From a virus: a stretch of 64,000 bases of DNA. Positions 1-64,000 of the stretch are shown one piece after another (position 1 is the first letter of the stretch; each line of letters opens with the position of its first letter). A model generated the notes under the pieces. The model worked only from the letters and a program-made list of their open reading frames with translations. It was not told the DNA's origin and made no database searches. Position numbers and translations under genes: made by a program. Location: positions 1-64,000 of the IMG/VR virus record IMGVR_UViG_3300034073_003542; one strand, written 5' to 3'.

Positions 1-1
1 A

Positions 2-694
2 CCCGCGAGGATTGGGATAGACAGCCAGGGTGGAGGTGTGGCTATCGAGGAAGCTCTACATGATCCAGACAAAATGGGTGATGGTGAGGTTCCTATTTGG
101 CCCATTATTGATCCTATGAAAGAAAAAGACACGGACGACAAACAAGGATTGCATATCTTAGAATTGGTTCAATTTGCTAATGCCGATTGGACCGCCAAAG
201 CTAATCATGGCCTAAGAAAAGACTTAGAAGATAAAGCTTTACTATTCCCTAGATTCGATAATTTAACCTTGGCCTTCGCCCTAGAACACGAAGGAAAGAA
301 TGTGTTAAATGACGATTTTACGCCCCTTTATGATAGTTTGAGCGAATGTATTCTTGAAATCGAAGAACTTAAAAATGAACTAACAACCATTGTCATGACA
401 CAAACAAGTAACGGCCCCAATGCTCGTGATCGTTGGGATACGCCAGAAAAGAAGCTTACAGGTAACCGTAAAGGCAAAATGCGCAAAGACCGTTATAGCT
501 CTTTGATAATTGCCAATATGATCGCCCGCCAAATTTCCAGAGCAACTGGTGCAGTAGACTTTGGATGTATTGGAGCTAATGCCGCAAACGTAGTAACCAA
601 CAAAAAAGATAGTAACGATCTATATAAGGGTCCAGACTGGTACACAAGAAACGTGAATCAAGCCAACATTTTTCAGGGAATATATCGAAAATAA
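2..694 (+). CDS. terL: Terminase large subunit, C-terminal (nuclease) part, truncated by window edge
   Basis: The reading frame is open to the left edge, so only the C-terminal part is visible (the GTG at 38 is not the real start). The visible start, IGIDSQGGGVAIEEAL, looks like the first acidic strand of the RNase H-like nuclease of large terminases. A late KDRYSSLIIANMI segment matches the usual last acidic motif, and an ERWDTP-like RDRWDTP lies between them. Terminase nucleases cut concatemeric DNA to start and end packaging at the portal. The next gene is a portal, as expected. The ATPase domain would lie upstream of the window. Family assignment is by motif and synteny. Confidence 0.78.
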   Translation, partial: PARIGIDSQGGGVAIEEALHDPDKMGDGEVPIWPIIDPMKEKDTDDKQGLHILELVQFANADWTAKANHGLRKDLEDKALLFPRFDNLTLAFALEHEGKNVLNDDFTPLYDSLSECILEIEELKNELTTIVMTQTSNGPNARDRWDTPEKKLTGNRKGKMRKDRYSSLIIANMIARQISRATGAVDFGCIGANAANVVTNKKDSNDLYKGPDWYTRNVNQANIFQGIYRK

Positions 695-783
695 GCTATA
701 TTTGTGTAATTGATAGATGATTAGATTACATTCCAATTAACTAAATTTGTCATTAAAAATCGCCCAAGAGAGACCAAAAAGTT

Positions 784-2982
784 ATGGCAAGACGCAAAAC
801 TAAAGAAGAAGTAATAAAGCCACAAAATATTGTGCCACCAGAAGCTTATGTAACATGGGGAGACGACAAAGAATCACAAGAAAAAGCATTTAAAACCCTG
901 GGTAAATCTTTAGATGAATATACCGTTATTCAAAGATCCGAAGGAAATATGCGTTATCGTACGGATTATTCAAACTTGGATGGTCCTACAGGCGGTCGTC
1001 CAGGATTAACAAAAGGAGATTATTACGCGTTTCGTCCAGAAGAAGCTCCTCCTTATTTAATCAAAAATATTTTACAGAGAAGCGATCAGATCTATCAAAA
1101 TAATGGATTGATTAAAAACGTTATAGATTTAATGGGCGATTTTGGAAGTCAAGGAGTAAGACTCGTTCATAGAAATAAAAAGGTTGAGCGATTTTATAAG
1201 AAGTGGTTTAAGAAAGTTAATGGGAAAGAAAGAAGTGAGCGATTCCTAAATAATTTATATCGTACTGGCAATATTGTGATTGATCGTCAAACAGCAAAGG
1301 TAAATGTAAAAGTAGCTAAACAGCTTTATCAATCTCTCGGAGAAAGCGATACACAACTCACAAATATAGATCCACTCATACAGAAAAAAGAAATTCCGTG
1401 GAAGTATACATTTATTGATCCAGTTTGTGTCGATGTGTGCGGAGGGGCATTAGCATCATTCCTACACGACAGATACTACGAAATAAAACTTCCTGCTAAA
1501 CTTCGTAAAACAATAAACAATCCAAAGAACGACGCCGAACAACTAATTGTTAATGGTCTTCCGCAAGTAATCAAAGATTCTGCAAAGACTGCAAAAGGAG
1601 TTATGCTTGATCCATCCAAAACTTTAGTATTCCATTACAAAAAAGATGATTGGCAAACCTGGGCTTTCCCTATGGTTTATTCAATCATGGATGATATTGC
1701 TATTGTGGAAAAGTTAAAGTTGGCTGATATGTCCGCGTTAGACGGAGCTATTAGCAACATTCGTATTTTTAAGATTGGTAATCTAGAATGGAAAATTGCT
1801 CCGACACCAGAAGCTACTGCTCGTTTAGCAGCAATTCTTGGAAATAATGTGGGCGGCGGAACAATGGATCTTATTTGGGGTCCAGATATTGAGTTGATTG
1901 AAAGCAACACTAATGTTCATAACTTTTTGGGTGAGAGTAAATATATTCCACATTATAATGCTATTTATGCTGGTCTTGGTATTCCTCCAACTTTAACAGG
2001 TACATTCGGAGCAGCAGGAACAACTAATAATTTTATTTCTCTAAAGACTTTAACACAAAGACTTCAATATGGTCGTGAGGTTTTAACAAAGTTTTGGGAA
2101 GATGAAATTGCTTTAGTACAAAAAGCTATGGGCTTTGCTCATCCGGCTAAATTAGAATTTGATCGTATGGATTTAAGTAATGAAGACGCAGAAAAGGCGT
2201 TACTAATTCAATTAGCTGATCGCAATATTGTTAGCGATGAATTTATTCAGGCTCGTTTTGGGGCTGATAACGAGATTGAAAATACTAGACTTAATAGAGA
2301 AACTAAGGCCAGAAAATCTGGGCGTATGGTCAAAAAGGGCGGTCCTTGGGCTAATCCAGAATTTGATAATGATCTTAAAAAGATTGCTCTACAACTTGGT
2401 ATTGTAACTCCATCAGAGGTTGGTTTAGAGCTAGAAGAAAAGAAGAAGGGCGAATCTAATCTTATTGAAATGAAAGACAAATTAGATAAAGAAAGTCTAA
2501 AACTCAATATAAAAAATAAAGAAATCAATAAACCTTCAGGTGTTCCAGGGCAAGGTCGTCCAAAAAACGCAACAGATACTAAGAAAAGAAAAACAAAAAC
2601 ATTCAGCCCACAAACTGGTGCAGAGTTAATTGTATGGGCGACTAAGGCACAAGATAAGATTAGTGAATTAGTCAATCCTATCTTATTAGATTTCTACAAA
2701 AAGAAAAACGTAAGAAGTCTTACACAAGCTGAATATAAAGAATATGACATAATAAAATCGAAGATTTTATTTGGATTAGAACCATTTTCATCAGTAACTC
2801 AAAACTCGGTAGCGTCTATGCTTGAAAAAATTAATGATCCAAAACTAAATAAAATGACAATTTTATTTGAGAAGTACCAAAAATCGCTATCGGCTAAACT
2901 TAATGATGAACTTGTAGCAACAGATAATAATGCAGCAAAAGCTTCATTTTACTATTTGGTGTATAATCAAAAAGCACAATAA
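784..2982 (+). CDS. Portal protein
   Basis: At 732 residues this is long for a portal. Residues about 90-200 (ending near YRTGNIVIDRQ) and the central part resemble the portal core: a helical segment with an isolated basic FYKKWFKK stretch, then the crown and wing region. The Lys/Glu-rich part after about residue 540 includes a low-complexity linker (residues 555-610) and a helical tail. Portals form the dodecameric DNA channel at one capsid vertex and dock the terminase. Position between terminase and the protease/scaffold gene supports the call. An 89-base gap precedes it, and the ribosome site (agagag) is weak compared with later genes. Confidence 0.72.
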   Translation: MARRKTKEEVIKPQNIVPPEAYVTWGDDKESQEKAFKTLGKSLDEYTVIQRSEGNMRYRTDYSNLDGPTGGRPGLTKGDYYAFRPEEAPPYLIKNILQRSDQIYQNNGLIKNVIDLMGDFGSQGVRLVHRNKKVERFYKKWFKKVNGKERSERFLNNLYRTGNIVIDRQTAKVNVKVAKQLYQSLGESDTQLTNIDPLIQKKEIPWKYTFIDPVCVDVCGGALASFLHDRYYEIKLPAKLRKTINNPKNDAEQLIVNGLPQVIKDSAKTAKGVMLDPSKTLVFHYKKDDWQTWAFPMVYSIMDDIAIVEKLKLADMSALDGAISNIRIFKIGNLEWKIAPTPEATARLAAILGNNVGGGTMDLIWGPDIELIESNTNVHNFLGESKYIPHYNAIYAGLGIPPTLTGTFGAAGTTNNFISLKTLTQRLQYGREVLTKFWEDEIALVQKAMGFAHPAKLEFDRMDLSNEDAEKALLIQLADRNIVSDEFIQARFGADNEIENTRLNRETKARKSGRMVKKGGPWANPEFDNDLKKIALQLGIVTPSEVGLELEEKKKGESNLIEMKDKLDKESLKLNIKNKEINKPSGVPGQGRPKNATDTKKRKTKTFSPQTGAELIVWATKAQDKISELVNPILLDFYKKKNVRSLTQAEYKEYDIIKSKILFGLEPFSSVTQNSVASMLEKINDPKLNKMTILFEKYQKSLSAKLNDELVATDNNAAKASFYYLVYNQKAQ

Positions 2983-3004
2983 ACAACAATAATGCGGAGA
3001 AATT

Positions 3005-4618
3005 ATGGAAATTGAAATTTTCCCACAAGAGCGTGCCGACAATTTATACGACAGAATACTGTCGAATACATCCGTTTCTTATAGTAGTCTAGCAGAGCCT
3101 TGCTCTAGTGACCACTTAAGAGACTTTAATATTTCACATACTGTAGCATCATTAAATGATTATGATCTATATCATGTGCAGTCAATACTAGTTAGTACTA
3201 TTTGGAATAAGAATGACGATGTTTTTGATGCCTTAGAAACATGGCTCGCTCGTCATAGTCCAGAACATAAACCAGCAAATCTTAATCATGACGAAAAAGA
3301 AATTGTTGGACATATTATATCAAATATTCCAGTTACAGTTGATGGTGGAATTATTCCAGAAGATATAAATACTAGTGAATTACCTGTAAAATATCATATT
3401 TTAACTGGTTCTGTAATCTATTTAGCTTATCGTGAAGAAGATCTAAAGGCTAGAGCATTAAAACTTATAGATGAAATTAAGGCTGGTGAAAAGTATGTAA
3501 GTATGGAATGTTTATTTAAGAATTTCGATTATGCTTTAAAGCCTATTAATGCTGGCCCAGAAACTGAATATAAAATTATCACAAGAAATAAAGATTCTGC
3601 TTATTTAACAAAATTTTTGAGAGCTTATGGCGGTAATGGTGAATATAATGGATATAAAGTAGGTAGATTATTAAGACAAATTACTTTTAGCGGAAAAGGA
3701 TTTGTTGATAAGCCTGCTAATCCAGATAGTGTTGCTTTTATTATTAGTGATTACGAAGCCGAACCAGACATTGAAATCTCGATAAATAATCAAGTTGCCG
3801 CAAACGATATTAAAAAAAATGATGAAAAAATCGACGATATAGAGAATTTGTGTGTATCTAATAATCAGACCCAAAACAACGAAACGGAGAATATTATGAC
3901 AGACCAAGACCTTAATGATATCAAATTAACTCTAGCTGAAATCAAAAACGTCTCAGTTGCCAAGAAAGATTGGGAAGAAGAGATGAAGAAGAAGGACGAA
4001 AAGAGCAAGGCTCAAGAAGAAACTATCGCTGAATTAACAGCTAAGGTTTCTGCTGCTGAAGCCGCTCTTGAAGTTGCTAAGGCTGAACTTGATAATATTA
4101 AGCAAGTTAATGAAGCTAGTGTTTCGGCTCTTAATACAAGTATTGCCGAAAAAGAAACTGTCATTACTGAAAAAGAAGCAGCTATCGCCGAATTAACTGC
4201 TCAACTAACCGCTGCAAATGAAGCCATTGCTGCTTACAAGAATAAAGAAGATGAAATGGCTAAAAAAGAAAAAAGTATGAAAAGAACTGCTAGTTTAATT
4301 GAAAATGGTGTAACATCAGAAGTAGCAGTAACATATGCTGAAAAGTTCTGTGACCTAGACGATGAAACATTCGATAGTGTTACAAGTTTATTAGCAGCAA
4401 AAAAGACTGTTGCAGAAACGGTAGCAGAACCAGTTGTTGAAGAACCAGTTGTGGAAAATTCAACAGTTGCTAATGCTGACGAAAGCATTTTGGAGAACGT
4501 AGAAGTTACTTCAGAAGTAAATTTGGCAGTAGCATCGGAAGTTGAAGATCCAATCGCTACTACTCGTGAAGCATTAGTTAATTTCGTATCCAGCAAATTA
4601 GTAAAATCAAAGAAGTAA
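3005..4618 (+). CDS. Prohead protease fused to scaffold protein
   Basis: This 537-residue protein has two parts. Residues about 1-260 look like a phage capsid maturation protease: a KYHILTGSVIYLAY strand with His131, a YVSMECLF segment with Ser166, and a conserved-looking stretch ending FSGKGFVDKPANPDS. His131 and Ser166 are my candidates for the catalytic pair, not proven. Residues about 298-440 are a Glu/Lys/Ala-rich coiled coil typical of scaffolds, followed by a Val/Glu-rich tail. A strong ribosome site, gcggaga, precedes ATG 3005. Proteases of this kind cleave scaffold and capsid delta domains during head maturation. The gene lies between portal and decoration/capsid genes, and an internal start at 3896 is annotated separately. 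Confidence 0.7.
   Translation: MEIEIFPQERADNLYDRILSNTSVSYSSLAEPCSSDHLRDFNISHTVASLNDYDLYHVQSILVSTIWNKNDDVFDALETWLARHSPEHKPANLNHDEKEIVGHIISNIPVTVDGGIIPEDINTSELPVKYHILTGSVIYLAYREEDLKARALKLIDEIKAGEKYVSMECLFKNFDYALKPINAGPETEYKIITRNKDSAYLTKFLRAYGGNGEYNGYKVGRLLRQITFSGKGFVDKPANPDSVAFIISDYEAEPDIEISINNQVAANDIKKNDEKIDDIENLCVSNNQTQNNETENIMTDQDLNDIKLTLAEIKNVSVAKKDWEEEMKKKDEKSKAQEETIAELTAKVSAAEAALEVAKAELDNIKQVNEASVSALNTSIAEKETVITEKEAAIAELTAQLTAANEAIAAYKNKEDEMAKKEKSMKRTASLIENGVTSEVAVTYAEKFCDLDDETFDSVTSLLAAKKTVAETVAEPVVEEPVVENSTVANADESILENVEVTSEVNLAVASEVEDPIATTREALVNFVSSKLVKSKK
3896..4618 (+). CDS. Internal in-frame gene: scaffold protein alone
   Basis: Inside the protease/scaffold gene, codon 298 is an ATG preceded by acggaga with a 5-base spacer. 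This is nearly the same ribosome site as those of the protease gene (gcggaga), 4651 (gggaga) and 5135 (gggaga). Translation would give a 240-residue protein made only of the coiled-coil scaffold part and its acidic tail. Lambda C/Nu3 uses the same arrangement to make many scaffolds per protease. The start falls just after the predicted protease domain and before the coiled coil, as expected. Seen: site and frame. Inferred: use in vivo. Confidence 0.6.
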   Translation: MTDQDLNDIKLTLAEIKNVSVAKKDWEEEMKKKDEKSKAQEETIAELTAKVSAAEAALEVAKAELDNIKQVNEASVSALNTSIAEKETVITEKEAAIAELTAQLTAANEAIAAYKNKEDEMAKKEKSMKRTASLIENGVTSEVAVTYAEKFCDLDDETFDSVTSLLAAKKTVAETVAEPVVEEPVVENSTVANADESILENVEVTSEVNLAVASEVEDPIATTREALVNFVSSKLVKSKK

Positions 4619-4650
4619 TCACTTAACAATAACATATAGGGAGAAACAAC

Positions 4651-5103
4651 ATGGCTCTTAAAACAGATCGTATCGTATTAGACACTGACGTATCATTCTT
4701 CATGAACACAGACGAAGAACGTGGTGGTGTTGCTTGCGTTGTAACAGCTGGTAGTGGTGTTAGCATGGACGATGCCAATGCTGTTGTTGAATATGCTGCT
4801 GCTGTTTCTGGTTCAAAACCAATTGGAATTTTAATGAATGACGTTGTTGATATTGACGTAACTCGTCAACATATCAACTTCCAGAAAGACGAAGTTCTAG
4901 TTGGTAACAAGGTTTGCTTACTTCGTAAGGGCCAAGTTACTACCAATATGATCGTTTCTGGTGCTACTCCTTCTGCTGGCGATGACGCTTATGTTGGCGT
5001 TAGCGGTTTGATTGGTACAAGCGCAACTAATGCCGTTAAGATCGGACAATGGTTGAGCAGCAAAGATTCCGATGGTTATGCAAAAATTGCCGTAAATCTA
5101 TAA
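4651..5103 (+). CDS. Capsid decoration / stabilisation protein
   Basis: A 150-residue protein directly between scaffold and major capsid genes, with a strong ribosome site (tagggagaaacaac). It is rich in Val, Gly and Ala and predicted to be mainly beta, with a DEVLVGNKVCLLRKGQV segment typical of small beta-barrel head proteins of the DUF2190 or lambda gpD type. Such proteins bind the outside of the expanded capsid shell in many copies. Codon use (many GCT, GTT and CGT codons) resembles the capsid gene and suggests high expression. The exact family is not recognised; placement is the main argument. Confidence 0.55.
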   Translation: MALKTDRIVLDTDVSFFMNTDEERGGVACVVTAGSGVSMDDANAVVEYAAAVSGSKPIGILMNDVVDIDVTRQHINFQKDEVLVGNKVCLLRKGQVTTNMIVSGATPSAGDDAYVGVSGLIGTSATNAVKIGQWLSSKDSDGYAKIAVNL

Positions 5104-5134
5104 TTTAAAAATCTAACACAATAGGGAGAAAAAC

Positions 5135-6142
5135 ATGTCACGTATCGAAAAATTTCAACCAACTCCAGAGTTAACAGACCTTCTTAAAAAGAGCGGCAGT
5201 GCTAACCAGCAAGAATCCTTGGCTGCTAGTGCAGAAATCGCCAAGGCTATCACTGTTCCTCTACGTAAGGGTGTTATCAGTGGTGAAAATACTGGCGGCA
5301 TCTTTACTCCCGTTAAGTTAGAACCAGGCGCAAGTCCAGAGTTTCCTCTTGACTTCCTATCTCCTGGCTCAGAACGTGATCACGTTGCTTACACAATTCC
5401 TAATCATGGCTACATTCCACAACGTAGTGTTGAAGGCGACTACGTTATGGTTCCAACCTACGACGTAGGTTCAAGTATCGACATGAACTTGAAGTACGCT
5501 CGTGACGCTCGTTGGGACGTTGTTGGTCGCGCAATGGAAGTTCTTAACGGAAGCTTCGTTAAGAAGATGAATGATGATGCATGGCACGTTCTTCTAGCTG
5601 CTGGTGTTGGTCGTAACATCGTTGTATACGATAGTGACGCTGCTGCTAATCAGTTTACAAAGCGTCTTATCAGTTTGATGAAGACTGTTATGCGCCGTAA
5701 TGGTGGCGGAAATAGCACAAGCCAGAATCGTGGCACTTTGACCGACCTATATCTAAGTCCAGAAGCTATCGAAGATATGCGTAACTGGAATGTTGATCAG
5801 GTTGATGAAGTTACTCGTCGTGAGATCTATACCGCTGCTGATGGAACGTTGAATCGCGTGTTTGGCGTTAACCTTCACGACCTCGACGAACTCGGGGTTG
5901 GTATGGAATATCAGTTGTTCTATGAAGACGTTCTTAGCGGAACTCTTCCTGGTGGCGACAGCGAAATCGTTGTTGGTCTTGATCTATCGAAGGATGATGC
6001 CTTCATGATGCCTGTTCGTGAAGAAGTTAGCATCTTCGAAGATCCAACCCTTCATCGTCAACGTCGTATGGGATGGTATGGATTCGGAGAATGGGGTTTC
6101 GGCGTTCTCGACAATCGCCGTGTCATTCTTGGTTCTCTATAA
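5135..6142 (+). CDS. Major capsid protein (HK97-type fold likely)
   Basis: 335 residues, behind a strong gggaga ribosome site and followed at once by a terminator. Late features fit HK97-like coat proteins: a long helix (residues about 125-150, the YARDARWDVVGRAMEVL region), a TDLYLSPEAIEDMRNW segment, and a terminal beta region with repeated aromatic-glycine pairs (GWYGFGEWGFG). No long N-terminal scaffold (delta) domain is present, which agrees with the separate scaffold. It should form the icosahedral shell. Position after scaffold and decoration genes and before head-tail connectors supports it strongly. Confidence 0.8.
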   Translation: MSRIEKFQPTPELTDLLKKSGSANQQESLAASAEIAKAITVPLRKGVISGENTGGIFTPVKLEPGASPEFPLDFLSPGSERDHVAYTIPNHGYIPQRSVEGDYVMVPTYDVGSSIDMNLKYARDARWDVVGRAMEVLNGSFVKKMNDDAWHVLLAAGVGRNIVVYDSDAAANQFTKRLISLMKTVMRRNGGGNSTSQNRGTLTDLYLSPEAIEDMRNWNVDQVDEVTRREIYTAADGTLNRVFGVNLHDLDELGVGMEYQLFYEDVLSGTLPGGDSEIVVGLDLSKDDAFMMPVREEVSIFEDPTLHRQRRMGWYGFGEWGFGVLDNRRVILGSL

Positions 6143-6173
6143 TTCTGATTGTCCTACAATCAAACAAAGATCT

Positions 6174-6197
6174 AAGGCTGCTTTCGCAGCCTTTTTT
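6174..6197 (+). terminator. Intrinsic terminator after capsid gene
   Basis: An 8-base-pair stem (aaggctgc / gcagcctt) with a tttc loop runs straight into six T residues. It lies 31 bases after the capsid stop codon and before the connector gene. Confidence 0.85.
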
Positions 6198-6263
6198 CTT
6201 TGGTATAGGGAAACGGTGTATACTTTATTGACCTGTCCTTCCGACACATAAGATGAGGTATAT

Positions 6264-6794
6264 ATGTACTGGGAACCAGAACTACTAATTATGATCAGGG
6301 TTTTAATTAACGATCTAGAAAGTCCATCTACATATTCTGATGCAAGAATAACTCAATTAGCTGTTGTTTCAGCAAAATATGTGCTACAAGATGCTACTTT
6401 AGCAACTAGTTATACTATTGACGTTGTTAATGAGACAATTACTCCAGATCCAGCAGACCCAAATACTAGAGACGAAGTTTTCTTAGGTTTAATAGGAATG
6501 AAAAGTGCTTGTTTATTAGATCACAGTACTTATCGTACTAAAGCGGCCCTGGAAGGCATTAGCACGCGATTGGGGCCAGCAGCATTAACAATTGGAGGGA
6601 ATCTATCTGGATATAAAACCTTGCTTGAAACAGGTCCGTGTGCCTTATATGATCAACTTATACTTGATAATAATATGGGTAATGTGTTGACTGTTCGAGC
6701 CGTATTAAGTCCATTTGTTGGAAATAATTTTGATCCAATAAATATACTTGGAAATCGTGGATCTTTTGGGTTAGGTGATCCTAATAGATATTAA
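6264..6794 (+). CDS. Head-tail connector (adaptor) protein, putative
   Basis: 176 residues, first gene after the capsid terminator. A gatgagg ribosome site 6 bases upstream of ATG 6264 decides the start. The N-terminal half (IRVLINDLESPSTYSDARI...AKYVL) is helical, like gp6/gp15-type adaptors that bind the portal crown and seal it after packaging. The loop with DPADPN and the helical EVFLGLIGMKSACLL region fit this too. The C-terminal third is Gly/Asn-rich. I infer function from length, helical pattern and position. An alternative is a head-closure protein. Confidence 0.5.
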   Translation: MYWEPELLIMIRVLINDLESPSTYSDARITQLAVVSAKYVLQDATLATSYTIDVVNETITPDPADPNTRDEVFLGLIGMKSACLLDHSTYRTKAALEGISTRLGPAALTIGGNLSGYKTLLETGPCALYDQLILDNNMGNVLTVRAVLSPFVGNNFDPINILGNRGSFGLGDPNRY

Positions 6795-6811
6795 GAAATT
6801 TTGGGGGTTTT

Positions 6812-9376
6812 ATGTCATCGATAAATTTTTCTGCCCTCCAAAATTTATACAATACACAAATAGATATGTTGTTAGCGAGTACCGGTTTAACAACTAGATG
6901 TCAACTAAATTATGGTATTACTAAGTTAGATATTTGCCCAAACTGTATTTATGACGCTAATCTAAAAAAATCTTCTGGTAAATATAAAACCGGAGGCCCA
7001 ATACCTTTTATATTAGGTAGAATATGTCCATATTGTAATGGTAATGGATATTATGGCGAAGAAAAATCTGAATCTGTTTATTTAGCAATTATTTGGGATT
7101 ATAAAAGTTGGATAAATCCACCACCAGATATTAAAAATCCAGATGGATATATTCAAACAATTTGTGATAAAACCCTCCTTTCTAAAATTAAAAAAGCAAA
7201 AGATATAACTATAGTATATCACGAAAACAATACTAATCCAGTTTTTCAGTTATATGGAGAGCCAAATCCAGTTGGTTTAGGAGACAATAAATATCTCTTT
7301 TGTATATGGCAAAAAACTGGCAATATGAAGATGGTTGCTAATATTGAGGACGAAGGAGAAGATCCTAATCCCAGCAGTAGCAGCACAAGCGGAAGCAGCA
7401 GTAGCAGCACAAGCGGAAGCAGCAGTAGCAGCACAAGCGGAAGCAGCAGTAGCAGCACAAGCGGAAGCAGCAGTAGCAGCACAAGCGGAAGCAGCAGTAG
7501 CAGCACAAGCAGTAGCAGCACAAGCAGTAGTTCAAGTAGCACAATCATAACAGAAGCAGAATATGCCAACTTTATGAATGTAGCCTCTTGGAACGGATTA
7601 GATGGAAATGTTACAACAGTTGGAACTAACGGAATTTCTAGTTACTACGGAACATACGATCAATCCGGAAATCTTTTTGAAAGAATGGAAAATTCATTTG
7701 TTAGAGGGGGAGCGTTTAACACAACAACCACACTAGGAATATCTAAAGCATATAGAACAAATTGGAGCAGAGGAAACGCTAATCTAGCTGTTGGCTTTAG
7801 AGTAGCCACACAAACAAATCCTAATTCTTTTGATAACTTTGTTGCTGTCGGAAATCCAGGAAATAGTAACGATACCTCTGGTTGGGGACAAGTAAATTAT
7901 TCATATGAGATTAATCAATTTTTAGCTACTAATGAAGAATACACAGAATTTTTAAATAGTATCGCCGAAACAGATACCAATGGCGCATATAATATCAACA
8001 TGGCTATATCCCCAGCGGGAGGTATAGTTAGATCAGGCTCTAGCGGATCTTATACATATGCAACAAAAAGTTGTATGGCAGATAAGCCGGTAAATTTCGT
8101 TACATGGTACAACGCAGCAAGATACTGTAATTGGTTACACAACAATAAACCAACAGGTGACCAGACAGGTTTTACTACAGAAAATGGAGCGTATACATTA
8201 ACTGGAAATACTGGATCGCCAACCAGAAATCCATCTGCTAAATACTATCTACCTAACGAAAATGAATGGTATAAGGCCGCATACTATAATAGCGCTTTAG
8301 CTTATTACTTTACCTATGCTACACAAAGTGACGTAGCTCCTTTATCTGTATGTGCAACTTGTTGTGGAGATGCTACTTTGGATTGTGATCAAGATTGTGG
8401 TAGTGATAGTGGTAGCGGAAGTGGTAGTGAAGAAAGTGGTAGTGAGAGCGGCAGCGAAGAAAGTGGCAGTGGTAGCGAAGAAAGTGGTAGTGGTAGTGGT
8501 AGCGAAGGAAGTGAAAGTGGTAGTGGTAGTGGTAGCGAAGGAAGTGAAAGTGGTAGTGGTAGTGAAGAAAGTGGTAGCGGATGTTTAGATTGTATATCAG
8601 AATATATTACAATATCTTGGTGTGAAGTAGGTAGTGGTAGCGAAGAAAGCGGAAGTGAAGGCAGTGAAGAAAGCGGTAGTGAAGAATCAGGTAGTGAAAG
8701 CGGAAGTGAAGAATCAGGTAGCGGAATTGGGAGTGAAGATAATAGTGGCGGCAATGACGGAAGCGGTAGCGGAAGCGGTAGCGGTAGTGGTGAAATACCC
8801 CCAATACCATTACCTCCATCAGAGCCAGATCAACATTTTAGATGGCCGCCATATAGATTTAGCCCAGAAGATGGGTCGTTTGAAGAAGTTCGTGGATTAT
8901 TCGATGAAAATCTAGCTATTGGAGACCCAGATGGATTATGGACATTAGCTTATATTGAAAAACTTTATGAGGATACTATGCTAGAAGGTCAAACACAAAT
9001 ATCTGCAATTTGGGTTAAACGCGTAAGTCCAAGATTATGGCCCACAGCTAATTTATTTGCTGGAGAATATCATATTGTAGGTAGTCCTATTGGTATAGAG
9101 GCTGATTTTGCTAGCTGGACTACAAGAGCGTTTTCAGGAGCAACATTCTCTATGCAAATAGAACCAAAATTTATATCAAATGAATTACCCAATATAGAAG
9201 CGATTGGTGGTTATTTTATAGATATAATGAAATGGATTGGTGATAACAAAGACACCATTGACAATTCTTATAGAAACATGGGAGCGGGTGTAACTACATT
9301 CGGCAGTGACTTCTATACTGTTAGTGGAAGCTATACTACAGAACAACTAGATGATCTCACAGAGGGATTAATATAA
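6812..9376 (+). CDS. Mosaic virion protein: zinc ribbon, Ser/Thr repeats, two partial FGE-like domains, SGSE linkers
   Basis: An 854-residue composite. Residues 1-185 contain a zinc ribbon (CPNC near 50 and CPYCNGNGYY near 75) in a compact domain that looks like the ancestral neck or tail protein. Residues 188-245 are pure Ser/Thr/Gly repeats. Residues 248-330 match the C-terminal half of a formylglycine-generating-enzyme/SUMF1-like domain (GTYDQSGNLFE, RGGAF, GFRVA). Residues 345-515 match its N-terminal half (NEEYTEFLN, KPVNFVTWYNAARYCNWL, YYLPNENEWYKAAYY). Two SGSE-rich linkers flank a small cysteine island. The C-terminal 190 residues form another globular domain. It likely sits at the virion neck or surface. 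The following gene starts on its stop codon. Confidence 0.55.
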   Translation: MSSINFSALQNLYNTQIDMLLASTGLTTRCQLNYGITKLDICPNCIYDANLKKSSGKYKTGGPIPFILGRICPYCNGNGYYGEEKSESVYLAIIWDYKSWINPPPDIKNPDGYIQTICDKTLLSKIKKAKDITIVYHENNTNPVFQLYGEPNPVGLGDNKYLFCIWQKTGNMKMVANIEDEGEDPNPSSSSTSGSSSSSTSGSSSSSTSGSSSSSTSGSSSSSTSGSSSSSTSSSSTSSSSSSTIITEAEYANFMNVASWNGLDGNVTTVGTNGISSYYGTYDQSGNLFERMENSFVRGGAFNTTTTLGISKAYRTNWSRGNANLAVGFRVATQTNPNSFDNFVAVGNPGNSNDTSGWGQVNYSYEINQFLATNEEYTEFLNSIAETDTNGAYNINMAISPAGGIVRSGSSGSYTYATKSCMADKPVNFVTWYNAARYCNWLHNNKPTGDQTGFTTENGAYTLTGNTGSPTRNPSAKYYLPNENEWYKAAYYNSALAYYFTYATQSDVAPLSVCATCCGDATLDCDQDCGSDSGSGSGSEESGSESGSEESGSGSEESGSGSGSEGSESGSGSGSEGSESGSGSEESGSGCLDCISEYITISWCEVGSGSEESGSEGSEESGSEESGSESGSEESGSGIGSEDNSGGNDGSGSGSGSGSGEIPPIPLPPSEPDQHFRWPPYRFSPEDGSFEEVRGLFDENLAIGDPDGLWTLAYIEKLYEDTMLEGQTQISAIWVKRVSPRLWPTANLFAGEYHIVGSPIGIEADFASWTTRAFSGATFSMQIEPKFISNELPNIEAIGGYFIDIMKWIGDNKDTIDNSYRNMGAGVTTFGSDFYTVSGSYTTEQLDDLTEGLI
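7373..7510 (+). repeat. 24-base tandem repeat coding SSSSTSGS
   Basis: Five exact 24-base units plus a partial sixth, in frame, encode an eight-residue Ser/Thr/Gly unit. A degraded tail of AGY-rich serine codons follows to about 7540. Identity at DNA level points to recent slippage or recombination. Confidence 0.95.
8399..8581 (+). repeat. First SGSE-rich low-complexity linker
   Basis: About 60 codons of almost only Ser, Gly and Glu, made of GGT/AGT/AGC/GAA codons in imperfect 6- to 12-base repeats. It joins the truncated FGE-like domain to a short cysteine-bearing island (CLDC...SWC). Confidence 0.9.
8630..8791 (+). repeat. Second SGSE-rich low-complexity linker
   Basis: A second stretch of about 54 codons with the same Ser/Gly/Glu composition, ending before a Pro-rich joint (IPPIPLPPSEP) that leads into the C-terminal domain. 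Confidence 0.9.
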
Positions 9377-11088
9377 TGCCATTTACAACATATACTAATG
9401 AACAAATGATAGTTATAGCTTGTAATTATGCACAAGCAGTATATAAAAACACTGCATCAGAAACAAGCGATGCTGGAATTCTAGACGTATGTTATCTTTG
9501 TGCAAAAAACACTAATGATCCAGTTTATACAGACCCAATAGATGCTGAACCACTACTATCTTTACCTTCTCCAGATCCATTTACTTTAGCTCAAATTTTA
9601 AGTATCTTAGCAGATATTTTCTTTTCTTGGGATGGTTGTGAGCCACGCGCAGATATTTTGGAAGGTATTTTTCCTGGTGGTATAGGTAGACCAGCTAGTG
9701 AATTATGTCCTGTTTTCCCAGAAGCAACAGGAACAGCAGATCAAATTTCTCTTAAACAAAATATTGGATATTATCATCATTTATTATGGGCTAGAACATA
9801 TTATTTTGATTTATGTAAAATGTCCCAATTATATATTTCATATAAAAAATATTTAGATTCCGATTTAATGGATTTAACTGCATTGATTGAAGATTATGTA
9901 ATGGATGATGGAACAAATATAGTCAATGGTGTAAACCCAACTAATTTATTAAACGAATGGAAAAATACTACTGCTCCTGAAGGTAAAATAACTTTTAGCC
10001 AATGGCTTTATACTCCACAAGAAAGAGATTGTACGGCTTTAACTTTAGATGATGTTCTAATTTGTATGAAGGGCGTTGCGGATTGCAATAATTTTACAGA
10101 AGATGATTCTTGGTGGAAATTAAATGAGTATGGATCAGCAGTACCTATATCTGCTAATTTAGGAATAGACACTAATTATATAGGAATAAACGAAACTAGA
10201 CATATAACATATAATGACGCAGCTACGGCGGTATTAAGAGTGTCATGGGAAGACCTATGGACTCCATTTGCTGGTGGATCAGATTTGGTTACATTTTCTC
10301 AATATGTTAGTGGATTAACTGTACACGGCCCAACAGTTGTATCTAGTCCAGGAGGATCACAAATATGTTTGGCAGTCGGAGCTTGTTGTACAATTGATGA
10401 TTGCACGGAAAACACTCTTGCTTGTCATTGTAGTGGTGTTGCTAATAGTTGGTGGAAAGAAGCGGAGCCTTGTGGTAATTGCATAATTCCATATTCTATT
10501 AATGCAGTATCTGATATTTATTTAAGTGGAACAGATCTAGAACAAGAACGAATTAGTATAGACGTATTAGAAGAAGTTGGATCATACACAACAACACTAG
10601 CTCTATTAGCCTCATGTAGCGGGGCTGCGCCAGACTTATTGACTGACGCTTCTGGTGTAACGAACGTTAACGACAATATCGCCGCCCTGCCTTTCTTGTG
10701 TAATGACACAATATCTATTGTAACAGACGTAACTTTAGACCAAGATAATCTTAGAGTTGAAAAAACAACCGTTAAAGTATTAGCTATTAAGGCACCTATT
10801 AGTGATTCCAATATAGATTCTTTTGTTGCTTGTGCAGGAACAAACATTGCAAACAATATTACTCCAGTAGATTTAACTACTACTATTTGTGGTGGAGATG
10901 TTTATACAGATCCCAATGTTACAGACGTTGTTGTTGTTACAGACGTTTATATAGAAAGCGAAATACTAAAACAAAGAAAGGCCACTATTACAGTGTTAGC
11001 TCACAGCCCTCCACCTGTAACAAATTCAATTATTTCAACCGATGATTGTGCCAGTTCAAGCTCTTCTTCGAGTTCAAGTTCTTCATAA
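9376..11088 (+). CDS. Virion protein with three beta repeats and a poly-serine end
   Basis: 570 residues, overlapping the previous stop (taATG), so translation is probably coupled. Residues 1-330 are a helical then mixed domain not recognised, with several WW and WDG aromatic patches. Near residue 335 a cysteine cluster, GACCTIDDC...CHC...CGNC, resembles the GACC-type motif of the fibre protein at 39979. Then come three related beta units with the pattern V-[ST]-D-[VI]-x-L/I...-[IV]-x-VL (near residues 380, 455 and 525). The protein ends in 11 serines, with mixed serine codons. It is likely a tail-associated surface protein. The third repeat and Ser tail match the module before the Ser blocks at 39979-42636. 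Confidence 0.45.
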   Translation: MPFTTYTNEQMIVIACNYAQAVYKNTASETSDAGILDVCYLCAKNTNDPVYTDPIDAEPLLSLPSPDPFTLAQILSILADIFFSWDGCEPRADILEGIFPGGIGRPASELCPVFPEATGTADQISLKQNIGYYHHLLWARTYYFDLCKMSQLYISYKKYLDSDLMDLTALIEDYVMDDGTNIVNGVNPTNLLNEWKNTTAPEGKITFSQWLYTPQERDCTALTLDDVLICMKGVADCNNFTEDDSWWKLNEYGSAVPISANLGIDTNYIGINETRHITYNDAATAVLRVSWEDLWTPFAGGSDLVTFSQYVSGLTVHGPTVVSSPGGSQICLAVGACCTIDDCTENTLACHCSGVANSWWKEAEPCGNCIIPYSINAVSDIYLSGTDLEQERISIDVLEEVGSYTTTLALLASCSGAAPDLLTDASGVTNVNDNIAALPFLCNDTISIVTDVTLDQDNLRVEKTTVKVLAIKAPISDSNIDSFVACAGTNIANNITPVDLTTTICGGDVYTDPNVTDVVVVTDVYIESEILKQRKATITVLAHSPPPVTNSIISTDDCASSSSSSSSSSS

Positions 11089-11098
11089 GGAATAAGTT

Positions 11099-12556
11099 AT
11101 GACACAGTTTTATGTTTGCTCCATATACGATGTTTTTAATGAAGAGACTGGATATTTTACGCAACAAGCAGAGTGTAGACTTTGGGATGAAGAAATAGAC
11201 GGAATTTATGATGGACCAAAGTATGATACTTTAGAGCAATGCAAAGCTAATACAATTTGTAATCAATTAGCTGCACAAAATATCCTTCCAGTAGTTTTAA
11301 ACGAAGAAAGCAATAATTATTGCAATATCAATTTTGAATCTGTAGAGCTTTTAAGTATTGATGGATCTAGTATAGAATTAGGACTAATTTTATCAGATGA
11401 GTATTATGACACATACTTAGAATATGTATTATTAGATAGTGAAGATAATTTGTTAACACCAGAACCAATACGTATAACAGACACCCCAAATCCATTGCCA
11501 GCATTATTTAATAGAACAATACCGTTAATTGATGGAGCATGTCAAATAAAAATACGATTAGTTAAACCTTGTGATATAGGATCTGGTGAATCATCTGGTT
11601 CTGGTAGCGAAGAAACTGGGTCTGATAGTGGAGACAGTGGCAGCGGAGGAATATTATCTGAACAACTATTTGATGAATCTTCATGGGCAGGATTGGTTGG
11701 ATCAATACCAATAGAAGAATATTTGAATGAAGCCGCTGCTAGCTGGAACAGCATGGTAAGATATAGTGATGTAGTATTTAATGCCTATAAAGAAGCAAAT
11801 CCTACATGGAATGGTTTAGCTCTAACAAATTATACTGAAATTTATGATCCAGACGGATGGATTGCTGCTTGTGGTCCGTTGTTGGGGGTTAATATTATAG
11901 ATAATGATCCCAACAATATTAAACAGAATGCTACAACATTTCAACTATTTATTAATACATATTTTGATGGTCCGCCTTGGAATTTTACTGCTAGCGATTG
12001 GATAAATACTATAGCTCATGAACTTGGTCATGCTTTAGGTATAGGCATTTATTGGGATGTAAATCCAGACTACTGGCTTGATGGAACAAAGTATCAAAAT
12101 TCAAGTCTCGCTTATAATGAAATTATTGGTGATTTATCTAATACTAGAGGATTATTACCAGTTGAAGATAGCGGCGGTATTGGTACAGAGTCTGCTCACT
12201 GGGAAGATAATGGTCGATTAATAGCTTATCCAAATTCGGATGGATATAATTATCCTGGTTGTGATTTTGATATTATGGTTGGATTTTATGAAGTTGGTAA
12301 TCCATTGCCTATATCAAATTTATCTAAGCAGTTGTTAATAGATATGGGATATGAAGATGTAGGTAATAACACTTTTCCTACACCACAACTTAAAATTAAG
12401 AGTTTGACAATTTCTAGTCCTGAATCACATAATATGAATATGTATATAGATAAAAGCAAAAAATGTGGAACGGCACATCAATGTGGGTGTGATACACATC
12501 ATATTGAAGGAACTATAGATCTTAAAAATAATACATTTATCAAAAAGGAAGAATAA
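11099..12556 (+). CDS. Virion-associated zinc metalloprotease, leishmanolysin-like
   Basis: 485 residues. Residues 1-155 are a beta domain, residues 160-183 an SGSE-type linker, and the rest a metalloprotease. The active-site helix reads AHELGHALGIG with His307, Glu308 and His311. A third likely zinc ligand, His367 in ESAHWED, comes 56 residues later, followed by Met-containing DIMVGFYE and a final SKQLLIDMGYED. A widely spaced third His and HW...M...LGY-type ending are the pattern of M8/leishmanolysin-like enzymes. It could degrade host surface proteins during adsorption. The last 60 residues include a Cys/His-rich HQCGCDTHH. It overlaps the next gene by one base. Confidence 0.7.
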   Translation: MTQFYVCSIYDVFNEETGYFTQQAECRLWDEEIDGIYDGPKYDTLEQCKANTICNQLAAQNILPVVLNEESNNYCNINFESVELLSIDGSSIELGLILSDEYYDTYLEYVLLDSEDNLLTPEPIRITDTPNPLPALFNRTIPLIDGACQIKIRLVKPCDIGSGESSGSGSEETGSDSGDSGSGGILSEQLFDESSWAGLVGSIPIEEYLNEAAASWNSMVRYSDVVFNAYKEANPTWNGLALTNYTEIYDPDGWIAACGPLLGVNIIDNDPNNIKQNATTFQLFINTYFDGPPWNFTASDWINTIAHELGHALGIGIYWDVNPDYWLDGTKYQNSSLAYNEIIGDLSNTRGLLPVEDSGGIGTESAHWEDNGRLIAYPNSDGYNYPGCDFDIMVGFYEVGNPLPISNLSKQLLIDMGYEDVGNNTFPTPQLKIKSLTISSPESHNMNMYIDKSKKCGTAHQCGCDTHHIEGTIDLKNNTFIKKEE

Positions 12557-13869
12557 TGTCCACAAATCAATATTTTTTAGAACTAATGAAAAAAACAAAT
12601 ATGTGGATAGATAAATTATCTTTTCCTCCGTCTAATTATCCAGATAATTGGGCTGGATTAAAAGAGGTCCAGCTAGCACATATTTATATGATGGATACTC
12701 TACTAGAAAAAGAGTTTATAGCTCCAAAGTATAAATATGAAAGAGGAATTGTTGTTGGTGCGGGAGGAGCGAAGTATTTTGGGTGTGGTTTTGCTTGTTT
12801 TTATATCTTAAGAAAACTTGGATGTACTCTTCCAATAGAATTTTGGTATTTAGATGAGTATGAAATGGACAATAAAATGAAAGAATTGTGTGATGTTTAT
12901 GGAATCAGATATATAAATGCGACAAAATATTGTGAAGAAAACAACATAAAACCCAGAATACTTAATGGATGGGAATTAAAATCTTTTTCTACTTTACACT
13001 CTAATTTTAAAGAAGCTTTATATTTAGACGCAGATAATATACCTGTAAAAGATCCTACGTATCTATTTGATGATCAAAGATACAAAGAATTAGGAGCTAT
13101 TTTTTGGCCTGATTTACCTCCACACAAAAGAAAAGAGTGGCTACCAGAAATTTGTTGGAATAATGTTGGATTAGAATATAGGGATGAAGTGGATTTTGAA
13201 ACAGGGCAATACTTGATTAATAAAGAAAAATGCTATAAAGAACTTAGTCTAACAATGTGGATGAATGAACACTCTGATTGGTTCTATAAATTTGTTTATG
13301 GAGATAAATCTACTTTTCATTTAGCATGGAGAAAATGTGGATCTGATTATTGTATTCCATCAAAACCAGCGGGATGGAAACGTCCATGTATTCTTCAATA
13401 TGATCTAGATGGTAAACTAGCTTTTCAGCACGCTTGTCAAGGTAAAGAAGTTATGTTTAGTGGAGAAGGCCCAACTAATCAATTTAATCATAGTTTGATT
13501 AAAGAGGCTTATGAAAAAAGAACAAAATATTGGTCTGGTGTAATATATTCTTGGCAAGAAATGAATGAAGAAGAACAGAAATACGCCAAACAATATATTG
13601 GAACATTCAAATATACCAGAATAGGTTTAGATAATAGAAATATAGAGCTATTAGATAATGGAGAAATCGGCGAAGGCAAAGCTAAATGTGAAAGAAGATG
13701 GAGCGTGAGAGTAATAGATGGAATTCCGACAATTATAGTTATTGGAGCCGCACATAAAGATTCAGAAATAGCCATGTTTTTTGCCAAAGATAATGGTGAC
13801 GGAAAAACATTTACTGGTCAGTGGACAGCTTTTGAAAGATGTATGGTAACACTAGAAAGACTAGGGTGA
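12556..13869 (+). CDS. Glycosyltransferase, GT71 mannosyltransferase-like
   Basis: 437 residues starting on the previous stop codon (taATG) behind aaggaaga. Residues 60-300 form a GT-A-type domain: a VVGAGGAKYFG start, the metal-binding DADN at 158-161 in ALYLDADNIPVKDP, and GAIFWPDL soon after. This combination is typical of the MNN/GT71 alpha-mannosyltransferase family. The C-terminal 90 residues form a small beta domain of unknown role. GT71 enzymes use a nucleotide sugar to add a hexose to a glycan. Its place inside the virion operon, right after surface proteins with Ser/Thr linkers, suggests those proteins or associated glycans are substrates (inference). Confidence 0.72.
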   Translation: MSTNQYFLELMKKTNMWIDKLSFPPSNYPDNWAGLKEVQLAHIYMMDTLLEKEFIAPKYKYERGIVVGAGGAKYFGCGFACFYILRKLGCTLPIEFWYLDEYEMDNKMKELCDVYGIRYINATKYCEENNIKPRILNGWELKSFSTLHSNFKEALYLDADNIPVKDPTYLFDDQRYKELGAIFWPDLPPHKRKEWLPEICWNNVGLEYRDEVDFETGQYLINKEKCYKELSLTMWMNEHSDWFYKFVYGDKSTFHLAWRKCGSDYCIPSKPAGWKRPCILQYDLDGKLAFQHACQGKEVMFSGEGPTNQFNHSLIKEAYEKRTKYWSGVIYSWQEMNEEEQKYAKQYIGTFKYTRIGLDNRNIELLDNGEIGEGKAKCERRWSVRVIDGIPTIIVIGAAHKDSEIAMFFAKDNGDGKTFTGQWTAFERCMVTLERLG

Positions 13870-13872
13870 TAT

Positions 13873-14490
13873 ATGCCACATTTTAGACCAAATACATGGG
13901 ATGAAAATATTTGGAATGATATAGTAAACAAAAATGAATACGGTGTTCATGATCAATGGCCTCACAATCTAATAGATATTGGTGGACACATAGGTTCTTT
14001 TAGTTATAAAATGTTATCAAAACATAATACAAAAAAGGTTGTTATTGTTGAACCCAATACTGAAAACTACAATCTATTAAAAATTAATCTTGCAGAATTT
14101 ATAAGAGAAAATAAAGTAATAACCCTAAATAGGGGGATCGGTCGCCCAGAAACAAAACTAGATATGAGTGATGAAACACTAGGAACTAATACTGGTGGGT
14201 GTCCTTATTTTGAGTCAAAGTCTGGCAGAATAGATTCTATCTCTCTAGACTCGATTATTGATATGATCGACGACGGAGATTCGATATTACTAAAAATAGA
14301 CTGTGAAGGATGTGAGTACGAGGCTTTGTCTTCTTGTACAAAATTATCCAAAATTAATTGTATAGTAGGAGAATTTCATGATATAGATGAAGTTAGAAAT
14401 ATTGGACTTATAAGAGATATTTTAAAAGAATACAATTTTAGTTATCACTATAAATCGCATCATTTAGGTTTGTTTGGGGCGCACAAATAA
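13873..14490 (+). CDS. FkbM-family SAM-dependent methyltransferase
   Basis: 205 residues. Motif I, LIDIGGHIGSFS (SAM binding), and VVIVEPNTENYNLLKINL are followed by LLKIDCEGCEYEAL, the FkbM signature (hhKIDxEGxE). FkbM enzymes typically O-methylate sugars or polyketides. It follows the GT71-like gene by three bases and overlaps the next stop-start, so the pair probably works together to build and cap a glycan. A second FkbM gene lies at 44439-45086. The N-terminal 30 residues hold a Trp-rich segment without known role. Confidence 0.8.
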   Translation: MPHFRPNTWDENIWNDIVNKNEYGVHDQWPHNLIDIGGHIGSFSYKMLSKHNTKKVVIVEPNTENYNLLKINLAEFIRENKVITLNRGIGRPETKLDMSDETLGTNTGGCPYFESKSGRIDSISLDSIIDMIDDGDSILLKIDCEGCEYEALSSCTKLSKINCIVGEFHDIDEVRNIGLIRDILKEYNFSYHYKSHHLGLFGAHK

Positions 14491-15125
14491 TGAAACTTTC
14501 ACTCAAAATATTAGAATCTAATGCGCAAATAAATAAACTGGTACTAGAAGCACTAGTTCCAGAAATAGCTAATTATATGAGCGCAAGCATAAAAAAACTA
14601 AGAACTAATATACCAAAAATTATTTCAGAAACTATAAAAAATAGTCCAGAATATGACTCAATAATGTCAGGTCAACTAAAATATGAATTAGGTATACCAG
14701 ATCCACAGACTAAATTAGCAGGAATAATAGAAATCTGGACTAATAATATTTATACAGAATATCATAAACCAACTATTTCAGCTGGAAAAATTAAAACATC
14801 ATTTAGTATGAGTTTGATAAGATCAGATTTTGCTGACGTATTATCATCAGATTTTAGTATAGTAGTAGACGCAGCCAGAGGATATAATCTACAGTGGTTA
14901 GAATGGTTACTTCTTGACGGAAATAAAGTTATTGTTCCAAAACACGAGGTTATATTTCGCAATAGTAGATTTTCTCGTACTGGCGCAGCATTAATGAAAG
15001 AATCAACACAATCATGGAGAGTTCCATCACAATTTAGTGGAACAATCACAGATAATTGGATTACTAGAGCAATAGATTCCGCCCAAACAAAAATATCAGA
15101 CACAATAGAAAAGGCATTTAACTAA
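14490..15125 (+). CDS. Putative tail completion / neck protein
   Basis: 211 residues, overlapping the methyltransferase stop (taATG). A helical N-terminus is followed by a central mixed segment and an amphipathic C-terminal helix. I do not recognise a family by motif. Length, the helical start (ANYMSASIKKL) and location upstream of the tail tube fit HK97 gp10-like tail completion proteins, which cap the tail top or sit in the neck. The interruption of the head-tail module by a glycosyltransferase and methyltransferase just before it looks like a cargo insertion. Confidence 0.35.
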   Translation: MKLSLKILESNAQINKLVLEALVPEIANYMSASIKKLRTNIPKIISETIKNSPEYDSIMSGQLKYELGIPDPQTKLAGIIEIWTNNIYTEYHKPTISAGKIKTSFSMSLIRSDFADVLSSDFSIVVDAARGYNLQWLEWLLLDGNKVIVPKHEVIFRNSRFSRTGAALMKESTQSWRVPSQFSGTITDNWITRAIDSAQTKISDTIEKAFN

Positions 15126-15126
15126 A

Positions 15127-16077
15127 ATGAGTTGTCCAGTAAACAAAACATTCAAAGGCGTAACAAATATCGGCCACGATTTCCTTCTAAATATACTAGA
15201 AAGTAATTTCAAAATGTATTTAGATTGGAGTTTTTTGAGTATTGGGGCGTGGTTTGATGTTAGACTCAATAACGAAACAATTTACGGAGTTAATGTACCA
15301 AGTAAGCTTATTCCTGTATTAGATCCATCTTATGAAGAAGGACAAGTTTGGCAAAGCATTCGTAAAGATTGGGTTTGGGAAAGAAATGTAACACATGAAG
15401 ATATATCACCACTAGCAATATCTTCTGCAACAATTAATGGGGTTACTACCGCTAAAAGCGGTAATTTTTCTGTCAATTATGCTCTTGGTAGAATTATACT
15501 AAATACGTCAATAAATATAACATCAGAAGTTTTATTAGAATATAGTTATAGATTTGTTCAAGTGTACAGAAGCTGTGATGTTCCGTGGTTTAATCTTTTG
15601 CAGTATGGTTCTTTTGATACAAGCAATCCAGATATCCAAAGAAGCGAAGACGGAGACTATACTATTGGGCCACATCAAAGAATACAAATGCCCTGTATAA
15701 TAATTGATGCTGTTCCACGAGCTAGATCTTTTCCGTATGAGTTAGGTAACGATAATTTAAGAATAGAACAAGATATAGTTTTTTATGTTTTGGCGGAGAC
15801 AAAAAATGACAGAAATAAGCTATTAGATATACTTAGACTTCAACAAGACGGTTTTTTGTATCTATTTAATACAAACGAGTTAGTCCAAAACCAAGAATTT
15901 CCATTAAATTATTTGGGCGATTTAATACCATATAATTTAGAATATCCTGAAATAATAGATAATTATAAGTGGAGAAAATGTTGGATAAAAACGGCAAATC
16001 TAATAGAAATGGGTTCCGTACACCCAAATTTATACCAGGGCGCAGTTAGATTTACAACAGAAATAATTTCGCACTAA
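15127..16077 (+). CDS. Putative tail terminator / virion structural protein
   Basis: 316 residues, starting two bases after the previous stop, with no clear ribosome site, so coupled translation is likely. Mostly beta, with aromatic-rich strands (YRFVQVYRSCDVPWFNLLQ; QDIVFYVLAETKNDRNKLLDIL). The second half resembles ring proteins that take part in head-tail joining, where a strand-helix unit with DRNKLLDIL occurs. Its position directly before the tail tube gene supports a terminator or neck role. Family unproven. Confidence 0.35.
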   Translation: MSCPVNKTFKGVTNIGHDFLLNILESNFKMYLDWSFLSIGAWFDVRLNNETIYGVNVPSKLIPVLDPSYEEGQVWQSIRKDWVWERNVTHEDISPLAISSATINGVTTAKSGNFSVNYALGRIILNTSINITSEVLLEYSYRFVQVYRSCDVPWFNLLQYGSFDTSNPDIQRSEDGDYTIGPHQRIQMPCIIIDAVPRARSFPYELGNDNLRIEQDIVFYVLAETKNDRNKLLDILRLQQDGFLYLFNTNELVQNQEFPLNYLGDLIPYNLEYPEIIDNYKWRKCWIKTANLIEMGSVHPNLYQGAVRFTTEIISH

Positions 16078-16164
16078 AAAGTCGATTTTTGTAATATTGG
16101 GTGTATAAGATATATGTCGTACAACTCTATAGCCAACCAAGTCTAAAACCGGAGATTAATTAAA

Positions 16165-17268
16165 ATGGCAAACAATCGTATTTACTACGCTATTCAGCAA
16201 GTAACCCTAGGAAGCCCTCGTGTTCCAGTTCACGGCCTACAAAGCGCAGGACTAACAACTAATTTCAATCTAGAACAAGTATTCGAAATTGGTCAGCTTG
16301 CTATTTACCAAAACATCGAAAATATCCCAGAAATTGAACTTTCTCTTAATAAGGTTCTTGACGGATATCCTCTTATTTATACTCTTGCTACTGAAGCTGG
16401 TACAGCGATTTCCGCAAGTTTAGTCGCTAGTGGACCAGACATTTCGGGTCGTCAAAACGCTCGTTGCGATATGGAGTTGAGCATTTATCCAGACACACAA
16501 AGCTCTGCTGCTGGTAATACTGGATTTAGCAAGGTTTCATGTCAGGGTATGTATGTAAATTCGGTTTCTTATACATTCCCAGTAGACGGATCAGCTACAG
16601 AAGATGTTACGCTTGTTGGCAACGACAAGATTTGGGGAACTACAGCATCTGGTTTCTTTAATGATAACAACGACTCTCCTGCTGCTCTTGCTGGTGTTGT
16701 TCGTCGTCAGCATTTTGATATGTCAGAATCGTTATTCCCAACCCAAATCCCTGGTATTGATAGCAATGGTTTGAATCAACCTATTGGTGAAGGTTCTGGT
16801 AACGCTGTCCACTTCCAAAACGTAACTGTTAGTTGTGATCTTGGTCGTGAAGCTCTGTTCGAGCTTGGAACAATGGTTCCTTATCATCGTTATGTTACAT
16901 TCCCAGTCGAAGTAACAAGTGAATTTGAAGTTATCGCTGTTAGTGGCGACGGAATTAATGCTACTGAAAGTGGTTACTATACTGGTGACTATACTTATGG
17001 TGGTACTGTAACGGTTGCTACTGGTACTGATCCTTGCTTACCTCGCTTTAACTTGCTTGATCAAAGAATTTATATCAAGACTTGCGAAGGAACAAAGATT
17101 CATCTTGGCGACAAGAATAAGCTAAGTTCAGTTAATTACGGTGGTGGTGATACTGGTGGTGGTAACGTAACAGTTACATACAGCTATACCAACTTCAATG
17201 ATTTTGTTGTTGCTCATAGCGGTGGAGATTTCTATGCTAACGTTGACGAAAACGGTTACACTCCTTAA
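16165..17268 (+). CDS. Major tail tube protein
   Basis: 367 residues behind a strong ccggaga site, with an 87-base leader and its own terminator. The N-terminal strand-turn-strand (NNRIYYAIQQVTLG; FNLEQVFEIGQLAIYQNIENIPEIELSL) resembles tube proteins of large marine tailed phages. Codon use is of the highly expressed type (GTT, GCT, CGT), as in the capsid gene. The C-terminal quarter is a Gly/Thr-rich beta domain that could decorate the outside of the tube. Hundreds of copies would line the long tail. There is no sheath gene before or after it. Confidence 0.65.
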   Translation: MANNRIYYAIQQVTLGSPRVPVHGLQSAGLTTNFNLEQVFEIGQLAIYQNIENIPEIELSLNKVLDGYPLIYTLATEAGTAISASLVASGPDISGRQNARCDMELSIYPDTQSSAAGNTGFSKVSCQGMYVNSVSYTFPVDGSATEDVTLVGNDKIWGTTASGFFNDNNDSPAALAGVVRRQHFDMSESLFPTQIPGIDSNGLNQPIGEGSGNAVHFQNVTVSCDLGREALFELGTMVPYHRYVTFPVEVTSEFEVIAVSGDGINATESGYYTGDYTYGGTVTVATGTDPCLPRFNLLDQRIYIKTCEGTKIHLGDKNKLSSVNYGGGDTGGGNVTVTYSYTNFNDFVVAHSGGDFYANVDENGYTP

Positions 17269-17300
17269 TTTTAGTTGATATAGATAATGGATTAACAACT

Positions 17301-17327
17301 TAGCTCCTTCGGGAGCTATTTTGTTTT
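17301..17327 (+). terminator. Intrinsic terminator after tail tube gene
   Basis: A perfect seven-pair stem (tagctcc / ggagcta) closes a stable ttcg tetraloop and is followed by ttttgtttt. It starts 32 bases after the tube stop codon. Confidence 0.88.
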
Positions 17328-17345
17328 GTGGATAGTGGAAATAAT

Positions 17346-18404
17346 ATGAATGATAAAAAAGAACAATCATTATACTTGAATAGAATATTAAGTGGGCGAT
17401 TCTCGTTTATATATGGAGATAAGCAATATTGCTTGCTATATCCAGATATAGACACTAAATATCGCGCAGAACTTTATGCTCAAAATGAGTATGAAAAGAA
17501 TAAGTTTAATGAATGGATTCAGGATGAAGATATTCTTTATTGGTTAATTGATGCTGGATTATGGAATCCACATATGGATAAGCAGTTGGAAGCCCTAGAA
17601 AAACAAATAGAAAATCTAAAAATTGATCTATACAATAGTTTTTTGAATCCAGATAAACAAAAAAAGATTAGAAGAACCCTGGAAAGCATAAGAAAACAAT
17701 ATAATAAATTTTACGGAATCAGACATAGTTTTGATCACTTGACAGTTAGCGGATATTGTGACGGATTAAAAACACAAATTATTCTTATTGAAGGATTAAG
17801 GGACAGTAATAATAATAAGATTTTTAGCTTAGATGATCTTAATGATGGAAATAGTGGATTATTTTACAATTTAGCGCAATATATTAATGAACACACAATT
17901 GATATTTCTATGTTCAAAGCTTTGGCCCGTGGAGATATGTGGAGAAGTTATTGGAGCGCTAATAAAGATTATGTTTTTGATAAACCTGTTACAGAATGGA
18001 CAGATGAACAAAAAACACTTGTTGTATTAACTAAAATGTATGATAGTGCATATGAACACCCTGAATGTCCAGACGATAAAGTTATTGAAGATGATGATAT
18101 GTTTGATGGATGGATGCTTGTACAAAGAAAAGAAAATGAAGAAAACAAAAAGAAACGTCGTAGCGAAAAATTATTAGAGGGCAAAAATCTTGGTAATGCT
18201 AAAGAGGTATTTTTAGTAGCAAGTAGTAAAGAAGAAGCGGAAAATATTTATAACTTGAATGATGGTGGCTCTAGAAATACTATAAAAGAAAGACAGGCGC
18301 TAATTAATCGCGCAGGTAAGGATATTAAGGAAGCAGATTTACCAGACGTTCAAAGAGATTTGGTAATGCAACAGACTCAAATGATGAAACAAAACAAGAG
18401 ATAA
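17346..18404 (+). CDS. Putative tail assembly protein upstream of tape measure
   Basis: 352 residues. I chose ATG 17346 because the in-frame GTG at 17328 lies in the terminator T-tract, while a gtgga site precedes 17346. The protein is charged and mostly helical, with a coiled-coil segment at about 75-125 (LEALEKQIENLKIDL) and a C-terminal Lys/Glu-rich region ending QQTQMMKQNKR. No domain is recognised. Genes between tail tube and tape measure normally encode chaperones that coat the tape measure, and I infer such a role. Confidence 0.4.
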   Translation: MNDKKEQSLYLNRILSGRFSFIYGDKQYCLLYPDIDTKYRAELYAQNEYEKNKFNEWIQDEDILYWLIDAGLWNPHMDKQLEALEKQIENLKIDLYNSFLNPDKQKKIRRTLESIRKQYNKFYGIRHSFDHLTVSGYCDGLKTQIILIEGLRDSNNNKIFSLDDLNDGNSGLFYNLAQYINEHTIDISMFKALARGDMWRSYWSANKDYVFDKPVTEWTDEQKTLVVLTKMYDSAYEHPECPDDKVIEDDDMFDGWMLVQRKENEENKKKRRSEKLLEGKNLGNAKEVFLVASSKEEAENIYNLNDGGSRNTIKERQALINRAGKDIKEADLPDVQRDLVMQQTQMMKQNKR

Positions 18405-18416
18405 CTAGGAAACAAT

Positions 18417-18707
18417 ATGAACCAACAAGATAAACAAATTATCAAAAAAAGAATTCAGACAACTATGATTGGCGCACTTTATGAGTTTGAGGAAAATTTT
18501 GGTTATTTATGGGGTTTAGACAAGGAAGAATCTCAATTGACAGAAAAAGAATTAAGATTTCGTGATCAATGGGAAGACGCCCGAAACAACATATTAAACA
18601 AAGGAAATAATCAGTTGCGACAATGTTTGAGTGAATTAGAAAAATCACACGGACAAGTTAGATATAATTACAGATTTAAGAAAGGAAACCAAGATAATGA
18701 AAACTAG
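18417..18707 (+). CDS. Small helical protein, possible tail assembly chaperone
   Basis: 96 residues with a taggaaac ribosome site. Fully helical and charged; contains a Trp/Tyr patch (FGYLWGLDKEE) and ends in a basic stretch. It overlaps the next gene by 11 bases, so their translation is coupled. Small helical proteins here usually assist tape-measure folding. No family is recognised. Confidence 0.35.
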   Translation: MNQQDKQIIKKRIQTTMIGALYEFEENFGYLWGLDKEESQLTEKELRFRDQWEDARNNILNKGNNQLRQCLSELEKSHGQVRYNYRFKKGNQDNEN

Positions 18708-19566
18708 AAATTTTACTGTTAAGATCGACGATAAGGACGTAGAGTTTGTTGTTAAAAGCCCAAGTTTACAAGATCAGAGGGAAGCTACCAAGGTTTATAA
18801 TCAGGCCTTTACAGAGGCTCTAAAGAGCAAAGCTGTGGTTCGAGCAAAATTAGACGATTTGCTTGTTGAGCAAGGTTTGTGGGACGAAGCAAAACAACAA
18901 AAATTTGCTGCCCTACAGGACGAAATTCTTGATGGCGAAAAGAAGTTAAGTAAGGGTGGTATTTCTCTAAAAGCAGCTAAAGATGTTGCTCTAAATATGC
19001 GAGTAAAAAGAGCAGAATTGCGTGATTTAATTAGTGTCAAAACAAATCTTGATACTCATACAGCAGAAGGCCAAGCTGATAATAGCAAATTTAATTATCT
19101 AGTTTCTGCTTGTGTGGTGTATAAAGATAGTAATAAGCCTTATTTTAAGGACTACGAAGACTATAACAACAGAGCATCTGATGTTGTAGCTCTTTTAGGC
19201 GCCCAAAATTTGGCTAATATGCTTTATGGTCTAGATAATGACTATGAAGATAAGCTACCAGAAAATAAGTTTTTGAAACAGTATAAATTTGTTGATGATA
19301 AATTGCGTCTTGTTAATAAAGATGGTCATTTAGTTGATAGCGAAGGAAGGCTAATTGACGAAAATGGTCGTTATATTAACGAGAAGGGTGAGTTCGTTGA
19401 TAAAAACGGAAATCTTGTAGACAAAGAAGGAGACTATATAGTAGAATTCCAGCCATTCTTAGATGATGATGGAAAACCTGTAGTTTTAGAGGACACAACC
19501 AAAAATGAAGAATCAACACCGCCAGAAGAAAGTAAATCAGAAGAACCTGTTGCAGCCACAGTGTGA
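18697..19566 (+). CDS. Putative tail assembly chaperone with seven-residue repeats
   Basis: 289 residues starting inside the previous gene behind aaagga. Residues 1-200 are a helical domain whose start (FTVKIDDKDVEFVVKSPSLQDQREATKVY) is the style of tail assembly proteins that begin with a short beta hairpin. Residues 206-247 hold six seven-residue repeats of pattern V-[DN]-x-x-G-x-[LYF]. The last 30 residues are Glu/Ser/Pro-rich. The gene ends just before a hairpin terminator and the tape measure. Because other phages make two chaperone forms by frameshifting, the overlap with the previous gene deserves notice, but each gene has its own ribosome site. Confidence 0.42.
   Translation: MKTRNFTVKIDDKDVEFVVKSPSLQDQREATKVYNQAFTEALKSKAVVRAKLDDLLVEQGLWDEAKQQKFAALQDEILDGEKKLSKGGISLKAAKDVALNMRVKRAELRDLISVKTNLDTHTAEGQADNSKFNYLVSACVVYKDSNKPYFKDYEDYNNRASDVVALLGAQNLANMLYGLDNDYEDKLPENKFLKQYKFVDDKLRLVNKDGHLVDSEGRLIDENGRYINEKGEFVDKNGNLVDKEGDYIVEFQPFLDDDGKPVVLEDTTKNEESTPPEESKSEEPVAATV
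19312..19437 (+). repeat. Six 21-base units coding a seven-residue repeat
   Basis: In-frame units VNKDGHL, VDSEGRL, IDENGRY, INEKGEF, VDKNGNL and VDKEGDY. The DNA has diverged while the pattern hydrophobic-Asp-x-x-Gly-x-hydrophobic is kept, so the protein repeat is under selection. Confidence 0.92.
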
Positions 19567-19597
19567 TAAATTTTTTCACGGCGTTTCGTCATACAAT

Positions 19598-19637
19598 ATC
19601 CCTTATATTCCATGTGAGTATATGGGATTTTGTTTTT
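19598..19637 (+). terminator. Hairpin terminator just upstream of tape measure gene
   Basis: A 13-position stem (atcccttatattc / gagtatatgggat, one T-T mismatch and one G-T pair) with a catgt loop is followed by a T-rich run (ttttgttttt). It ends 14 bases before the tape measure start. Confidence 0.7.
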
Positions 19638-19651
19638 AATAAGGATCAACT

Positions 19652-22600
19652 ATGGCTAGTAAATTCAATCTAACAGCAGAACTTAATCTACGTGGACCAG
19701 CAAATCTACGTACTGTTGTAGCTGATATACGCCGTCAATTAAGTGGCGTAAAGGTTGATGTTGGCGTTAATGTTGCAAAAAATGCTGGTCGTAATATTGA
19801 CAATATAACAAATCGTCTAAATCAACTTAATGCCTCATTAGTACAAGCTCGCACTAGTACCGATCAACTAAACGCTTCTTTTGGTCAATTAGCGGCTATT
19901 GCTAGATCAATAGATACGGTCAATGTTAAAGCGTCTCAATCGACTAAACAACATGCTGACTCGATAAATCAAACAGCAAAAGCTGCTGCTGTAGCTTCTA
20001 GTAGAGTAGAAGAGTTTGGTAAGCAAAGCGCCCTTGCTATTAAGAGATTTGCGGCTTTTAGTTTACCTACTGTAACATTTTTTGCTTTAGGAAGAGCTGT
20101 TCAGTCTGGTATCGAGTCATTTATTGATTTTGATAAACAGATGGTAAAGTTGGAGCAGATCACTGGAAACACAAGAACTCAGCTAAAAAGTTTGAGCGGT
20201 GAAATAACTCGTCTTTCTACAACTATGGGTGTTAGTAGTTCAGAATTAGCTAAAGTCGCCGAAACCCTAGCTCAAGCTGGTTTGAGCGCAAAAGATACTA
20301 CTACTGCTCTTCAAGCTCTAGCTAAAACAGATTTAGCTCCATCATTTGATAATTTGACCCAAACAACAGAAGGCGCTATTGCTGCTATGCGTCAGTTTGG
20401 TTTAGAAGCCAAAGATTTAGAGCGAGCACTAGGATCTATTAATGCTGTTTCTGCTGCGTTTGCTGTTGAATCAGGAGACATTATCGCTGCTATTCAGCGT
20501 ACCGGTGGTGTATTTGCAAGCACAAGTAAGGGCGTAAGTGAAGGCACCGATGCTCTTAATGAGTTTGTTGCTGTGTTCACCAGCGTTCGTGCTACAACGC
20601 GTGAAAGCGCCGAGACAATTGCGACTGGTTTACGTACTATTTTTACGCGTATTCAAAGAGCTGGAACAATCAATCAATTAAAAGACTACGGCATTCAATT
20701 ACAAGACTTAGAAGGTAAATTCGTTGGACCTTATGAAGCAGTAAAGAGATTAAGCGAAGGACTCAAATCTCTCGATCCAAGAGATATTCGTTTCTCTAGC
20801 ATTATCGAAGAGCTTGGTGGATTTCGTCAAATTGGTAAAGTGTTGCCATTAATTCAACAATTTGCTACTGCTCAAGAAGCTCTTAAAGTAGCTCAAAGAG
20901 GACAAGGAAGTTTAACAGACGCCCAAATCAAGGCTCAACAAAGTCTTTCAAACCAATTTTCTAAAGTTCGCGAAAATTTCTTGGCTCTTATGAGAGATAT
21001 TGGTAATAGCACAGCTTTTCAAGGTTTAGCGAAAATTGTTTTGGTTCTATCAAATAGTTTAATTGGTTTAGTTGGGGCCTTTAAACCAGTACTACCTATT
21101 TTGGCTGTTATTGGAGCTATTAAGGGAATTAGCGCTATTGGCAGTTTTTCAAAAGGATTTTTTGGAAGTAAAAAACAAGCAAAGCCATCATTATTTGCTG
21201 GTGCAGCTGGCGAAGACCCAAAAGAAAAAGCTACGCGAGAAAGAAACGAAGCTACTGCTAGAGCAGCAGAAGCTTTAAGGATTAATACAGACGCCCTTAA
21301 TAAATTAACTGGCGCAATTACGGCCCTTGATGCTACTATTCAAAGTAGACCCACCTCAACTTTTAGTAAGGGTGGCAAGGTTCTTGGATTTAACACTGGT
21401 GGTATTGTTCCTGGTAATGGTGGTGGCGATAGAGTTCCAGCTCTTTTAGAGGGTGGTGAAGTAGTCATCAACAGAAGGGCTGCTCAAAGACATGGTAAGC
21501 ATAACATAAATAAATTAAATAGATATGCTTATGGAGGCTTAGTAGACGCCAATATTGTTAATAGTAATGATCAATATATTGGATTAAAAAAAAATGATGG
21601 GACAGCAAAAGAGGATACATTTGATATTAAAACTAAAAGACAATATATTACATTAAAAAATGTTGATAGATATGCTGGAAAAGCAATAGCAGATGGTGAA
21701 GTTGTTAACTTTGATGCTCAAGGATACAAACAAAGAGCCAAAACACCAGGATGGAAACAATTTGAACAAATAATTGAACAATTAGGATATAAAGACTTAA
21801 ACAAATCCACAAAGAGAAACAATTACCCCATTGACTTTACTAAAGGTGGTGAATGGTACGATGCAAAAAACGTATCCTCACCAGTTCCAGATAGGGAATT
21901 AGCAAGAAAGGCTTTACATCATATCTTAACGGAAACATATAAGAACTATGATTATCTCACACCACACAAAAAAATAAAAACTAGAGACGAAAACAGTCTA
22001 CTAAAATATACAAATAAACCTATTACTGTAGGTGGAGATGAGATTGAAGCCACTAGAACTATTACTCAACTTATTCCTAGATATGAAGTAGATAATAATC
22101 AAAAAAATATAGATAAAATACAGGGTGCTATAACTGGTACAAGTAAACAAAAAGGAACACTAAGTCGTAATGCCAATAAGGCTTTACAGCAAGATCTACA
22201 AGACTTACAAACAGATAATACAGTAGGAACATTAGGGGCGCGCAAAATATTATCAGCTAGTAATAGACTTAGTAGTAATTTTACATTAGGTGGATTAGTT
22301 CAAAGCTTTGCGGAAGGTGGTCGTATTGGATATATTGATTCAGACGTTATTAAAGAACAACTCGCTGGACCAAAAGAAAAATCTATAGTCGACGCTATGG
22401 CTAGTTTGGGATTAGGAAAAAATAAGAAAAAAGTAAATACTTATGTTGCAAAACTTATTGATTTAGCTAAATCTTCTCGTGGAGCAGAAGAAGCTTCTGT
22501 TAAGAAGTTGAGTGTGCTTTTTGGTTCTGCTGGTAGTGGCAAGTCTTCTATCCTAACAGGAGCAGCGGGTATTCCAGGAAGATCCCCTTTTACTGGAAGT

Positions 22601-25600
22601 AAACCAATTTTAACGCCTAAAGATATAGATGACGTAGAAGAAGTTGTAATAGCTACAAGTACAGTAACTCCAGATAAAATCAAGAGATTTATTTCTGATG
22701 CAGATGAAGTGTACGCTATTAGTGCTACGACACAAGCAGAACAAGAAAGAATTAAACAAAATAGAAAATCCAGAGATGAAACGGGATTAGGATCTTATGG
22801 GCGTAAAGCTGGGGCCACAAAAACCGCAAAAATTGATACTGTATTTGAAGAAGCTTTATTACTAGAACTACAACAACAAAATCAAGCGCGAGGCAAATCA
22901 CAAAAACTATCTATTTTTGGAAGAAGCGATAGCGATGAATTTAGAGAAAAAACTGGAACAGAACTACCTAGTTTTAGAAGAGAAAAAATTAGCATTGCGA
23001 GAGGTAGCTTTGGACCATTTACCGCTGGTCACGAATATCTACAACAATTTGCCCAAGAAGAATACGGAATCCCACCACAAGCTTTTGCTTATTTGGTTGC
23101 TCCAGACGAAGGAATAGATATTGGGCGAGAAATAACTAATCACGATATTAGAACAGCTATCTTAGATCAATCTATTCGTGAAGCTGTAGTTCAATTAACT
23201 TCTAGAAAAGGCAAGAGCTATAATGTTGGAGCTACTGGTCGTGGAGATAGAAGTATACCACAAGGAATAGAAATAACCAAATCTGGAGCAGCGCAAAGAT
23301 CGGTTCTATTACCTGGTGCCGGTAGCATCAATATTGTTTCTAAGGCTGATGCATCGGCTAAAAAATTAGCTAAACTAGAAAAAGCTTCCCAAGAAGCCGG
23401 ATATAAACTGGTGGATATTCCTCGATTTGAAGGTATTTCTGGATCGCAAGTTAGAGAAGCTATCGAAACTGGAGATCTAACCACTCTACAATATGCTCTT
23501 AATCCCACTTCATATGCTATAATGAAGAAAAATTTACAAAATATTCAAAATAGAATTAGGGCCGTTCCAGAATTAATTACCAAAAATAGAGCAACATTAA
23601 CATCAGAATTAGATCCAATAGACGAGAAGATTCGTGAACTAGGACCAGATCCAGCCAACTTCAAAGAAGTAAATGAGCTTAAAAACCAAAGATATGATAT
23701 CATATCATCATACTCATACTCTTTACATAAATCGTTACAAGAATTAGCTTCACAAGATCCAGTTAATTTTGCTATTGACACAAATATTTCCGACGAAGAA
23801 CTATCCTCTGCTCGACTAGATATAGCCAATAGAGCGCCCTTAAAACAAAGATCAATTGAAGAAGCGGTTTTAGCAACACAACCTAGAGTTTTAGCTGAAT
23901 CTGTTCCAGCTTTCGCAAACAAGAAGAAAAAAACTAGTACTGGTAGAGGTAGACAATATAATATAGAAAGAGAACCTACTTTAAATGAACTTCAAGATTC
24001 TTCTGGACCTTTTTCAGAACTAGCTCAGTTAACAGTTAAAGATCCACAAGAAGTTCAGGCTAAAATTAAAGACTGGCAAGAATTTGTAAAAAAAACTATT
24101 AGAGATGCTGGATTAGATGAATATGGTGGCTTTAAAGCTTTAGATGGAAATTCTGGTCCAGCAACTATTGCTAGTATTTTTGACCAAAAAGCAGGTAAAG
24201 CAAAACCAATAACAAAAAAAGTACCAATATTAGATCCAAACGGTAATCCTACCGGTAAATATCGAGATACAGGAGAAATAATTGGATATCAAAAATCTAA
24301 ATCAAAAAAGGGTCGCACAAAAGAAGATCAAGCAGTTATAGACGCTGTTATTAAAACAGCAAGAGAAGCTAGAGAAAAACTTGTTGACAAATACAAAGAA
24401 GGAAAAAGAGAGTCTTATAGCTTTATAAAGCCAGTAGATGCTACTGAAACATTAGATTTCAAAAAACAAGGACTATTATTTGCGGGAGTTGGTATTAATG
24501 GAGAGCCATATAGCCCAAAAAGATTATCTTTAGGCTCTGGTTTAGATGTTTTAGTTGGAGGATATATATTAAACGATAAAGATACTCGTAAAGAAATTGA
24601 ACAATATTCTGAAAACACAATAAGAGCAGAAAAAACAGCCGCAGAGAAAGGACAAGCTGGTGTGGCTGCGTCTTATCTAAAACGTGGTAAAAAATTAGCA
24701 CTAGATTTTGATAAAACATTAGTTACTGGAGCGGATCTTCATGGCGACGATTTAGATGCGTTTGCTGATATAGATAAAGTAAAGGCTAGTTTAGAAAATC
24801 CTCAAACTAAATTAACAATATTAGGAGAGAAATTAAGAAGAGTATTGGCTAGTCAAAAAGCTCAAGCTACAAAAACTGATTTATTATCTAGAATGAGAGT
24901 TGTAACAGCAAGACCTCATCATACTGTTGGAATTTTAGGAAATTGGTTAGCTCAACAAGGTATACCTATAACAGATATTAAGGGTGTTGGAGGAAAAGGA
25001 TTATCTGATCAACAAGTTGCAGAAGCTAAAGCCGCTTTATTAGATTTAGAGTCATTATTTATTGATGATAATGAAACTAATGTGAGAGTTGCCAAAGAAC
25101 AAGGCTTTAATGCAATTAGATATGGTGCTGCTGAATTCGACGAATCTGGAGAAAGATTACATAGAGGACAAGACGTTATTGAAGGACTATTTCTTCAAAA
25201 TATAATCAAAAGATTTAGCGGTAGACAAGCTGTTGGCGGAATCAATAATACTAGTATGGATTTTCCAACAGGGCTTGGATTAGCAGCAGAATTATTTCCT
25301 GGTTTAGATCCAGATATTCCCACAGACGCAAAAAGAACCTTACGTGGAGCCTCCGACTTAAAGAGTAATATTACAAATTATCTTAAGAAAGAAGGAAGAT
25401 TTAATACAAAATCAGTAGGAGCAGCGCAAGGTCAATTAGAGCCAGTTGGATTTGCTGGCGGAGGTATTGTTCAGCGATTTTCAAAAGCTGGACAAGTAGA
25501 TTACGATCCCAAAACTAAAAGAGTAATGAATATTCTTGGGAAAATTAAAAGTCCAACTGGAACAATAGATCCTAGCAAATTAAGTGAAGCTGAATTAGGT

Positions 25601-28600
25601 ATATTATCTAGTCTTGGCGGAACATCGCAAATAGGTTCTCGTTTATTCGAGGCTCCTGGTGTTGGAGAGATGAATAAATTTGTGAGAGAAAATGAAGCAG
25701 ACAGAGGAAGATACGCAGCTGAAATTAAGACCAAAAATGCTCCAGTAAGAGAATCTCGTGCAGCAGAACAAAGAGCCAGACGAGCAAGAAAAAGTGAAAT
25801 AAGGGAGATGAGTGAAACAAGACTCGCCCAAATGAATCTATTTGGTGGTATGACGGAACTAGATCCAGAAATTATCGAAGGTATTGATAAACCAAATCCA
25901 GAAGATATTTTTGGGGCTTTAAGAGAAGCTTTTGCTGAAACAACAGATAGAGGAAAAGCTTTAGCAGAAGAGGGTGGGGGATTTTTAAGTAAGTTCCGCG
26001 AAGGAATCAAAAAGAAAAAATTTATTTCTGCGACAGAATTCGTAGGAAGTTTACCTAATGCCGAAGAACAAATCAAGTCTGCTCGTAGAGAATTACAATC
26101 ACAGTCAGCCAGCACAAAAGATTCAAAAATACAAAAAAGTCTAGCGGATCAATTAGGAAAATCTTCTATAGGACTAGAAGAATTGGCTGCTTATCGTGGG
26201 GGTGCATTGCCAGCTAATGCTAGCAGAGCGACAAAATTTGCGTGGACAATGAGCCAAATGGTTGAAGGAGCTAATGAGTTAGCTAAAGGTGGAATAGTTG
26301 GATTTGCTAATGGAGGAAACGCAGATTATTATTCTTTAGAGAAGAATAGTGGGTTTAAATCTGGAGAGTTTGATGAATTAGTGCGATTTGCTAAAACTAA
26401 TGGATTCACATTGCCAGAATTTCAAAAATATTTAACAAAAAGACTAGCCGAGAAAAAAACTAATAGTCAGTTAATGATGGACCCATTACAATTGGCTCAA
26501 GCATTGATATCTCATACTCCAACGCCAACAGATGCCCAACGTAAATTAGCTGATTCATTAAAAGGAGGGCCAATAGACGCCCAATATAATCCTAAATATG
26601 ATAGGGTTGTTAAAGGTTTTGCTAGTGGTGGATTGGCCGAACACACAGACTCTATGGCTGGATTGATGCGCGACCTATATGGCAATAGATCAAGCGAAAC
26701 ACCAACCAAAAAACAAAAGAATTTTGGACAAATTGCCTTAAGAACAGGAAATAGAATACAAGCAAATTATTTTGACGGCCCCGATAGAACAGGTTATGTT
26801 ATAGCAGATAAAATGGGAGATATATTCGCTGTTCAATCCTCTTCAGCTACAAGTGGTTATGGTCCAAAGCTATACGATATTGTAATGGAAGCAGCTACAG
26901 AACAAGGTTCGATGCTTACATCTGACAGAAAAAGTGTAAGTAAAGAGGCTAAGGCTGTTTGGGACTATTATTTTAATAAAAGATCAGATGTTAAGAAAAT
27001 ACCATTAGATCCGATTGATTGGGTCTCTAATAACAGACTACTAGATGAAAAACTATATGGACCTCCAGATACATGGCCTCCATATAATGATCCTGCTTGG
27101 GTACTGCAAACAGGGTATCAAAAGAATCCGTCAGATATTAATAATCCAGACTTAGTCCAAAGATTAGCTATTGGTGGATCTGCCTCGTTTGCTAGTGGAG
27201 GAATAGTACCAGCCCGAGTATCAAACGGAGAAGGATTTGTTCCTCCTGCTCAAGCTAAGAGTATTGGATATGGCACCTTATCTAAAATGAATCAAGCAGA
27301 TCGTATTGGTGGATTTGCTAGTGGTGGAAGTATTAGCAGATTTAGTGGGCCAGGTAGCGGAACCAGTGACTCTATTGGGCCTGTTGGTCTACCAGTAGGA
27401 AGTTTTGTAATTCGTAAGAAGGCTATGGATGCTATGGGGTATGCTAAGGGAGGAGTTGTTGGATTAGCTGCTGGTGGTGTTTTAGATAAAGAAAGACTTG
27501 ATTATCTTGACTATTTAGCCAAAGAAAGAGGACAAACAGTAGCCCAATATCAAAGAGCAGAAGCTGGAAATGTAGTTAAAAGAGCTAATGAAATTCAATC
27601 AGAAAGCAAACAAGCTAAAAGAAATCTAACTCTGTTAGGAACATCACAAAGGAAAAATTTGGGCGGAGTTAATGTAGCGGCCACAATAAAAGCAGGCACA
27701 ACAGACGCTAATTTTGCAAAAGTAAATGCTGCTGTAGAAGCTTTTACTAATCAGATACAAAAAGCTGATCCAACACTATCTTACGATAAAGCTAGAGCTG
27801 CTGCTATAGGTATGGCAGATGCCTTGGCTAGAGGTGAGACCTCTGCTGATTCTGTAGCTGTAGCAAATAAGACTCTTAAAGGAAAATTAGATATAACTGT
27901 CACTAGCACTGAAGCCCTTATAAAAGCTGCCGATGATGCTGGTGTCGCTTTAGAAGACTTAGGGGCCGAAGTAACTACAGATGCTACTGGTAAGATAGTA
28001 GGTATTAAAAATAAAGGTTCGGCCTTAACAGATCAAGAATTTCTACAATCTCGTGCTGGGCAAAGATTTGGGGCGCTTGGAAATATACTACCAGCAAGAG
28101 CATTACAAGGATTTGCTGAATCTGGATTTGGTAAGGTGTTAGGTTCTGGTGCCGATTTTATTGAAGGTAAGAGCGGCGGAAGATTTGGTAACCTAAGTAG
28201 AGGTTTTGCTGCTCTTGGTGGATTTCAAGGAATAGGAACTGGATTAGCTGGAGCAAGTGAAGGAATTAAAAGCTTGTTGCCTGTTGGAGTTACTGATGAT
28301 CCCGGTATTGCTGGTACTTTTGGCGGATTAACTGGAGCTGGTACTGGAGCTGCTGTTGGAGCACAATTAGGTTCTTTTGCTGGTCCAATAGGAACATTAA
28401 TCGGAGGTATTGGTGGGGCTATCGTTGGTGGAATTAAAGGATATTTTGAAGCTAGTAATCAAGCAGTACTAAAAGGCGCTTTTGATAAACTTTCAAGCTC
28501 AACATCAAAACTAGACGACGCCTTTAAGCGTCTAGATAACGAATTTACTAAAGATAATTTTAGCGAAACAACAAAAACTTTACGACAAGTTGCCCAAGAC

Positions 28601-31600
28601 AATGTAGCTATCGGTAAAATAGCTACTGAGGAAAAAACTTTTAGTAATTATTTTACAAGACCAAGCGATGCTGTAAGACAAGAAGCTCTAACAGGCTTTA
28701 TATCTCAATCAAGAAATATAGCTACATCAAACGTTAAACTTGGACAAATACAAGCATCCAAATTAGCAACAACAGGCCAATTGGATAATGCAAGCTTTAG
28801 TCCTATTTTAGAGCAGTTTGCTACGCAAGATCAGAAAAACGAAGCGGCAGTTTCTGCATATGTAGCTAAGATGTCAGAAGCTGGAGCAAGCGAAGAACAA
28901 ATAGGGAAAATACTAACAACAAATAGAACACTAGCTATTAAAAAAGGTCTAGAGTTTATCGCAGCAGAAGACGCCCTTATCAAAAAGAATGAACTTACAG
29001 TAAGGGGAATAAAAGAAGTAGAAAGAGCCACATTTAGATTATTAGATGTTTATAGAAAAGCAGGAGCCAACGCCCAAAGATACGGAGACGAACTAGAAAA
29101 TGTTACAAATCGTATTGCTGGATATATAGGAGATTTAACTGGTGCCGCGCAGCTACAAAACGTCAATAGAGAAAATGAACAGGTATTTGCTAATATATCA
29201 GCATATTCAAAAGATGAAATTCGCGCCGCAGCCGAGCAAGTTTCTGGGTTTTCTGGAAATACGCCAGAAACAAAAGAATTAGCTGGGCAAGCAATAGTTG
29301 CCAAAGTATTAACAGATGAATTACCTGGATTGATTTCTAGATCTGGTGGAGATAAAGGAGAAATAATTAAAGGACTAACAGCCGCTTTTGAGGCACAAGG
29401 AATTAAGGGTAGAGGAGTTAATGAAATATTAAGTCAAATTGAAAAAGTCATTGATGACAATAACGATAAAGGAACAGGCTCTGGATCTCTACTAGAAGAT
29501 TTAGATAAGAGTGGGGTTTACACAAAAGCGTCCAAAACTGCCGAAGAAGCAGTTAAGACACTAGGAACCCTGCAAAAACAATACAATGATACCTTGCAAA
29601 AACTTATTGATTTTTCAAACCAAAGAAACCAAATCATACTTAAACAGAACGGCCTATTACGCAAAGCAGAACAAACTAGACTTAAAGCAGAATTAGAACT
29701 AGCTGATGTTTTAGGTAAGAGTATATCATTAGATAAACTTAATAAGCCGTTCGAGACCGAAATAAAATCTCTAACTTCTAGTATTGCTGGCGCTGGATTT
29801 TTAGATGGGGAAACATTAGATCCAACAAAAATTGGACAAGCTATACAAGGAGCTGCTTCTAGAAATAAGGATTTAGAGCAAGCTATTCTTAATGAAAAAG
29901 CACAGTTCAATAATGCTACTACAGAAGAACAAAAAAATCAAATTAATCAAAATATTAGAGGATTCCAAGAAGAACTAGCTAAGAATAAATTAGGGATTAC
30001 AGAAGCAACAGAAGCTCTAGAAAAATTGGCTGACGACGGAACTCGTGCCGCTAATGCTTTAACTAAAATTCAAGAAAAGCAACAAAGAGGTAAAGCTACT
30101 ACAGATAAGATTTTTGAAGCTTTTACATTAGATCCACAACAAGTAATAGAGCGTAATTTTCAAGCCGGTATTTTAGGAAACATACTAAGTGGAGACAGAA
30201 CAGCCCTAGCTACTTCACAAGGTCGTGGTGCTGCTGTTGCTGGATTAGAACAATTTAATGGAATATTACCAAAACAACTATATAATGAATTAAGATCGCA
30301 GTTATTAGAAGCATTTTTAAGATCCACTGGGGGATTAACAGAAGCACAAATTCAACAACAGGTTGAGTCTGTGAAAAATGAGGGCATCGACCCAAATGAT
30401 CCTTTAATTCAAGCTTATAAAGAAGCTTCTAGCAATTCTATTGATGCTATGAATGCTTTAAGGCTATCACAAGATGCAGCAAGAGAAGAACTTACTAAAG
30501 AAATGAGAAATTTGAGCATTAGCTTAAATGGAGTTGGAAATATATTTCAAGGAGCCTTAGGTAGTTCACGCGGACCTGCTCCAGACGAAAAGGCTAGTGG
30601 TGGTAGAATTAGATTATCTAAAGGAGGTAAAGCTGTTCCTGTTAGAGTTTCTAATGGAGAAGGTGTTTTTAACCGAGCAGAAGCTGCAAAAATAGGATAT
30701 AGTAGACTTCAAAAAATGAACCATGCTGATAAAAATGGGCACCAGTATGATGGAGATATTAATCGGTTCAATGGTCCTGGTACTGGAACTAGTGATAGCA
30801 TATTTACACAATTAGAGGAAGGCAGTTATGTTATTAGAGCTAAGGCAATGGAGGCTATGCAGACAGCAGCTAATGGTGGTAAAATTCAAAGATTAGGTGT
30901 CGGCGGAATTACAATTAATGGAAATTATTATCCGGCTAGCGATAAAGAAAACGAATGGAATCCAGAAAAAGAATTAGCAGAAATAAATAGAAGAGCAGAA
31001 GAGCGACAAAAAGAAGCAACTAATAGAAAAGCCGATTACGATAAACAGATGGTTGAAAGATTTGGAACAAAAGAAGATCGTGAGGCCTCTAGAGTAGAAG
31101 CACAAAGAAAGAAAGCCGATGCACAAGCTAGATTAGATGAGGCAACAGCAAAAAGAGAGGCTTCTATTCAGGCTCTTTTAAATCCTGTTCAGGTTTCTGA
31201 AACAAGAACACCAGAAGAAATACAAACAGTAATCAACAATAGAGCTAAACAAATTGAAGATAGATTAACACAAGAAAGAAAAGGTAGAAGCTTGGCCTTA
31301 AAGGGCTTAGATCCTAATTATGAACAGCTAAAAGCAGATAATGCGCCAGCAACAGCAATAGGTAAGCTTAGAATATCGGACAATTTAAAAACTTTTGAAT
31401 CACTAGTGAATGAAGGAGATGAATTAGCGATATACGCTAAGAAATTTGGTCTAGAATCAGCTTTTAGAAAAGAAATAGAAAATAGATATAAATATTCTAA
31501 TAATTTGCCTAGTCGTAGAACTAGATCTATAATACGAGATAAAGACGGAAAAAATCCAGAGTATGTGACCTCTGATAAAACTGAGATACGAAATATTTTA

Positions 31601-34600
31601 AGAAAATTATTTAATGAAAGAATGCGAGCAGAACGAGAAGCTGATCGTAAAGTTCAAGAAGCTAATCCTAATTTAAACAAAAATAATTTCTTAGTTGGTC
31701 TTAAAGCTGCTGGCGAAAATTTAGCTAACAATCCAGTAGCAGGAGCACTAAATAGAGGATATAGAGGAACTATTGGGGCGGGCTTAAATGCTATAGGGGG
31801 CGGACTTGGAACTCTTGTTGGTTTAGGAGCCAAAGGATTAGGATTTAATGATTTTGGAAACGATCTAGTTGAAAGAAGTGGCAACTTAATAGGTGCAGCG
31901 GGAAGAGATGTTATAGACATTTTTAATGCAGATAGACATCAAGCCCAAGGAAGAAATCTTTTAAATCTTTTACAGGGTAATTTTAATTTTGAAGAACAAA
32001 CCAAAACATTTACTGATCAACAACTAGAAAAAAATGTACAAGATTCTGGAAGTTTGGCCCCATTTACCCAGGCCGCACAATTAACATCTGATATTGCCGG
32101 AGGATCATTGTTTGATTCTGGTAATGTGGTTAAAAAATTGGCAACTAGATCCGTATCTAATCTTGGTGAGATTGCTACTAATGTTGGTAAAAGAATAGCA
32201 AGAAATCCATATGTATCTAGAGGAGTACAAAACGCATATAATATATCTGCTAAATATACAGATTTTGTCTCTGGTTTGGGGCCAAATTTAATTAATAGCG
32301 GGAAAAGAAGTATAGCTAATTTTCCTAATGTAATAGGTAAAATAGGTACTTTTACTAAAGATATTGTTGGAGATATCCAACCATTAGATTATTTAAGATA
32401 TATACAAAATAGTATTTCTAATAAAAGTAAAAATATAACAGACACAATCTATAATAAAGTTCCACAATTTGTTAAACAGTTTATAGAAGACCAAAAAAAT
32501 AAAATAAATTTTACTAGACAAAATTTTAAACTACCAAAATTACCACAAAAAAATACGGTATCAAAATCTTTAACTTTTAAAGAAGTTACTGCTAGTGGAT
32601 TTGCTAACTCTGGTGATGCGTTTGAAGCTAGTAATAGATTAAGAGAAGCTCAGTTAAAAGCCAGAGATATTATAGCCGAATATGCAAGTTCTCCAGAAAA
32701 AGCTAGAGAGCTTTTATCTAAAAATAATTTATTTGACGTTGACGTTTTAGAACTAGATCCATCTTTAAGTCAGAAAGTTAATGCTCTTTCAGGAAAAACT
32801 GGTGGGATTGGAGCACAATATTCTCCAATCAATAAAGCTGTTACTATACCTAAAAAAGATTCAGGAATGGGATTACTGATTCATGAAATATTACACGCTT
32901 TTCAACATAATGTCGGAATAGCGTCTAACGCAAAAGATCCTTTTAGATTTTTACAAGCTAAATCTTTAAGCGGAACAAAAGCGTTAAGAAAACAAATGGA
33001 AGATTTTTTGCAACCAGGAGGAGCATATGAAAAATTAGTTTCTGATTTACGCGGAAATGCTAATGGTGCTGGGTTTTATGATAGTAAGAAAATTTTAGAT
33101 CAAGGAAATTTTGAGTTACTTACTAATTTGGGTCAAGCTGCTGATACTGACGCTTTTAAGAATAATCAAGCAGCACAAGACATGTTAAAAGCTATTATAA
33201 AACATATGGGATTCAAGAATGGAGGTCCAGTATACGCTAACTCAGGCGGATTAATGAGCAAATTCTTTAAGCCAAAGGGGGCAGACAAGATTCCAGCTAT
33301 GCTTTCTGAGGGAGAGTATGTTATTAATCCAAAAGCTACTAAAGAAAATTTTAGGTTATTAGAGGCTATAAATAATAATAAAGTAGGTTCCTATAATAAG
33401 GGAGGATTAATTGAAGAGCTTGAAAATCAAGGAAGAGAATACGTAGACAGAGAAATTGATGCTGACGATAGATATCAAATCGCATCTAATTTTCATATAT
33501 TTCAAAGAGAAGGAACAACAAAAGATAATTTACTACAGCTCGCCGCACGCGCTGCTTCAAATAGAAGAGACAAAACCAACGAAGCGCTTAATAATCCACG
33601 AGGTATTCCTTGGGAAGAGTTATCAGACAAAGAAAGAGACGAATTAATAAAACCAGAATTAGATCGTCTTAATTCAATTGCAAACGAATATCAACAAAAT
33701 CCAGAAGAATTCAAAAAGAATAATACGTTTCAAAATTTTTCAGACGCTCTAGATACAAGAATTAATCATGGTGAGTTAGTCAGACTCGCCAAAGAAAAAG
33801 GAACAGATAATTTAGAAGAGACTGCTGGTCAAGCTGGCAAAATGGGTGTTGCTGGATTTGGGCTGGAAAAGGGCTATAAAAAAACAAAAGAGCGTGGAAC
33901 ATTTGATAGACCAAGATTACCTACTAGACAAAAACAAGAAGAGTCGGCACCACAGACTACTTTACAATCCTCATCCGTACAAAATAGTCAACCTTTACCA
34001 AAAGTTAAGCCTAAGTCTATGTCTGAATTTTTTGGAGTAAAAAATATTACTCCAGAAAAAATGCCGTCATACAAAGAAAGAAAAGCACAACAAGCAACTA
34101 ATACTAAACAAAATATTCATAGTCAAGCAGCGAAAAATCCAAAAAGTTTAGCTGGATCTAGATCAAATCTAATTAAAAAAGCCGAAGCAGAAAAACAAGC
34201 ACGAAAAGATAGGGCGGCAGAAAGAATTCGAGAAAAAGTAAAATTAGGTACAGCAACAGCAAATCAACAAGAAATATTAAGTACGTATGATAATCAACAA
34301 AAATATGGATCTCCTGAAGCTCAAGCTCAATTAGCTCAAGGAATACAATCAATTCAAAATACAGGATCTTTTATTGGCGGCATGGCCTCTAATTTATATT
34401 CTGGAGCAAGTAATGCTGTTGCGTCTGCTGGATCTATGTTTGGACAAAATAAACCAGCGACACAAAGAGGTCTTCAGACTCCTACATCTCCAATACCAAT
34501 AGCTTCAGCTACTAAATCCTCTACATCAACAACATTAGCTAATTCTACTCCGATTCCTGCTTCTGGTACTGTATCTCCAGACGCATCAACCGCTAGTGCC

Positions 34601-34960
34601 AGTGCTTCCTCAATAGATATTTCTGGTTTAACTAGTGCTTTTGATATATTTGGTAAACATGTTGCTACTTTTGGAGAACATGTTAATACTTTTGGAACAC
34701 ATACTACTGCGTTTGGTGGATATGTTGATAAACTTCAGACAGCTATTACCGATGCTAAAATTGAGCTTGTAGGAAATTATAAGGTTGACGTTAATATAAC
34801 TGGAGCAGAAAGTATTGGAAAACTAGAAGAAAAAATGAAGGAGTGGGCTACAGAAATTGTAACTTCAAAAGTCAATGAGTTACAATCAAAAGTATCTGAT
34901 GCAACACGCGGAGCGGTAAAGCCTCCAGCCACACAAGGAAAAACTAATAAAGAAAGATAA
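19652..34960 (+). CDS. Giant tape measure protein with embedded enzyme-like domains
   Basis: 5102 residues behind an aagga site. Residues about 150-490 are a TP901-type tape measure core. Glycine-rich hinge modules (GG..VPALLEGGEVVINRRA type) recur near 580, 2516, 3658 and 4540. Embedded domains by motif: P-loop GSAGSGKSS (958-966); nucleotidyltransferase with SFGPFTAGH (H1127) and ISGSQVR (1262-1268); HAD phosphatase with DFDKT (D1685, D1687), VVTARP and IDD (1805-1806); GNAT-like segment about 2357-2460; zincin-like HEILHAFQH (4411-4419). Glycine-zipper hydrophobic segments lie near 2882-2932 and 4040-4066. The C-terminus has FGxH-type repeats. Tape measures set tail length and are ejected with DNA, so these domains may act in the cell envelope or cytoplasm (inference). 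At roughly 1.5 angstrom per residue the tail could approach 0.7 micrometre, less if the globular domains are excluded. Confidence 0.85.
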   Translation: MASKFNLTAELNLRGPANLRTVVADIRRQLSGVKVDVGVNVAKNAGRNIDNITNRLNQLNASLVQARTSTDQLNASFGQLAAIARSIDTVNVKASQSTKQHADSINQTAKAAAVASSRVEEFGKQSALAIKRFAAFSLPTVTFFALGRAVQSGIESFIDFDKQMVKLEQITGNTRTQLKSLSGEITRLSTTMGVSSSELAKVAETLAQAGLSAKDTTTALQALAKTDLAPSFDNLTQTTEGAIAAMRQFGLEAKDLERALGSINAVSAAFAVESGDIIAAIQRTGGVFASTSKGVSEGTDALNEFVAVFTSVRATTRESAETIATGLRTIFTRIQRAGTINQLKDYGIQLQDLEGKFVGPYEAVKRLSEGLKSLDPRDIRFSSIIEELGGFRQIGKVLPLIQQFATAQEALKVAQRGQGSLTDAQIKAQQSLSNQFSKVRENFLALMRDIGNSTAFQGLAKIVLVLSNSLIGLVGAFKPVLPILAVIGAIKGISAIGSFSKGFFGSKKQAKPSLFAGAAGEDPKEKATRERNEATARAAEALRINTDALNKLTGAITALDATIQSRPTSTFSKGGKVLGFNTGGIVPGNGGGDRVPALLEGGEVVINRRAAQRHGKHNINKLNRYAYGGLVDANIVNSNDQYIGLKKNDGTAKEDTFDIKTKRQYITLKNVDRYAGKAIADGEVVNFDAQGYKQRAKTPGWKQFEQIIEQLGYKDLNKSTKRNNYPIDFTKGGEWYDAKNVSSPVPDRELARKALHHILTETYKNYDYLTPHKKIKTRDENSLLKYTNKPITVGGDEIEATRTITQLIPRYEVDNNQKNIDKIQGAITGTSKQKGTLSRNANKALQQDLQDLQTDNTVGTLGARKILSASNRLSSNFTLGGLVQSFAEGGRIGYIDSDVIKEQLAGPKEKSIVDAMASLGLGKNKKKVNTYVAKLIDLAKSSRGAEEASVKKLSVLFGSAGSGKSSILTGAAGIPGRSPFTGSKPILTPKDIDDVEEVVIATSTVTPDKIKRFISDADEVYAISATTQAEQERIKQNRKSRDETGLGSYGRKAGATKTAKIDTVFEEALLLELQQQNQARGKSQKLSIFGRSDSDEFREKTGTELPSFRREKISIARGSFGPFTAGHEYLQQFAQEEYGIPPQAFAYLVAPDEGIDIGREITNHDIRTAILDQSIREAVVQLTSRKGKSYNVGATGRGDRSIPQGIEITKSGAAQRSVLLPGAGSINIVSKADASAKKLAKLEKASQEAGYKLVDIPRFEGISGSQVREAIETGDLTTLQYALNPTSYAIMKKNLQNIQNRIRAVPELITKNRATLTSELDPIDEKIRELGPDPANFKEVNELKNQRYDIISSYSYSLHKSLQELASQDPVNFAIDTNISDEELSSARLDIANRAPLKQRSIEEAVLATQPRVLAESVPAFANKKKKTSTGRGRQYNIEREPTLNELQDSSGPFSELAQLTVKDPQEVQAKIKDWQEFVKKTIRDAGLDEYGGFKALDGNSGPATIASIFDQKAGKAKPITKKVPILDPNGNPTGKYRDTGEIIGYQKSKSKKGRTKEDQAVIDAVIKTAREAREKLVDKYKEGKRESYSFIKPVDATETLDFKKQGLLFAGVGINGEPYSPKRLSLGSGLDVLVGGYILNDKDTRKEIEQYSENTIRAEKTAAEKGQAGVAASYLKRGKKLALDFDKTLVTGADLHGDDLDAFADIDKVKASLENPQTKLTILGEKLRRVLASQKAQATKTDLLSRMRVVTARPHHTVGILGNWLAQQGIPITDIKGVGGKGLSDQQVAEAKAALLDLESLFIDDNETNVRVAKEQGFNAIRYGAAEFDESGERLHRGQDVIEGLFLQNIIKRFSGRQAVGGINNTSMDFPTGLGLAAELFPGLDPDIPTDAKRTLRGASDLKSNITNYLKKEGRFNTKSVGAAQGQLEPVGFAGGGIVQRFSKAGQVDYDPKTKRVMNILGKIKSPTGTIDPSKLSEAELGILSSLGGTSQIGSRLFEAPGVGEMNKFVRENEADRGRYAAEIKTKNAPVRESRAAEQRARRARKSEIREMSETRLAQMNLFGGMTELDPEIIEGIDKPNPEDIFGALREAFAETTDRGKALAEEGGGFLSKFREGIKKKKFISATEFVGSLPNAEEQIKSARRELQSQSASTKDSKIQKSLADQLGKSSIGLEELAAYRGGALPANASRATKFAWTMSQMVEGANELAKGGIVGFANGGNADYYSLEKNSGFKSGEFDELVRFAKTNGFTLPEFQKYLTKRLAEKKTNSQLMMDPLQLAQALISHTPTPTDAQRKLADSLKGGPIDAQYNPKYDRVVKGFASGGLAEHTDSMAGLMRDLYGNRSSETPTKKQKNFGQIALRTGNRIQANYFDGPDRTGYVIADKMGDIFAVQSSSATSGYGPKLYDIVMEAATEQGSMLTSDRKSVSKEAKAVWDYYFNKRSDVKKIPLDPIDWVSNNRLLDEKLYGPPDTWPPYNDPAWVLQTGYQKNPSDINNPDLVQRLAIGGSASFASGGIVPARVSNGEGFVPPAQAKSIGYGTLSKMNQADRIGGFASGGSISRFSGPGSGTSDSIGPVGLPVGSFVIRKKAMDAMGYAKGGVVGLAAGGVLDKERLDYLDYLAKERGQTVAQYQRAEAGNVVKRANEIQSESKQAKRNLTLLGTSQRKNLGGVNVAATIKAGTTDANFAKVNAAVEAFTNQIQKADPTLSYDKARAAAIGMADALARGETSADSVAVANKTLKGKLDITVTSTEALIKAADDAGVALEDLGAEVTTDATGKIVGIKNKGSALTDQEFLQSRAGQRFGALGNILPARALQGFAESGFGKVLGSGADFIEGKSGGRFGNLSRGFAALGGFQGIGTGLAGASEGIKSLLPVGVTDDPGIAGTFGGLTGAGTGAAVGAQLGSFAGPIGTLIGGIGGAIVGGIKGYFEASNQAVLKGAFDKLSSSTSKLDDAFKRLDNEFTKDNFSETTKTLRQVAQDNVAIGKIATEEKTFSNYFTRPSDAVRQEALTGFISQSRNIATSNVKLGQIQASKLATTGQLDNASFSPILEQFATQDQKNEAAVSAYVAKMSEAGASEEQIGKILTTNRTLAIKKGLEFIAAEDALIKKNELTVRGIKEVERATFRLLDVYRKAGANAQRYGDELENVTNRIAGYIGDLTGAAQLQNVNRENEQVFANISAYSKDEIRAAAEQVSGFSGNTPETKELAGQAIVAKVLTDELPGLISRSGGDKGEIIKGLTAAFEAQGIKGRGVNEILSQIEKVIDDNNDKGTGSGSLLEDLDKSGVYTKASKTAEEAVKTLGTLQKQYNDTLQKLIDFSNQRNQIILKQNGLLRKAEQTRLKAELELADVLGKSISLDKLNKPFETEIKSLTSSIAGAGFLDGETLDPTKIGQAIQGAASRNKDLEQAILNEKAQFNNATTEEQKNQINQNIRGFQEELAKNKLGITEATEALEKLADDGTRAANALTKIQEKQQRGKATTDKIFEAFTLDPQQVIERNFQAGILGNILSGDRTALATSQGRGAAVAGLEQFNGILPKQLYNELRSQLLEAFLRSTGGLTEAQIQQQVESVKNEGIDPNDPLIQAYKEASSNSIDAMNALRLSQDAAREELTKEMRNLSISLNGVGNIFQGALGSSRGPAPDEKASGGRIRLSKGGKAVPVRVSNGEGVFNRAEAAKIGYSRLQKMNHADKNGHQYDGDINRFNGPGTGTSDSIFTQLEEGSYVIRAKAMEAMQTAANGGKIQRLGVGGITINGNYYPASDKENEWNPEKELAEINRRAEERQKEATNRKADYDKQMVERFGTKEDREASRVEAQRKKADAQARLDEATAKREASIQALLNPVQVSETRTPEEIQTVINNRAKQIEDRLTQERKGRSLALKGLDPNYEQLKADNAPATAIGKLRISDNLKTFESLVNEGDELAIYAKKFGLESAFRKEIENRYKYSNNLPSRRTRSIIRDKDGKNPEYVTSDKTEIRNILRKLFNERMRAEREADRKVQEANPNLNKNNFLVGLKAAGENLANNPVAGALNRGYRGTIGAGLNAIGGGLGTLVGLGAKGLGFNDFGNDLVERSGNLIGAAGRDVIDIFNADRHQAQGRNLLNLLQGNFNFEEQTKTFTDQQLEKNVQDSGSLAPFTQAAQLTSDIAGGSLFDSGNVVKKLATRSVSNLGEIATNVGKRIARNPYVSRGVQNAYNISAKYTDFVSGLGPNLINSGKRSIANFPNVIGKIGTFTKDIVGDIQPLDYLRYIQNSISNKSKNITDTIYNKVPQFVKQFIEDQKNKINFTRQNFKLPKLPQKNTVSKSLTFKEVTASGFANSGDAFEASNRLREAQLKARDIIAEYASSPEKARELLSKNNLFDVDVLELDPSLSQKVNALSGKTGGIGAQYSPINKAVTIPKKDSGMGLLIHEILHAFQHNVGIASNAKDPFRFLQAKSLSGTKALRKQMEDFLQPGGAYEKLVSDLRGNANGAGFYDSKKILDQGNFELLTNLGQAADTDAFKNNQAAQDMLKAIIKHMGFKNGGPVYANSGGLMSKFFKPKGADKIPAMLSEGEYVINPKATKENFRLLEAINNNKVGSYNKGGLIEELENQGREYVDREIDADDRYQIASNFHIFQREGTTKDNLLQLAARAASNRRDKTNEALNNPRGIPWEELSDKERDELIKPELDRLNSIANEYQQNPEEFKKNNTFQNFSDALDTRINHGELVRLAKEKGTDNLEETAGQAGKMGVAGFGLEKGYKKTKERGTFDRPRLPTRQKQEESAPQTTLQSSSVQNSQPLPKVKPKSMSEFFGVKNITPEKMPSYKERKAQQATNTKQNIHSQAAKNPKSLAGSRSNLIKKAEAEKQARKDRAAERIREKVKLGTATANQQEILSTYDNQQKYGSPEAQAQLAQGIQSIQNTGSFIGGMASNLYSGASNAVASAGSMFGQNKPATQRGLQTPTSPIPIASATKSSTSTTLANSTPIPASGTVSPDASTASASASSIDISGLTSAFDIFGKHVATFGEHVNTFGTHTTAFGGYVDKLQTAITDAKIELVGNYKVDVNITGAESIGKLEEKMKEWATEIVTSKVNELQSKVSDATRGAVKPPATQGKTNKER

Positions 34961-34962
34961 TT

Positions 34963-36660
34963 ATGACCTATAATCCAAAAGTCAAGTTATATTATTACAA
35001 TGGAACTGATACAGCAGACGAAACAAATCGTCTTGTGCCAGCGCCCTTAATATCTATTGCTCCAGAATATTATTATGCTAACGATACTGTAATTGGTTAT
35101 ACTAATCAAATTACCCTAAAGGGATATGTTACATCACTAGATTTGCGAGATACACCAACTTCTAATCCTGGTTTTAGTGGTGTTTTAGAATCTATTAAAA
35201 CAACAAAGAATATCTTGAATAGAAATGGTGGAACTCTTGAGGTCGTTGATGCGGAAGGAACCCTATTAAAAGCCACGGGCGGAATCATTCGTGAACTAAA
35301 CTTTGATCAAGGAAGCAATAACTGGAATAATTACGGCGAATATTCTGCATCGATAGAATTTAATGAAGTGCAATATGGAGATTGTTTGGGCGAGGGTTCG
35401 ATAATTTCTTGTTCGGGAATTCCAGAAGGATATACCGATTCTCCACTTCTTCTAGATATGAAACAATATCGCGTTAAATCGATGAATGATAACTGGACTT
35501 TTAATGTTAATGAGGATGCCTATAATACTTATGATGGAATTAAAAATGAATTTATACAGATAACATATACAGTTTCAGCACAAGGAAAACACTATTGGAA
35601 TGGTGAAAATCTGATTCCAGCATGGGAACAAGCTAAAAACTTTTGTCAGTACAGAGTACATCAACAAGTAACTAGATTAATAGGAGGTATACTAAAAAGA
35701 ACAGCGGATACTGCTTGTGGTACTGGTGGTACTTTATCTACAATTTTTGGAGCTGGTCCAGATGGTTTATTAGATGGGCTAGATAACGCAGACTATAACA
35801 TATATAATGAGACTATAACGTGTAATACATCTGAAAAAGAAGGAAATTTTGAAGCAACATATAGCGCAATTTTAAAAAGGGATTATTCTTTTTCTTTTAA
35901 TAATCCGGATACTATTCACACTTTTACTGTTAATAAAACTGTAGTTAATGACGGAAAACAAAAAAACACACAAATTGGAGTAGAGGGTAATATTAGAGGT
36001 TTAATACCAGGAGGATTAATACAACAATCAGGAATAGTAAGTTTTCCTAATACTGGTACTATCTTAGTAACTGGTTCACCCTCCACAAATCGCTATGACA
36101 ATGCTTCTACAGGATATGATTTAATAGGAACAAGACGTTCCTTAAATGATGATTTTTTGGCTTATTTGGGCGTTAATAATGCTTCTTTGGGGGTTTCTGG
36201 TGTGTGTATTGATCCTAGTGGAATACCAGAACCTATTAGTCATAATTTAGTTCATAATTATGTAGAAGGTAGTATTAATTATAGTAGTTCATATGACACA
36301 ATTAGCGCTGGTAGAAAAGCTAAGCCTTATCAAAATCTAACAATTAATGTACAAGAAAAAACACCAATTATAGCAGAATTTATTGTTCCTGGCAAAAGTG
36401 GTGGACCAGTTATTCAAAATTTGAATTGTTATAATCCAAAACGTGTAACGATAAATATGGATGGATTATTACCGGCTTCAGGATGTTGTGATTCTCCTGC
36501 GGATTTAGTGAATGCTGCTTGTGCTCAATTAATTGCTTTTAGTGGTATACCAGATATTACTTTACCTAATTCAAAATTAACAGAAAATAAATACACAAAA
36601 GGAACGGATGGATCATTCAGTATTACAAAATCCTTTGTAATATATGATACTGGTCCTTAA
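34963..36660 (+). CDS. Tail tip protein A (paralogue of next gene)
   Basis: 565 residues starting two bases after the tape measure stop, without a strong ribosome site. It shares its layout with the next gene: APx-ISI near the start, a YGNDTVIGY-like segment (YANDTVIGYTNQITLKG), a TLEVVDAEGTLLKATGG unit, FDQGSNNWNNY, then ASIEFNE, and a late AEFIVPG strand. The two are clearly paralogues. Mostly beta. Position right after the tape measure suggests a distal tail or baseplate-hub ring protein. Confidence 0.5.
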   Translation: MTYNPKVKLYYYNGTDTADETNRLVPAPLISIAPEYYYANDTVIGYTNQITLKGYVTSLDLRDTPTSNPGFSGVLESIKTTKNILNRNGGTLEVVDAEGTLLKATGGIIRELNFDQGSNNWNNYGEYSASIEFNEVQYGDCLGEGSIISCSGIPEGYTDSPLLLDMKQYRVKSMNDNWTFNVNEDAYNTYDGIKNEFIQITYTVSAQGKHYWNGENLIPAWEQAKNFCQYRVHQQVTRLIGGILKRTADTACGTGGTLSTIFGAGPDGLLDGLDNADYNIYNETITCNTSEKEGNFEATYSAILKRDYSFSFNNPDTIHTFTVNKTVVNDGKQKNTQIGVEGNIRGLIPGGLIQQSGIVSFPNTGTILVTGSPSTNRYDNASTGYDLIGTRRSLNDDFLAYLGVNNASLGVSGVCIDPSGIPEPISHNLVHNYVEGSINYSSSYDTISAGRKAKPYQNLTINVQEKTPIIAEFIVPGKSGGPVIQNLNCYNPKRVTINMDGLLPASGCCDSPADLVNAACAQLIAFSGIPDITLPNSKLTENKYTKGTDGSFSITKSFVIYDTGP

Positions 36661-36674
36661 ATTAGGAGCTTAAA

Positions 36675-38339
36675 ATGCCAGACTTTTATTATGGGCCAAA
36701 TAATACTTTTACTTCTCCTTATAAGGTGGAACCCGCGCCCAATATCTCTATACAAACACAATTAGTTTATGGTAACGATACAGTTATTGGATATTCTTAT
36801 ATCATATCTATTAATGGAACCGCCCTACAACAAGACCAAATTGGAGATATGCGTTTTGTTACAGAAGCTATAGATAATATTAGAAAGATCTTTGCGCGAA
36901 ATGGTAGTGATTTAACTATAAGAGACGGTTCCACAAATATGTTAAGGGCAAAAGGCGGAACCCTAAAGTCTATAACATTCGATAATAGCTCTAATAACTG
37001 GACAAGCACAGCGCCCTATCAAATTCAGATAGAATTCAACGAACTTGAAGTATTAGGAGAAACGTTCGGATGTGCCGCTGGTGGATTTTTAGATATATCA
37101 ACAAACACGATTGATCTTATTGATATTGACGACTATAAAATTAAAGACTTTCAAGACGGATGGACTTTTGAAGTTAACGAAGCCACCCACAACCATCTTT
37201 TTGGACACACTCTAGGAATAAACAATTCAGAAATCGCCCTAACATATTCTATATCTGCAACAGGGAAAAACTATTTTACTAACGGCAATTTAGCTCCTGC
37301 TTGGATGCAAGCTAAGAGGTTTGTACAGGATAGACTATATGATCAGACACGCGATTTATCTAAAGTATTATCACTAGAAGGAAATTCTTGTGAATCTACC
37401 AAAACTCTTGCAAATTTACACGAAAATACTGCTGGTGAAGGCATACTAACTGGTATAGCATATAACATATACAACGAAACCCTAACGTGTTCTGCATCAG
37501 AAAGTGACGGAACATTTAGTGCCGAATATTCTTGTATCTTAAAAAATGGTACGAGTGGAGATTATCATGCTTCAAATGTTAAGCATACTGTAAATAAATC
37601 TACAGGAACAACATTAACTGGCGCAAAATATACGAATAATATCAGTATTGCTGGAGAAATTACCGGATATTGTGAAGGAGGAATTTTGCAAAACGCTGGA
37701 GCTTTTCAGTTTCCTAGTACTGGAACTATATTACAAGCAAATTCTACGTCCACTAAATATAGTAATGCTGCGTCATTTTTATCTCAAATTATTGACGGCG
37801 ATGATTTAACTAGTGCTTTTAAGACAGATTTAGGTATTACTTATGACGAATTAGAAATTCCTGGTGGAGATTGTGGAGATTCTACTCTTAAACCAGTGAC
37901 ATTTAATATAACTCATAATTACATGAATGGTGTAATAACTTATAACGCGGAATATAATACAGATAGAAGTTGTGTTCAGGAATTTGCGGACGGAACAGTA
38001 TTTTCTACATCAATAGACGTAGAGGAACCAGTACCAGTATTAGCTGAATTTATTGTTCCTAATGGAAATTTTATTATACAAGACATAGGGACTGTTACTG
38101 CCAGAAAAGTAAGCGTAACTTCTCAAGGAAGAAAAAATATGACATATTGTTATGATACAGATTTAGGTGCTTTTATAGAAGAGATAGCAACTAGTAGTAT
38201 TTCTGGCTTATTTCCGTTTTTAGTATTACCAGATGAGGAAATATATACTTTGACAACTAAGAATTTTAATTATAATATCTTAGATGGATCGTATACAGTG
38301 AATTTGTCATATATTTGTCAGTCAGGATGTCCATTATAA
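36675..38339 (+). CDS. Tail tip protein B (paralogue of previous gene)
   Basis: 554 residues behind taggagc. It repeats the architecture of the preceding gene (PNISIQTQLVYGNDTVIGY, GTLKSITFDNSSNNW, QIQIEFNELEV, AEFIVPNGNF) with clear but moderate identity. This points to an old tandem duplication that could form a hetero-oligomeric ring. It overlaps the next start codon (taATG), so coupling is likely. Confidence 0.5.
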   Translation: MPDFYYGPNNTFTSPYKVEPAPNISIQTQLVYGNDTVIGYSYIISINGTALQQDQIGDMRFVTEAIDNIRKIFARNGSDLTIRDGSTNMLRAKGGTLKSITFDNSSNNWTSTAPYQIQIEFNELEVLGETFGCAAGGFLDISTNTIDLIDIDDYKIKDFQDGWTFEVNEATHNHLFGHTLGINNSEIALTYSISATGKNYFTNGNLAPAWMQAKRFVQDRLYDQTRDLSKVLSLEGNSCESTKTLANLHENTAGEGILTGIAYNIYNETLTCSASESDGTFSAEYSCILKNGTSGDYHASNVKHTVNKSTGTTLTGAKYTNNISIAGEITGYCEGGILQNAGAFQFPSTGTILQANSTSTKYSNAASFLSQIIDGDDLTSAFKTDLGITYDELEIPGGDCGDSTLKPVTFNITHNYMNGVITYNAEYNTDRSCVQEFADGTVFSTSIDVEEPVPVLAEFIVPNGNFIIQDIGTVTARKVSVTSQGRKNMTYCYDTDLGAFIEEIATSSISGLFPFLVLPDEEIYTLTTKNFNYNILDGSYTVNLSYICQSGCPL

Positions 38340-39979
38340 TGGGAACAACAACAGAACTACAGAATGTTTTTGATTCGCCAGGAGCTTTGAAGTTTTTGGG
38401 CGCTTCTGTACTTTCTTTCAATAGCAATCTAGGAATTGGTTCTGGAAGCGAAAGTACTTTAACAGTTGAGTTAGTAGAAGACTGTGACGAAGGAGACATA
38501 TTTCAACCTAATATTGGAACTGTGGAGGTTGGATACCCAGTATATTTTGACACAACAACTGTTGGTGCAACTTTTATGTTTGGGGGTGTTTTAACAAACT
38601 GGACAAAAAATCGCTCATCAGGTGGAGATACATTCAGTGCAACAGTAACCGATCCAAGACAGTTATTACAAAATGTAAGTGTTGTTGTTGATAGTTATCT
38701 TGGTAGTCCAGTTAACGGAAATAATAACTATGTTAATGCTTATGCGTATTTTGAGGGCGATGTATTAAATGGTAATTGTGCTGTTTTTGGTGACTCATTT
38801 AGTAATGAAAGAGGAATGCCGTATGGTAAAGTTATAGAAGCATTAACAGCTATTAATCCAACAGTTTATGCTCCTACTGGTTATGGATATACAGTTAATT
38901 GGGCTTCTTTACCTGGAGGATTACCAGAATACTATAGGGTTGCTGGTCCACAAACTTTACTACAATTAATTCAAGATGTTTGTGATGCAACAGGTAATAT
39001 GTTTTATTGTTATCTTATGCCTGGAGATATTATCAACATAGGATTAATTGATCTAAAAGTCGCCCCGACATCTTTTTCTGCTATTATTGACGAATTTGAT
39101 GGATACGCTACTGAACTATCTTATGGACAAGAATTACGCAATGATGTTACTAAAGCAGTTATTTTTGGTGAATATCAACATTATTTAACATATATCAATG
39201 ACTTCAAATTTTATTTTGGTGAAGACCTGGATACTAACACCGGAGAATATTATCCAGTTGTTGGAGAAAATGGAACAAATAATCTTTTTTGGATTAATAA
39301 GAAAATCACTGATCTAAACAGTCAACTTATAGTTCCTTTTGCAAATGATGGGCCTTATGAGTTCTGTGAGCTAGAGCTTTTAGCTGCACAAGCTGGTAGA
39401 GAAATGTGGATGATGTATACTTTTTGTAATAATGCTGTTAACGGAGCTAATGAGTTTAGCGATTTAGTTAAAACTAGATATACTGATAATTCAGAAAACA
39501 TTAAGACTTTATTAAATAATCTTGTTGCTGCATATGATGCCACTCCAGATCCAGAGAAAAAAACATCGCTTGCTAAAAATTTTATTACTAGAATAAGGTC
39601 AGCTAGAGAAGCAAATGTATTACAACTAACTCAGGAAGATCAACATGATTTAGATACTATATATAATTTTGTATTAAATCTAGCAAATACATATTACGGA
39701 AAACAGTTTTTATGTCCCTTAAATGAAAAAATTTGTGGTTATTTTGGTGACGATTTTCAAGAAAAAATATTCTCTAGTGTTCCTACGAGTGCTGGTGGTT
39801 GGGTTGAGCAGAATGAGCCGTTGATAGGTTTAAGTGATCCAGATTTAGGTTTATTTAGATCAGACGATAATAGAGTTACGTCTTTTGCTTTATTTACTTT
39901 GGATGGAACAACTGAAGGAGATTCTGGCACTGATGATACTAGCGATGCTAGTCCTGGAGAAATGGGAGAGGGAGAATAA
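38339..39979 (+). CDS. Tail hub / distal tail protein
   Basis: 546 residues. I chose the ATG that overlaps the previous stop (taATG, 38339) over an in-frame start 24 bases upstream that would overlap the upstream gene without a ribosome site. The N-terminal FDSPGALKFLGASVLSFNSNLG and repeated short beta segments, followed by a LLQLIQDVCDATGNMFYCYLMPGDI region, resemble tail hub (gp27-like) proteins. The end is Asp/Ser/Gly-rich. It is the third gene after the tape measure, where the hub usually lies. Its stop overlaps the next start. Confidence 0.5.
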   Translation: MGTTTELQNVFDSPGALKFLGASVLSFNSNLGIGSGSESTLTVELVEDCDEGDIFQPNIGTVEVGYPVYFDTTTVGATFMFGGVLTNWTKNRSSGGDTFSATVTDPRQLLQNVSVVVDSYLGSPVNGNNNYVNAYAYFEGDVLNGNCAVFGDSFSNERGMPYGKVIEALTAINPTVYAPTGYGYTVNWASLPGGLPEYYRVAGPQTLLQLIQDVCDATGNMFYCYLMPGDIINIGLIDLKVAPTSFSAIIDEFDGYATELSYGQELRNDVTKAVIFGEYQHYLTYINDFKFYFGEDLDTNTGEYYPVVGENGTNNLFWINKKITDLNSQLIVPFANDGPYEFCELELLAAQAGREMWMMYTFCNNAVNGANEFSDLVKTRYTDNSENIKTLLNNLVAAYDATPDPEKKTSLAKNFITRIRSAREANVLQLTQEDQHDLDTIYNFVLNLANTYYGKQFLCPLNEKICGYFGDDFQEKIFSSVPTSAGGWVEQNEPLIGLSDPDLGLFRSDDNRVTSFALFTLDGTTEGDSGTDDTSDASPGEMGEGE

Positions 39980-42636
39980 TGCCAGATATTCAAGTACAAT
40001 GCGGTAAATTTGATCTGAATAGTGTGTCCATGGATGATGTTATCTCAACACAATCTAAAACATGGATTAAAGCAGATGTTGAAGAAAAGATTATATTTTA
40101 TGATGGTGGTGATGGAATTAGACCACATGTAGTTATTAAATTGGGTGGTCCTATTGGTGTTGGTTTTTGTGAAGATACCAAAGAACTAAATAGATCATTA
40201 GCTATGCTTTTTGCTGCTTTTTATGGTAATGATCCCGTTAGCTCTCCTGGGGGCGGAGGAGGAAGATCTCCATCAGTTTTTGTTAATCAATCAATACCAG
40301 CAGGTCTTACAACAGCTTTACGCCAGGCCGGATCAGCGATAGATAAAAATAACATCAACGTTTTGGGATTTAAAACGCCTCCATTAGTGCCCACAGAAGC
40401 TGTAGTTGCTATGAAAAGCAATGTTAGGGTTTATGGGCCTTATGCTTCTTCTAATTTTAATGTACAGGGTGGTGGTGTTAGTATAGAAACTAATCCTGAT
40501 CTTTGTCCTTGGGTATTGGGTTCCTATGCAAATATGCATGCTATGGGTAATACATTAGTTAATAGTAAGGCTGCTGGGTTATTAAAGGCAGAAAATGGTA
40601 GTGCTACAGTTCCTGGCTTACCTATGTTATTTACTCGTTTAGGAGATCAGCTTGGAGGTACTGGACCTAATGTTAGTAATGTAAGTTTTAGTTTTGGTAG
40701 TAATGGTATTTCTACTACTTATCAATTTAGTACATTTACTCCAAAATTTGGGTCATTAGCCAATAGTCAAATGGATAAACTCAAGAGTGTTGCCAAAAAT
40801 CGCCAAGAACAACTTAAGTTTTTAAGAACACAAGCAATACATCAAAATAGAATAGAAAGACAGATACGCCGAAGAAACGAATTAAACGGAGGAAATAATG
40901 GAAATGGAGCTAGGGGAGAGAACCCACACAATAAACCTACTCCACACGGCATAATAATTGGAGAAATGCTTAAATTTTCTGATACTAGTGATCCAGATTT
41001 AACTAAAGTTATTACAGACACAGTAGATGAAACTAAGACTATGATGATAGATGACTACGAAACAAGAGCATTTATGAGCTTTGACGGTCTTTTTGGTCCT
41101 GTGTCTATTAACGGGGACGGCGAGTTACCAAAATTTATCATAGCCTATACAGCAAATCATCAAAGCTCCCCAATTCAAGCACAGCCACCATTTGATTTAG
41201 GATACTGCAATACTACCGCTGCTCCAACTACACACCCACAAAATAATGTAATAGTGAATAATTCAGGACTAAATCCATTACAAGATGGTCACGTTATAGA
41301 TGTTGTGGGGCGCGAAACATCTGTGCCAGGTTCCGGTATTAACACAAGTTGTTATGATCCAGGAGATCCGTCGAGATACAGCGCAGACTATAGATTCCTT
41401 GGATTAAGAGGACCACTTGTTCTTCATGCTTGGGGATATGATGTTGACGGAAAGCCTGTTCCTAACTATATCGATACTGAGGAAGATGCAACAGATGGAG
41501 TTTTTAAAGGACAAGGCAATTATGCCGAATCAGAGGGACTCAAGGATCAATTTTTAGACAACTGGTTACAAAAACCAAAAACATGGCCTGTTGGTCCTGT
41601 TGATTTGAGATGGGATAGAGAGCGAGGAGTATGGGTTGCTCCTCAACCATTTAAAATTGTTACTGCTAGAGTGATATCAGAAGTAGCGGCTTATGGTGCT
41701 GGTGTCGGGGCTATTATTAATGATGGCATAAAACGATACGGAAGAAAACTATACAATAACGATGGCGAACCAGTAGAAGAACAAGATGTTTGTTATACTG
41801 ATACCAACGATGCTCCTGGAACAGTATGGATTTTAGTAAATGTAGGAGGATGTCCTCCAGATAGCAGTAGCAGTAGCAGTAGTAGCAGTAGTGGGGATTC
41901 TGATACTATAAGTGTTGTTACTAGTCTTGACTCATTAACTGTATCTGGTACAACCATAACACTGGGATATACAAAGAGATCAATTACAGTCCTATCTTTA
42001 GGAGCAACAACTACTGATTCTTTAGTTATTGAAGGAGATAGTTGTGCTAGTAGTAGTTCAAGTTCAAGTGGTGGAAGTTCTAGTAGTAGCGATAGTAGCA
42101 GTAGCAGTAGTAGTAGTAGTAGTGCGCCGGTTGGAGCATGTTGTATAGGCGGAGTATGTTATGATCCATATACAGAAGCAGATTGTATTGCGAACGAGGG
42201 AGTTTGGATGGGGGCTGACACAACATGTGACCCAGATCCTTGTGCTAGTAGTTCGAGCAGTAGTTCAAGTTCTAGCTCCAGTGAAGAGCCATCTAGCTCA
42301 AGTAGTGCTTCTCCTTCTGAGACTCCTATTATACGTTTAGTTGATAGAATAGGTAATAGATATCATAAGAATGCTATGGTATATGCTTATTATGATACAT
42401 ATACGCACGAATACGTAGTTTTAGAAGCAACTCATAATAATACGATGGCTTATGGATATCTATATACAAATAGCTCTGCATATATTGAAGGATGTAGTAG
42501 TGATGTTGAAAATATTATAGGCGACACTATTGAGTTTTCTAATCCTCTTGGACTAGATGTACCAACTACAGAACAAATAGAAAATGGATGTTATGCTTAT
42601 GTTATTTTGTCTAAGATGAATATTGCTGTTGTTTAA
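39979..42636 (+). CDS. Tail fibre / tip protein with cysteine motif and poly-serine blocks
   Basis: 885 residues starting on the previous stop. Residues 1-300 look like a tail-tip domain with a Gly-rich loop (SSPGGGGGRSPS) and a basic helix (residues 265-300). Residues 300-620 form a large central domain. Then four poly-serine blocks alternate with small modules: a beta unit (TVSGTTITLGYTKRSITVL) related to repeats in 9376-11088, and a GACCIGGVC...CIANEGVWMGADTTC cysteine module. A final 100-residue beta domain follows. Poly-Ser blocks use mixed AGT/TCA/AGC codons. It is the last rightward structural gene and likely binds the host surface. Confidence 0.55.
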   Translation: MPDIQVQCGKFDLNSVSMDDVISTQSKTWIKADVEEKIIFYDGGDGIRPHVVIKLGGPIGVGFCEDTKELNRSLAMLFAAFYGNDPVSSPGGGGGRSPSVFVNQSIPAGLTTALRQAGSAIDKNNINVLGFKTPPLVPTEAVVAMKSNVRVYGPYASSNFNVQGGGVSIETNPDLCPWVLGSYANMHAMGNTLVNSKAAGLLKAENGSATVPGLPMLFTRLGDQLGGTGPNVSNVSFSFGSNGISTTYQFSTFTPKFGSLANSQMDKLKSVAKNRQEQLKFLRTQAIHQNRIERQIRRRNELNGGNNGNGARGENPHNKPTPHGIIIGEMLKFSDTSDPDLTKVITDTVDETKTMMIDDYETRAFMSFDGLFGPVSINGDGELPKFIIAYTANHQSSPIQAQPPFDLGYCNTTAAPTTHPQNNVIVNNSGLNPLQDGHVIDVVGRETSVPGSGINTSCYDPGDPSRYSADYRFLGLRGPLVLHAWGYDVDGKPVPNYIDTEEDATDGVFKGQGNYAESEGLKDQFLDNWLQKPKTWPVGPVDLRWDRERGVWVAPQPFKIVTARVISEVAAYGAGVGAIINDGIKRYGRKLYNNDGEPVEEQDVCYTDTNDAPGTVWILVNVGGCPPDSSSSSSSSSSGDSDTISVVTSLDSLTVSGTTITLGYTKRSITVLSLGATTTDSLVIEGDSCASSSSSSSGGSSSSSDSSSSSSSSSSAPVGACCIGGVCYDPYTEADCIANEGVWMGADTTCDPDPCASSSSSSSSSSSSEEPSSSSSASPSETPIIRLVDRIGNRYHKNAMVYAYYDTYTHEYVVLEATHNNTMAYGYLYTNSSAYIEGCSSDVENIIGDTIEFSNPLGLDVPTTEQIENGCYAYVILSKMNIAVV

Positions 42637-42638
42637 GA

Positions 42639-43415
42639 TTATTTGCCTTCTTCAATCATAGCTTTTTTGCTTCTCATCGCGTGTACTATATCAGGATTAA
42701 TCGATTTTCTTTTTCCTGTCATATATTCTTCAAATATCCAAGGTTTACCATCTGGTAATTTGTCTTTAAAAGATCCAATCCATTCACTGGCCCAATAATC
42801 TAAATATTGGGTATGAAAACGGCTTGTATAGTTTTTGCTAAATAAATGAGCAAATACAGATACAGCAACCTCTTCTGGTAAATTTAATCCTTTATTTTTT
42901 TGAAAATCTTTGAATAATAATGCTGTATTTTTTGCATGATCTATAAAATCTCTTTTACACATCCAAAAACCACCATTACTATTATATATAGTTTTTTGAT
43001 TAACTCCAAATTCTCTATAAAGGTTAACCATATCACTATTTTTAATTCCCCACCAATCACCCCTCTTAGTTTCTAAAGAATTTATTGGGGATTCTAGAAA
43101 AGAATGCCAAGGATCGTCACCAATAATATCTTTAAATTCGATACTAGGTTTTCTTACAAAATAATGATCACTATCAATAAAAACAAATAAATCATAATTA
43201 TATTTAGCTAATTTTTCTAAATAATAAAACTTCCAATATTGTTTAAAGTCTAGCTCTATAGATTTATCTAAATTATACGATATGCAGTTTTTTAGTTGCT
43301 TATCTGAAAAAATCATTATATCTATATCTATATCATTATTTCTTATAGAGTTAATTAAAGATTGTAGCATATAGGAGTAATCACCCCAGGCCACAGACCA
43401 TATTAAAGTTTTCAT
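42639..43415 (-). CDS. Glycosyltransferase (GT-A, DSD motif)
   Basis: 258 residues, last gene of the leftward glycan operon, two bases from the convergent fibre gene. Pattern: TLIWSVAWGDYSYMLQSLINSI start, then YDLFVFIDSDHYFVRKP with a DSD metal/nucleotide-sugar motif, then GDDPWHSFLE and a SNGGFWMCKRDF segment typical of acceptor-site loops. A ggaga site precedes the ATG. It should transfer a sugar from a nucleotide donor; sugar and acceptor are unknown. Confidence 0.65.
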   Translation of the reverse strand: MKTLIWSVAWGDYSYMLQSLINSIRNNDIDIDIMIFSDKQLKNCISYNLDKSIELDFKQYWKFYYLEKLAKYNYDLFVFIDSDHYFVRKPSIEFKDIIGDDPWHSFLESPINSLETKRGDWWGIKNSDMVNLYREFGVNQKTIYNSNGGFWMCKRDFIDHAKNTALLFKDFQKNKGLNLPEEVAVSVFAHLFSKNYTSRFHTQYLDYWASEWIGSFKDKLPDGKPWIFEEYMTGKRKSINPDIVHAMRSKKAMIEEGK

Positions 43416-44446
43416 TGAGTCTCCACAAAATTTAGTAGTGAGTTAAATTTATTAATAGCAGTTTCCTTATCGCACCATACTTCTTTCGTGCAATAACTAG
43501 CACATCGCCCCATTTTATTTCTAAATCTATAATCTGATAAATCCGACATTATATCTTGTAGCTCTTCTAGATTATTCCACAAAAATCCAGTTCTTTTATC
43601 CCATATCATATTTGGGAAATTCCATATATTTGGTGCCACAACAGGACATCCTGTTAACTGGGCCTCAATAATAGCTCTACTTTGATTCTCTATAAACTTA
43701 TGATTACAGTTATATAGAAATATGTCTATTGATTGTAGAAATTCTCTGGTGTCTTTTGCATTAGGTTTTAAAAATTCCCATCTATCATCAAATTTATACC
43801 ATGAATATTTATTAGTAAGCTTTTCATCCCAACCCATTATTTTAAATTCTGAGTTTGTTTTGGCGCAAGATGATTCGTAGAATATTGGAAAATTTTCCGA
43901 GAACTTCATAGTGTCGTTTCTACTAACTTTTCCACAAACCATAGTTCTTTCTGGTCTATTCATATGTGGCCAAGAATCAGCGTCAAAATAGTTTTCTAAT
44001 ATAAATGTTTTTTGTTCTGGGTTAATTTGTTGTATTTTAGGATTTAAAATGCTTTTATGGAACTCAGAAGTAAACAAACAGCAATCCACTTTGTTTTCTG
44101 CTATAGAACTTAACTCCTCTCCACTAGTCCACATCATATCATTGGACCATAAAAATTTAAGCCCAGAGTCTTTTATAAAGTTTATTCTATTTTTTTCTTT
44201 AAATAGTCGAAAATTACAGTTTGCATAAGCATAACCCTCCAAGTTTTTAGGTAAATCTTCTAAAGAACAGTACTTTATTCCATGTAAGTCTAAAAATTCA
44301 GTATTACGCTTTTCTTTTAGCCTAAAATCATCGTTTGGAATACAGGTTATACTAAAATTATTTTTCAGTAATATCAGAAGCTCTTTGAGCCTGGTATCTG
44401 CTCCGCCTAAATCAGAAATCCATTGAAAAATGTATATATTATTCAT
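43412..44446 (-). CDS. Glycosyltransferase (GT-B, GT4-like)
   Basis: 344 residues. The start (IYIFQWISDLGGADTRLKELLILLK) has the Gly-rich loop of GT-B enzymes. The C-terminal domain has SRAIIEAQLTGCPVVAPNIWNFPNM and TGFLWNN, the family 4 nucleotide-binding region with its conserved glutamate. It overlaps both neighbours by 4 and 8 bases, so the operon is translated as a coupled unit. The N-terminal domain is short and degenerate compared with typical family members. Confidence 0.65.
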   Translation of the reverse strand: MNNIYIFQWISDLGGADTRLKELLILLKNNFSITCIPNDDFRLKEKRNTEFLDLHGIKYCSLEDLPKNLEGYAYANCNFRLFKEKNRINFIKDSGLKFLWSNDMMWTSGEELSSIAENKVDCCLFTSEFHKSILNPKIQQINPEQKTFILENYFDADSWPHMNRPERTMVCGKVSRNDTMKFSENFPIFYESSCAKTNSEFKIMGWDEKLTNKYSWYKFDDRWEFLKPNAKDTREFLQSIDIFLYNCNHKFIENQSRAIIEAQLTGCPVVAPNIWNFPNMIWDKRTGFLWNNLEELQDIMSDLSDYRFRNKMGRCASYCTKEVWCDKETAINKFNSLLNFVETQ

Positions 44447-45086
44447 ATAGATTATTTTTAAATAAGATATCTATTTGAGAAAGATCGTCATAATGATTAC
44501 CAGGAACTATATTTGCGTAATGACAGTTCCAAATATCTATCATCTGAAAATCAATACTATCTAAAAAAACTAAAAGATCTTTAATTAATGGAGCATTTAG
44601 ATTATAATTAGTAATGGATGATTCAACCAGTAAATATTTAGCATTTTTAACTATATCAATACCCCCTTTTATAATATCTATTTCAGATCCTTGAGTATCT
44701 AATTTTATAAAATCAAAATTTTTATATCCTAATAAATTTGTTAAAGTATTTGTTTGTATATGATTTATAATAACATTTTCTGGACTATAAAAACTAGTAT
44801 TCTCTAAATACAAACTTGCTCCACTTGGAATTTTTTCTATTTTATTAGTATAATAAATAGTATTTTTTATACTATCTGATAATGTACTAATATAGTAATT
44901 ATTGCTTCTTTTTTTTAGTTCTGGTTCACACACACTATTAGCTTCTATCATTGTTATTTCAGATTTCGGCCAAATTTGTTTAACTATATCAAAAAAATGG
45001 CCGACACAAGCCCCTATATCTAGTATATTTTTAGGATAAAAGTTATGATTTTTTTTTAGATGCTGAATTCTTTGTAGCCAAAGCAT
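44439..45086 (-). CDS. FkbM-family methyltransferase
   Basis: 215 residues with an aagggg ribosome site. Motif I NILDIGACVGHFFDIV and SEITMIEANSV bind SAM, and FIKLDTQGSEIDII is the FkbM signature. It probably O-methylates a sugar made by the flanking transferases. It is a distant relative of 13873-14490, which sits in the rightward operon. Confidence 0.8.
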   Translation of the reverse strand: MLWLQRIQHLKKNHNFYPKNILDIGACVGHFFDIVKQIWPKSEITMIEANSVCEPELKKRSNNYYISTLSDSIKNTIYYTNKIEKIPSGASLYLENTSFYSPENVIINHIQTNTLTNLLGYKNFDFIKLDTQGSEIDIIKGGIDIVKNAKYLLVESSITNYNLNAPLIKDLLVFLDSIDFQMIDIWNCHYANIVPGNHYDDLSQIDILFKNNLYE

Positions 45087-45088
45087 AG

Positions 45089-46486
45089 TTAACCCCTTAC
45101 TGGTATATTTAGTTTTCTCATAAAGTCTCGTTTTCTTTGATGTTTGTCATTTCCTTGACAGTGTAATATGTATGGTTGACTAGACTTATTATTAAAAAAT
45201 AATCTATTGTCAATAATATCAAAATATTTATCAGGAATATTATGAGTAGAAACAGATAATAGTCCTTTTTCATCAATAACTATATATTGATTTAATTCTG
45301 TAGAAAATAAACATAACTGATAATAGGTTTGATCATTAGGAGAACCCCACCCAATCGTCTTATATTCTTCAAAATTATTATACAAAAATAATACGTGATC
45401 AAATAATCTGTTAACAAAATCTTTTCTAATAGCTATTACTCCAGAGTTTAAATATCTATTTATAGATTTTGAAGTATATAATCCATTTAATTGTTTAATA
45501 GGATAACATTCTGACTCACCAGAAAAAATAATAGGCCTATTAAATGAGTTAAGAATATCTAAAATTTCTACTTCATTAAAGTTTCTTAATATTAAAGAGT
45601 CATTAGAGTCTAAAACTATAACCCAATCATAATTATTTTCATTAATTTTTAAAAATTCATAAACTTTTTCTATTTTAGCATGGATATAGTGCTTCATACA
45701 TTCTCCTCTACCCAAATAATTGATATTCCAATTAGTGTTTATTTCCATTGAAGCCTCTAAATCTCTTATTATTTCATTACTGTTAGAAAATGCTGGCGAT
45801 ACTACTATTATTTTTTTGAATTCTTTTTGACGTATCATATATTCCTCTTTTACTAGTTTAATTGGATGTTTTATGTTGCCGTTTGAGTTACAGTTTTGAA
45901 ATGGCTGAATGCTATTTTTGTCAACTGATTTAATGTTGGCCCCAATTATATTGGCGCATGTAGATAGTCTTAATTCATTCATTTGATTACGCCATAAATT
46001 ATTTTCTTTTTTCATATATTCTAAACTACTTAATAAAACATCACCTTGTATCAAAATACCACAAAACGGAGTAATTCCAAGTAATTTAGTTTTATATTTG
46101 CGATACAGTTCTGTATTTTTTTTAGCGTGATTAAACCATTGCCATGATTGGTTAGATTGCTCTGTATGTATTTGTGTTCCAGAAATATCATCATTCCACA
46201 CTTTTTCAAAATATTTATCAACAGATTCTAAACACAGAGTATCCCAATCAAACCAACAATATCTTTTAGCTTTGATAAAATTATTACTTTCTATCCAATT
46301 ATATATCATAGTATCATTATACATCCACATATTATCATAGTTCCAAAGATTAGATTTTGGCGAAGATTCTGGTGTTAATGGAACTATTTTATAGTGAGGA
46401 TTATGTTTTTCAAACATCTTCAAATGATAATTAGTGACTGTATCATCTTTATGATGCAGAAATAAAATAACACATTCTTCAATCAT
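45089..46486 (-). CDS. Two-domain glycosyltransferase, second domain PLOD-like
   Basis: 465 residues. Residues 1-215 are a GT-A-like domain (KRYCWFDWDTL acidic motif, then MNELRLSTCANIIGA, shared with 46483 and 48338 products). Residues 220-465 form a second domain: KKIIVVSPAFSNSNEIIRDLEAS, DWVIVLDSNDSLIL (DSND), PIIFSGESECYPI, LNSGVIAIRKDF, SPNDQTYYQLCLF and HCQGNDKHQR. This order of acidic, SGE, NSG and NDQ motifs is the pattern of the glycosyltransferase domain of collagen lysyl hydroxylases (PLOD) and viral relatives. It may transfer two sugars in sequence. Confidence 0.65.
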   Translation of the reverse strand: MIEECVILFLHHKDDTVTNYHLKMFEKHNPHYKIVPLTPESSPKSNLWNYDNMWMYNDTMIYNWIESNNFIKAKRYCWFDWDTLCLESVDKYFEKVWNDDISGTQIHTEQSNQSWQWFNHAKKNTELYRKYKTKLLGITPFCGILIQGDVLLSSLEYMKKENNLWRNQMNELRLSTCANIIGANIKSVDKNSIQPFQNCNSNGNIKHPIKLVKEEYMIRQKEFKKIIVVSPAFSNSNEIIRDLEASMEINTNWNINYLGRGECMKHYIHAKIEKVYEFLKINENNYDWVIVLDSNDSLILRNFNEVEILDILNSFNRPIIFSGESECYPIKQLNGLYTSKSINRYLNSGVIAIRKDFVNRLFDHVLFLYNNFEEYKTIGWGSPNDQTYYQLCLFSTELNQYIVIDEKGLLSVSTHNIPDKYFDIIDNRLFFNNKSSQPYILHCQGNDKHQRKRDFMRKLNIPVRG

Positions 46487-47154
46487 AGTATCTTATTTTC
46501 AACTCCATGATATATTCCTGGTTCCGCTAAAGGTATTATATTATCAAATCTAACATAGGGCAAGTTAATCTCTCCCACTCTAGCTCCCTCTAAATGGGCT
46601 ATGGTAGGAAGCCTTAATTCGTTCTGAATAGATCGCTCATAAACCTCATCCCATCGCTCATTTAAAATACTACCCAGTACATGCCGCCTACATAAATAAA
46701 ACCCCATAGAAACCAACCCAACGCCTTCCTGGGCCGCATTAAGCCCCATAAGTTGTGTTTCGGGCCACCACCACCAATTATCTGGTGTCCAAGTAGGATC
46801 AGCCATACGTTTGCGTTGCCATTTTCCCCTAATCTTAATATTCTCCCTATAACAGAATCTTGAAGCTAGATCCAAATGATCGGGTAATTGGGGTAAGGGT
46901 TGGGTGATAAGAGTATCCCATTCGATAATAGCTACAATATCGTTATCAATTTTGCTAAAATTTTCTTTTAGCCATAATCTTAGTTGTTGATCGCTATTTT
47001 TCCAATCATAATATTTACCTCTACCAGAATCTTTACCGACAATGATATGAATTTGGGTGTTGGGATTAGATTTTTGAAGATGGTGCAGATGAGGGAGTTT
47101 GGGGGCATTTTGGATGGGATCGATATAAGTCATTAACAAGACAGTTTGGGACAT
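46483..47154 (-). CDS. Glycosyltransferase-like protein, NELR family
   Basis: 223 residues. It shares with the products of 48338-49210 and the first half of 45089-46486 a block KNSDQQLRLWL, an acidic IIEWDTLI, a W-rich PDNWWWWPETQLMGLN, then GFYLCRRHVL and QNELRLPTIAHLEGARVGEINLP. The WDT segment could bind the metal of a nucleotide-sugar. The family is not named. It overlaps the upstream operon neighbour by four bases. Confidence 0.5.
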   Translation of the reverse strand: MSQTVLLMTYIDPIQNAPKLPHLHHLQKSNPNTQIHIIVGKDSGRGKYYDWKNSDQQLRLWLKENFSKIDNDIVAIIEWDTLITQPLPQLPDHLDLASRFCYRENIKIRGKWQRKRMADPTWTPDNWWWWPETQLMGLNAAQEGVGLVSMGFYLCRRHVLGSILNERWDEVYERSIQNELRLPTIAHLEGARVGEINLPYVRFDNIIPLAEPGIYHGVENKIL

Positions 47155-47155
47155 T

Positions 47156-47716
47156 TTATTTCATTTCATAGTTAAGTAATTCAAAATCTTTTTGATAAAA
47201 ATTATTAATCAGTTCTATTGTAACATTATCTAAATCCACTATATTTAGAATTTTGGTATTACTAATTTTTTGTTTAATGTTGAGTTTAATGTTCAGTCCG
47301 TATTGACTCATAAGATTATTGAAGTCTATATCAATATTTTCATAGCGTAATATGTGTGTTGTGCTTATATTGCTTATATATTTATATTGTTCATAGTAAT
47401 GGTATTCTTTTTTATGTTGTGAGAGTATATTTTGTCTAATTATTTTATTAAAATCTTTTTTAGAGACAGTTTTATTGTATGGAGGTATACCAAAAAAATA
47501 AAATTCAGATATTATTCTATCATAAGGATTTCTAACAACCGTAAACCAATCATACTTAGATTGCACCAATTGTTCTATTTCTATTAATGGTTGATGCCAA
47601 TGTATCCCATATTCTTTATGAAATCTGCCCCAGGCTAAATTCATTTGTTTTTTTGCACAGGTTTCTATAGAAGTGCCGCTTGTTCTGGTTATGTGGGCGA
47701 ATTTCAGTTCTTTCAT
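47156..47716 (-). CDS. Sulfotransferase (PAPS-dependent, family 2-like)
   Basis: 186 residues. Residues 8-17 (HITRTSGTSI) match the 5'-phosphosulfate loop seen as HIPKTAGTS in carbohydrate sulfotransferases, and residues 60-70 (VVRNPYDRIIS) match the 3'-phosphate loop. The enzyme is short but both PAPS-binding loops are intact. It should sulfate a sugar hydroxyl using host PAPS. It lies inside the glycan operon and overlaps its upstream neighbour by four bases. Confidence 0.75.
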   Translation of the reverse strand: MKELKFAHITRTSGTSIETCAKKQMNLAWGRFHKEYGIHWHQPLIEIEQLVQSKYDWFTVVRNPYDRIISEFYFFGIPPYNKTVSKKDFNKIIRQNILSQHKKEYHYYEQYKYISNISTTHILRYENIDIDFNNLMSQYGLNIKLNIKQKISNTKILNIVDLDNVTIELINNFYQKDFELLNYEMK

Positions 47717-48360
47717 TTTTTGAAATATTTTTGGATTGCTTGTTGTCTAGATATTTTATGGTCTTTTTCTCTCATTAATGCGTATGGTTGCGGCAATTCC
47801 ATAAAAGCCCCATAATATGATGCAGGAATAATCTTGCTTGTTAGTTTACTAGATAGGATAATATCATCTTCTATTCTATAGTTGTTAGCTTTTTGTTCAT
47901 TAATCCAGTCAACACGGCCCACATTTTCTTTTGTTGTTATAATAAACCTACCTTTAATAATATCAACTTCTTGATCTTTCATTGGGTGCGGAGCGATATG
48001 TTTAGATCTCCAATAGTCTAAATTACTATTTAGCTGAACGCCCGTATATCCAAGAGCTTCATACTTACAATTCTCTATAAAATTAATAGATCTCTCTAAT
48101 AAATCTGGCCTAGTAATCATAAGGTCGTCATCTAGACTAAAAACATATTTGGTATCCGCAAAAGCCCCCATTAACCATCTAGGCGAACACATTAAATTCC
48201 GCCCACTATTTATCTGCATATCTGCATCAAATTTAGTAATGTCTTGTATATTATTGTTCCATACAAAAATTGTGACTGGTATACTTTGTTGGCGTAAACC
48301 AGTAATGATTCTGATTAGATTATACGGGCGTTTCCAGTTAAGTAGAAGGGCTGTTATCAC
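47713..48360 (-). CDS. Glycosyltransferase (GT-A, GT2-like)
   Basis: 215 residues from a GTG start. MITALLLNWKRPYNLIRIITGLRQQ is the classic GT2-like start, and YVFSLDDDLMI has the DDD metal motif. A later ALGYTGVQLN and DWINEQKANNYRIEDDII provide the acceptor-side acidic EDD. It is compact, without membrane segments. It overlaps the next gene upstream. Confidence 0.68.
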   Translation of the reverse strand: MITALLLNWKRPYNLIRIITGLRQQSIPVTIFVWNNNIQDITKFDADMQINSGRNLMCSPRWLMGAFADTKYVFSLDDDLMITRPDLLERSINFIENCKYEALGYTGVQLNSNLDYWRSKHIAPHPMKDQEVDIIKGRFIITTKENVGRVDWINEQKANNYRIEDDIILSSKLTSKIIPASYYGAFMELPQPYALMREKDHKISRQQAIQKYFKK

Positions 48361-49210
48361 TGTCTTTATCTCGATTTTTCTTAGCTGATTTAATCGCTCT
48401 ATTTAATATTATTTTAGCTATAGTTTTAGAGAAGATTAATTTACGTTTTGTGGCTTCTTCTTCTAGCCATCCTATGATAGTGTCTTTGTTTGACTCACAC
48501 CACTCTATTCCATTTTTATCCATTATTTTTGCTTTTTTTTTGCATGAGCAATTTGGCGTGGATTTAATTCCAAAAGCTTCTAGTGTTTTAGAAAGTTCTG
48601 TTCCCACTCCACCAACTAATTTACTTAGATCTTGTTTTTGTGAAGATATTTTTTGTGAATTATTTATAAGAGTAGGTAATTTTATCTCACCAATTTTTGC
48701 TCCACATAATAAAGCAACTGTAGCAAATCTCAGTTCGTTTTGTATTGTTTTTTTATAAACGTTATCATATTTAGGATCACATATAGCATCTAACACCCAC
48801 CTTCTTACTATATAAAATCCAAAACTACTTATACCAATAGGTTCTTTATCTCCTAATATTGAAGATAATTGATTTGCTTCTCTCCACCATACCCACTTTG
48901 GATTAGCTTCTATAGTTTGAACAACTTTTCCTGCTAAATCTAGATTGCCTGGCAGTTTAGGTAAGTCACCATTGACAATTTTTTTGTATTCTGTAATATA
49001 GATAATTTCATCTTTAATATGTTGTTTATTTTCTAGCCACCAATCTCTTAGTTCTCTATCGCTATTTTTCCAATTTCCTGATAAACTTCTTTTTTCGCAT
49101 TCAACGACAACAATTTCTTGAGTTTTGTAATATTTGTCTCGCATACCATAATGGAGAGATATAATTTCTGTATCTATTAAATTTTTAGGAACTTGTATTA
49201 ATAGGCTCAT
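48338..49210 (-). CDS. Glycosyltransferase-like protein with extra C-terminal domain
   Basis: 290 residues from ATG 49210; an in-frame TTG at 49231 is possible but lacks a ribosome site. A paralogue of 46483-47154: KNSDRELRDWWLENK, WVWWREANQLSS, GFYIVRRWVLDAI, QNELRFATVALLCGAKIGEIKLP. The C-terminal 110 residues are new: a helical Lys-rich part with CSCKKK and a basic end. The end overlaps the next gene by 23 bases. The role in sugar transfer is inferred from its operon and motif similarity. Confidence 0.5.
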   Translation of the reverse strand: MSLLIQVPKNLIDTEIISLHYGMRDKYYKTQEIVVVECEKRSLSGNWKNSDRELRDWWLENKQHIKDEIIYITEYKKIVNGDLPKLPGNLDLAGKVVQTIEANPKWVWWREANQLSSILGDKEPIGISSFGFYIVRRWVLDAICDPKYDNVYKKTIQNELRFATVALLCGAKIGEIKLPTLINNSQKISSQKQDLSKLVGGVGTELSKTLEAFGIKSTPNCSCKKKAKIMDKNGIEWCESNKDTIIGWLEEEATKRKLIFSKTIAKIILNRAIKSAKKNRDKDSDNSPST

Positions 49211-49520
49211 ATTTTGAATACCATGAATCAACTAAATTTTGAAAAGAATCCTGTATATTTATTCCTAAGATCTCAAGGATTTTATTTTGAACATCATCCT
49301 GCGAATAATTCCCAATTTCATCATACTCATAATCTCTCCATAATACTATATGATCAGATAACATATTTGTAAAACGAACAATAACTATTTTTTTGCCTGG
49401 ATCGTCTATAGTAATATATGGTATATTGATGAATTTTTTTGTTTTGGAGGGTATAGGTGTTCCATTTGGAGCAATCACTGCTGGAAAATTAATTGTTATA
49501 GGTTCGCTGAATTGCAACAT
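49185..49520 (-). CDS. Hypothetical small beta protein, first gene of glycan operon
   Basis: 111 residues with an aagga site, downstream of the strong promoter at 49558-49586. The N-terminal half is beta-rich (ITINFPAVIAPNGTPI, KIVIVRFTN) and the second half helical. No family is recognised. It overlaps the next gene by 26 bases, so it is expressed with the glycosyltransferases. Confidence 0.5.
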   Translation of the reverse strand: MLQFSEPITINFPAVIAPNGTPIPSKTKKFINIPYITIDDPGKKIVIVRFTNMLSDHIVLWRDYEYDEIGNYSQDDVQNKILEILGINIQDSFQNLVDSWYSKYEPINTSS

Positions 49521-49534
49521 AAAATTCCTTTCAT

Positions 49535-49562
49535 TTGTGCTGGTGTTCCGTTGTCTTATTAT
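49535..49562 (+). promoter_or_regulatory. Possible sigma-70 promoter for 49591 gene
   Basis: TTGTGC, 16-base spacer, TATTAT. The boxes are weaker than consensus, and it overlaps the leftward promoter in the same 70-base gap, which would make the two compete. Confidence 0.4.
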
Positions 49563-49586
49563 AGGTTATCTCACAGAGAGGTGCAA
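49558..49586 (-). promoter_or_regulatory. Sigma-70-like promoter for glycan operon
   Basis: On the minus strand: TTGCAC, 17-base spacer, perfect TATAAT, about 38 bases before the ATG of 49520. It is the only clear promoter upstream of the nine-gene leftward operon. Confidence 0.7.
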
Positions 49587-49590
49587 GAAA

Positions 49591-50256
49591 ATGAAAGAGT
49601 GTGCTCTTATTTTAACGCGATCTAATAATAGTTATGTTGATTATTTGTCTAAAAATCTAGAATTAGATTCATATATAATATCTGATACAGATATAAGTGA
49701 TGAGAGTGCCATTAGTCGAAACTTTATTAATGCGACATCTAAAAAATTAAAGAACCCTAATAGTTGGGATAAAAGTTTTTTGTTTATCCAAGATAATAGT
49801 CTACTTAATAAGTACGACAATATTTGGTTTTTGGAAGATGATGTATATTCAAGAAATATAAAAATCATTAATTCCTTTATATCTAAAGTTTCTAAAGAAA
49901 ATTATGATTTATGTTACTATAAACATTGGTATTTTAATACAGCTCCAATTTGGGTTAAGGATACTATATTTCTGAAAGATTTTGTACAAAATGGATTCTA
50001 TCAATCATATAATCAATTTTCTAGACTATCCAATAGACTAGTAAATCAAATATTCAACATACATCAATCCTATAATTCTTTATTTTTTCACGAATATATG
50101 TTTCCTAATTTAGCTAGATATCAGGGATACAAAATATTACAATTTGTTGATCAAATCCAATATAGAAATTTTTTTGGAAAATTTTATTGTGGTAGATCAA
50201 TACCTAAACAAAATATCCAAACAGATAAAATATATCATCCTGTTAAGGACAGGTAG
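49591..50256 (+). CDS. Putative glycosyltransferase, lone rightward gene
   Basis: 221 residues. ATG 49591 with an agagaggtg site is preferred; the open frame extends further upstream but would cross the divergent gene. MKECALILTRSNNSYVDYL is the start of a GT-A-like domain, and YDNIWFLEDDVYS holds an EDD acidic motif like those of the neighbours. A His/Tyr/Phe-rich C-terminus follows. It is transcribed away from the glycan operon and ends 14 bases inside the convergent gene. The family is uncertain. Confidence 0.5.
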   Translation: MKECALILTRSNNSYVDYLSKNLELDSYIISDTDISDESAISRNFINATSKKLKNPNSWDKSFLFIQDNSLLNKYDNIWFLEDDVYSRNIKIINSFISKVSKENYDLCYYKHWYFNTAPIWVKDTIFLKDFVQNGFYQSYNQFSRLSNRLVNQIFNIHQSYNSLFFHEYMFPNLARYQGYKILQFVDQIQYRNFFGKFYCGRSIPKQNIQTDKIYHPVKDR

Positions 50257-51070
50257 TTGGAGTGGCACTAAAAGAGATATTCCAGGTAGCTGTTGAATCA
50301 GAGCTATAGGCCAGAAGACACGATTCTCTATTGTCGCAGTCGCATTGTATAAGCGGGTCTATAGGTTCATCACAGTATGGGTAAGTAGCCTCCTGCCACT
50401 CATTATCAATAGAACTATCTCCAGACGAAGAATAAGAATTAGTATGATTACCATAAGTTATATTTGTAGATATCCCACAAGAAGTACTATACCCCGTCCC
50501 ACCAGGATAAGTTAAACCATCAGCACTACACGTAACACACAAACTACCAGTAAAATAAATGCCAATAGTCATGCAATATCCCATTCCGCCGTATTCTGTG
50601 CCACACTGAAAATCTCCATCACAAGTAGTTGGGGGGTTGCCAGCACCTATTGCTTCAACATTATTAGGATCCCAAAATATATTAGTAGAGCTAACAGGAG
50701 TACCGTCAATATCGTCAATGTTCCATGTTACAAATGTTTGATTGCCAGAAACCTCAAAGGTTCCAGAAAACGAACCCGCAGCCGCAAAAGTCTGAGTATC
50801 TGTCCCATCAGCATCAATACATTGATTTGGACAACCAGTAAGATAATCATTTACTGTCCAAGGAAATCCGTCGCACACAGTCCCAGTATATCCAGTCGCA
50901 CAACAAGGATCTGATCTATTAAATTCGTAATCTAGGCTCCATGTACAAGTAAAATCATAACATCCATCACTATAATTAGTGCATGGGTGATCGCAACAAC
51001 AATCTGTGCTAGTTGCTATCTTACCATCCCTGATAAGAATTTTTCCATTATGAATAATTATTGGAGACAT
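50243..51070 (-). CDS. Cysteine-rich surface protein, unknown
   Basis: 275 residues. It opens with IIIHNGKILIRDGKIATST followed by CCC and further Cys pairs; more than 20 cysteines occur in total, spread as CC, CxxxC and CDC motifs. No membrane segment or signal peptide is clear. The NGK-IRDGKIA opening followed by Cys clusters is a style I associate with proteins of environmental phages and planctomycetes, but I cannot name a family. The many cysteines suggest a disulphide-rich extracellular or virion protein. It starts one base after the stop of the 51071 gene and is convergent with 49591. Confidence 0.4.
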   Translation of the reverse strand: MSPIIIHNGKILIRDGKIATSTDCCCDHPCTNYSDGCYDFTCTWSLDYEFNRSDPCCATGYTGTVCDGFPWTVNDYLTGCPNQCIDADGTDTQTFAAAGSFSGTFEVSGNQTFVTWNIDDIDGTPVSSTNIFWDPNNVEAIGAGNPPTTCDGDFQCGTEYGGMGYCMTIGIYFTGSLCVTCSADGLTYPGGTGYSTSCGISTNITYGNHTNSYSSSGDSSIDNEWQEATYPYCDEPIDPLIQCDCDNRESCLLAYSSDSTATWNISFSATPTTCP

Positions 51071-51409
51071 TTAATCTTTCTCTTCTGTTCCAGGAATATA
51101 TTTATGCCATCCCTTATTTTTGAGATAGTTCCCTTCTTTGTCTTTACGTTTAGGAAATAGGGTTCCATTCTTCTTATGTTGACCAAAAGCTAGAATAGCC
51201 CCACAACCAGGACTTTGACAACGTAATTCGTAGTAATCATTATCATCAACATTTCTTACTACAAATCTTATATGATCCTTATTACACATTCCACAATGTG
51301 TTTCACCAAATATTTCCTGGATAACAGCTAATTCCTTAAAAACCTCTTTTTGTCCGCTTCCTTCGAGTTCAAACTCCAATTTGTCAGCAATTTTATACTT
51401 CAATTTCAT
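51071..51409 (-). CDS. Small zinc-ribbon protein
   Basis: 112 residues from ATG 51409, chosen because gaggtg sits 5 bases upstream; an in-frame TTG at 51421 is less likely. The zinc site is CGMC...CQSPGC (residues about 40-70) with flanking YELRC. The C-terminus is basic (KNGTLFPKRKDKEGN). It looks like a nucleic-acid-binding single-ribbon protein. It follows the possible annealing protein at 51465-52202. Confidence 0.55.
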   Translation of the reverse strand: MKLKYKIADKLEFELEGSGQKEVFKELAVIQEIFGETHCGMCNKDHIRFVVRNVDDNDYYELRCQSPGCGAILAFGQHKKNGTLFPKRKDKEGNYLKNKGWHKYIPGTEEKD

Positions 51410-51464
51410 CGTACACCTCAACTTCTTGTGTTATTGCCAACCTTTGCGAAGCTTTACAAAAGCA

Positions 51465-52202
51465 TCACTTCCAATTGGCGTCATATCCAATTAGTTCGGC
51501 AGGAACATTATTGCTGGCTTGATACTCCGTCAAAACCTGTAATACTGAAACTGCGTCACTATGTTCAATATTATAAGCATTTGCCCTCTTAATTGCAAGT
51601 TGATCTAATAGCTTATTTATGTTGATGTCTAGTCTCTTAGCTAATACATCAATAAAATTCAATTGTGTATTATTTATCTTAGTTGCATTTGTGCCATCAA
51701 CATTATCTTCGATATGTTCCACAACTTCTTCTGCGGCAATAACCTTACGAAGACGCAAAGCTCTACGCAAAGCTCGACCCTCGGCACGAGTTTCAGCAAC
51801 GGCGACGGGATGATTTCGGTAAATCTTGTCACAATTGCCCCAATAAACGTCCGCAGAGCCTGTTACAGACCTAAATGCTGTGTCGGGGTCTGTGCAGTCC
51901 TTGAGTTTAAATGAGAGCGTATGAGTGACTGTCGCCCTCTTCTCGTTTTGCGGACAAGGACTTTGATCGACCTCAGAATCAGAAGCGACCAAATCACAAT
52001 TCATGACTACTTCAAAAATTCGACGCAATCCATCAGTTGTGGGATTTCCCTTGATTTTTTCATCATCCTCTAAGTGCGAAAGAACAAAATCTGTCCAACC
52101 AGTATCATGAATAGTTGGAGTTTTTTCTTCCACAAGAGTTCCTTCCGCCGTTACTTCAATAGCTTGACTTGTTTCAACATCTACCTTTTTTGGTCGTCCC
52201 AT
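51465..52202 (-). CDS. Possible single-strand annealing / recombination protein
   Basis: 245 residues, strong taggagat site. The segment VAVAETRAEGRALRRALRL...AAEEV resembles the helix of Rad52/Erf-like phage annealing proteins (AxTRAxGRALR). A beta core (ATVTHTLSFKLKD..., ADVYWGNC) and a C-terminal helical region follow. Adjacent zinc-ribbon and DNA-metabolism genes fit. Similarity is only motif-level; a plain DNA-binding protein remains possible. Confidence 0.4.
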   Translation of the reverse strand: MGRPKKVDVETSQAIEVTAEGTLVEEKTPTIHDTGWTDFVLSHLEDDEKIKGNPTTDGLRRIFEVVMNCDLVASDSEVDQSPCPQNEKRATVTHTLSFKLKDCTDPDTAFRSVTGSADVYWGNCDKIYRNHPVAVAETRAEGRALRRALRLRKVIAAEEVVEHIEDNVDGTNATKINNTQLNFIDVLAKRLDININKLLDQLAIKRANAYNIEHSDAVSVLQVLTEYQASNNVPAELIGYDANWK

Positions 52203-52276
52203 TTAATATCTCCTATTTCTTAGTTTGCGATACTTTGTTAAAGACTTATTATCGAACAAGAATCTTCAATAAAGTA

Positions 52277-53065
52277 TCACTCTCCTATTTTGATTAACTT
52301 ACCAGAATTTACAGTTCCTGCTTCTATTTCTACTAATTTAGCTTTAAGTTCCTGATACAATAACCATCCACGAGCCACACTAAAGTCCTTGCTCTGTACT
52401 AATCTAATAAGATACAAACCCTTTCCTAGCAAGAGGCCCGTTTTCTTATTATCATACTTTTGGTTCTTTTTTAACGCATCTTCTCCCCAAACAGGTTCAA
52501 AATGAGAAGGTCCGTCAACTTCTATTGCAACATTAAGTTTGGGTATAAAAATATCAATTTGAAGCTTAGTATTTAAGATACTTTGCTCTTTATGAAACTC
52601 CACTTTATATCCATCGCTAAGTAGTTTTGATAGAAGAAATTTTTCTAATTTACTACCTGTCTTACTAGCTTCTCGCACAGCTTGATGGGCGCTATTAAGA
52701 ATATTCTGTTTTTCGTCGTCACTCTTATTTTCCCAATTCTTACGAGCTTTATCTTGTCTTTGTTTTAGTTCTTTAGCAGAAAGATTGTCCCAATTTTCCA
52801 AAACTTTAGACCCAATCTTCTGCTTAACTTCTTCTGGTCTTTTAGTTCCTTTTGTTGGATGTTTGGCTTTTCCATTAGCTAGAGCGTTTTTTTGGGCCTG
52901 ACTTTTATCTCGTATTTTTACTCCTAGTCTTATTGCGTCCCTACGGATTTTGTTACCATAGCTACCATATTTTTCACCAATCGCAGCAAAACTAATCCCC
53001 TTGCCGTGATATTCTTTTTCGATAAGGTCTCTTTTTGCTTTGTCGTTTAGTTTGTCGTATTGCAT
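52277..53065 (-). CDS. Putative homing endonuclease: HTH, NUMOD3 repeats, Vsr-like nuclease
   Basis: 262 residues. An N-terminal HTH-like segment (GISFAAIGEKYGSYGNKIRRDAIRLG) is followed by Lys/Asp-rich repeats of NUMOD3 type (KGTKRPEEVKQKIGSKV), which bind DNA in homing enzymes. The C-terminal LEKFLLSKLL...LQIDIFIPKLNVAIEVDGPSHF...YLIRL is a Vsr/PD-(D/E)XK-like nuclease (D, EVD, H). It could be a free-standing homing endonuclease cutting cognate DNA. It overlaps the next gene upstream by 19 bases. Confidence 0.65.
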   Translation of the reverse strand: MQYDKLNDKAKRDLIEKEYHGKGISFAAIGEKYGSYGNKIRRDAIRLGVKIRDKSQAQKNALANGKAKHPTKGTKRPEEVKQKIGSKVLENWDNLSAKELKQRQDKARKNWENKSDDEKQNILNSAHQAVREASKTGSKLEKFLLSKLLSDGYKVEFHKEQSILNTKLQIDIFIPKLNVAIEVDGPSHFEPVWGEDALKKNQKYDNKKTGLLLGKGLYLIRLVQSKDFSVARGWLLYQELKAKLVEIEAGTVNSGKLIKIGE

Positions 53066-53391
53066 AATTCTATAATCCTTATGTGTTTTAGGTCGTTTAG
53101 TTCAAGTTGTTGTGATAAAACTTCTTGTGCTGTTGTAGCTACATATACTGTATTTGATGGAGCTATATCTTTATTTAAGAGAAAATCTTCTAGGTTCATA
53201 AAAACCAAATCTGTTTTAGTAAATCCCATATAAAAAGAGCTAATCTTAGCAAAGTCTTTAACCCATATATCTTTGTCTGATACAACAAAAATGTCGTTAT
53301 AGTTTTGTTGTTTTATTTGTGGGCAGTTTCTAATTTGTTCGACAAACGATAGTTGTTCTTGACTATCGACAAAAATAGCTAGTGAATTCAT
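53047..53391 (-). CDS. Hypothetical protein
   Basis: 114 residues, starting two bases after the stop of 53394. Alternating strands and helices (MNSLAIFVDSQEQLSFVEQI; NDIFVVSDKDIWVKDF) suggest a small Rossmann-like fold. No motif recognised. It lies between a nucleotidyltransferase-like gene and the nuclease. Confidence 0.5.
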   Translation of the reverse strand: MNSLAIFVDSQEQLSFVEQIRNCPQIKQQNYNDIFVVSDKDIWVKDFAKISSFYMGFTKTDLVFMNLEDFLLNKDIAPSNTVYVATTAQEVLSQQLELNDLKHIRIIELCNTTN

Positions 53392-53393
53392 TA

Positions 53394-54005
53394 TTATTCT
53401 TTAATGTTGTGTGTTTTTATTATAGAATCTTGTTCTATGATCTTATTTAAGATTTCAAACAAAAAACAGTTTTTGTTACTGTCAACCCCTATTAACTTTT
53501 GCAGCTTTAGTGAGTCGTCCTTATTAATATAGTAAATATCCGATATATAGTTCTGCAAGCCAAAGCTTATATTAGAAACAATTTTATTATTCACCACACA
53601 ACCAATACTTGTTTCTTTATTTGTAACAAAGACCTGTGAATAGATTTTGTCTAAACTATCGAAAGTCACCATAGATGGTGTTATATATCCAGATACTATA
53701 ATACATGAATCATTTAGATATTCTTTAGCTATATTTAAGCTTTGTACATCATTGAATCGTTCATAATCTGTATTTTTTAGTACGACTATTTTTTTGTCTT
53801 GATAGTTTTTTTTAATGAAATGTCGCAATCTCTTACAATCATATCCAGCAACATATATGATTTCGCAATTTGGAAACTTCTGATTGAAAACATGGTACTG
53901 TTTATCAAATATTGTAGATCTGTCTCCATTAGCTCTGATTAAACCAGGACAACCCTTAGACTTTAATCCTTTTTTAAATCTATCTCCAAGTATTATGATG
54001 CGCAT
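53394..54005 (-). CDS. Putative nucleotidyltransferase (sugar-phosphate type)
   Basis: 203 residues. ATG 54005 lies directly after the previous stop codon and gives a start (MRIIILGDRFKKGLKSKGCPGLI) like nucleoside-triphosphate sugar transferases (ILAAG...R...PK), though the glycines are changed. NTDYERFNDVQSLNIAKEYL and SIGCVVNNKIV also match that fold (N.xYE..N...S). It could activate a sugar as a nucleotide sugar for the glycosyltransferases. The altered loop makes activity uncertain. Confidence 0.5.
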   Translation of the reverse strand: MRIIILGDRFKKGLKSKGCPGLIRANGDRSTIFDKQYHVFNQKFPNCEIIYVAGYDCKRLRHFIKKNYQDKKIVVLKNTDYERFNDVQSLNIAKEYLNDSCIIVSGYITPSMVTFDSLDKIYSQVFVTNKETSIGCVVNNKIVSNISFGLQNYISDIYYINKDDSLKLQKLIGVDSNKNCFLFEILNKIIEQDSIIKTHNIKE

Positions 54006-54007
54006 AT

Positions 54008-54784
54008 TTATTCGACTATTGTTTGCAGTTGTTCGTCTGTAAAAACGTCTCTTTTGTCGATCATTAAACAATATCTATAGTTTGGAGCACTAAATAATAA
54101 GCTTGATTTGTCTTTATTGATATATGAAACAAAACTTGCTAGATCCTCGTATACAGTTTTATTTGCTGTGTGAACTAAGTTCTCAAAGTCTCCAAACCTA
54201 TTAACAGATAAAACAAATCTATATTTTTTATTGACATTAATGACTTCATGTAAAACATTATAGTATGGTGAGTCAACAACCATTGTTTTTACTTCCCATA
54301 AATTTTTATAGTTACTATCTTTGATTATTTTTTCGATATTGAAATAGCTATGACGTTGATCTTTATCTTGATATCTTACAAAGATAAGTTTTTGCGGTTG
54401 AATTGATAGATTCTTTATCTTATCTCCAATTTGTGTTAATTCATCAGAAGACATATCTTTTAGATTAATAACCATAAGATATTGAATAAAATTTGTTTGG
54501 TGGAATGTATTAATTTTTTCTTCTATTGTAGAATCTTCTGGAAAAAATGAATTTTCACGATATCCCAAACATTTCTTTTTATTAATAATGAAGAATTCTA
54601 GTTCATCGTCATAAGCTTCTAATATATCAACATTATGATTTTTATATTTATCGATATAGTTTAAATGGCATCCTTTTTGTGTGCGATCTTCATATATAGC
54701 AAATGCGCACTTTTTACATGGAGTATGTATTTTATCTATTGTTGGTAAAATAGGTTCTTCTATTTTTTGTTCGGTGTTTGACAT
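54008..54784 (-). CDS. Hypothetical protein with Cys cluster, GT-like body
   Basis: 258 residues with a cggagaa site. Residues 22-75 hold CKKCAFAIYEDRTQKGC and a later KKKCLGYRE, a four-cysteine zinc or iron-sulphur site. The body (residues 90-258) is alternating alpha/beta with RFVLSVNRFGD and may be a reduced GT-A fold. It lies between a nucleotidyltransferase-like gene and a GT4, overlapping the latter by 25 bases, so a role in the same sugar pathway is likely but unproven. Confidence 0.45.
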   Translation of the reverse strand: MSNTEQKIEEPILPTIDKIHTPCKKCAFAIYEDRTQKGCHLNYIDKYKNHNVDILEAYDDELEFFIINKKKCLGYRENSFFPEDSTIEEKINTFHQTNFIQYLMVINLKDMSSDELTQIGDKIKNLSIQPQKLIFVRYQDKDQRHSYFNIEKIIKDSNYKNLWEVKTMVVDSPYYNVLHEVINVNKKYRFVLSVNRFGDFENLVHTANKTVYEDLASFVSYINKDKSSLLFSAPNYRYCLMIDKRDVFTDEQLQTIVE

Positions 54785-57627
54785 GTTAAATAATTCTCCG
54801 GTAATAAACGTTCTGGATGATGTCTAATTTCTTCGTGTAGAATTTTTTCATTCATTATTTGTTCTAGTATTTCAACCGCTTCTTTATAAGAAAAACCAGA
54901 AATCTTACCTCGTCTAGCAACAATTCTTTGTGACATATCTTTAATCAAACATTGTATATTTGAGGTTTTTAATAGAAAGGGGTCATTAATAACATTAACC
55001 ACTATATATTCTACAAATTCTCGCGGAGATAAGTTAGATGGTACTGAAATATTTTCGTGGTTTGTCTTAAATATAGTTGGATCATTCCATGCTACTTTTT
55101 TAGTAATATCTATTGTATCAAATACTTCATCCCAAACTTTGAATGTATGATCCCATGTATACATATCAATACATTTTTTTCTGGTTTCTTCCCCCAGTCT
55201 CCTACGTTCATTATGGTCTTTCTTGAAGAAATCATACAAAAACTGAGATGTAAAATCATTATCTGGATAAACTCTATCTGCGTTTGTTTCTAGTTCTCTA
55301 AATTTTTTCTGTATTGGAATAAGTGTTCCTCCAACATTCTCGCAAATTTCTGTCATGGCACTATAATCAACACTTGCTATAGGAACACCAGCACTAGCAG
55401 CTTCTAGTTGTGGCATACCGAACCCCTCGCACTGAAATGTTGCTCCTATTTTAGTAGTCATAGTATGGTCGTCTTCTACGGTAACGCACCAAACATCATC
55501 TTTATAGTTAGATTCTTGAATTCTTTTAATTTTTATTAAATGGTAATTCTGATAATAAACATTGTTAGTTCCGTTGCGTTTGGTTGAGAAATCACCTTTT
55601 TTAATATTACATCCATAAATTTCAAAACTATAACAATCTAATCTGTTTTTCTGGTCTGTTGTATTGTGTTCTACTCTATTGATTTTTGATACCGAAAATG
55701 GTATTCTTAGTCTTCTTAAGATGTGTTTTATTTGTTCTGCAAGTGTGATAGAGATTGTACTAATTTGAGAATAATTTTTTTCTTCACAATAGTGTCCATC
55801 ACCCATAAACATCCCTACTAAAATTTCTTTTTGTTTTTCTATAGGTAGATACAAACACCAATTTGGCAAACATTTATCTTCTTTGCTTCCAAACCAAGTA
55901 AAAAAAAGATTTCCATGTAGAGATGACCATAGAGAATTATCTTGAGCTAATCTATCTCTGTATGGTCTGATTGATTCTACGTTTGATATACTTAATTGTT
56001 TAAAGGCGTTCGATGCAACATAGTGGTTTTCTGTTTCTTTTATATGTGAAGTTATTTTTAGTCCTTTAGCTGTCGAATTTGCCGCATGTCCATCGGCAAC
56101 AAAAAGACCCATAAATCTACAAAAATCTTTATCTATATTAATATATCGTGGATAGGAATAACCACCAATAACCTCTATATAGTCTTCTTTAGTTATATAT
56201 GTATCATTGATTTCTTTGGCAATATCTATTTGTTCTATATCTTTAATCGTATCGTCTATTGGAAAACATAACATATCTCCTGATTTTAATTCATTTAACT
56301 CATATTTTCCTGGTTCCGGCAGTTTTTTTTCTTCTCTTAATTTGTCTCCAATTTTTTCTCTAACTGTTCTCGATTTGTCGTTTTTAATTTCTGTTTGCGT
56401 ATAAGCCGGAAATTCATGATTTTCTGTAGCTATTAATGTTTCGTAGTCTCCATGAATAGACAGTTCTAATATTTTTTTATTGTGACTTTTTGTTAGATTT
56501 TTCCATATGTTAGTAATTGGCTTCCATCTATTTTTATGGGTCCATGCTTCATCTCCAATTTTTGTTTTAGAAATAGGTATCCATAATATCTCGTTATTTC
56601 TTTTAATTCTAATTTCTTCATTTTTACCAAGACATATTGAATATTGTATATATACGTCAAATAGATTATAGACCTCATTCAGTTGTTCATTATTTAAGCC
56701 ATTAGATGTAGTTATAAAAGCTGCACTGTTACGAATACTACAATGAGGGCAATCAACTATTCCGCTACTATATTTATTTGCGCACCATTTAAGACACTTG
56801 TTACACTTATATGTAAAATATACTTTGTCTAATAACTGAAACTCTAGTAATAAAGCAGGAATATCCCAACCAGCTTCTTCTGGATATGATGTGTGAAAGT
56901 AAAGAACGGTATTATCTGCCATTGGATCATTTTCTGTTTTGAGTCTATCAAGATATTTACGAAATACCCGTAGAAGATCTGGCATAAGTTTTCGTTTTTG
57001 GTTTCTCATTACGAAACCCACAACATTAACATCACGACCAAAAGTTTTTATTTGATGTTCTTTTTTGTCGTTTATTGGATAAAATTCATTAGCGTTGATG
57101 CCAGCATTAACAATCTTAGGAAAAATATTTAACTTATCAGCTCCCTCGTTAGTTAAAGTATTTTTGGCCCATTGAGTATAGGGAACAACAATATCAGCAT
57201 TAGCATAAGTATAATACCATTCTGTTTTTTGTGGAGAGGAATCTACTGTCGGCATTATTACCCAATGAAAATGTCTACGATATGGACTCATTTCTTGATA
57301 AGAACTCATCCAATAATCTCTGACATCAAAAACTATATGGGGCTTAAAATCAAGAATAGCTCGATTAAATCTCCAGTTTCCAAATTCATTAATTTTTTGT
57401 GTCTGGTATAGTTTTATTTTTTGTTCATCTTTAAGAGACGGATTATTTGGATATATCTTCCAAACACACTCTTGTACCCTAGCATTATCTTCTGCACAAT
57501 AACATGCTAGTTCTGCAATCTCATACTTACCAGAATTGTGTAGTCTAGTTAGTAGTTCTTTGCCGTAAACCCCATAACCACTTGAAATATAGTGCGCATC
57601 GTTAACGATAAATAATTTTTTTTTCAT
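54760..57627 (-). CDS. GT4 glycosyltransferase interrupted by an intein
   Basis: 955 residues, of which 332-732 are an intein. The extein has an N-terminal GT-B domain (FIVNDAHYISSGYGVYGKEL) with a zinc-ribbon insert (CNKC...C...CPHC, residues 275-296). After splicing, YIQYSI joins CEGFGMPQLEAASAGVP, giving the conserved family 4 nucleotide-binding motif (E...E) exactly across the junction. The host Cys733 would be the C+1 residue. It is the first gene after the ssb terminator, with no obvious promoter, so it may depend on read-through. The substrate is unknown. Confidence 0.8.
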   Translation of the reverse strand: MKKKLFIVNDAHYISSGYGVYGKELLTRLHNSGKYEIAELACYCAEDNARVQECVWKIYPNNPSLKDEQKIKLYQTQKINEFGNWRFNRAILDFKPHIVFDVRDYWMSSYQEMSPYRRHFHWVIMPTVDSSPQKTEWYYTYANADIVVPYTQWAKNTLTNEGADKLNIFPKIVNAGINANEFYPINDKKEHQIKTFGRDVNVVGFVMRNQKRKLMPDLLRVFRKYLDRLKTENDPMADNTVLYFHTSYPEEAGWDIPALLLEFQLLDKVYFTYKCNKCLKWCANKYSSGIVDCPHCSIRNSAAFITTSNGLNNEQLNEVYNLFDVYIQYSICLGKNEEIRIKRNNEILWIPISKTKIGDEAWTHKNRWKPITNIWKNLTKSHNKKILELSIHGDYETLIATENHEFPAYTQTEIKNDKSRTVREKIGDKLREEKKLPEPGKYELNELKSGDMLCFPIDDTIKDIEQIDIAKEINDTYITKEDYIEVIGGYSYPRYINIDKDFCRFMGLFVADGHAANSTAKGLKITSHIKETENHYVASNAFKQLSISNVESIRPYRDRLAQDNSLWSSLHGNLFFTWFGSKEDKCLPNWCLYLPIEKQKEILVGMFMGDGHYCEEKNYSQISTISITLAEQIKHILRRLRIPFSVSKINRVEHNTTDQKNRLDCYSFEIYGCNIKKGDFSTKRNGTNNVYYQNYHLIKIKRIQESNYKDDVWCVTVEDDHTMTTKIGATFQCEGFGMPQLEAASAGVPIASVDYSAMTEICENVGGTLIPIQKKFRELETNADRVYPDNDFTSQFLYDFFKKDHNERRRLGEETRKKCIDMYTWDHTFKVWDEVFDTIDITKKVAWNDPTIFKTNHENISVPSNLSPREFVEYIVVNVINDPFLLKTSNIQCLIKDMSQRIVARRGKISGFSYKEAVEILEQIMNEKILHEEIRHHPERLLPENYLTCQTPNKK
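55432..56634 (-). other. Intein (401 residues) with two LAGLIDADG-type motifs
   Basis: Begins with C332 (CLGKNEEIRIKR, block A). Block B is LIATENHEFPAY (TxxH). Homing endonuclease motifs are GLFVADGH (about 507-514) and GMFMGDGHY (605-613), followed by a block-H-like ITLAEQIKHIL. Block F is VWCVTVEDDHTMTT. The end reads GATFQ then Cys+1, so the terminal residue is Gln, not Asn, and the penultimate residue is Phe, not His. Deleting it restores a perfect GT4 motif. Confidence 0.85.
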
Positions 57628-57654
57628 TATCTTCAGAGTCTTTCTAGTTATTTA

Positions 57655-57681
57655 AGTAAAAGAAAAGCCCCTTTCGGGGCT
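57655..57681 (-). terminator. Intrinsic terminator after ssb
   Basis: On the minus strand: agcccc, gaaa loop, ggggct, then ttttctttt. The GNRA-type loop and GC stem make it strong. It lies 30 bases after the ssb stop. Confidence 0.85.
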
Positions 57682-57710
57682 ATTCTCTTACTCACATTTG
57701 ACGCCGTTTA

Positions 57711-58118
57711 TTAGAACGGCATTTGATTTCCACCATCTTCTACAGATGATGCAGCAACAGCTTCTGCTGGCTCTGTTTGCTTACGCTTAGAGCGAATTAA
57801 CTTAGCAAAGTTGTTAATACGAACCTTATAACTACTATGCTTTACTCCATCCTTTTCCCAGTTGTCGTTCTTTAATTGTCCTTCTACCAAAACAGCTTCG
57901 CCCTTTTTAAAGTTCTCTGCAATGTTTTGTGCAGCAGTATCCCAGGCTTCACAACGAACAAACGTAGTTTCTTCGTCTTGTGTTCCATCGGCGCGAGTAA
58001 AGCGACGAGAAGTTGCGACAGTAACGGTAACAACAGCGGTCTGACTACCATTATTTCCATTGATATAGCGAACTTCTGGATCACGGACCAAATTACCACT
58101 CAACATAACTGTATTCAT
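57711..58118 (-). CDS. ssb: Single-stranded DNA-binding protein
   Basis: 135 residues from ATG 58118 behind ggaga; an in-frame TTG at 58130 lies upstream of that site and is rejected. The OB-fold core is clear: MNTVMLSGNLVRDPEVRY, AVVTVTVATSRRF, ETTFVRCEAWDTAAQNIAENFKKGEAVLVEGQL, WEKDGVKHSSYKVRI. The tail is short and ends GGNQMPF, like the acidic PF tip that recruits replication proteins, though less acidic. It coats ssDNA at the fork. It has a perfect promoter upstream and a terminator downstream. Confidence 0.92.
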   Translation of the reverse strand: MNTVMLSGNLVRDPEVRYINGNNGSQTAVVTVTVATSRRFTRADGTQDEETTFVRCEAWDTAAQNIAENFKKGEAVLVEGQLKNDNWEKDGVKHSSYKVRINNFAKLIRSKRKQTEPAEAVAASSVEDGGNQMPF

Positions 58119-58171
58119 ATCATTCTCCAATTCTCAAAAAAGTAAACTTACCTAAAACTGACCAACGTACT

Positions 58172-58200
58172 ATTATAACAGGTGGGGAGGTCTGTGTCAA
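58172..58200 (-). promoter_or_regulatory. Perfect sigma-70 promoter for ssb
   Basis: On the minus strand: TTGACA, exactly 17 bases, TATAAT. The -35 box overlaps the stop codon of the dnaE C-part gene. It lies 54 bases before the ssb start. Confidence 0.9.
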
Positions 58201-59834
58201 GTCTTGGCAACGTAAACCTTATCAACTATGAGAGAATCTCCCTTTTGTGACCTATTTCCCATAATTACGACAATATTGCCCAAAAACAAGGCTTGTCGGT
58301 ATTGTTTATAAGTCTCCGGAAAAACAATAACATTGTCGAGAACACCTGTATTGTCTGATATCTCCAAAAATGCCATTTCTTGCCCAGCGGTCTTACCCTT
58401 TTTGGTTTTTGTAACATTGACATTCTCGATTTCCCCGCCCAAAACAATATTTTTATTGGCAAAGAAGGAAGTAATAGGGTTTTGATTAGCTTTCTTGAGT
58501 TCTTTACATGTTACATTCGTCATGCTAATGTCATACGCGTCCACTTTCGAGCAACTAACACTAGTACCAAGAATATTGTACTCTGCATCACTTAACCAAT
58601 CAATAGTATCACTCAAAGAATAAGGTGGATTCTTAAATAGCTTCAACTTATCTTGTACTGCCGCAACTCTTTTAGTTTGTACTTTTCCGCTTTCTAGTAG
58701 TGCCGTTAATAGTTCGCCCAAGGTTTTATAATGCAGATTTGCATTACAGAATTTGAGTTCACCACCAGATAAATCCGATATTAACTGAAACTCATATAAC
58801 ATAGACGATCTAGACTTATTGATATAAGATATTGCTCCACACTCTATAATAGCTTTTGCTGCTGTGGAATTGATATCGTTTAGAACTAGAAATAAGGTTT
58901 CTAGCCAATTTAATTCACCAATAGGCTTTGGTAATTTTTCTTGGATTTTAATCAACTTCTTATATACAGAATCGCCCAAACTCTTAATGTCCCTCAATCC
59001 AAAATAGATATCTCCATCATGAATAAAGAAATACTCGTTCATCATTCTTAAATCTGGAAGACGAACAGTAATATCCATTTCTGTGGCATTTTGGAAAAGC
59101 CCCTTTATCTCTGCATGAGGATCAATCTTATCACGAGCAAATTTGAGATACGCCTTGAAAAACATCTTGGGAAAGTGAGCTTTAGCATATGCTGATAAGT
59201 ATGAATTCATAGCATATGACACAGCATGTGAGTGATTGAATGAGTAGCGTTGACTTTTTTCGATCCATGCAAATATCGTTTCTGCTTCACTTTCGTTTAC
59301 AATTCCTAGTTTTTTACATCCTTCCATAAAAGCAGTTTTTACCTTAGCCATTTCATCAGCTTTCTTTTTGCCGATAGCTTTTCGTAAATCGTCAGCTTGT
59401 TGAGGAGTAAATCCAGCAATACGAACACAAATATCCATCGCTTGTTCTTGATAGATCATTTCGCCGTAACTATCTTTTAGGGAAGGCTCTAGAGCAGGAT
59501 GAAAATAGTCAATACTTTCTTCTCCATTTTTTCTATCGATATAGTGTTGAGTAACACTTTTATTATCACGGATACTTTCGAGGCACCCAGGTCTAACTAT
59601 CGATAATAAAGCAGAAAGATGTTCTATGATTTCTGGTTTTAGTTTTTTAGCAATACTGCGACCTAATCTGGACTCTAGCTGAAAAACTCCCTTAGTATTT
59701 CCGCTGCCAATAAGTTTCCATGTTCTTGGACATTCCAGATTAATATTTTCGATATCTGGATCAAATATGACTCGTCTATTCTTATCTAGATTAAACTGGC
59801 AGCCACATGGGAATTTTATAATCTGATTAGACAT
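58197..59834 (-). CDS. dnaE: DNA polymerase III alpha subunit, C-terminal part (split gene)
   Basis: 545 residues. A 35-residue N-terminal lead with CGC...C is unlike normal DnaE. Then TWKLIGSGNTKGVFQLESRLG (residues 38-58), QQADDLRKAIGKKK and SFNHSHAVSYA (198-208) are standard DnaE fingers motifs. An OB-fold (IVLGGEIENVNVTKTKKGK onward) ends the protein; no tau-binding tail is seen. The catalytic aspartates are in the other gene (60697-62592), so the two must associate. It follows the exonuclease gene by seven bases. Confidence 0.88.
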   Translation of the reverse strand: MSNQIIKFPCGCQFNLDKNRRVIFDPDIENINLECPRTWKLIGSGNTKGVFQLESRLGRSIAKKLKPEIIEHLSALLSIVRPGCLESIRDNKSVTQHYIDRKNGEESIDYFHPALEPSLKDSYGEMIYQEQAMDICVRIAGFTPQQADDLRKAIGKKKADEMAKVKTAFMEGCKKLGIVNESEAETIFAWIEKSQRYSFNHSHAVSYAMNSYLSAYAKAHFPKMFFKAYLKFARDKIDPHAEIKGLFQNATEMDITVRLPDLRMMNEYFFIHDGDIYFGLRDIKSLGDSVYKKLIKIQEKLPKPIGELNWLETLFLVLNDINSTAAKAIIECGAISYINKSRSSMLYEFQLISDLSGGELKFCNANLHYKTLGELLTALLESGKVQTKRVAAVQDKLKLFKNPPYSLSDTIDWLSDAEYNILGTSVSCSKVDAYDISMTNVTCKELKKANQNPITSFFANKNIVLGGEIENVNVTKTKKGKTAGQEMAFLEISDNTGVLDNVIVFPETYKQYRQALFLGNIVVIMGNRSQKGDSLIVDKVYVAKT

Positions 59835-59841
59835 CTATATT

Positions 59842-60528
59842 TTATACCTTAAATGAATCTCTAAACTTAACTTTACTACCAAGATTTCTGAATAACTTCA
59901 TGAAACGAATCATTATTTCTGCTGTGTCTTTAACGTCTTTAATAGCATCATGCGCTCCGTCTTTACTAATTCCAAGATATTCGCGCAAATTATCCATAGA
60001 ATAACTTTTGAGGTCGCTATTACTTTCAAACCAATAAAACACAATATTCATAACATCAACCACATCGCGTGGATAGAAAATATTTGTTGTATTATCTTTA
60101 TTGGTCTGTCCATATTTTTTACTCAAACGATCAACAATACGTAAATCAAAACGATTGATATTATATCCAGCAGCAATAGGAGCACTAAATTGGCTTTTGC
60201 GACTTCCTCGGCTATGATATTTATCAAGATAATTTACAAACATATTCCAGCTTTGTTGCTGTATTGGATATTTTTTCCATTCTTCTAGAACAGCAGCTTC
60301 TGAACAGCCCTTAACTTTACCGTGGAAACTTAATATGTCTGTAGTATATGTATAGTTATCATCTGCTTCCAGAACTTCTGGTTTGAAATTTACATTAAAT
60401 TCTGATCCTTTAACTATTTCTAATTTAACTGGGTCAACAATAACAGCAGCAATTTGTACAGGAGAACAAGTTTCTGGATTATTGCCGTCTGTCTCAAAGT
60501 CAAATACGCAAATTGGATTTTTGTTCAT
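59842..60528 (-). CDS. DnaQ-like 3'-5' exonuclease (proofreading)
   Basis: 228 residues. ExoI motif VFDFETDG (D10, E12), a middle YNINRFDLRIVDRL (second Asp) and HDAIKDVKDTAEIM (HxxxD, ExoIIIe) are all present. It should degrade mismatched 3' ends and act in trans with the split polymerase. The pol gene is interrupted by this gene and by the 60-residue one. A gagga site precedes the ATG. Confidence 0.88.
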   Translation of the reverse strand: MNKNPICVFDFETDGNNPETCSPVQIAAVIVDPVKLEIVKGSEFNVNFKPEVLEADDNYTYTTDILSFHGKVKGCSEAAVLEEWKKYPIQQQSWNMFVNYLDKYHSRGSRKSQFSAPIAAGYNINRFDLRIVDRLSKKYGQTNKDNTTNIFYPRDVVDVMNIVFYWFESNSDLKSYSMDNLREYLGISKDGAHDAIKDVKDTAEIMIRFMKLFRNLGSKVKFRDSFKV

Positions 60529-60533
60529 CTAAA

Positions 60534-60716
60534 TTATTCCTCAATTTCTACACTTACCAATGGTTTAATCATAATCTTTGTATCAGGATTATCGACTTCT
60601 GCTGCGTTCAATGTTTTACAGCAGCTTACTTTTTGATCTGTTACTCTTGTGTATTGTTTTCCGTTGTAAGTAAAAACTTGTCCAACACTCAATGTCTTAA
60701 ATAATACAGCCTTCAT
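60534..60716 (-). CDS. Small beta protein of unknown function
   Basis: 60 residues, ggaga site, overlapping the stop of the polymerase N-part gene by 20 bases. It is a short beta protein (TLSVGQVFTYNGKQYTRVTDQKVSC). Such proteins recur in phage replication regions without known function. Coupling to dnaE suggests an accessory role at most. Confidence 0.6.
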   Translation of the reverse strand: MKAVLFKTLSVGQVFTYNGKQYTRVTDQKVSCCKTLNAAEVDNPDTKIMIKPLVSVEIEE

Positions 60717-62592
60717 TTGTTATCTCCGTTTCTAATAAGGTTTCTTGAATATCCATAATTTTATCTAGATATGCTATACCTAAGATATCAAGTTTAATTA
60801 CCCCGATAGCTTCTAGATCTTGCATTTCCATACCAGCAATAAGTTGTTTGTTCTTACTATCATAAATCATTGGGCAGATTTCTGCAAGCGGATCAGAGCT
60901 AATAGCTATTCCAGCAGCGTGTTTTGATTGATTGCTTTTTGTTCCTTCAAGCCTAATAGCCTGTTCAAAGCGTTTTGCTAATGGACCCTCTAATTCGCCC
61001 GCTTCATTATAGAAACAATAATCTCTAAGATGATCAGCCATATTTTCTAGGCTCCATCCTAAAATAGACGCTTCTCCCGTTTCCTCTTTCATTGTCTGTA
61101 GTTCGTCGGAAATCTTAGATTCTTCTGGAATATTTTTGGTAATTTTATTCATTTCTTCAAATGATACATTACCATATACTCTTAGAACATCTTTGAGGGC
61201 GGCACGACCTTTGATTGTATTAAATGTAATCATTTGTGAAACATTTTTATGACCATATTTATCTTTGATATATTGTATAACGTGTTCACGCTTTTCAATA
61301 GGAACGTCAACATCAATATCTGGTAGACTTATATGATCAGCAGTATTTCTTCCTTCGTTATAAAATCTTGAAAATAATAGATTGTATTTGATCGGATCTA
61401 TTTGTGTAATACCAATTAAATAAGATACTAAACAACCGGCACTCGACCCACGGCCAGGGCCGGGAAGCCAGCCGCTTCTTCTAATAAAATCTAAAATATC
61501 CGACACAATTAAAAAATAACTACTAAGACCAGCTCCCTGTAGAATATCCAATTCACTTTTAATTCTGTCAATATATATTTGATGTTGATCTTGTGGAATT
61601 TTGTCTTTGATTTTTTTAACCCAACCCTTACGACAAAGTTCGCGCAAATACTCGTCCTCATTAAATCCGTCAGGACAAGGAAATTTGGGAAGTCTTGGTT
61701 TGCTTAGAATAGAATATTCCTCAACCATATCGTTAACAATATTTGTATTAGCTATCTCTTCTTCGGTATGGATTGCCGCCATTTCTTCTTGTGAAGGAAT
61801 ATGATAACAATCGCTCTTAAAGAAACACCCAAGTGGCACATCTTCTCCGCGAGATAATTTATCACTAATTTCGCTAAATGTTGTTTTCAGATTATTGCAC
61901 AACAAAATACGCTGATCTTCACAATCAGATCGTTCACAATAATGCGCATCAGGAGTACATATTACTTTAACGCCCGTCTTCTTTCCAATTTCCCTAATAG
62001 CATTAGTAAGATCAACTTGAATAGGAAGATTGTCCTTATCAATTAGCTGGGCCTCAAGAAATAGCTGACTACCGAAAATCGTCTTGAGATATTCAACGTG
62101 TTTCACGCCTAGCTCTAACCAGTTTTCTCGCAATCGCCCATAGTCTTCAACAATTTCATCTGCTAAACTTGATCCTAAATGACCAGTTATACCTATTAGA
62201 TTTCCACTATTCAATTTCTTAATGGACTCAAAATCTAGTCTTGGTTTATAATAGAAATTTTCAGGTAAATTACTTGTGGAAACAATTTTAATCAGATCTT
62301 TCCATCCTTGTAGGTTTTTGCATAAAACTAAGAAGTGAGACAAACTTTTATTTGATTCATCTTGAATTGTTGGATCATTTTTACATATATATAACTCGCA
62401 ACCCAAAATAGGTTTGATTTTTGCTGCTTTTAAGCTCTTATAGAATTTTACAACGCCCGCTATGGAGCCGTGGTCGGTAATAGCACAAGCTGTTGCTCCG
62501 ATAGCTTTGCATCTTTGAGCAATTTTGTCTGTTTTGCTGAGTCCGTCAAGCAAAGAAAAATGCGATTTACGAATGGACGTGTAGCGGCACAT
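60697..62592 (-). CDS. dnaE: DNA polymerase III alpha subunit, N-terminal and catalytic part (split gene)
   Basis: 631 residues. PHP-like N-domain: SHFSLLDGL, ITDHGSIAG and CTPDAHY, but the H-x-H that normally precedes this is replaced by I-R-K, so the PHP metal site is degenerate. The polymerase palm has GPGRGSSAGCLVSYLIG (about 378-394) and LPDIDVD (D425, D427), plus KLDILG (D602) as the third catalytic Asp. The chain stops soon after, just before the GVFQLES motif. The missing part is 58197-59834. The ATG at 62592 has only a weak cagg site. Confidence 0.88.
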   Translation of the reverse strand: MCRYTSIRKSHFSLLDGLSKTDKIAQRCKAIGATACAITDHGSIAGVVKFYKSLKAAKIKPILGCELYICKNDPTIQDESNKSLSHFLVLCKNLQGWKDLIKIVSTSNLPENFYYKPRLDFESIKKLNSGNLIGITGHLGSSLADEIVEDYGRLRENWLELGVKHVEYLKTIFGSQLFLEAQLIDKDNLPIQVDLTNAIREIGKKTGVKVICTPDAHYCERSDCEDQRILLCNNLKTTFSEISDKLSRGEDVPLGCFFKSDCYHIPSQEEMAAIHTEEEIANTNIVNDMVEEYSILSKPRLPKFPCPDGFNEDEYLRELCRKGWVKKIKDKIPQDQHQIYIDRIKSELDILQGAGLSSYFLIVSDILDFIRRSGWLPGPGRGSSAGCLVSYLIGITQIDPIKYNLLFSRFYNEGRNTADHISLPDIDVDVPIEKREHVIQYIKDKYGHKNVSQMITFNTIKGRAALKDVLRVYGNVSFEEMNKITKNIPEESKISDELQTMKEETGEASILGWSLENMADHLRDYCFYNEAGELEGPLAKRFEQAIRLEGTKSNQSKHAAGIAISSDPLAEICPMIYDSKNKQLIAGMEMQDLEAIGVIKLDILGIAYLDKIMDIQETLLETEITNEGCII

Positions 62593-62631
62593 ACCTGGCC
62601 GACACGTCCAAAATTTTCTCCTCTGTCATAA

Positions 62632-63678
62632 TTATTCTATTGTTCCTGGAGCCTTATAATGAGCAACACTATAGTCTTTTGGTTGATATTTCTTGATGGT
62701 ATCATTCATACCCATTAGATTAATATCGTGTCTGATTTGTTCACACATAGTCATTGGTGATCCGTTCTCGCATACTTGACCGTCGCGGTACTCTATAATA
62801 GGCAGAATTGTGGGATGTCCAACAAACGTGTTTTTACCGAAATAGCAAAACTTCTTACATCTCCACGATTTAGAAAGTTTTGGTTTCTTGCATCTTTTAA
62901 TTGCCTCAAATTTAACACGAAGCATTTCTTCGGTTTCGGCCAAATCATCCTTGCTAAAACACACAGAAAAAGGTCCGCCATCATTAATAAAATTGATAGT
63001 CACAATAATATGTTCATATTGAGGATACATTTTACTAATAGCATAATGATATATTCTTAATTGAGGGTCTTTGTAGAGTTTGGCTAAGGTTTTTTCTTCT
63101 CCTGTCGCCCAATCTTTTCTTCTTCCTGTTTTTAAATCGATAATTTCTAATGTATCTTTATTTTCCTGTACTATAAGGTCTATTGTTCCTTTGATTCCTA
63201 ATTTTCCCCTAATTTTTCCTTCAGGTAAATCGTACTCATAATTCGCCCATTCTTTATCAATAATGATATCAAAATGTCCCTCACTACTAAAGATGTTTCT
63301 GTTGCGTGGATCAAACATCCCATTGTGTGATGTGAGCATCGTATTGACCCATTTGAGGCATTCTTTTAAATCTTTGGGTGTCCAGACAAGGTTTTTAGAT
63401 GCGGCCGTGTAATGATCGTATATGGATTTGGTCAATTTTTCGACATTATACTTTTTAATATCAATCTTGCCAATCATATCATCTGTATAAGATTTTGTAC
63501 CATTTTGTTCACATAATTTAATTTCGGCCAAAATTTCCATAACCTTATGGCAAATACTACCTTTATCTGCTGCTTTTCCTGATGGGCTTTTAATACCAAT
63601 ATTATATTCAAGAAAATAGGCGTGTTCACAGAGGCTATGTGTGTTATATGATGAACTTCTGAGATATGTTATTATCAT
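62632..63678 (-). CDS. PD-(D/E)XK nuclease (RecB/Cas4-like)
   Basis: 348 residues, aagga site. The start (YLRSSSYNTHSLCEHAYFLEYNIG) matches the AddB/RecB-like exonuclease N-terminus with Cys. GTIDLIVQ...LEIIDLKTGR holds the D, (E)xK catalytic set, then QLRIYHYA is the motif IV Gln/Tyr. Cys residues in CKKFCYFGK near the end could complete an iron-sulphur cluster with the N-terminal Cys. It probably processes DNA ends for recombination. Confidence 0.8.
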   Translation of the reverse strand: MIITYLRSSSYNTHSLCEHAYFLEYNIGIKSPSGKAADKGSICHKVMEILAEIKLCEQNGTKSYTDDMIGKIDIKKYNVEKLTKSIYDHYTAASKNLVWTPKDLKECLKWVNTMLTSHNGMFDPRNRNIFSSEGHFDIIIDKEWANYEYDLPEGKIRGKLGIKGTIDLIVQENKDTLEIIDLKTGRRKDWATGEEKTLAKLYKDPQLRIYHYAISKMYPQYEHIIVTINFINDGGPFSVCFSKDDLAETEEMLRVKFEAIKRCKKPKLSKSWRCKKFCYFGKNTFVGHPTILPIIEYRDGQVCENGSPMTMCEQIRHDINLMGMNDTIKKYQPKDYSVAHYKAPGTIE

Positions 63679-64000
63679 AATTTTCCTTGTAAAAATTTTC
63701 TTATCATATTATTCCGGTCTTCAATACTTAGCTCACCAGGAATAATACAATCAAATATAGATTGATCACATTGATCTGGATCTAAACCTCTTTCGCTCAT
63801 AGCCTGGGAATTAAAAGGATTTCTTTCCAATTTTATAATGATTCCTCCGCGATTCTTGACGGCAGCGCCCTCATTAGCACCAAACCTTAAATCGTTTATC
63901 AAGGCAATAGCTGGTCGGTCTTTATCTATAAGTTTTAGCGTAGCATCAACCCAAACATCTTCATACATACGCCTAAAAATGCCCGTACCAACAAATTCCA
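63675..64000 (-). CDS. Deoxynucleoside monophosphate kinase, C-terminal part (cut by window edge)
   Basis: The frame stays open to the right edge, so the start is outside. Visible: VGTGIFRRMYEDVWVDATL and ALINDLRFGANEGAAVKNRGGIIIKLERNP, the latter half of phage dNMP kinases (VIxDxRFxNEaxxIKxxGG). Such kinases make dNDPs for DNA synthesis. It overlaps the nuclease start by four bases. Confidence 0.68.
   Translation of the reverse strand, partial: EFVGTGIFRRMYEDVWVDATLKLIDKDRPAIALINDLRFGANEGAAVKNRGGIIIKLERNPFNSQAMSERGLDPDQCDQSIFDCIIPGELSIEDRNNMIRKFLQGKL

Follow-up and report, generated by a model that had tools for sequence, protein, structure and literature searches.

A predicted kinase–nucleotidyltransferase–phosphatase cassette within the tape-measure protein of an uncultivated jumbo-phage family

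The window analyzed here comprises positions 1 to 64,000 of the IMG/VR virus record IMGVR_UViG_3300034073_003542 (64,000 nucleotides). A preliminary description noted motifs of a P-loop kinase, a nucleotidyltransferase and a HAD phosphatase inside its tape-measure protein (TMP). This raises the question of whether these are genuine enzyme domains, and if so, what a structural component of the phage tail might be doing with them.

Three catalytic-type domains in a single frame

The gene and its cassette have the following features:

19652..34960, + strand: TMP gene, 5,102 aa, a single open frame with no stops
22325..22966, + strand: P-loop kinase-like domain with a zeta-toxin/PNK-like fold, aa 892-1105, first residues IGYIDSDV
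22523..22549, + strand: Walker A motif GSAGSGKSS, aa 958-966, K964 invariant in 20/20 copies
22967..23581, + strand: HIGH-superfamily nucleotidyltransferase (NTase) domain, aa 1106-1310, from PF16581 (1.7e-7, above the cut-off), PDB profile matches and fold
23003..23032, + strand: nucleotide-binding motif GSFGPFTAGH, aa 1118-1127, with G, P and H invariant in 20/20 copies
23435..23455, + strand: ISGSQVR motif, aa 1262-1268, with S and R in 19/19 aligned copies
24419..24691, + strand: N-terminal part of domain X, found family-wide, flanking the HAD insertion
24692..25126, + strand: HAD phosphatase, T4 Pnkp 3′-phosphatase-like, aa 1681-1825
25184..25342, + strand: C-terminal part of domain X (DFPTGLG...IPTDAKRT), aa 1845-1897

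The gene is long, lies among structural genes and starts with a region homologous to PhageMin_Tail and tape-measure proteins (Pfam, 1.5e-25; PHROG tape measure, 2.3e-30), which identifies its product as a tape measure. Upstream of it there is a weak match to a major head protein. A near-identical copy in a second contig (IMGVR_UViG_3300035670_000020), together with hundreds of TMP relatives, rules out a misassembly or gene fusion. The P-loop, NTase and HAD motifs were located where the preliminary description had placed them, all in the one TMP frame, and span aa 958-1806 (~850 residues).

Relatives were reached only via the DNA polymerase III of the phage and then via the TMP N-terminus, which recovered 507 TMP relatives in IMG/VR from a large uncultivated jumbo-phage family. 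By its capsid, Bacillus phage G is the sole cultured relative; it has no annotated TMP at 15-60 kb. Searches of 50,697 phage records by tblastn with the cassette, its kinase–NTase part or the HAD yielded zero matches, as did those with consensus-like relatives as queries, and scanning IMG/VR and GTDB genomes for the exact motifs brought up nothing beyond the near-identical contig or stand-alone cytidyltransferases. Pfam identified next to nothing in 15 related TMPs, and PADLOC gave marginal ATPase matches only. The resulting set comprises 20 distinct kinase–NTase modules and 24 HAD modules that share ~25-40% identity with the copy in the window; virtually all of them lie within TMPs of the one family. 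In the IMG/VR profile scan, the relatives of the kinase–NTase were without exception part of long TMP-type frames, which in most cases also encode the TMP N-terminus. The scan with the HAD and domain X recovered 31 loci: 30 share their frame with the TMP N-terminus, and the remaining one is cut by the contig end. The two scans confirm a multi-enzyme architecture within a virion protein family.

In the alignments of the 20 kinase–NTase modules (A6) and the 24 HAD modules (A7), mean entropy in the motif columns is 0.23 bits for the former and 0.07 bits for the latter, against medians of 1.64 and 1.83, respectively; not one of 100,000 randomly drawn column sets equaled their conservation, ruling out chance motifs. 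Together with dN/dS values of 0.04-0.19 in close pairs of modules, this supports purifying selection on the catalytic motifs. Since divergent homologues share conserved columns that coincide with these motifs, comparative sequence analysis confirms the kinase-like, NTase and HAD domains in the TMP as real. The structure search of predicted folds that the preliminary description had proposed, using AlphaFold models of the modules with a pLDDT of 84-85, likewise matched P-loop kinases, HIGH NTases and HAD phosphatases.

In the fold search, the kinase matches the zeta toxin 6epi (E 1.1e-3, probability 1.00). Downstream of the Walker A lysine, D991, R1041 and R1051 are invariant (A6 columns K73, D100, R150 and R160, identical in 20/20 copies). 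This arrangement, an invariant lysine, an aspartate 27 residues on and two lid arginines, resembles that of PNK/zeta-type kinases. Although to the preliminary description all key residues looked intact, which is borne out for the NTase and HAD active-site motifs, the window kinase departs from near-invariant residues just past Walker A: the consensus D83, L87, R88 and R92 (each in 18/20 copies) are I, S, P and S, respectively. Hence, this copy may be altered or weak. In one relative (L208) the P-loop is changed to AAAGKT and TPAH stands where others have TxGH.

The NTase has the [HT]xGH motif (TAGH at aa 1124, nt 23021) and the ISxxxxR motif on a Rossmann-like fold (fold probability 1.00). Its top sequence match in the PDB profile search is MJ0951 of the UPF0348/TmcAL-like family (E 3.2e-6), with a NadR-type NMNAT matching its profile at E 6.5e-4. 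Among the fold matches NaMNAT and NadM are on top, with PPAT scoring about equal. Stand-alone phage "cytidyltransferases" (phrog_395, phrog_3041; loci L003-L008) are HIGH NTases that share the GxFxPxTxGH signature and give weak profile matches. However, they are free proteins outside the tape measure and lack the kinase module.

The HAD domain has the superfamily's DxDxT, [TS] motif II, lysine motif III and DD motif IV, invariant or T/S in 24/24 copies, with D1685, D1687, T1689, A1753, R1754, K1793, D1805 and D1806 invariant throughout (motif starts: LDFDKTL at aa 1684, nt 24701; TARP at aa 1752, nt 24905; IDDNETN at aa 1804, nt 25061). Its best PDB fold match is the T4 Pnkp 3′-phosphatase (E 3.2e-4), with Pnkp1/Rnl/Hen1 also among the matches; the PDB sequence search returned no HAD relative. 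The domain is nested within domain X, whose C-terminal part occurs in the majority of TMPs, frequently with no HAD accompanying it.

A constant skeleton and exchanged cargo

Across the family, the TMP resolves into constant regions and variable slots, with linkers at the borders of the cassette:

19652..21106, + strand: N-terminal skeleton (PhageMin_Tail region), aa 1-485, kept family-wide
22280..22324, + strand: linker FTLGGLVQSFAEGGR, aa 877-891, just ahead of the cassette
25445..25501, + strand: linker VGFAGGGIVQRFSKAGQVD, aa 1932-1950, ending the cassette
28877..30460, + strand: conserved middle skeleton, aa 3076-3603
34700..34894, + strand: conserved C-terminal skeleton, aa 5017-5081

One skeleton of ~490 N-terminal, ~530 middle and ~65 C-terminal residues is common to complete TMPs spanning 1,778-6,560 aa, while two cargo slots differ by thousands of residues. 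Given this layout, the window TMP appears to work like a polymorphic polyvalent cargo protein. An equivalent GG..QKF..GG linker lies ahead of most related modules. Three relatives (L213, L214 and L215) share a ~910-aa block at 87-88% DNA identity, whereas their N-terminal backbones are 72-75% identical in the pairs with L213 and 79% between L214 and L215; upstream of the block, L213 is unalignable with the other two. The edges of the exchanged block fall ~20-25 aa beyond the modules, at the linkers. In L169 and L221 the order is swapped, with the HAD preceding the kinase–NTase. By sequence comparison, then, the cargo modules are traded between phages as a ~910-aa block bounded by linkers.

These observations bear on the possibility that the domains are degenerate ex-enzymes devoid of catalysis, retained in the tape as structural elements or folded spacers. 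Their location in a structural protein, the deviating motifs of the window kinase and L208, and a skeleton-plus-filler layout would all fit such a role. However, the most conserved columns across 20 and 24 divergent copies are the catalytic ones, which filler would not keep, and whole blocks are exchanged between phages and replaced by unrelated modules; we therefore regard this option as improbable.

Candidate pathways for the cassette

The preliminary description raised NAD salvage, and the NTase could be envisaged as making NAD from NMN, with the kinase making NMN from nicotinamide riboside, to counter NAD-depleting host defense as early as the first minute. Besides the lead of NaMNAT and NadM among the fold matches and the NadR-type NMNAT profile match, the phage genome itself clusters a NAMPT/Namat homologue, a NADAR protein and a phosphoribosyl-synthetase-like gene, and a separate PF01467 NMNAT was not found in it by a search that also missed the TMP's own NTase. 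The NadR-family NMNAT/ribosylnicotinamide kinase likewise combines a P-loop kinase and a HIGH NTase in one chain. However, the order in the window is reversed, the kinase is zeta-toxin-like rather than a ribosylnicotinamide kinase, and a HAD is added, for which this pathway leaves no role. Membership in the NadR family is ruled out by the kinase preceding the NTase and by an hhalign comparison to E. coli NadR that covers the NTase only. The HIGH NTase matches are generic given the near-equal PPAT, NAMPT is absent from ten further phage records (107-244 kb) that carry the cassette, and a NARP1-type route needs no NMNAT (PMC12774641). With the reversed order, the zeta-like kinase, the Pnkp-like HAD and the UPF0348/TmcAL-like NTase, NAD salvage is not specifically supported, and we hold NAD restoration to be a doubtful prospect.

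Processing of RNA ends is no less likely. Here the kinase would phosphorylate 5′-OH ends, the HAD would strip 3′-phosphates, and the TmcAL-like NTase would act on tRNA or activate a group, furnishing an end-healing kit that, delivered at once, could repair tRNAs cut by host anticodon nucleases. The T4 Pnkp-topped HAD fold matches, the lysine, aspartate and lid arginines of the kinase, the proximity of the NTase to MJ0951, and an RNA ligase and RtcB encoded in the same genome are all consistent with this. T4 Pnkp (PseT) also has a P-loop kinase and a HAD phosphatase in one chain. In contrast to it, the window TMP has a HIGH NTase and ~280 residues between the two and nests its HAD in another domain. 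Membership in that family is ruled out by the intervening NTase and spacer and by hhalign to PseT, which matches motif loops only, the sequence similarity being not significant. Further, other cassette-bearing records, some of them partial, mostly lack an RNA ligase and all lack RtcB, and the kinase–NTase and HAD are found separately in many TMPs. Among the carriers compared, the cassette showed no link to NAMPT, RNA ligase or RtcB. Hence, we consider this specific role, itself a sub-case of the delivery explanation below, rather unlikely.

The tape measure as a proposed delivery vehicle

We lean towards the TMP being a delivery vehicle, whose linker-swapped cargo rides in the tail, enters the cell, folds and acts on nucleotides or RNA/DNA ends. 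The first slot would carry a zeta/PNK-like kinase fused to a HIGH NTase, followed by a domain with a nested T4 Pnkp-like HAD, a block probably catalytically competent in most phages and swapped at its linkers. In the tail tube the cargo would be unfolded or extended; at DNA ejection it would enter the cell together with the TMP, fold, and work within the first minutes, either blunting host defense or conditioning the host. We infer injection from published work on other tape measures: ejection and membrane entry are described for them (PMC13277306), TurboID-ManZ labels the lambda TMP in the course of injection (PMC13190303), and a relationship to TMPs is reported for some effectors of contractile injection (PMC13277306). 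In a bolder version, only the ~1,100-aa skeleton would be the tape, with thousands of residues of exchanged, linker-bounded enzyme modules refolding in the cell as a first-minute counter-defense kit, here a nucleotide/RNA-end kinase–NTase–phosphatase; this is possible, but we stop somewhat short of favoring it.

Known systems offer partial parallels. The polyvalent proteins of phages and conjugative elements (Iyer et al. 2017, PMC5512222) are likewise very long, virion- or DNA-associated and rich in enzyme domains; they are thought to act on entry, and recombining cassettes have been proposed for them (PMC5512222). In the present case, however, the enzyme domains sit in the tape measure itself, whose skeleton is constant and whose slots are bordered by linkers; the word "tape" is absent from the text of PMC5512222, and the kinase–HIGH NTase–HAD combination does not figure among the domain sets found described there. 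Tape measures with peptidoglycan hydrolases or transglycosylases (e.g., SPbeta YomI) also have enzymes built in, but the known ones cut the cell wall at penetration, whereas the predicted nucleotide/phosphate enzymes of the window would be useful only inside the cell. Tme and Sle1, effectors of contractile injection systems, are TMP-derived cargo with exchangeable effector ends and tail-tube ejection (PMC13277306); theirs is the C-terminal cargo of contractile nanomachines, while in the window the cargo slots are internal and belong to a phage TMP.

Apparently complete, delimited by linkers and traded between phages, the enzyme modules in the TMP suggest a changeable enzyme kit injected along with the phage DNA. 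The finding allows one to ask directly whether every residue or the skeleton alone counts towards tape length, and whether a tail tube lets folded enzymes through. Should the cargo be delivered, the tape measure would be a changeable payload in addition to a ruler and membrane channel, which would account for the tape measures of 5,000-6,500 residues in some phages and would define a new class of immediate counter-defense or host-takeover factors.

The tape-measure protein and its enzyme domains

The virus record containing the window comprises 209,847 bp and encodes a long tape-measure protein (TMP):

19652-34960, +: TMP gene, one frame of 5,102 residues

Its first part matches PhageMin_Tail (Pfam, 1.5e-25) and a PHROG tape measure (2.3e-30). 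The preliminary description had placed P-loop kinase, nucleotidyltransferase (NTase) and HAD phosphatase motifs within this protein, and a motif check of the translated frame found each where it had been placed. As a single sequence, the TMP recovers PF16581 (cytidyltransferase-related C-terminal region) at 1.7e-7, above its cut-off, and UPF0348 MJ0951 at E 0.009; an NTase profile built with homologues reaches UPF0348 (3.2e-6) and NadR-type NMNAT (6.5e-4) in the PDB. The structure search proposed in that description gives congruent folds: the AlphaFold2 model of A6, an alignment of 20 kinase-NTase modules (pLDDT 84.4, pTM 0.83), matches NaMNAT, NadM and PPAT (Foldseek, E 4e-4 to 2e-3, prob 1.00) as well as a zeta toxin kinase (1.1e-3, prob 1.00), and the HAD model (pLDDT 84.8, pTM 0.68) has the T4 Pnkp 3'-phosphatase as its best fold match (3.2e-4). 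TM-scores are moderate, since the comparison took in whole multi-domain models. Membership in the NadR and T4 Pnkp families was in both cases rejected on domain order and sequence.

The 20 distinct kinase-NTase modules share 26-40% identity with the window copy. Across them G72 and K73 of Walker A, D100, R150 and R160 are invariant in the kinase, as are G227, P231 and H236 of GxFxPxTxGH in the NTase (A6 numbering), and 19/19 aligned copies retain S372 and R377 of ISxxxxR; DxDxT, AR, K and DD are invariant in the 24 HAD modules of alignment A7. None of 100,000 random column sets was as conserved as the motif columns, and dN/dS between close pairs is 0.04-0.19. From sequence and predicted structure, we conclude that the kinase, NTase and HAD are real enzyme domains. 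The earlier view that all key residues look intact holds for the HAD and NTase motifs, but the window kinase departs after Walker A, differing from 18 of the 20 copies at consensus D83, L87, R88 and R92; judging by these positions, it may be weak or of changed substrate, its relatives being intact. One relative (locus L208) has an altered P-loop and TPAH at the NTase motif.

Distribution of the modules

The cassette has zero matches in 50,697 phage records, and an initial IMG/VR search returned only one near-identical contig. Relatives were reached via the phage's DNA polymerase III subunit, by which about 70 uncultivated contigs were recognised as related; in these, queries with the cassette and TMP N-terminus yielded 17 related TMPs, the near-identical one not counted, and two HAD homologues (36-39%). 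A profile of the TMP N-terminus identifies 507 TMP relatives in IMG/VR, and among the best 80 loci, which were kept, 26 have the HAD and 4 the kinase-NTase module. The kinase-NTase profile finds 25 loci, with frames extracted for 25/25 (23 directly, two by position), all of them long TMP-type frames showing the TMP N-terminus wherever the frame start falls within the locus. Of the 31 loci matched by a profile of the HAD with its flanking domain, 30 have the TMP N-terminus in frame with the module, and the remaining one is cut by the contig end. As far as the profile scans reach, sequence evidence places both modules in tape measures only. The nearest concept to a cargo-bearing TMP is that of polyvalent proteins (PMC5512222), in a paper that never uses the word 'tape'; in the open-access journal literature searched, no paper was found to describe tape measures that carry enzyme cargo in this way.

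Probable delivery and candidate substrates

Tape measures have been shown to pass from the tail into the membrane (PMC13277306), and in lambda TurboID-ManZ labels the TMP as injection proceeds (PMC13190303). Contractile injection systems have TMP-related effectors, for which lumen-adapted conformations and subsequent refolding have been proposed (PMC13277306). Since nucleotide and RNA-end enzymes could do nothing useful outside the cytoplasm, the fact that they are maintained speaks for delivery; from this and from other tape measures, we infer that the TMP cargo enzymes are most likely delivered into the host cytoplasm. Elsewhere the phage (record G000) encodes:

G000:C1:108564-112148 (L244), outside the window: NAMPT/Namat homologue (504 aa), NADAR-domain protein (8.7e-50) and phosphoribosyl-synthetase-like protein
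G000:C1:about 165-170.4 kb (L245): RNA ligase (PHA02142/PF09414), adjoining LAGLIDADG endonuclease gene and RtcB homologue
54760-57627, -: glycosyltransferase-type protein, apparently interrupted by an intein that contains a LAGLIDADG endonuclease
58197-62592, -: DNA polymerase III alpha as two proteins (PHP+catalytic; finger+HHH+OB)

By its domains, the L244 cluster looks like NARP1-type NAD reconstitution plus NADAR. The NAD salvage role suggested in the preliminary description agrees with this NAMPT/NADAR cluster and with the NTase folds, and the Pnkp-like HAD and PNK/zeta-like kinase predicted by modeling would fit the healing or processing of RNA ends. Neither an NAD nor an RNA-end pathway was found in most other cassette carriers; we accordingly rank RNA-end processing slightly above NAD restoration and commit to neither.

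Module exchange on a constant skeleton

Most kinase-NTase modules follow a GG(L/I/F)(V/I)QKFxxGG-type linker. Three related loci (L213, L214, L215) have in common a ~910-aa block that runs from the kinase through the HAD domain and has a DNA identity of 87-88%, as against N-terminal backbone identities of 72-75% in L213 pairs and 79% in L214/L215; upstream of it L213 does not align with L214/L215, and its edges lie about 20-25 residues beyond the modules, within linkers. L216 and L217 show a like contrast (block 88%, N-terminal part 74%). The order is reversed in L169/L221 (HAD then kinase-NTase), and many TMPs carry either module without the other. The HAD is nested in domain X, which is present in most TMPs, frequently without it. 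Domain X (window 24419-25342), near-universal in TMPs, has invariant D...(D/E)xK-like residues (D281, K305 of A7) and is possibly a PD-(D/E)XK relic.

A further cargo stretch of the window TMP, at 21572-22306 (aa 641-885; YPIDFTKGGEWYDAKN), has a PD-(D/E)XK-like pattern and is without relatives in the TMPs collected. The stretch at 26600-27180 (aa 2317-2510; GYGPKLYDIVMEAATEQG) is GNAT-like, an identity that a PDB sequence search did not confirm; the region including it shares 54% identity with part of the L119 TMP. A zinc-peptidase-like HEILHAFQH motif lies in slot 2 (32882-32908, aa 4411-4419), and further TMPs in this family likewise carry HExxH motifs. The L116, L120, L121 and L164 TMPs have, directly after a linker, a second, shorter HAD-like module (VDFDRTL...SIISKS...GGSKEPAL) distinct from that of the cassette. 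G053 (IMGVR_UViG_3300032249_000861, about 42-65 kb) holds a related TMP whose open frame, its end beyond the stretch examined, counts 7,577 codons, which places it among the largest phage proteins.

Complete TMPs span 1,778-6,560 aa, and most have a skeleton of N-terminal (~490), middle (~530) and C-terminal (~65) residues, the last not detected in several of them. Between the N-terminal and middle pieces lies slot 1 (about 870-3,100 aa), the site of all the kinase-NTase modules; slot 2 measures about 95-2,700 aa. If the ruler counted all residues, tail lengths would spread more than threefold within one family, whereas a skeleton-only ruler would entail no such spread.
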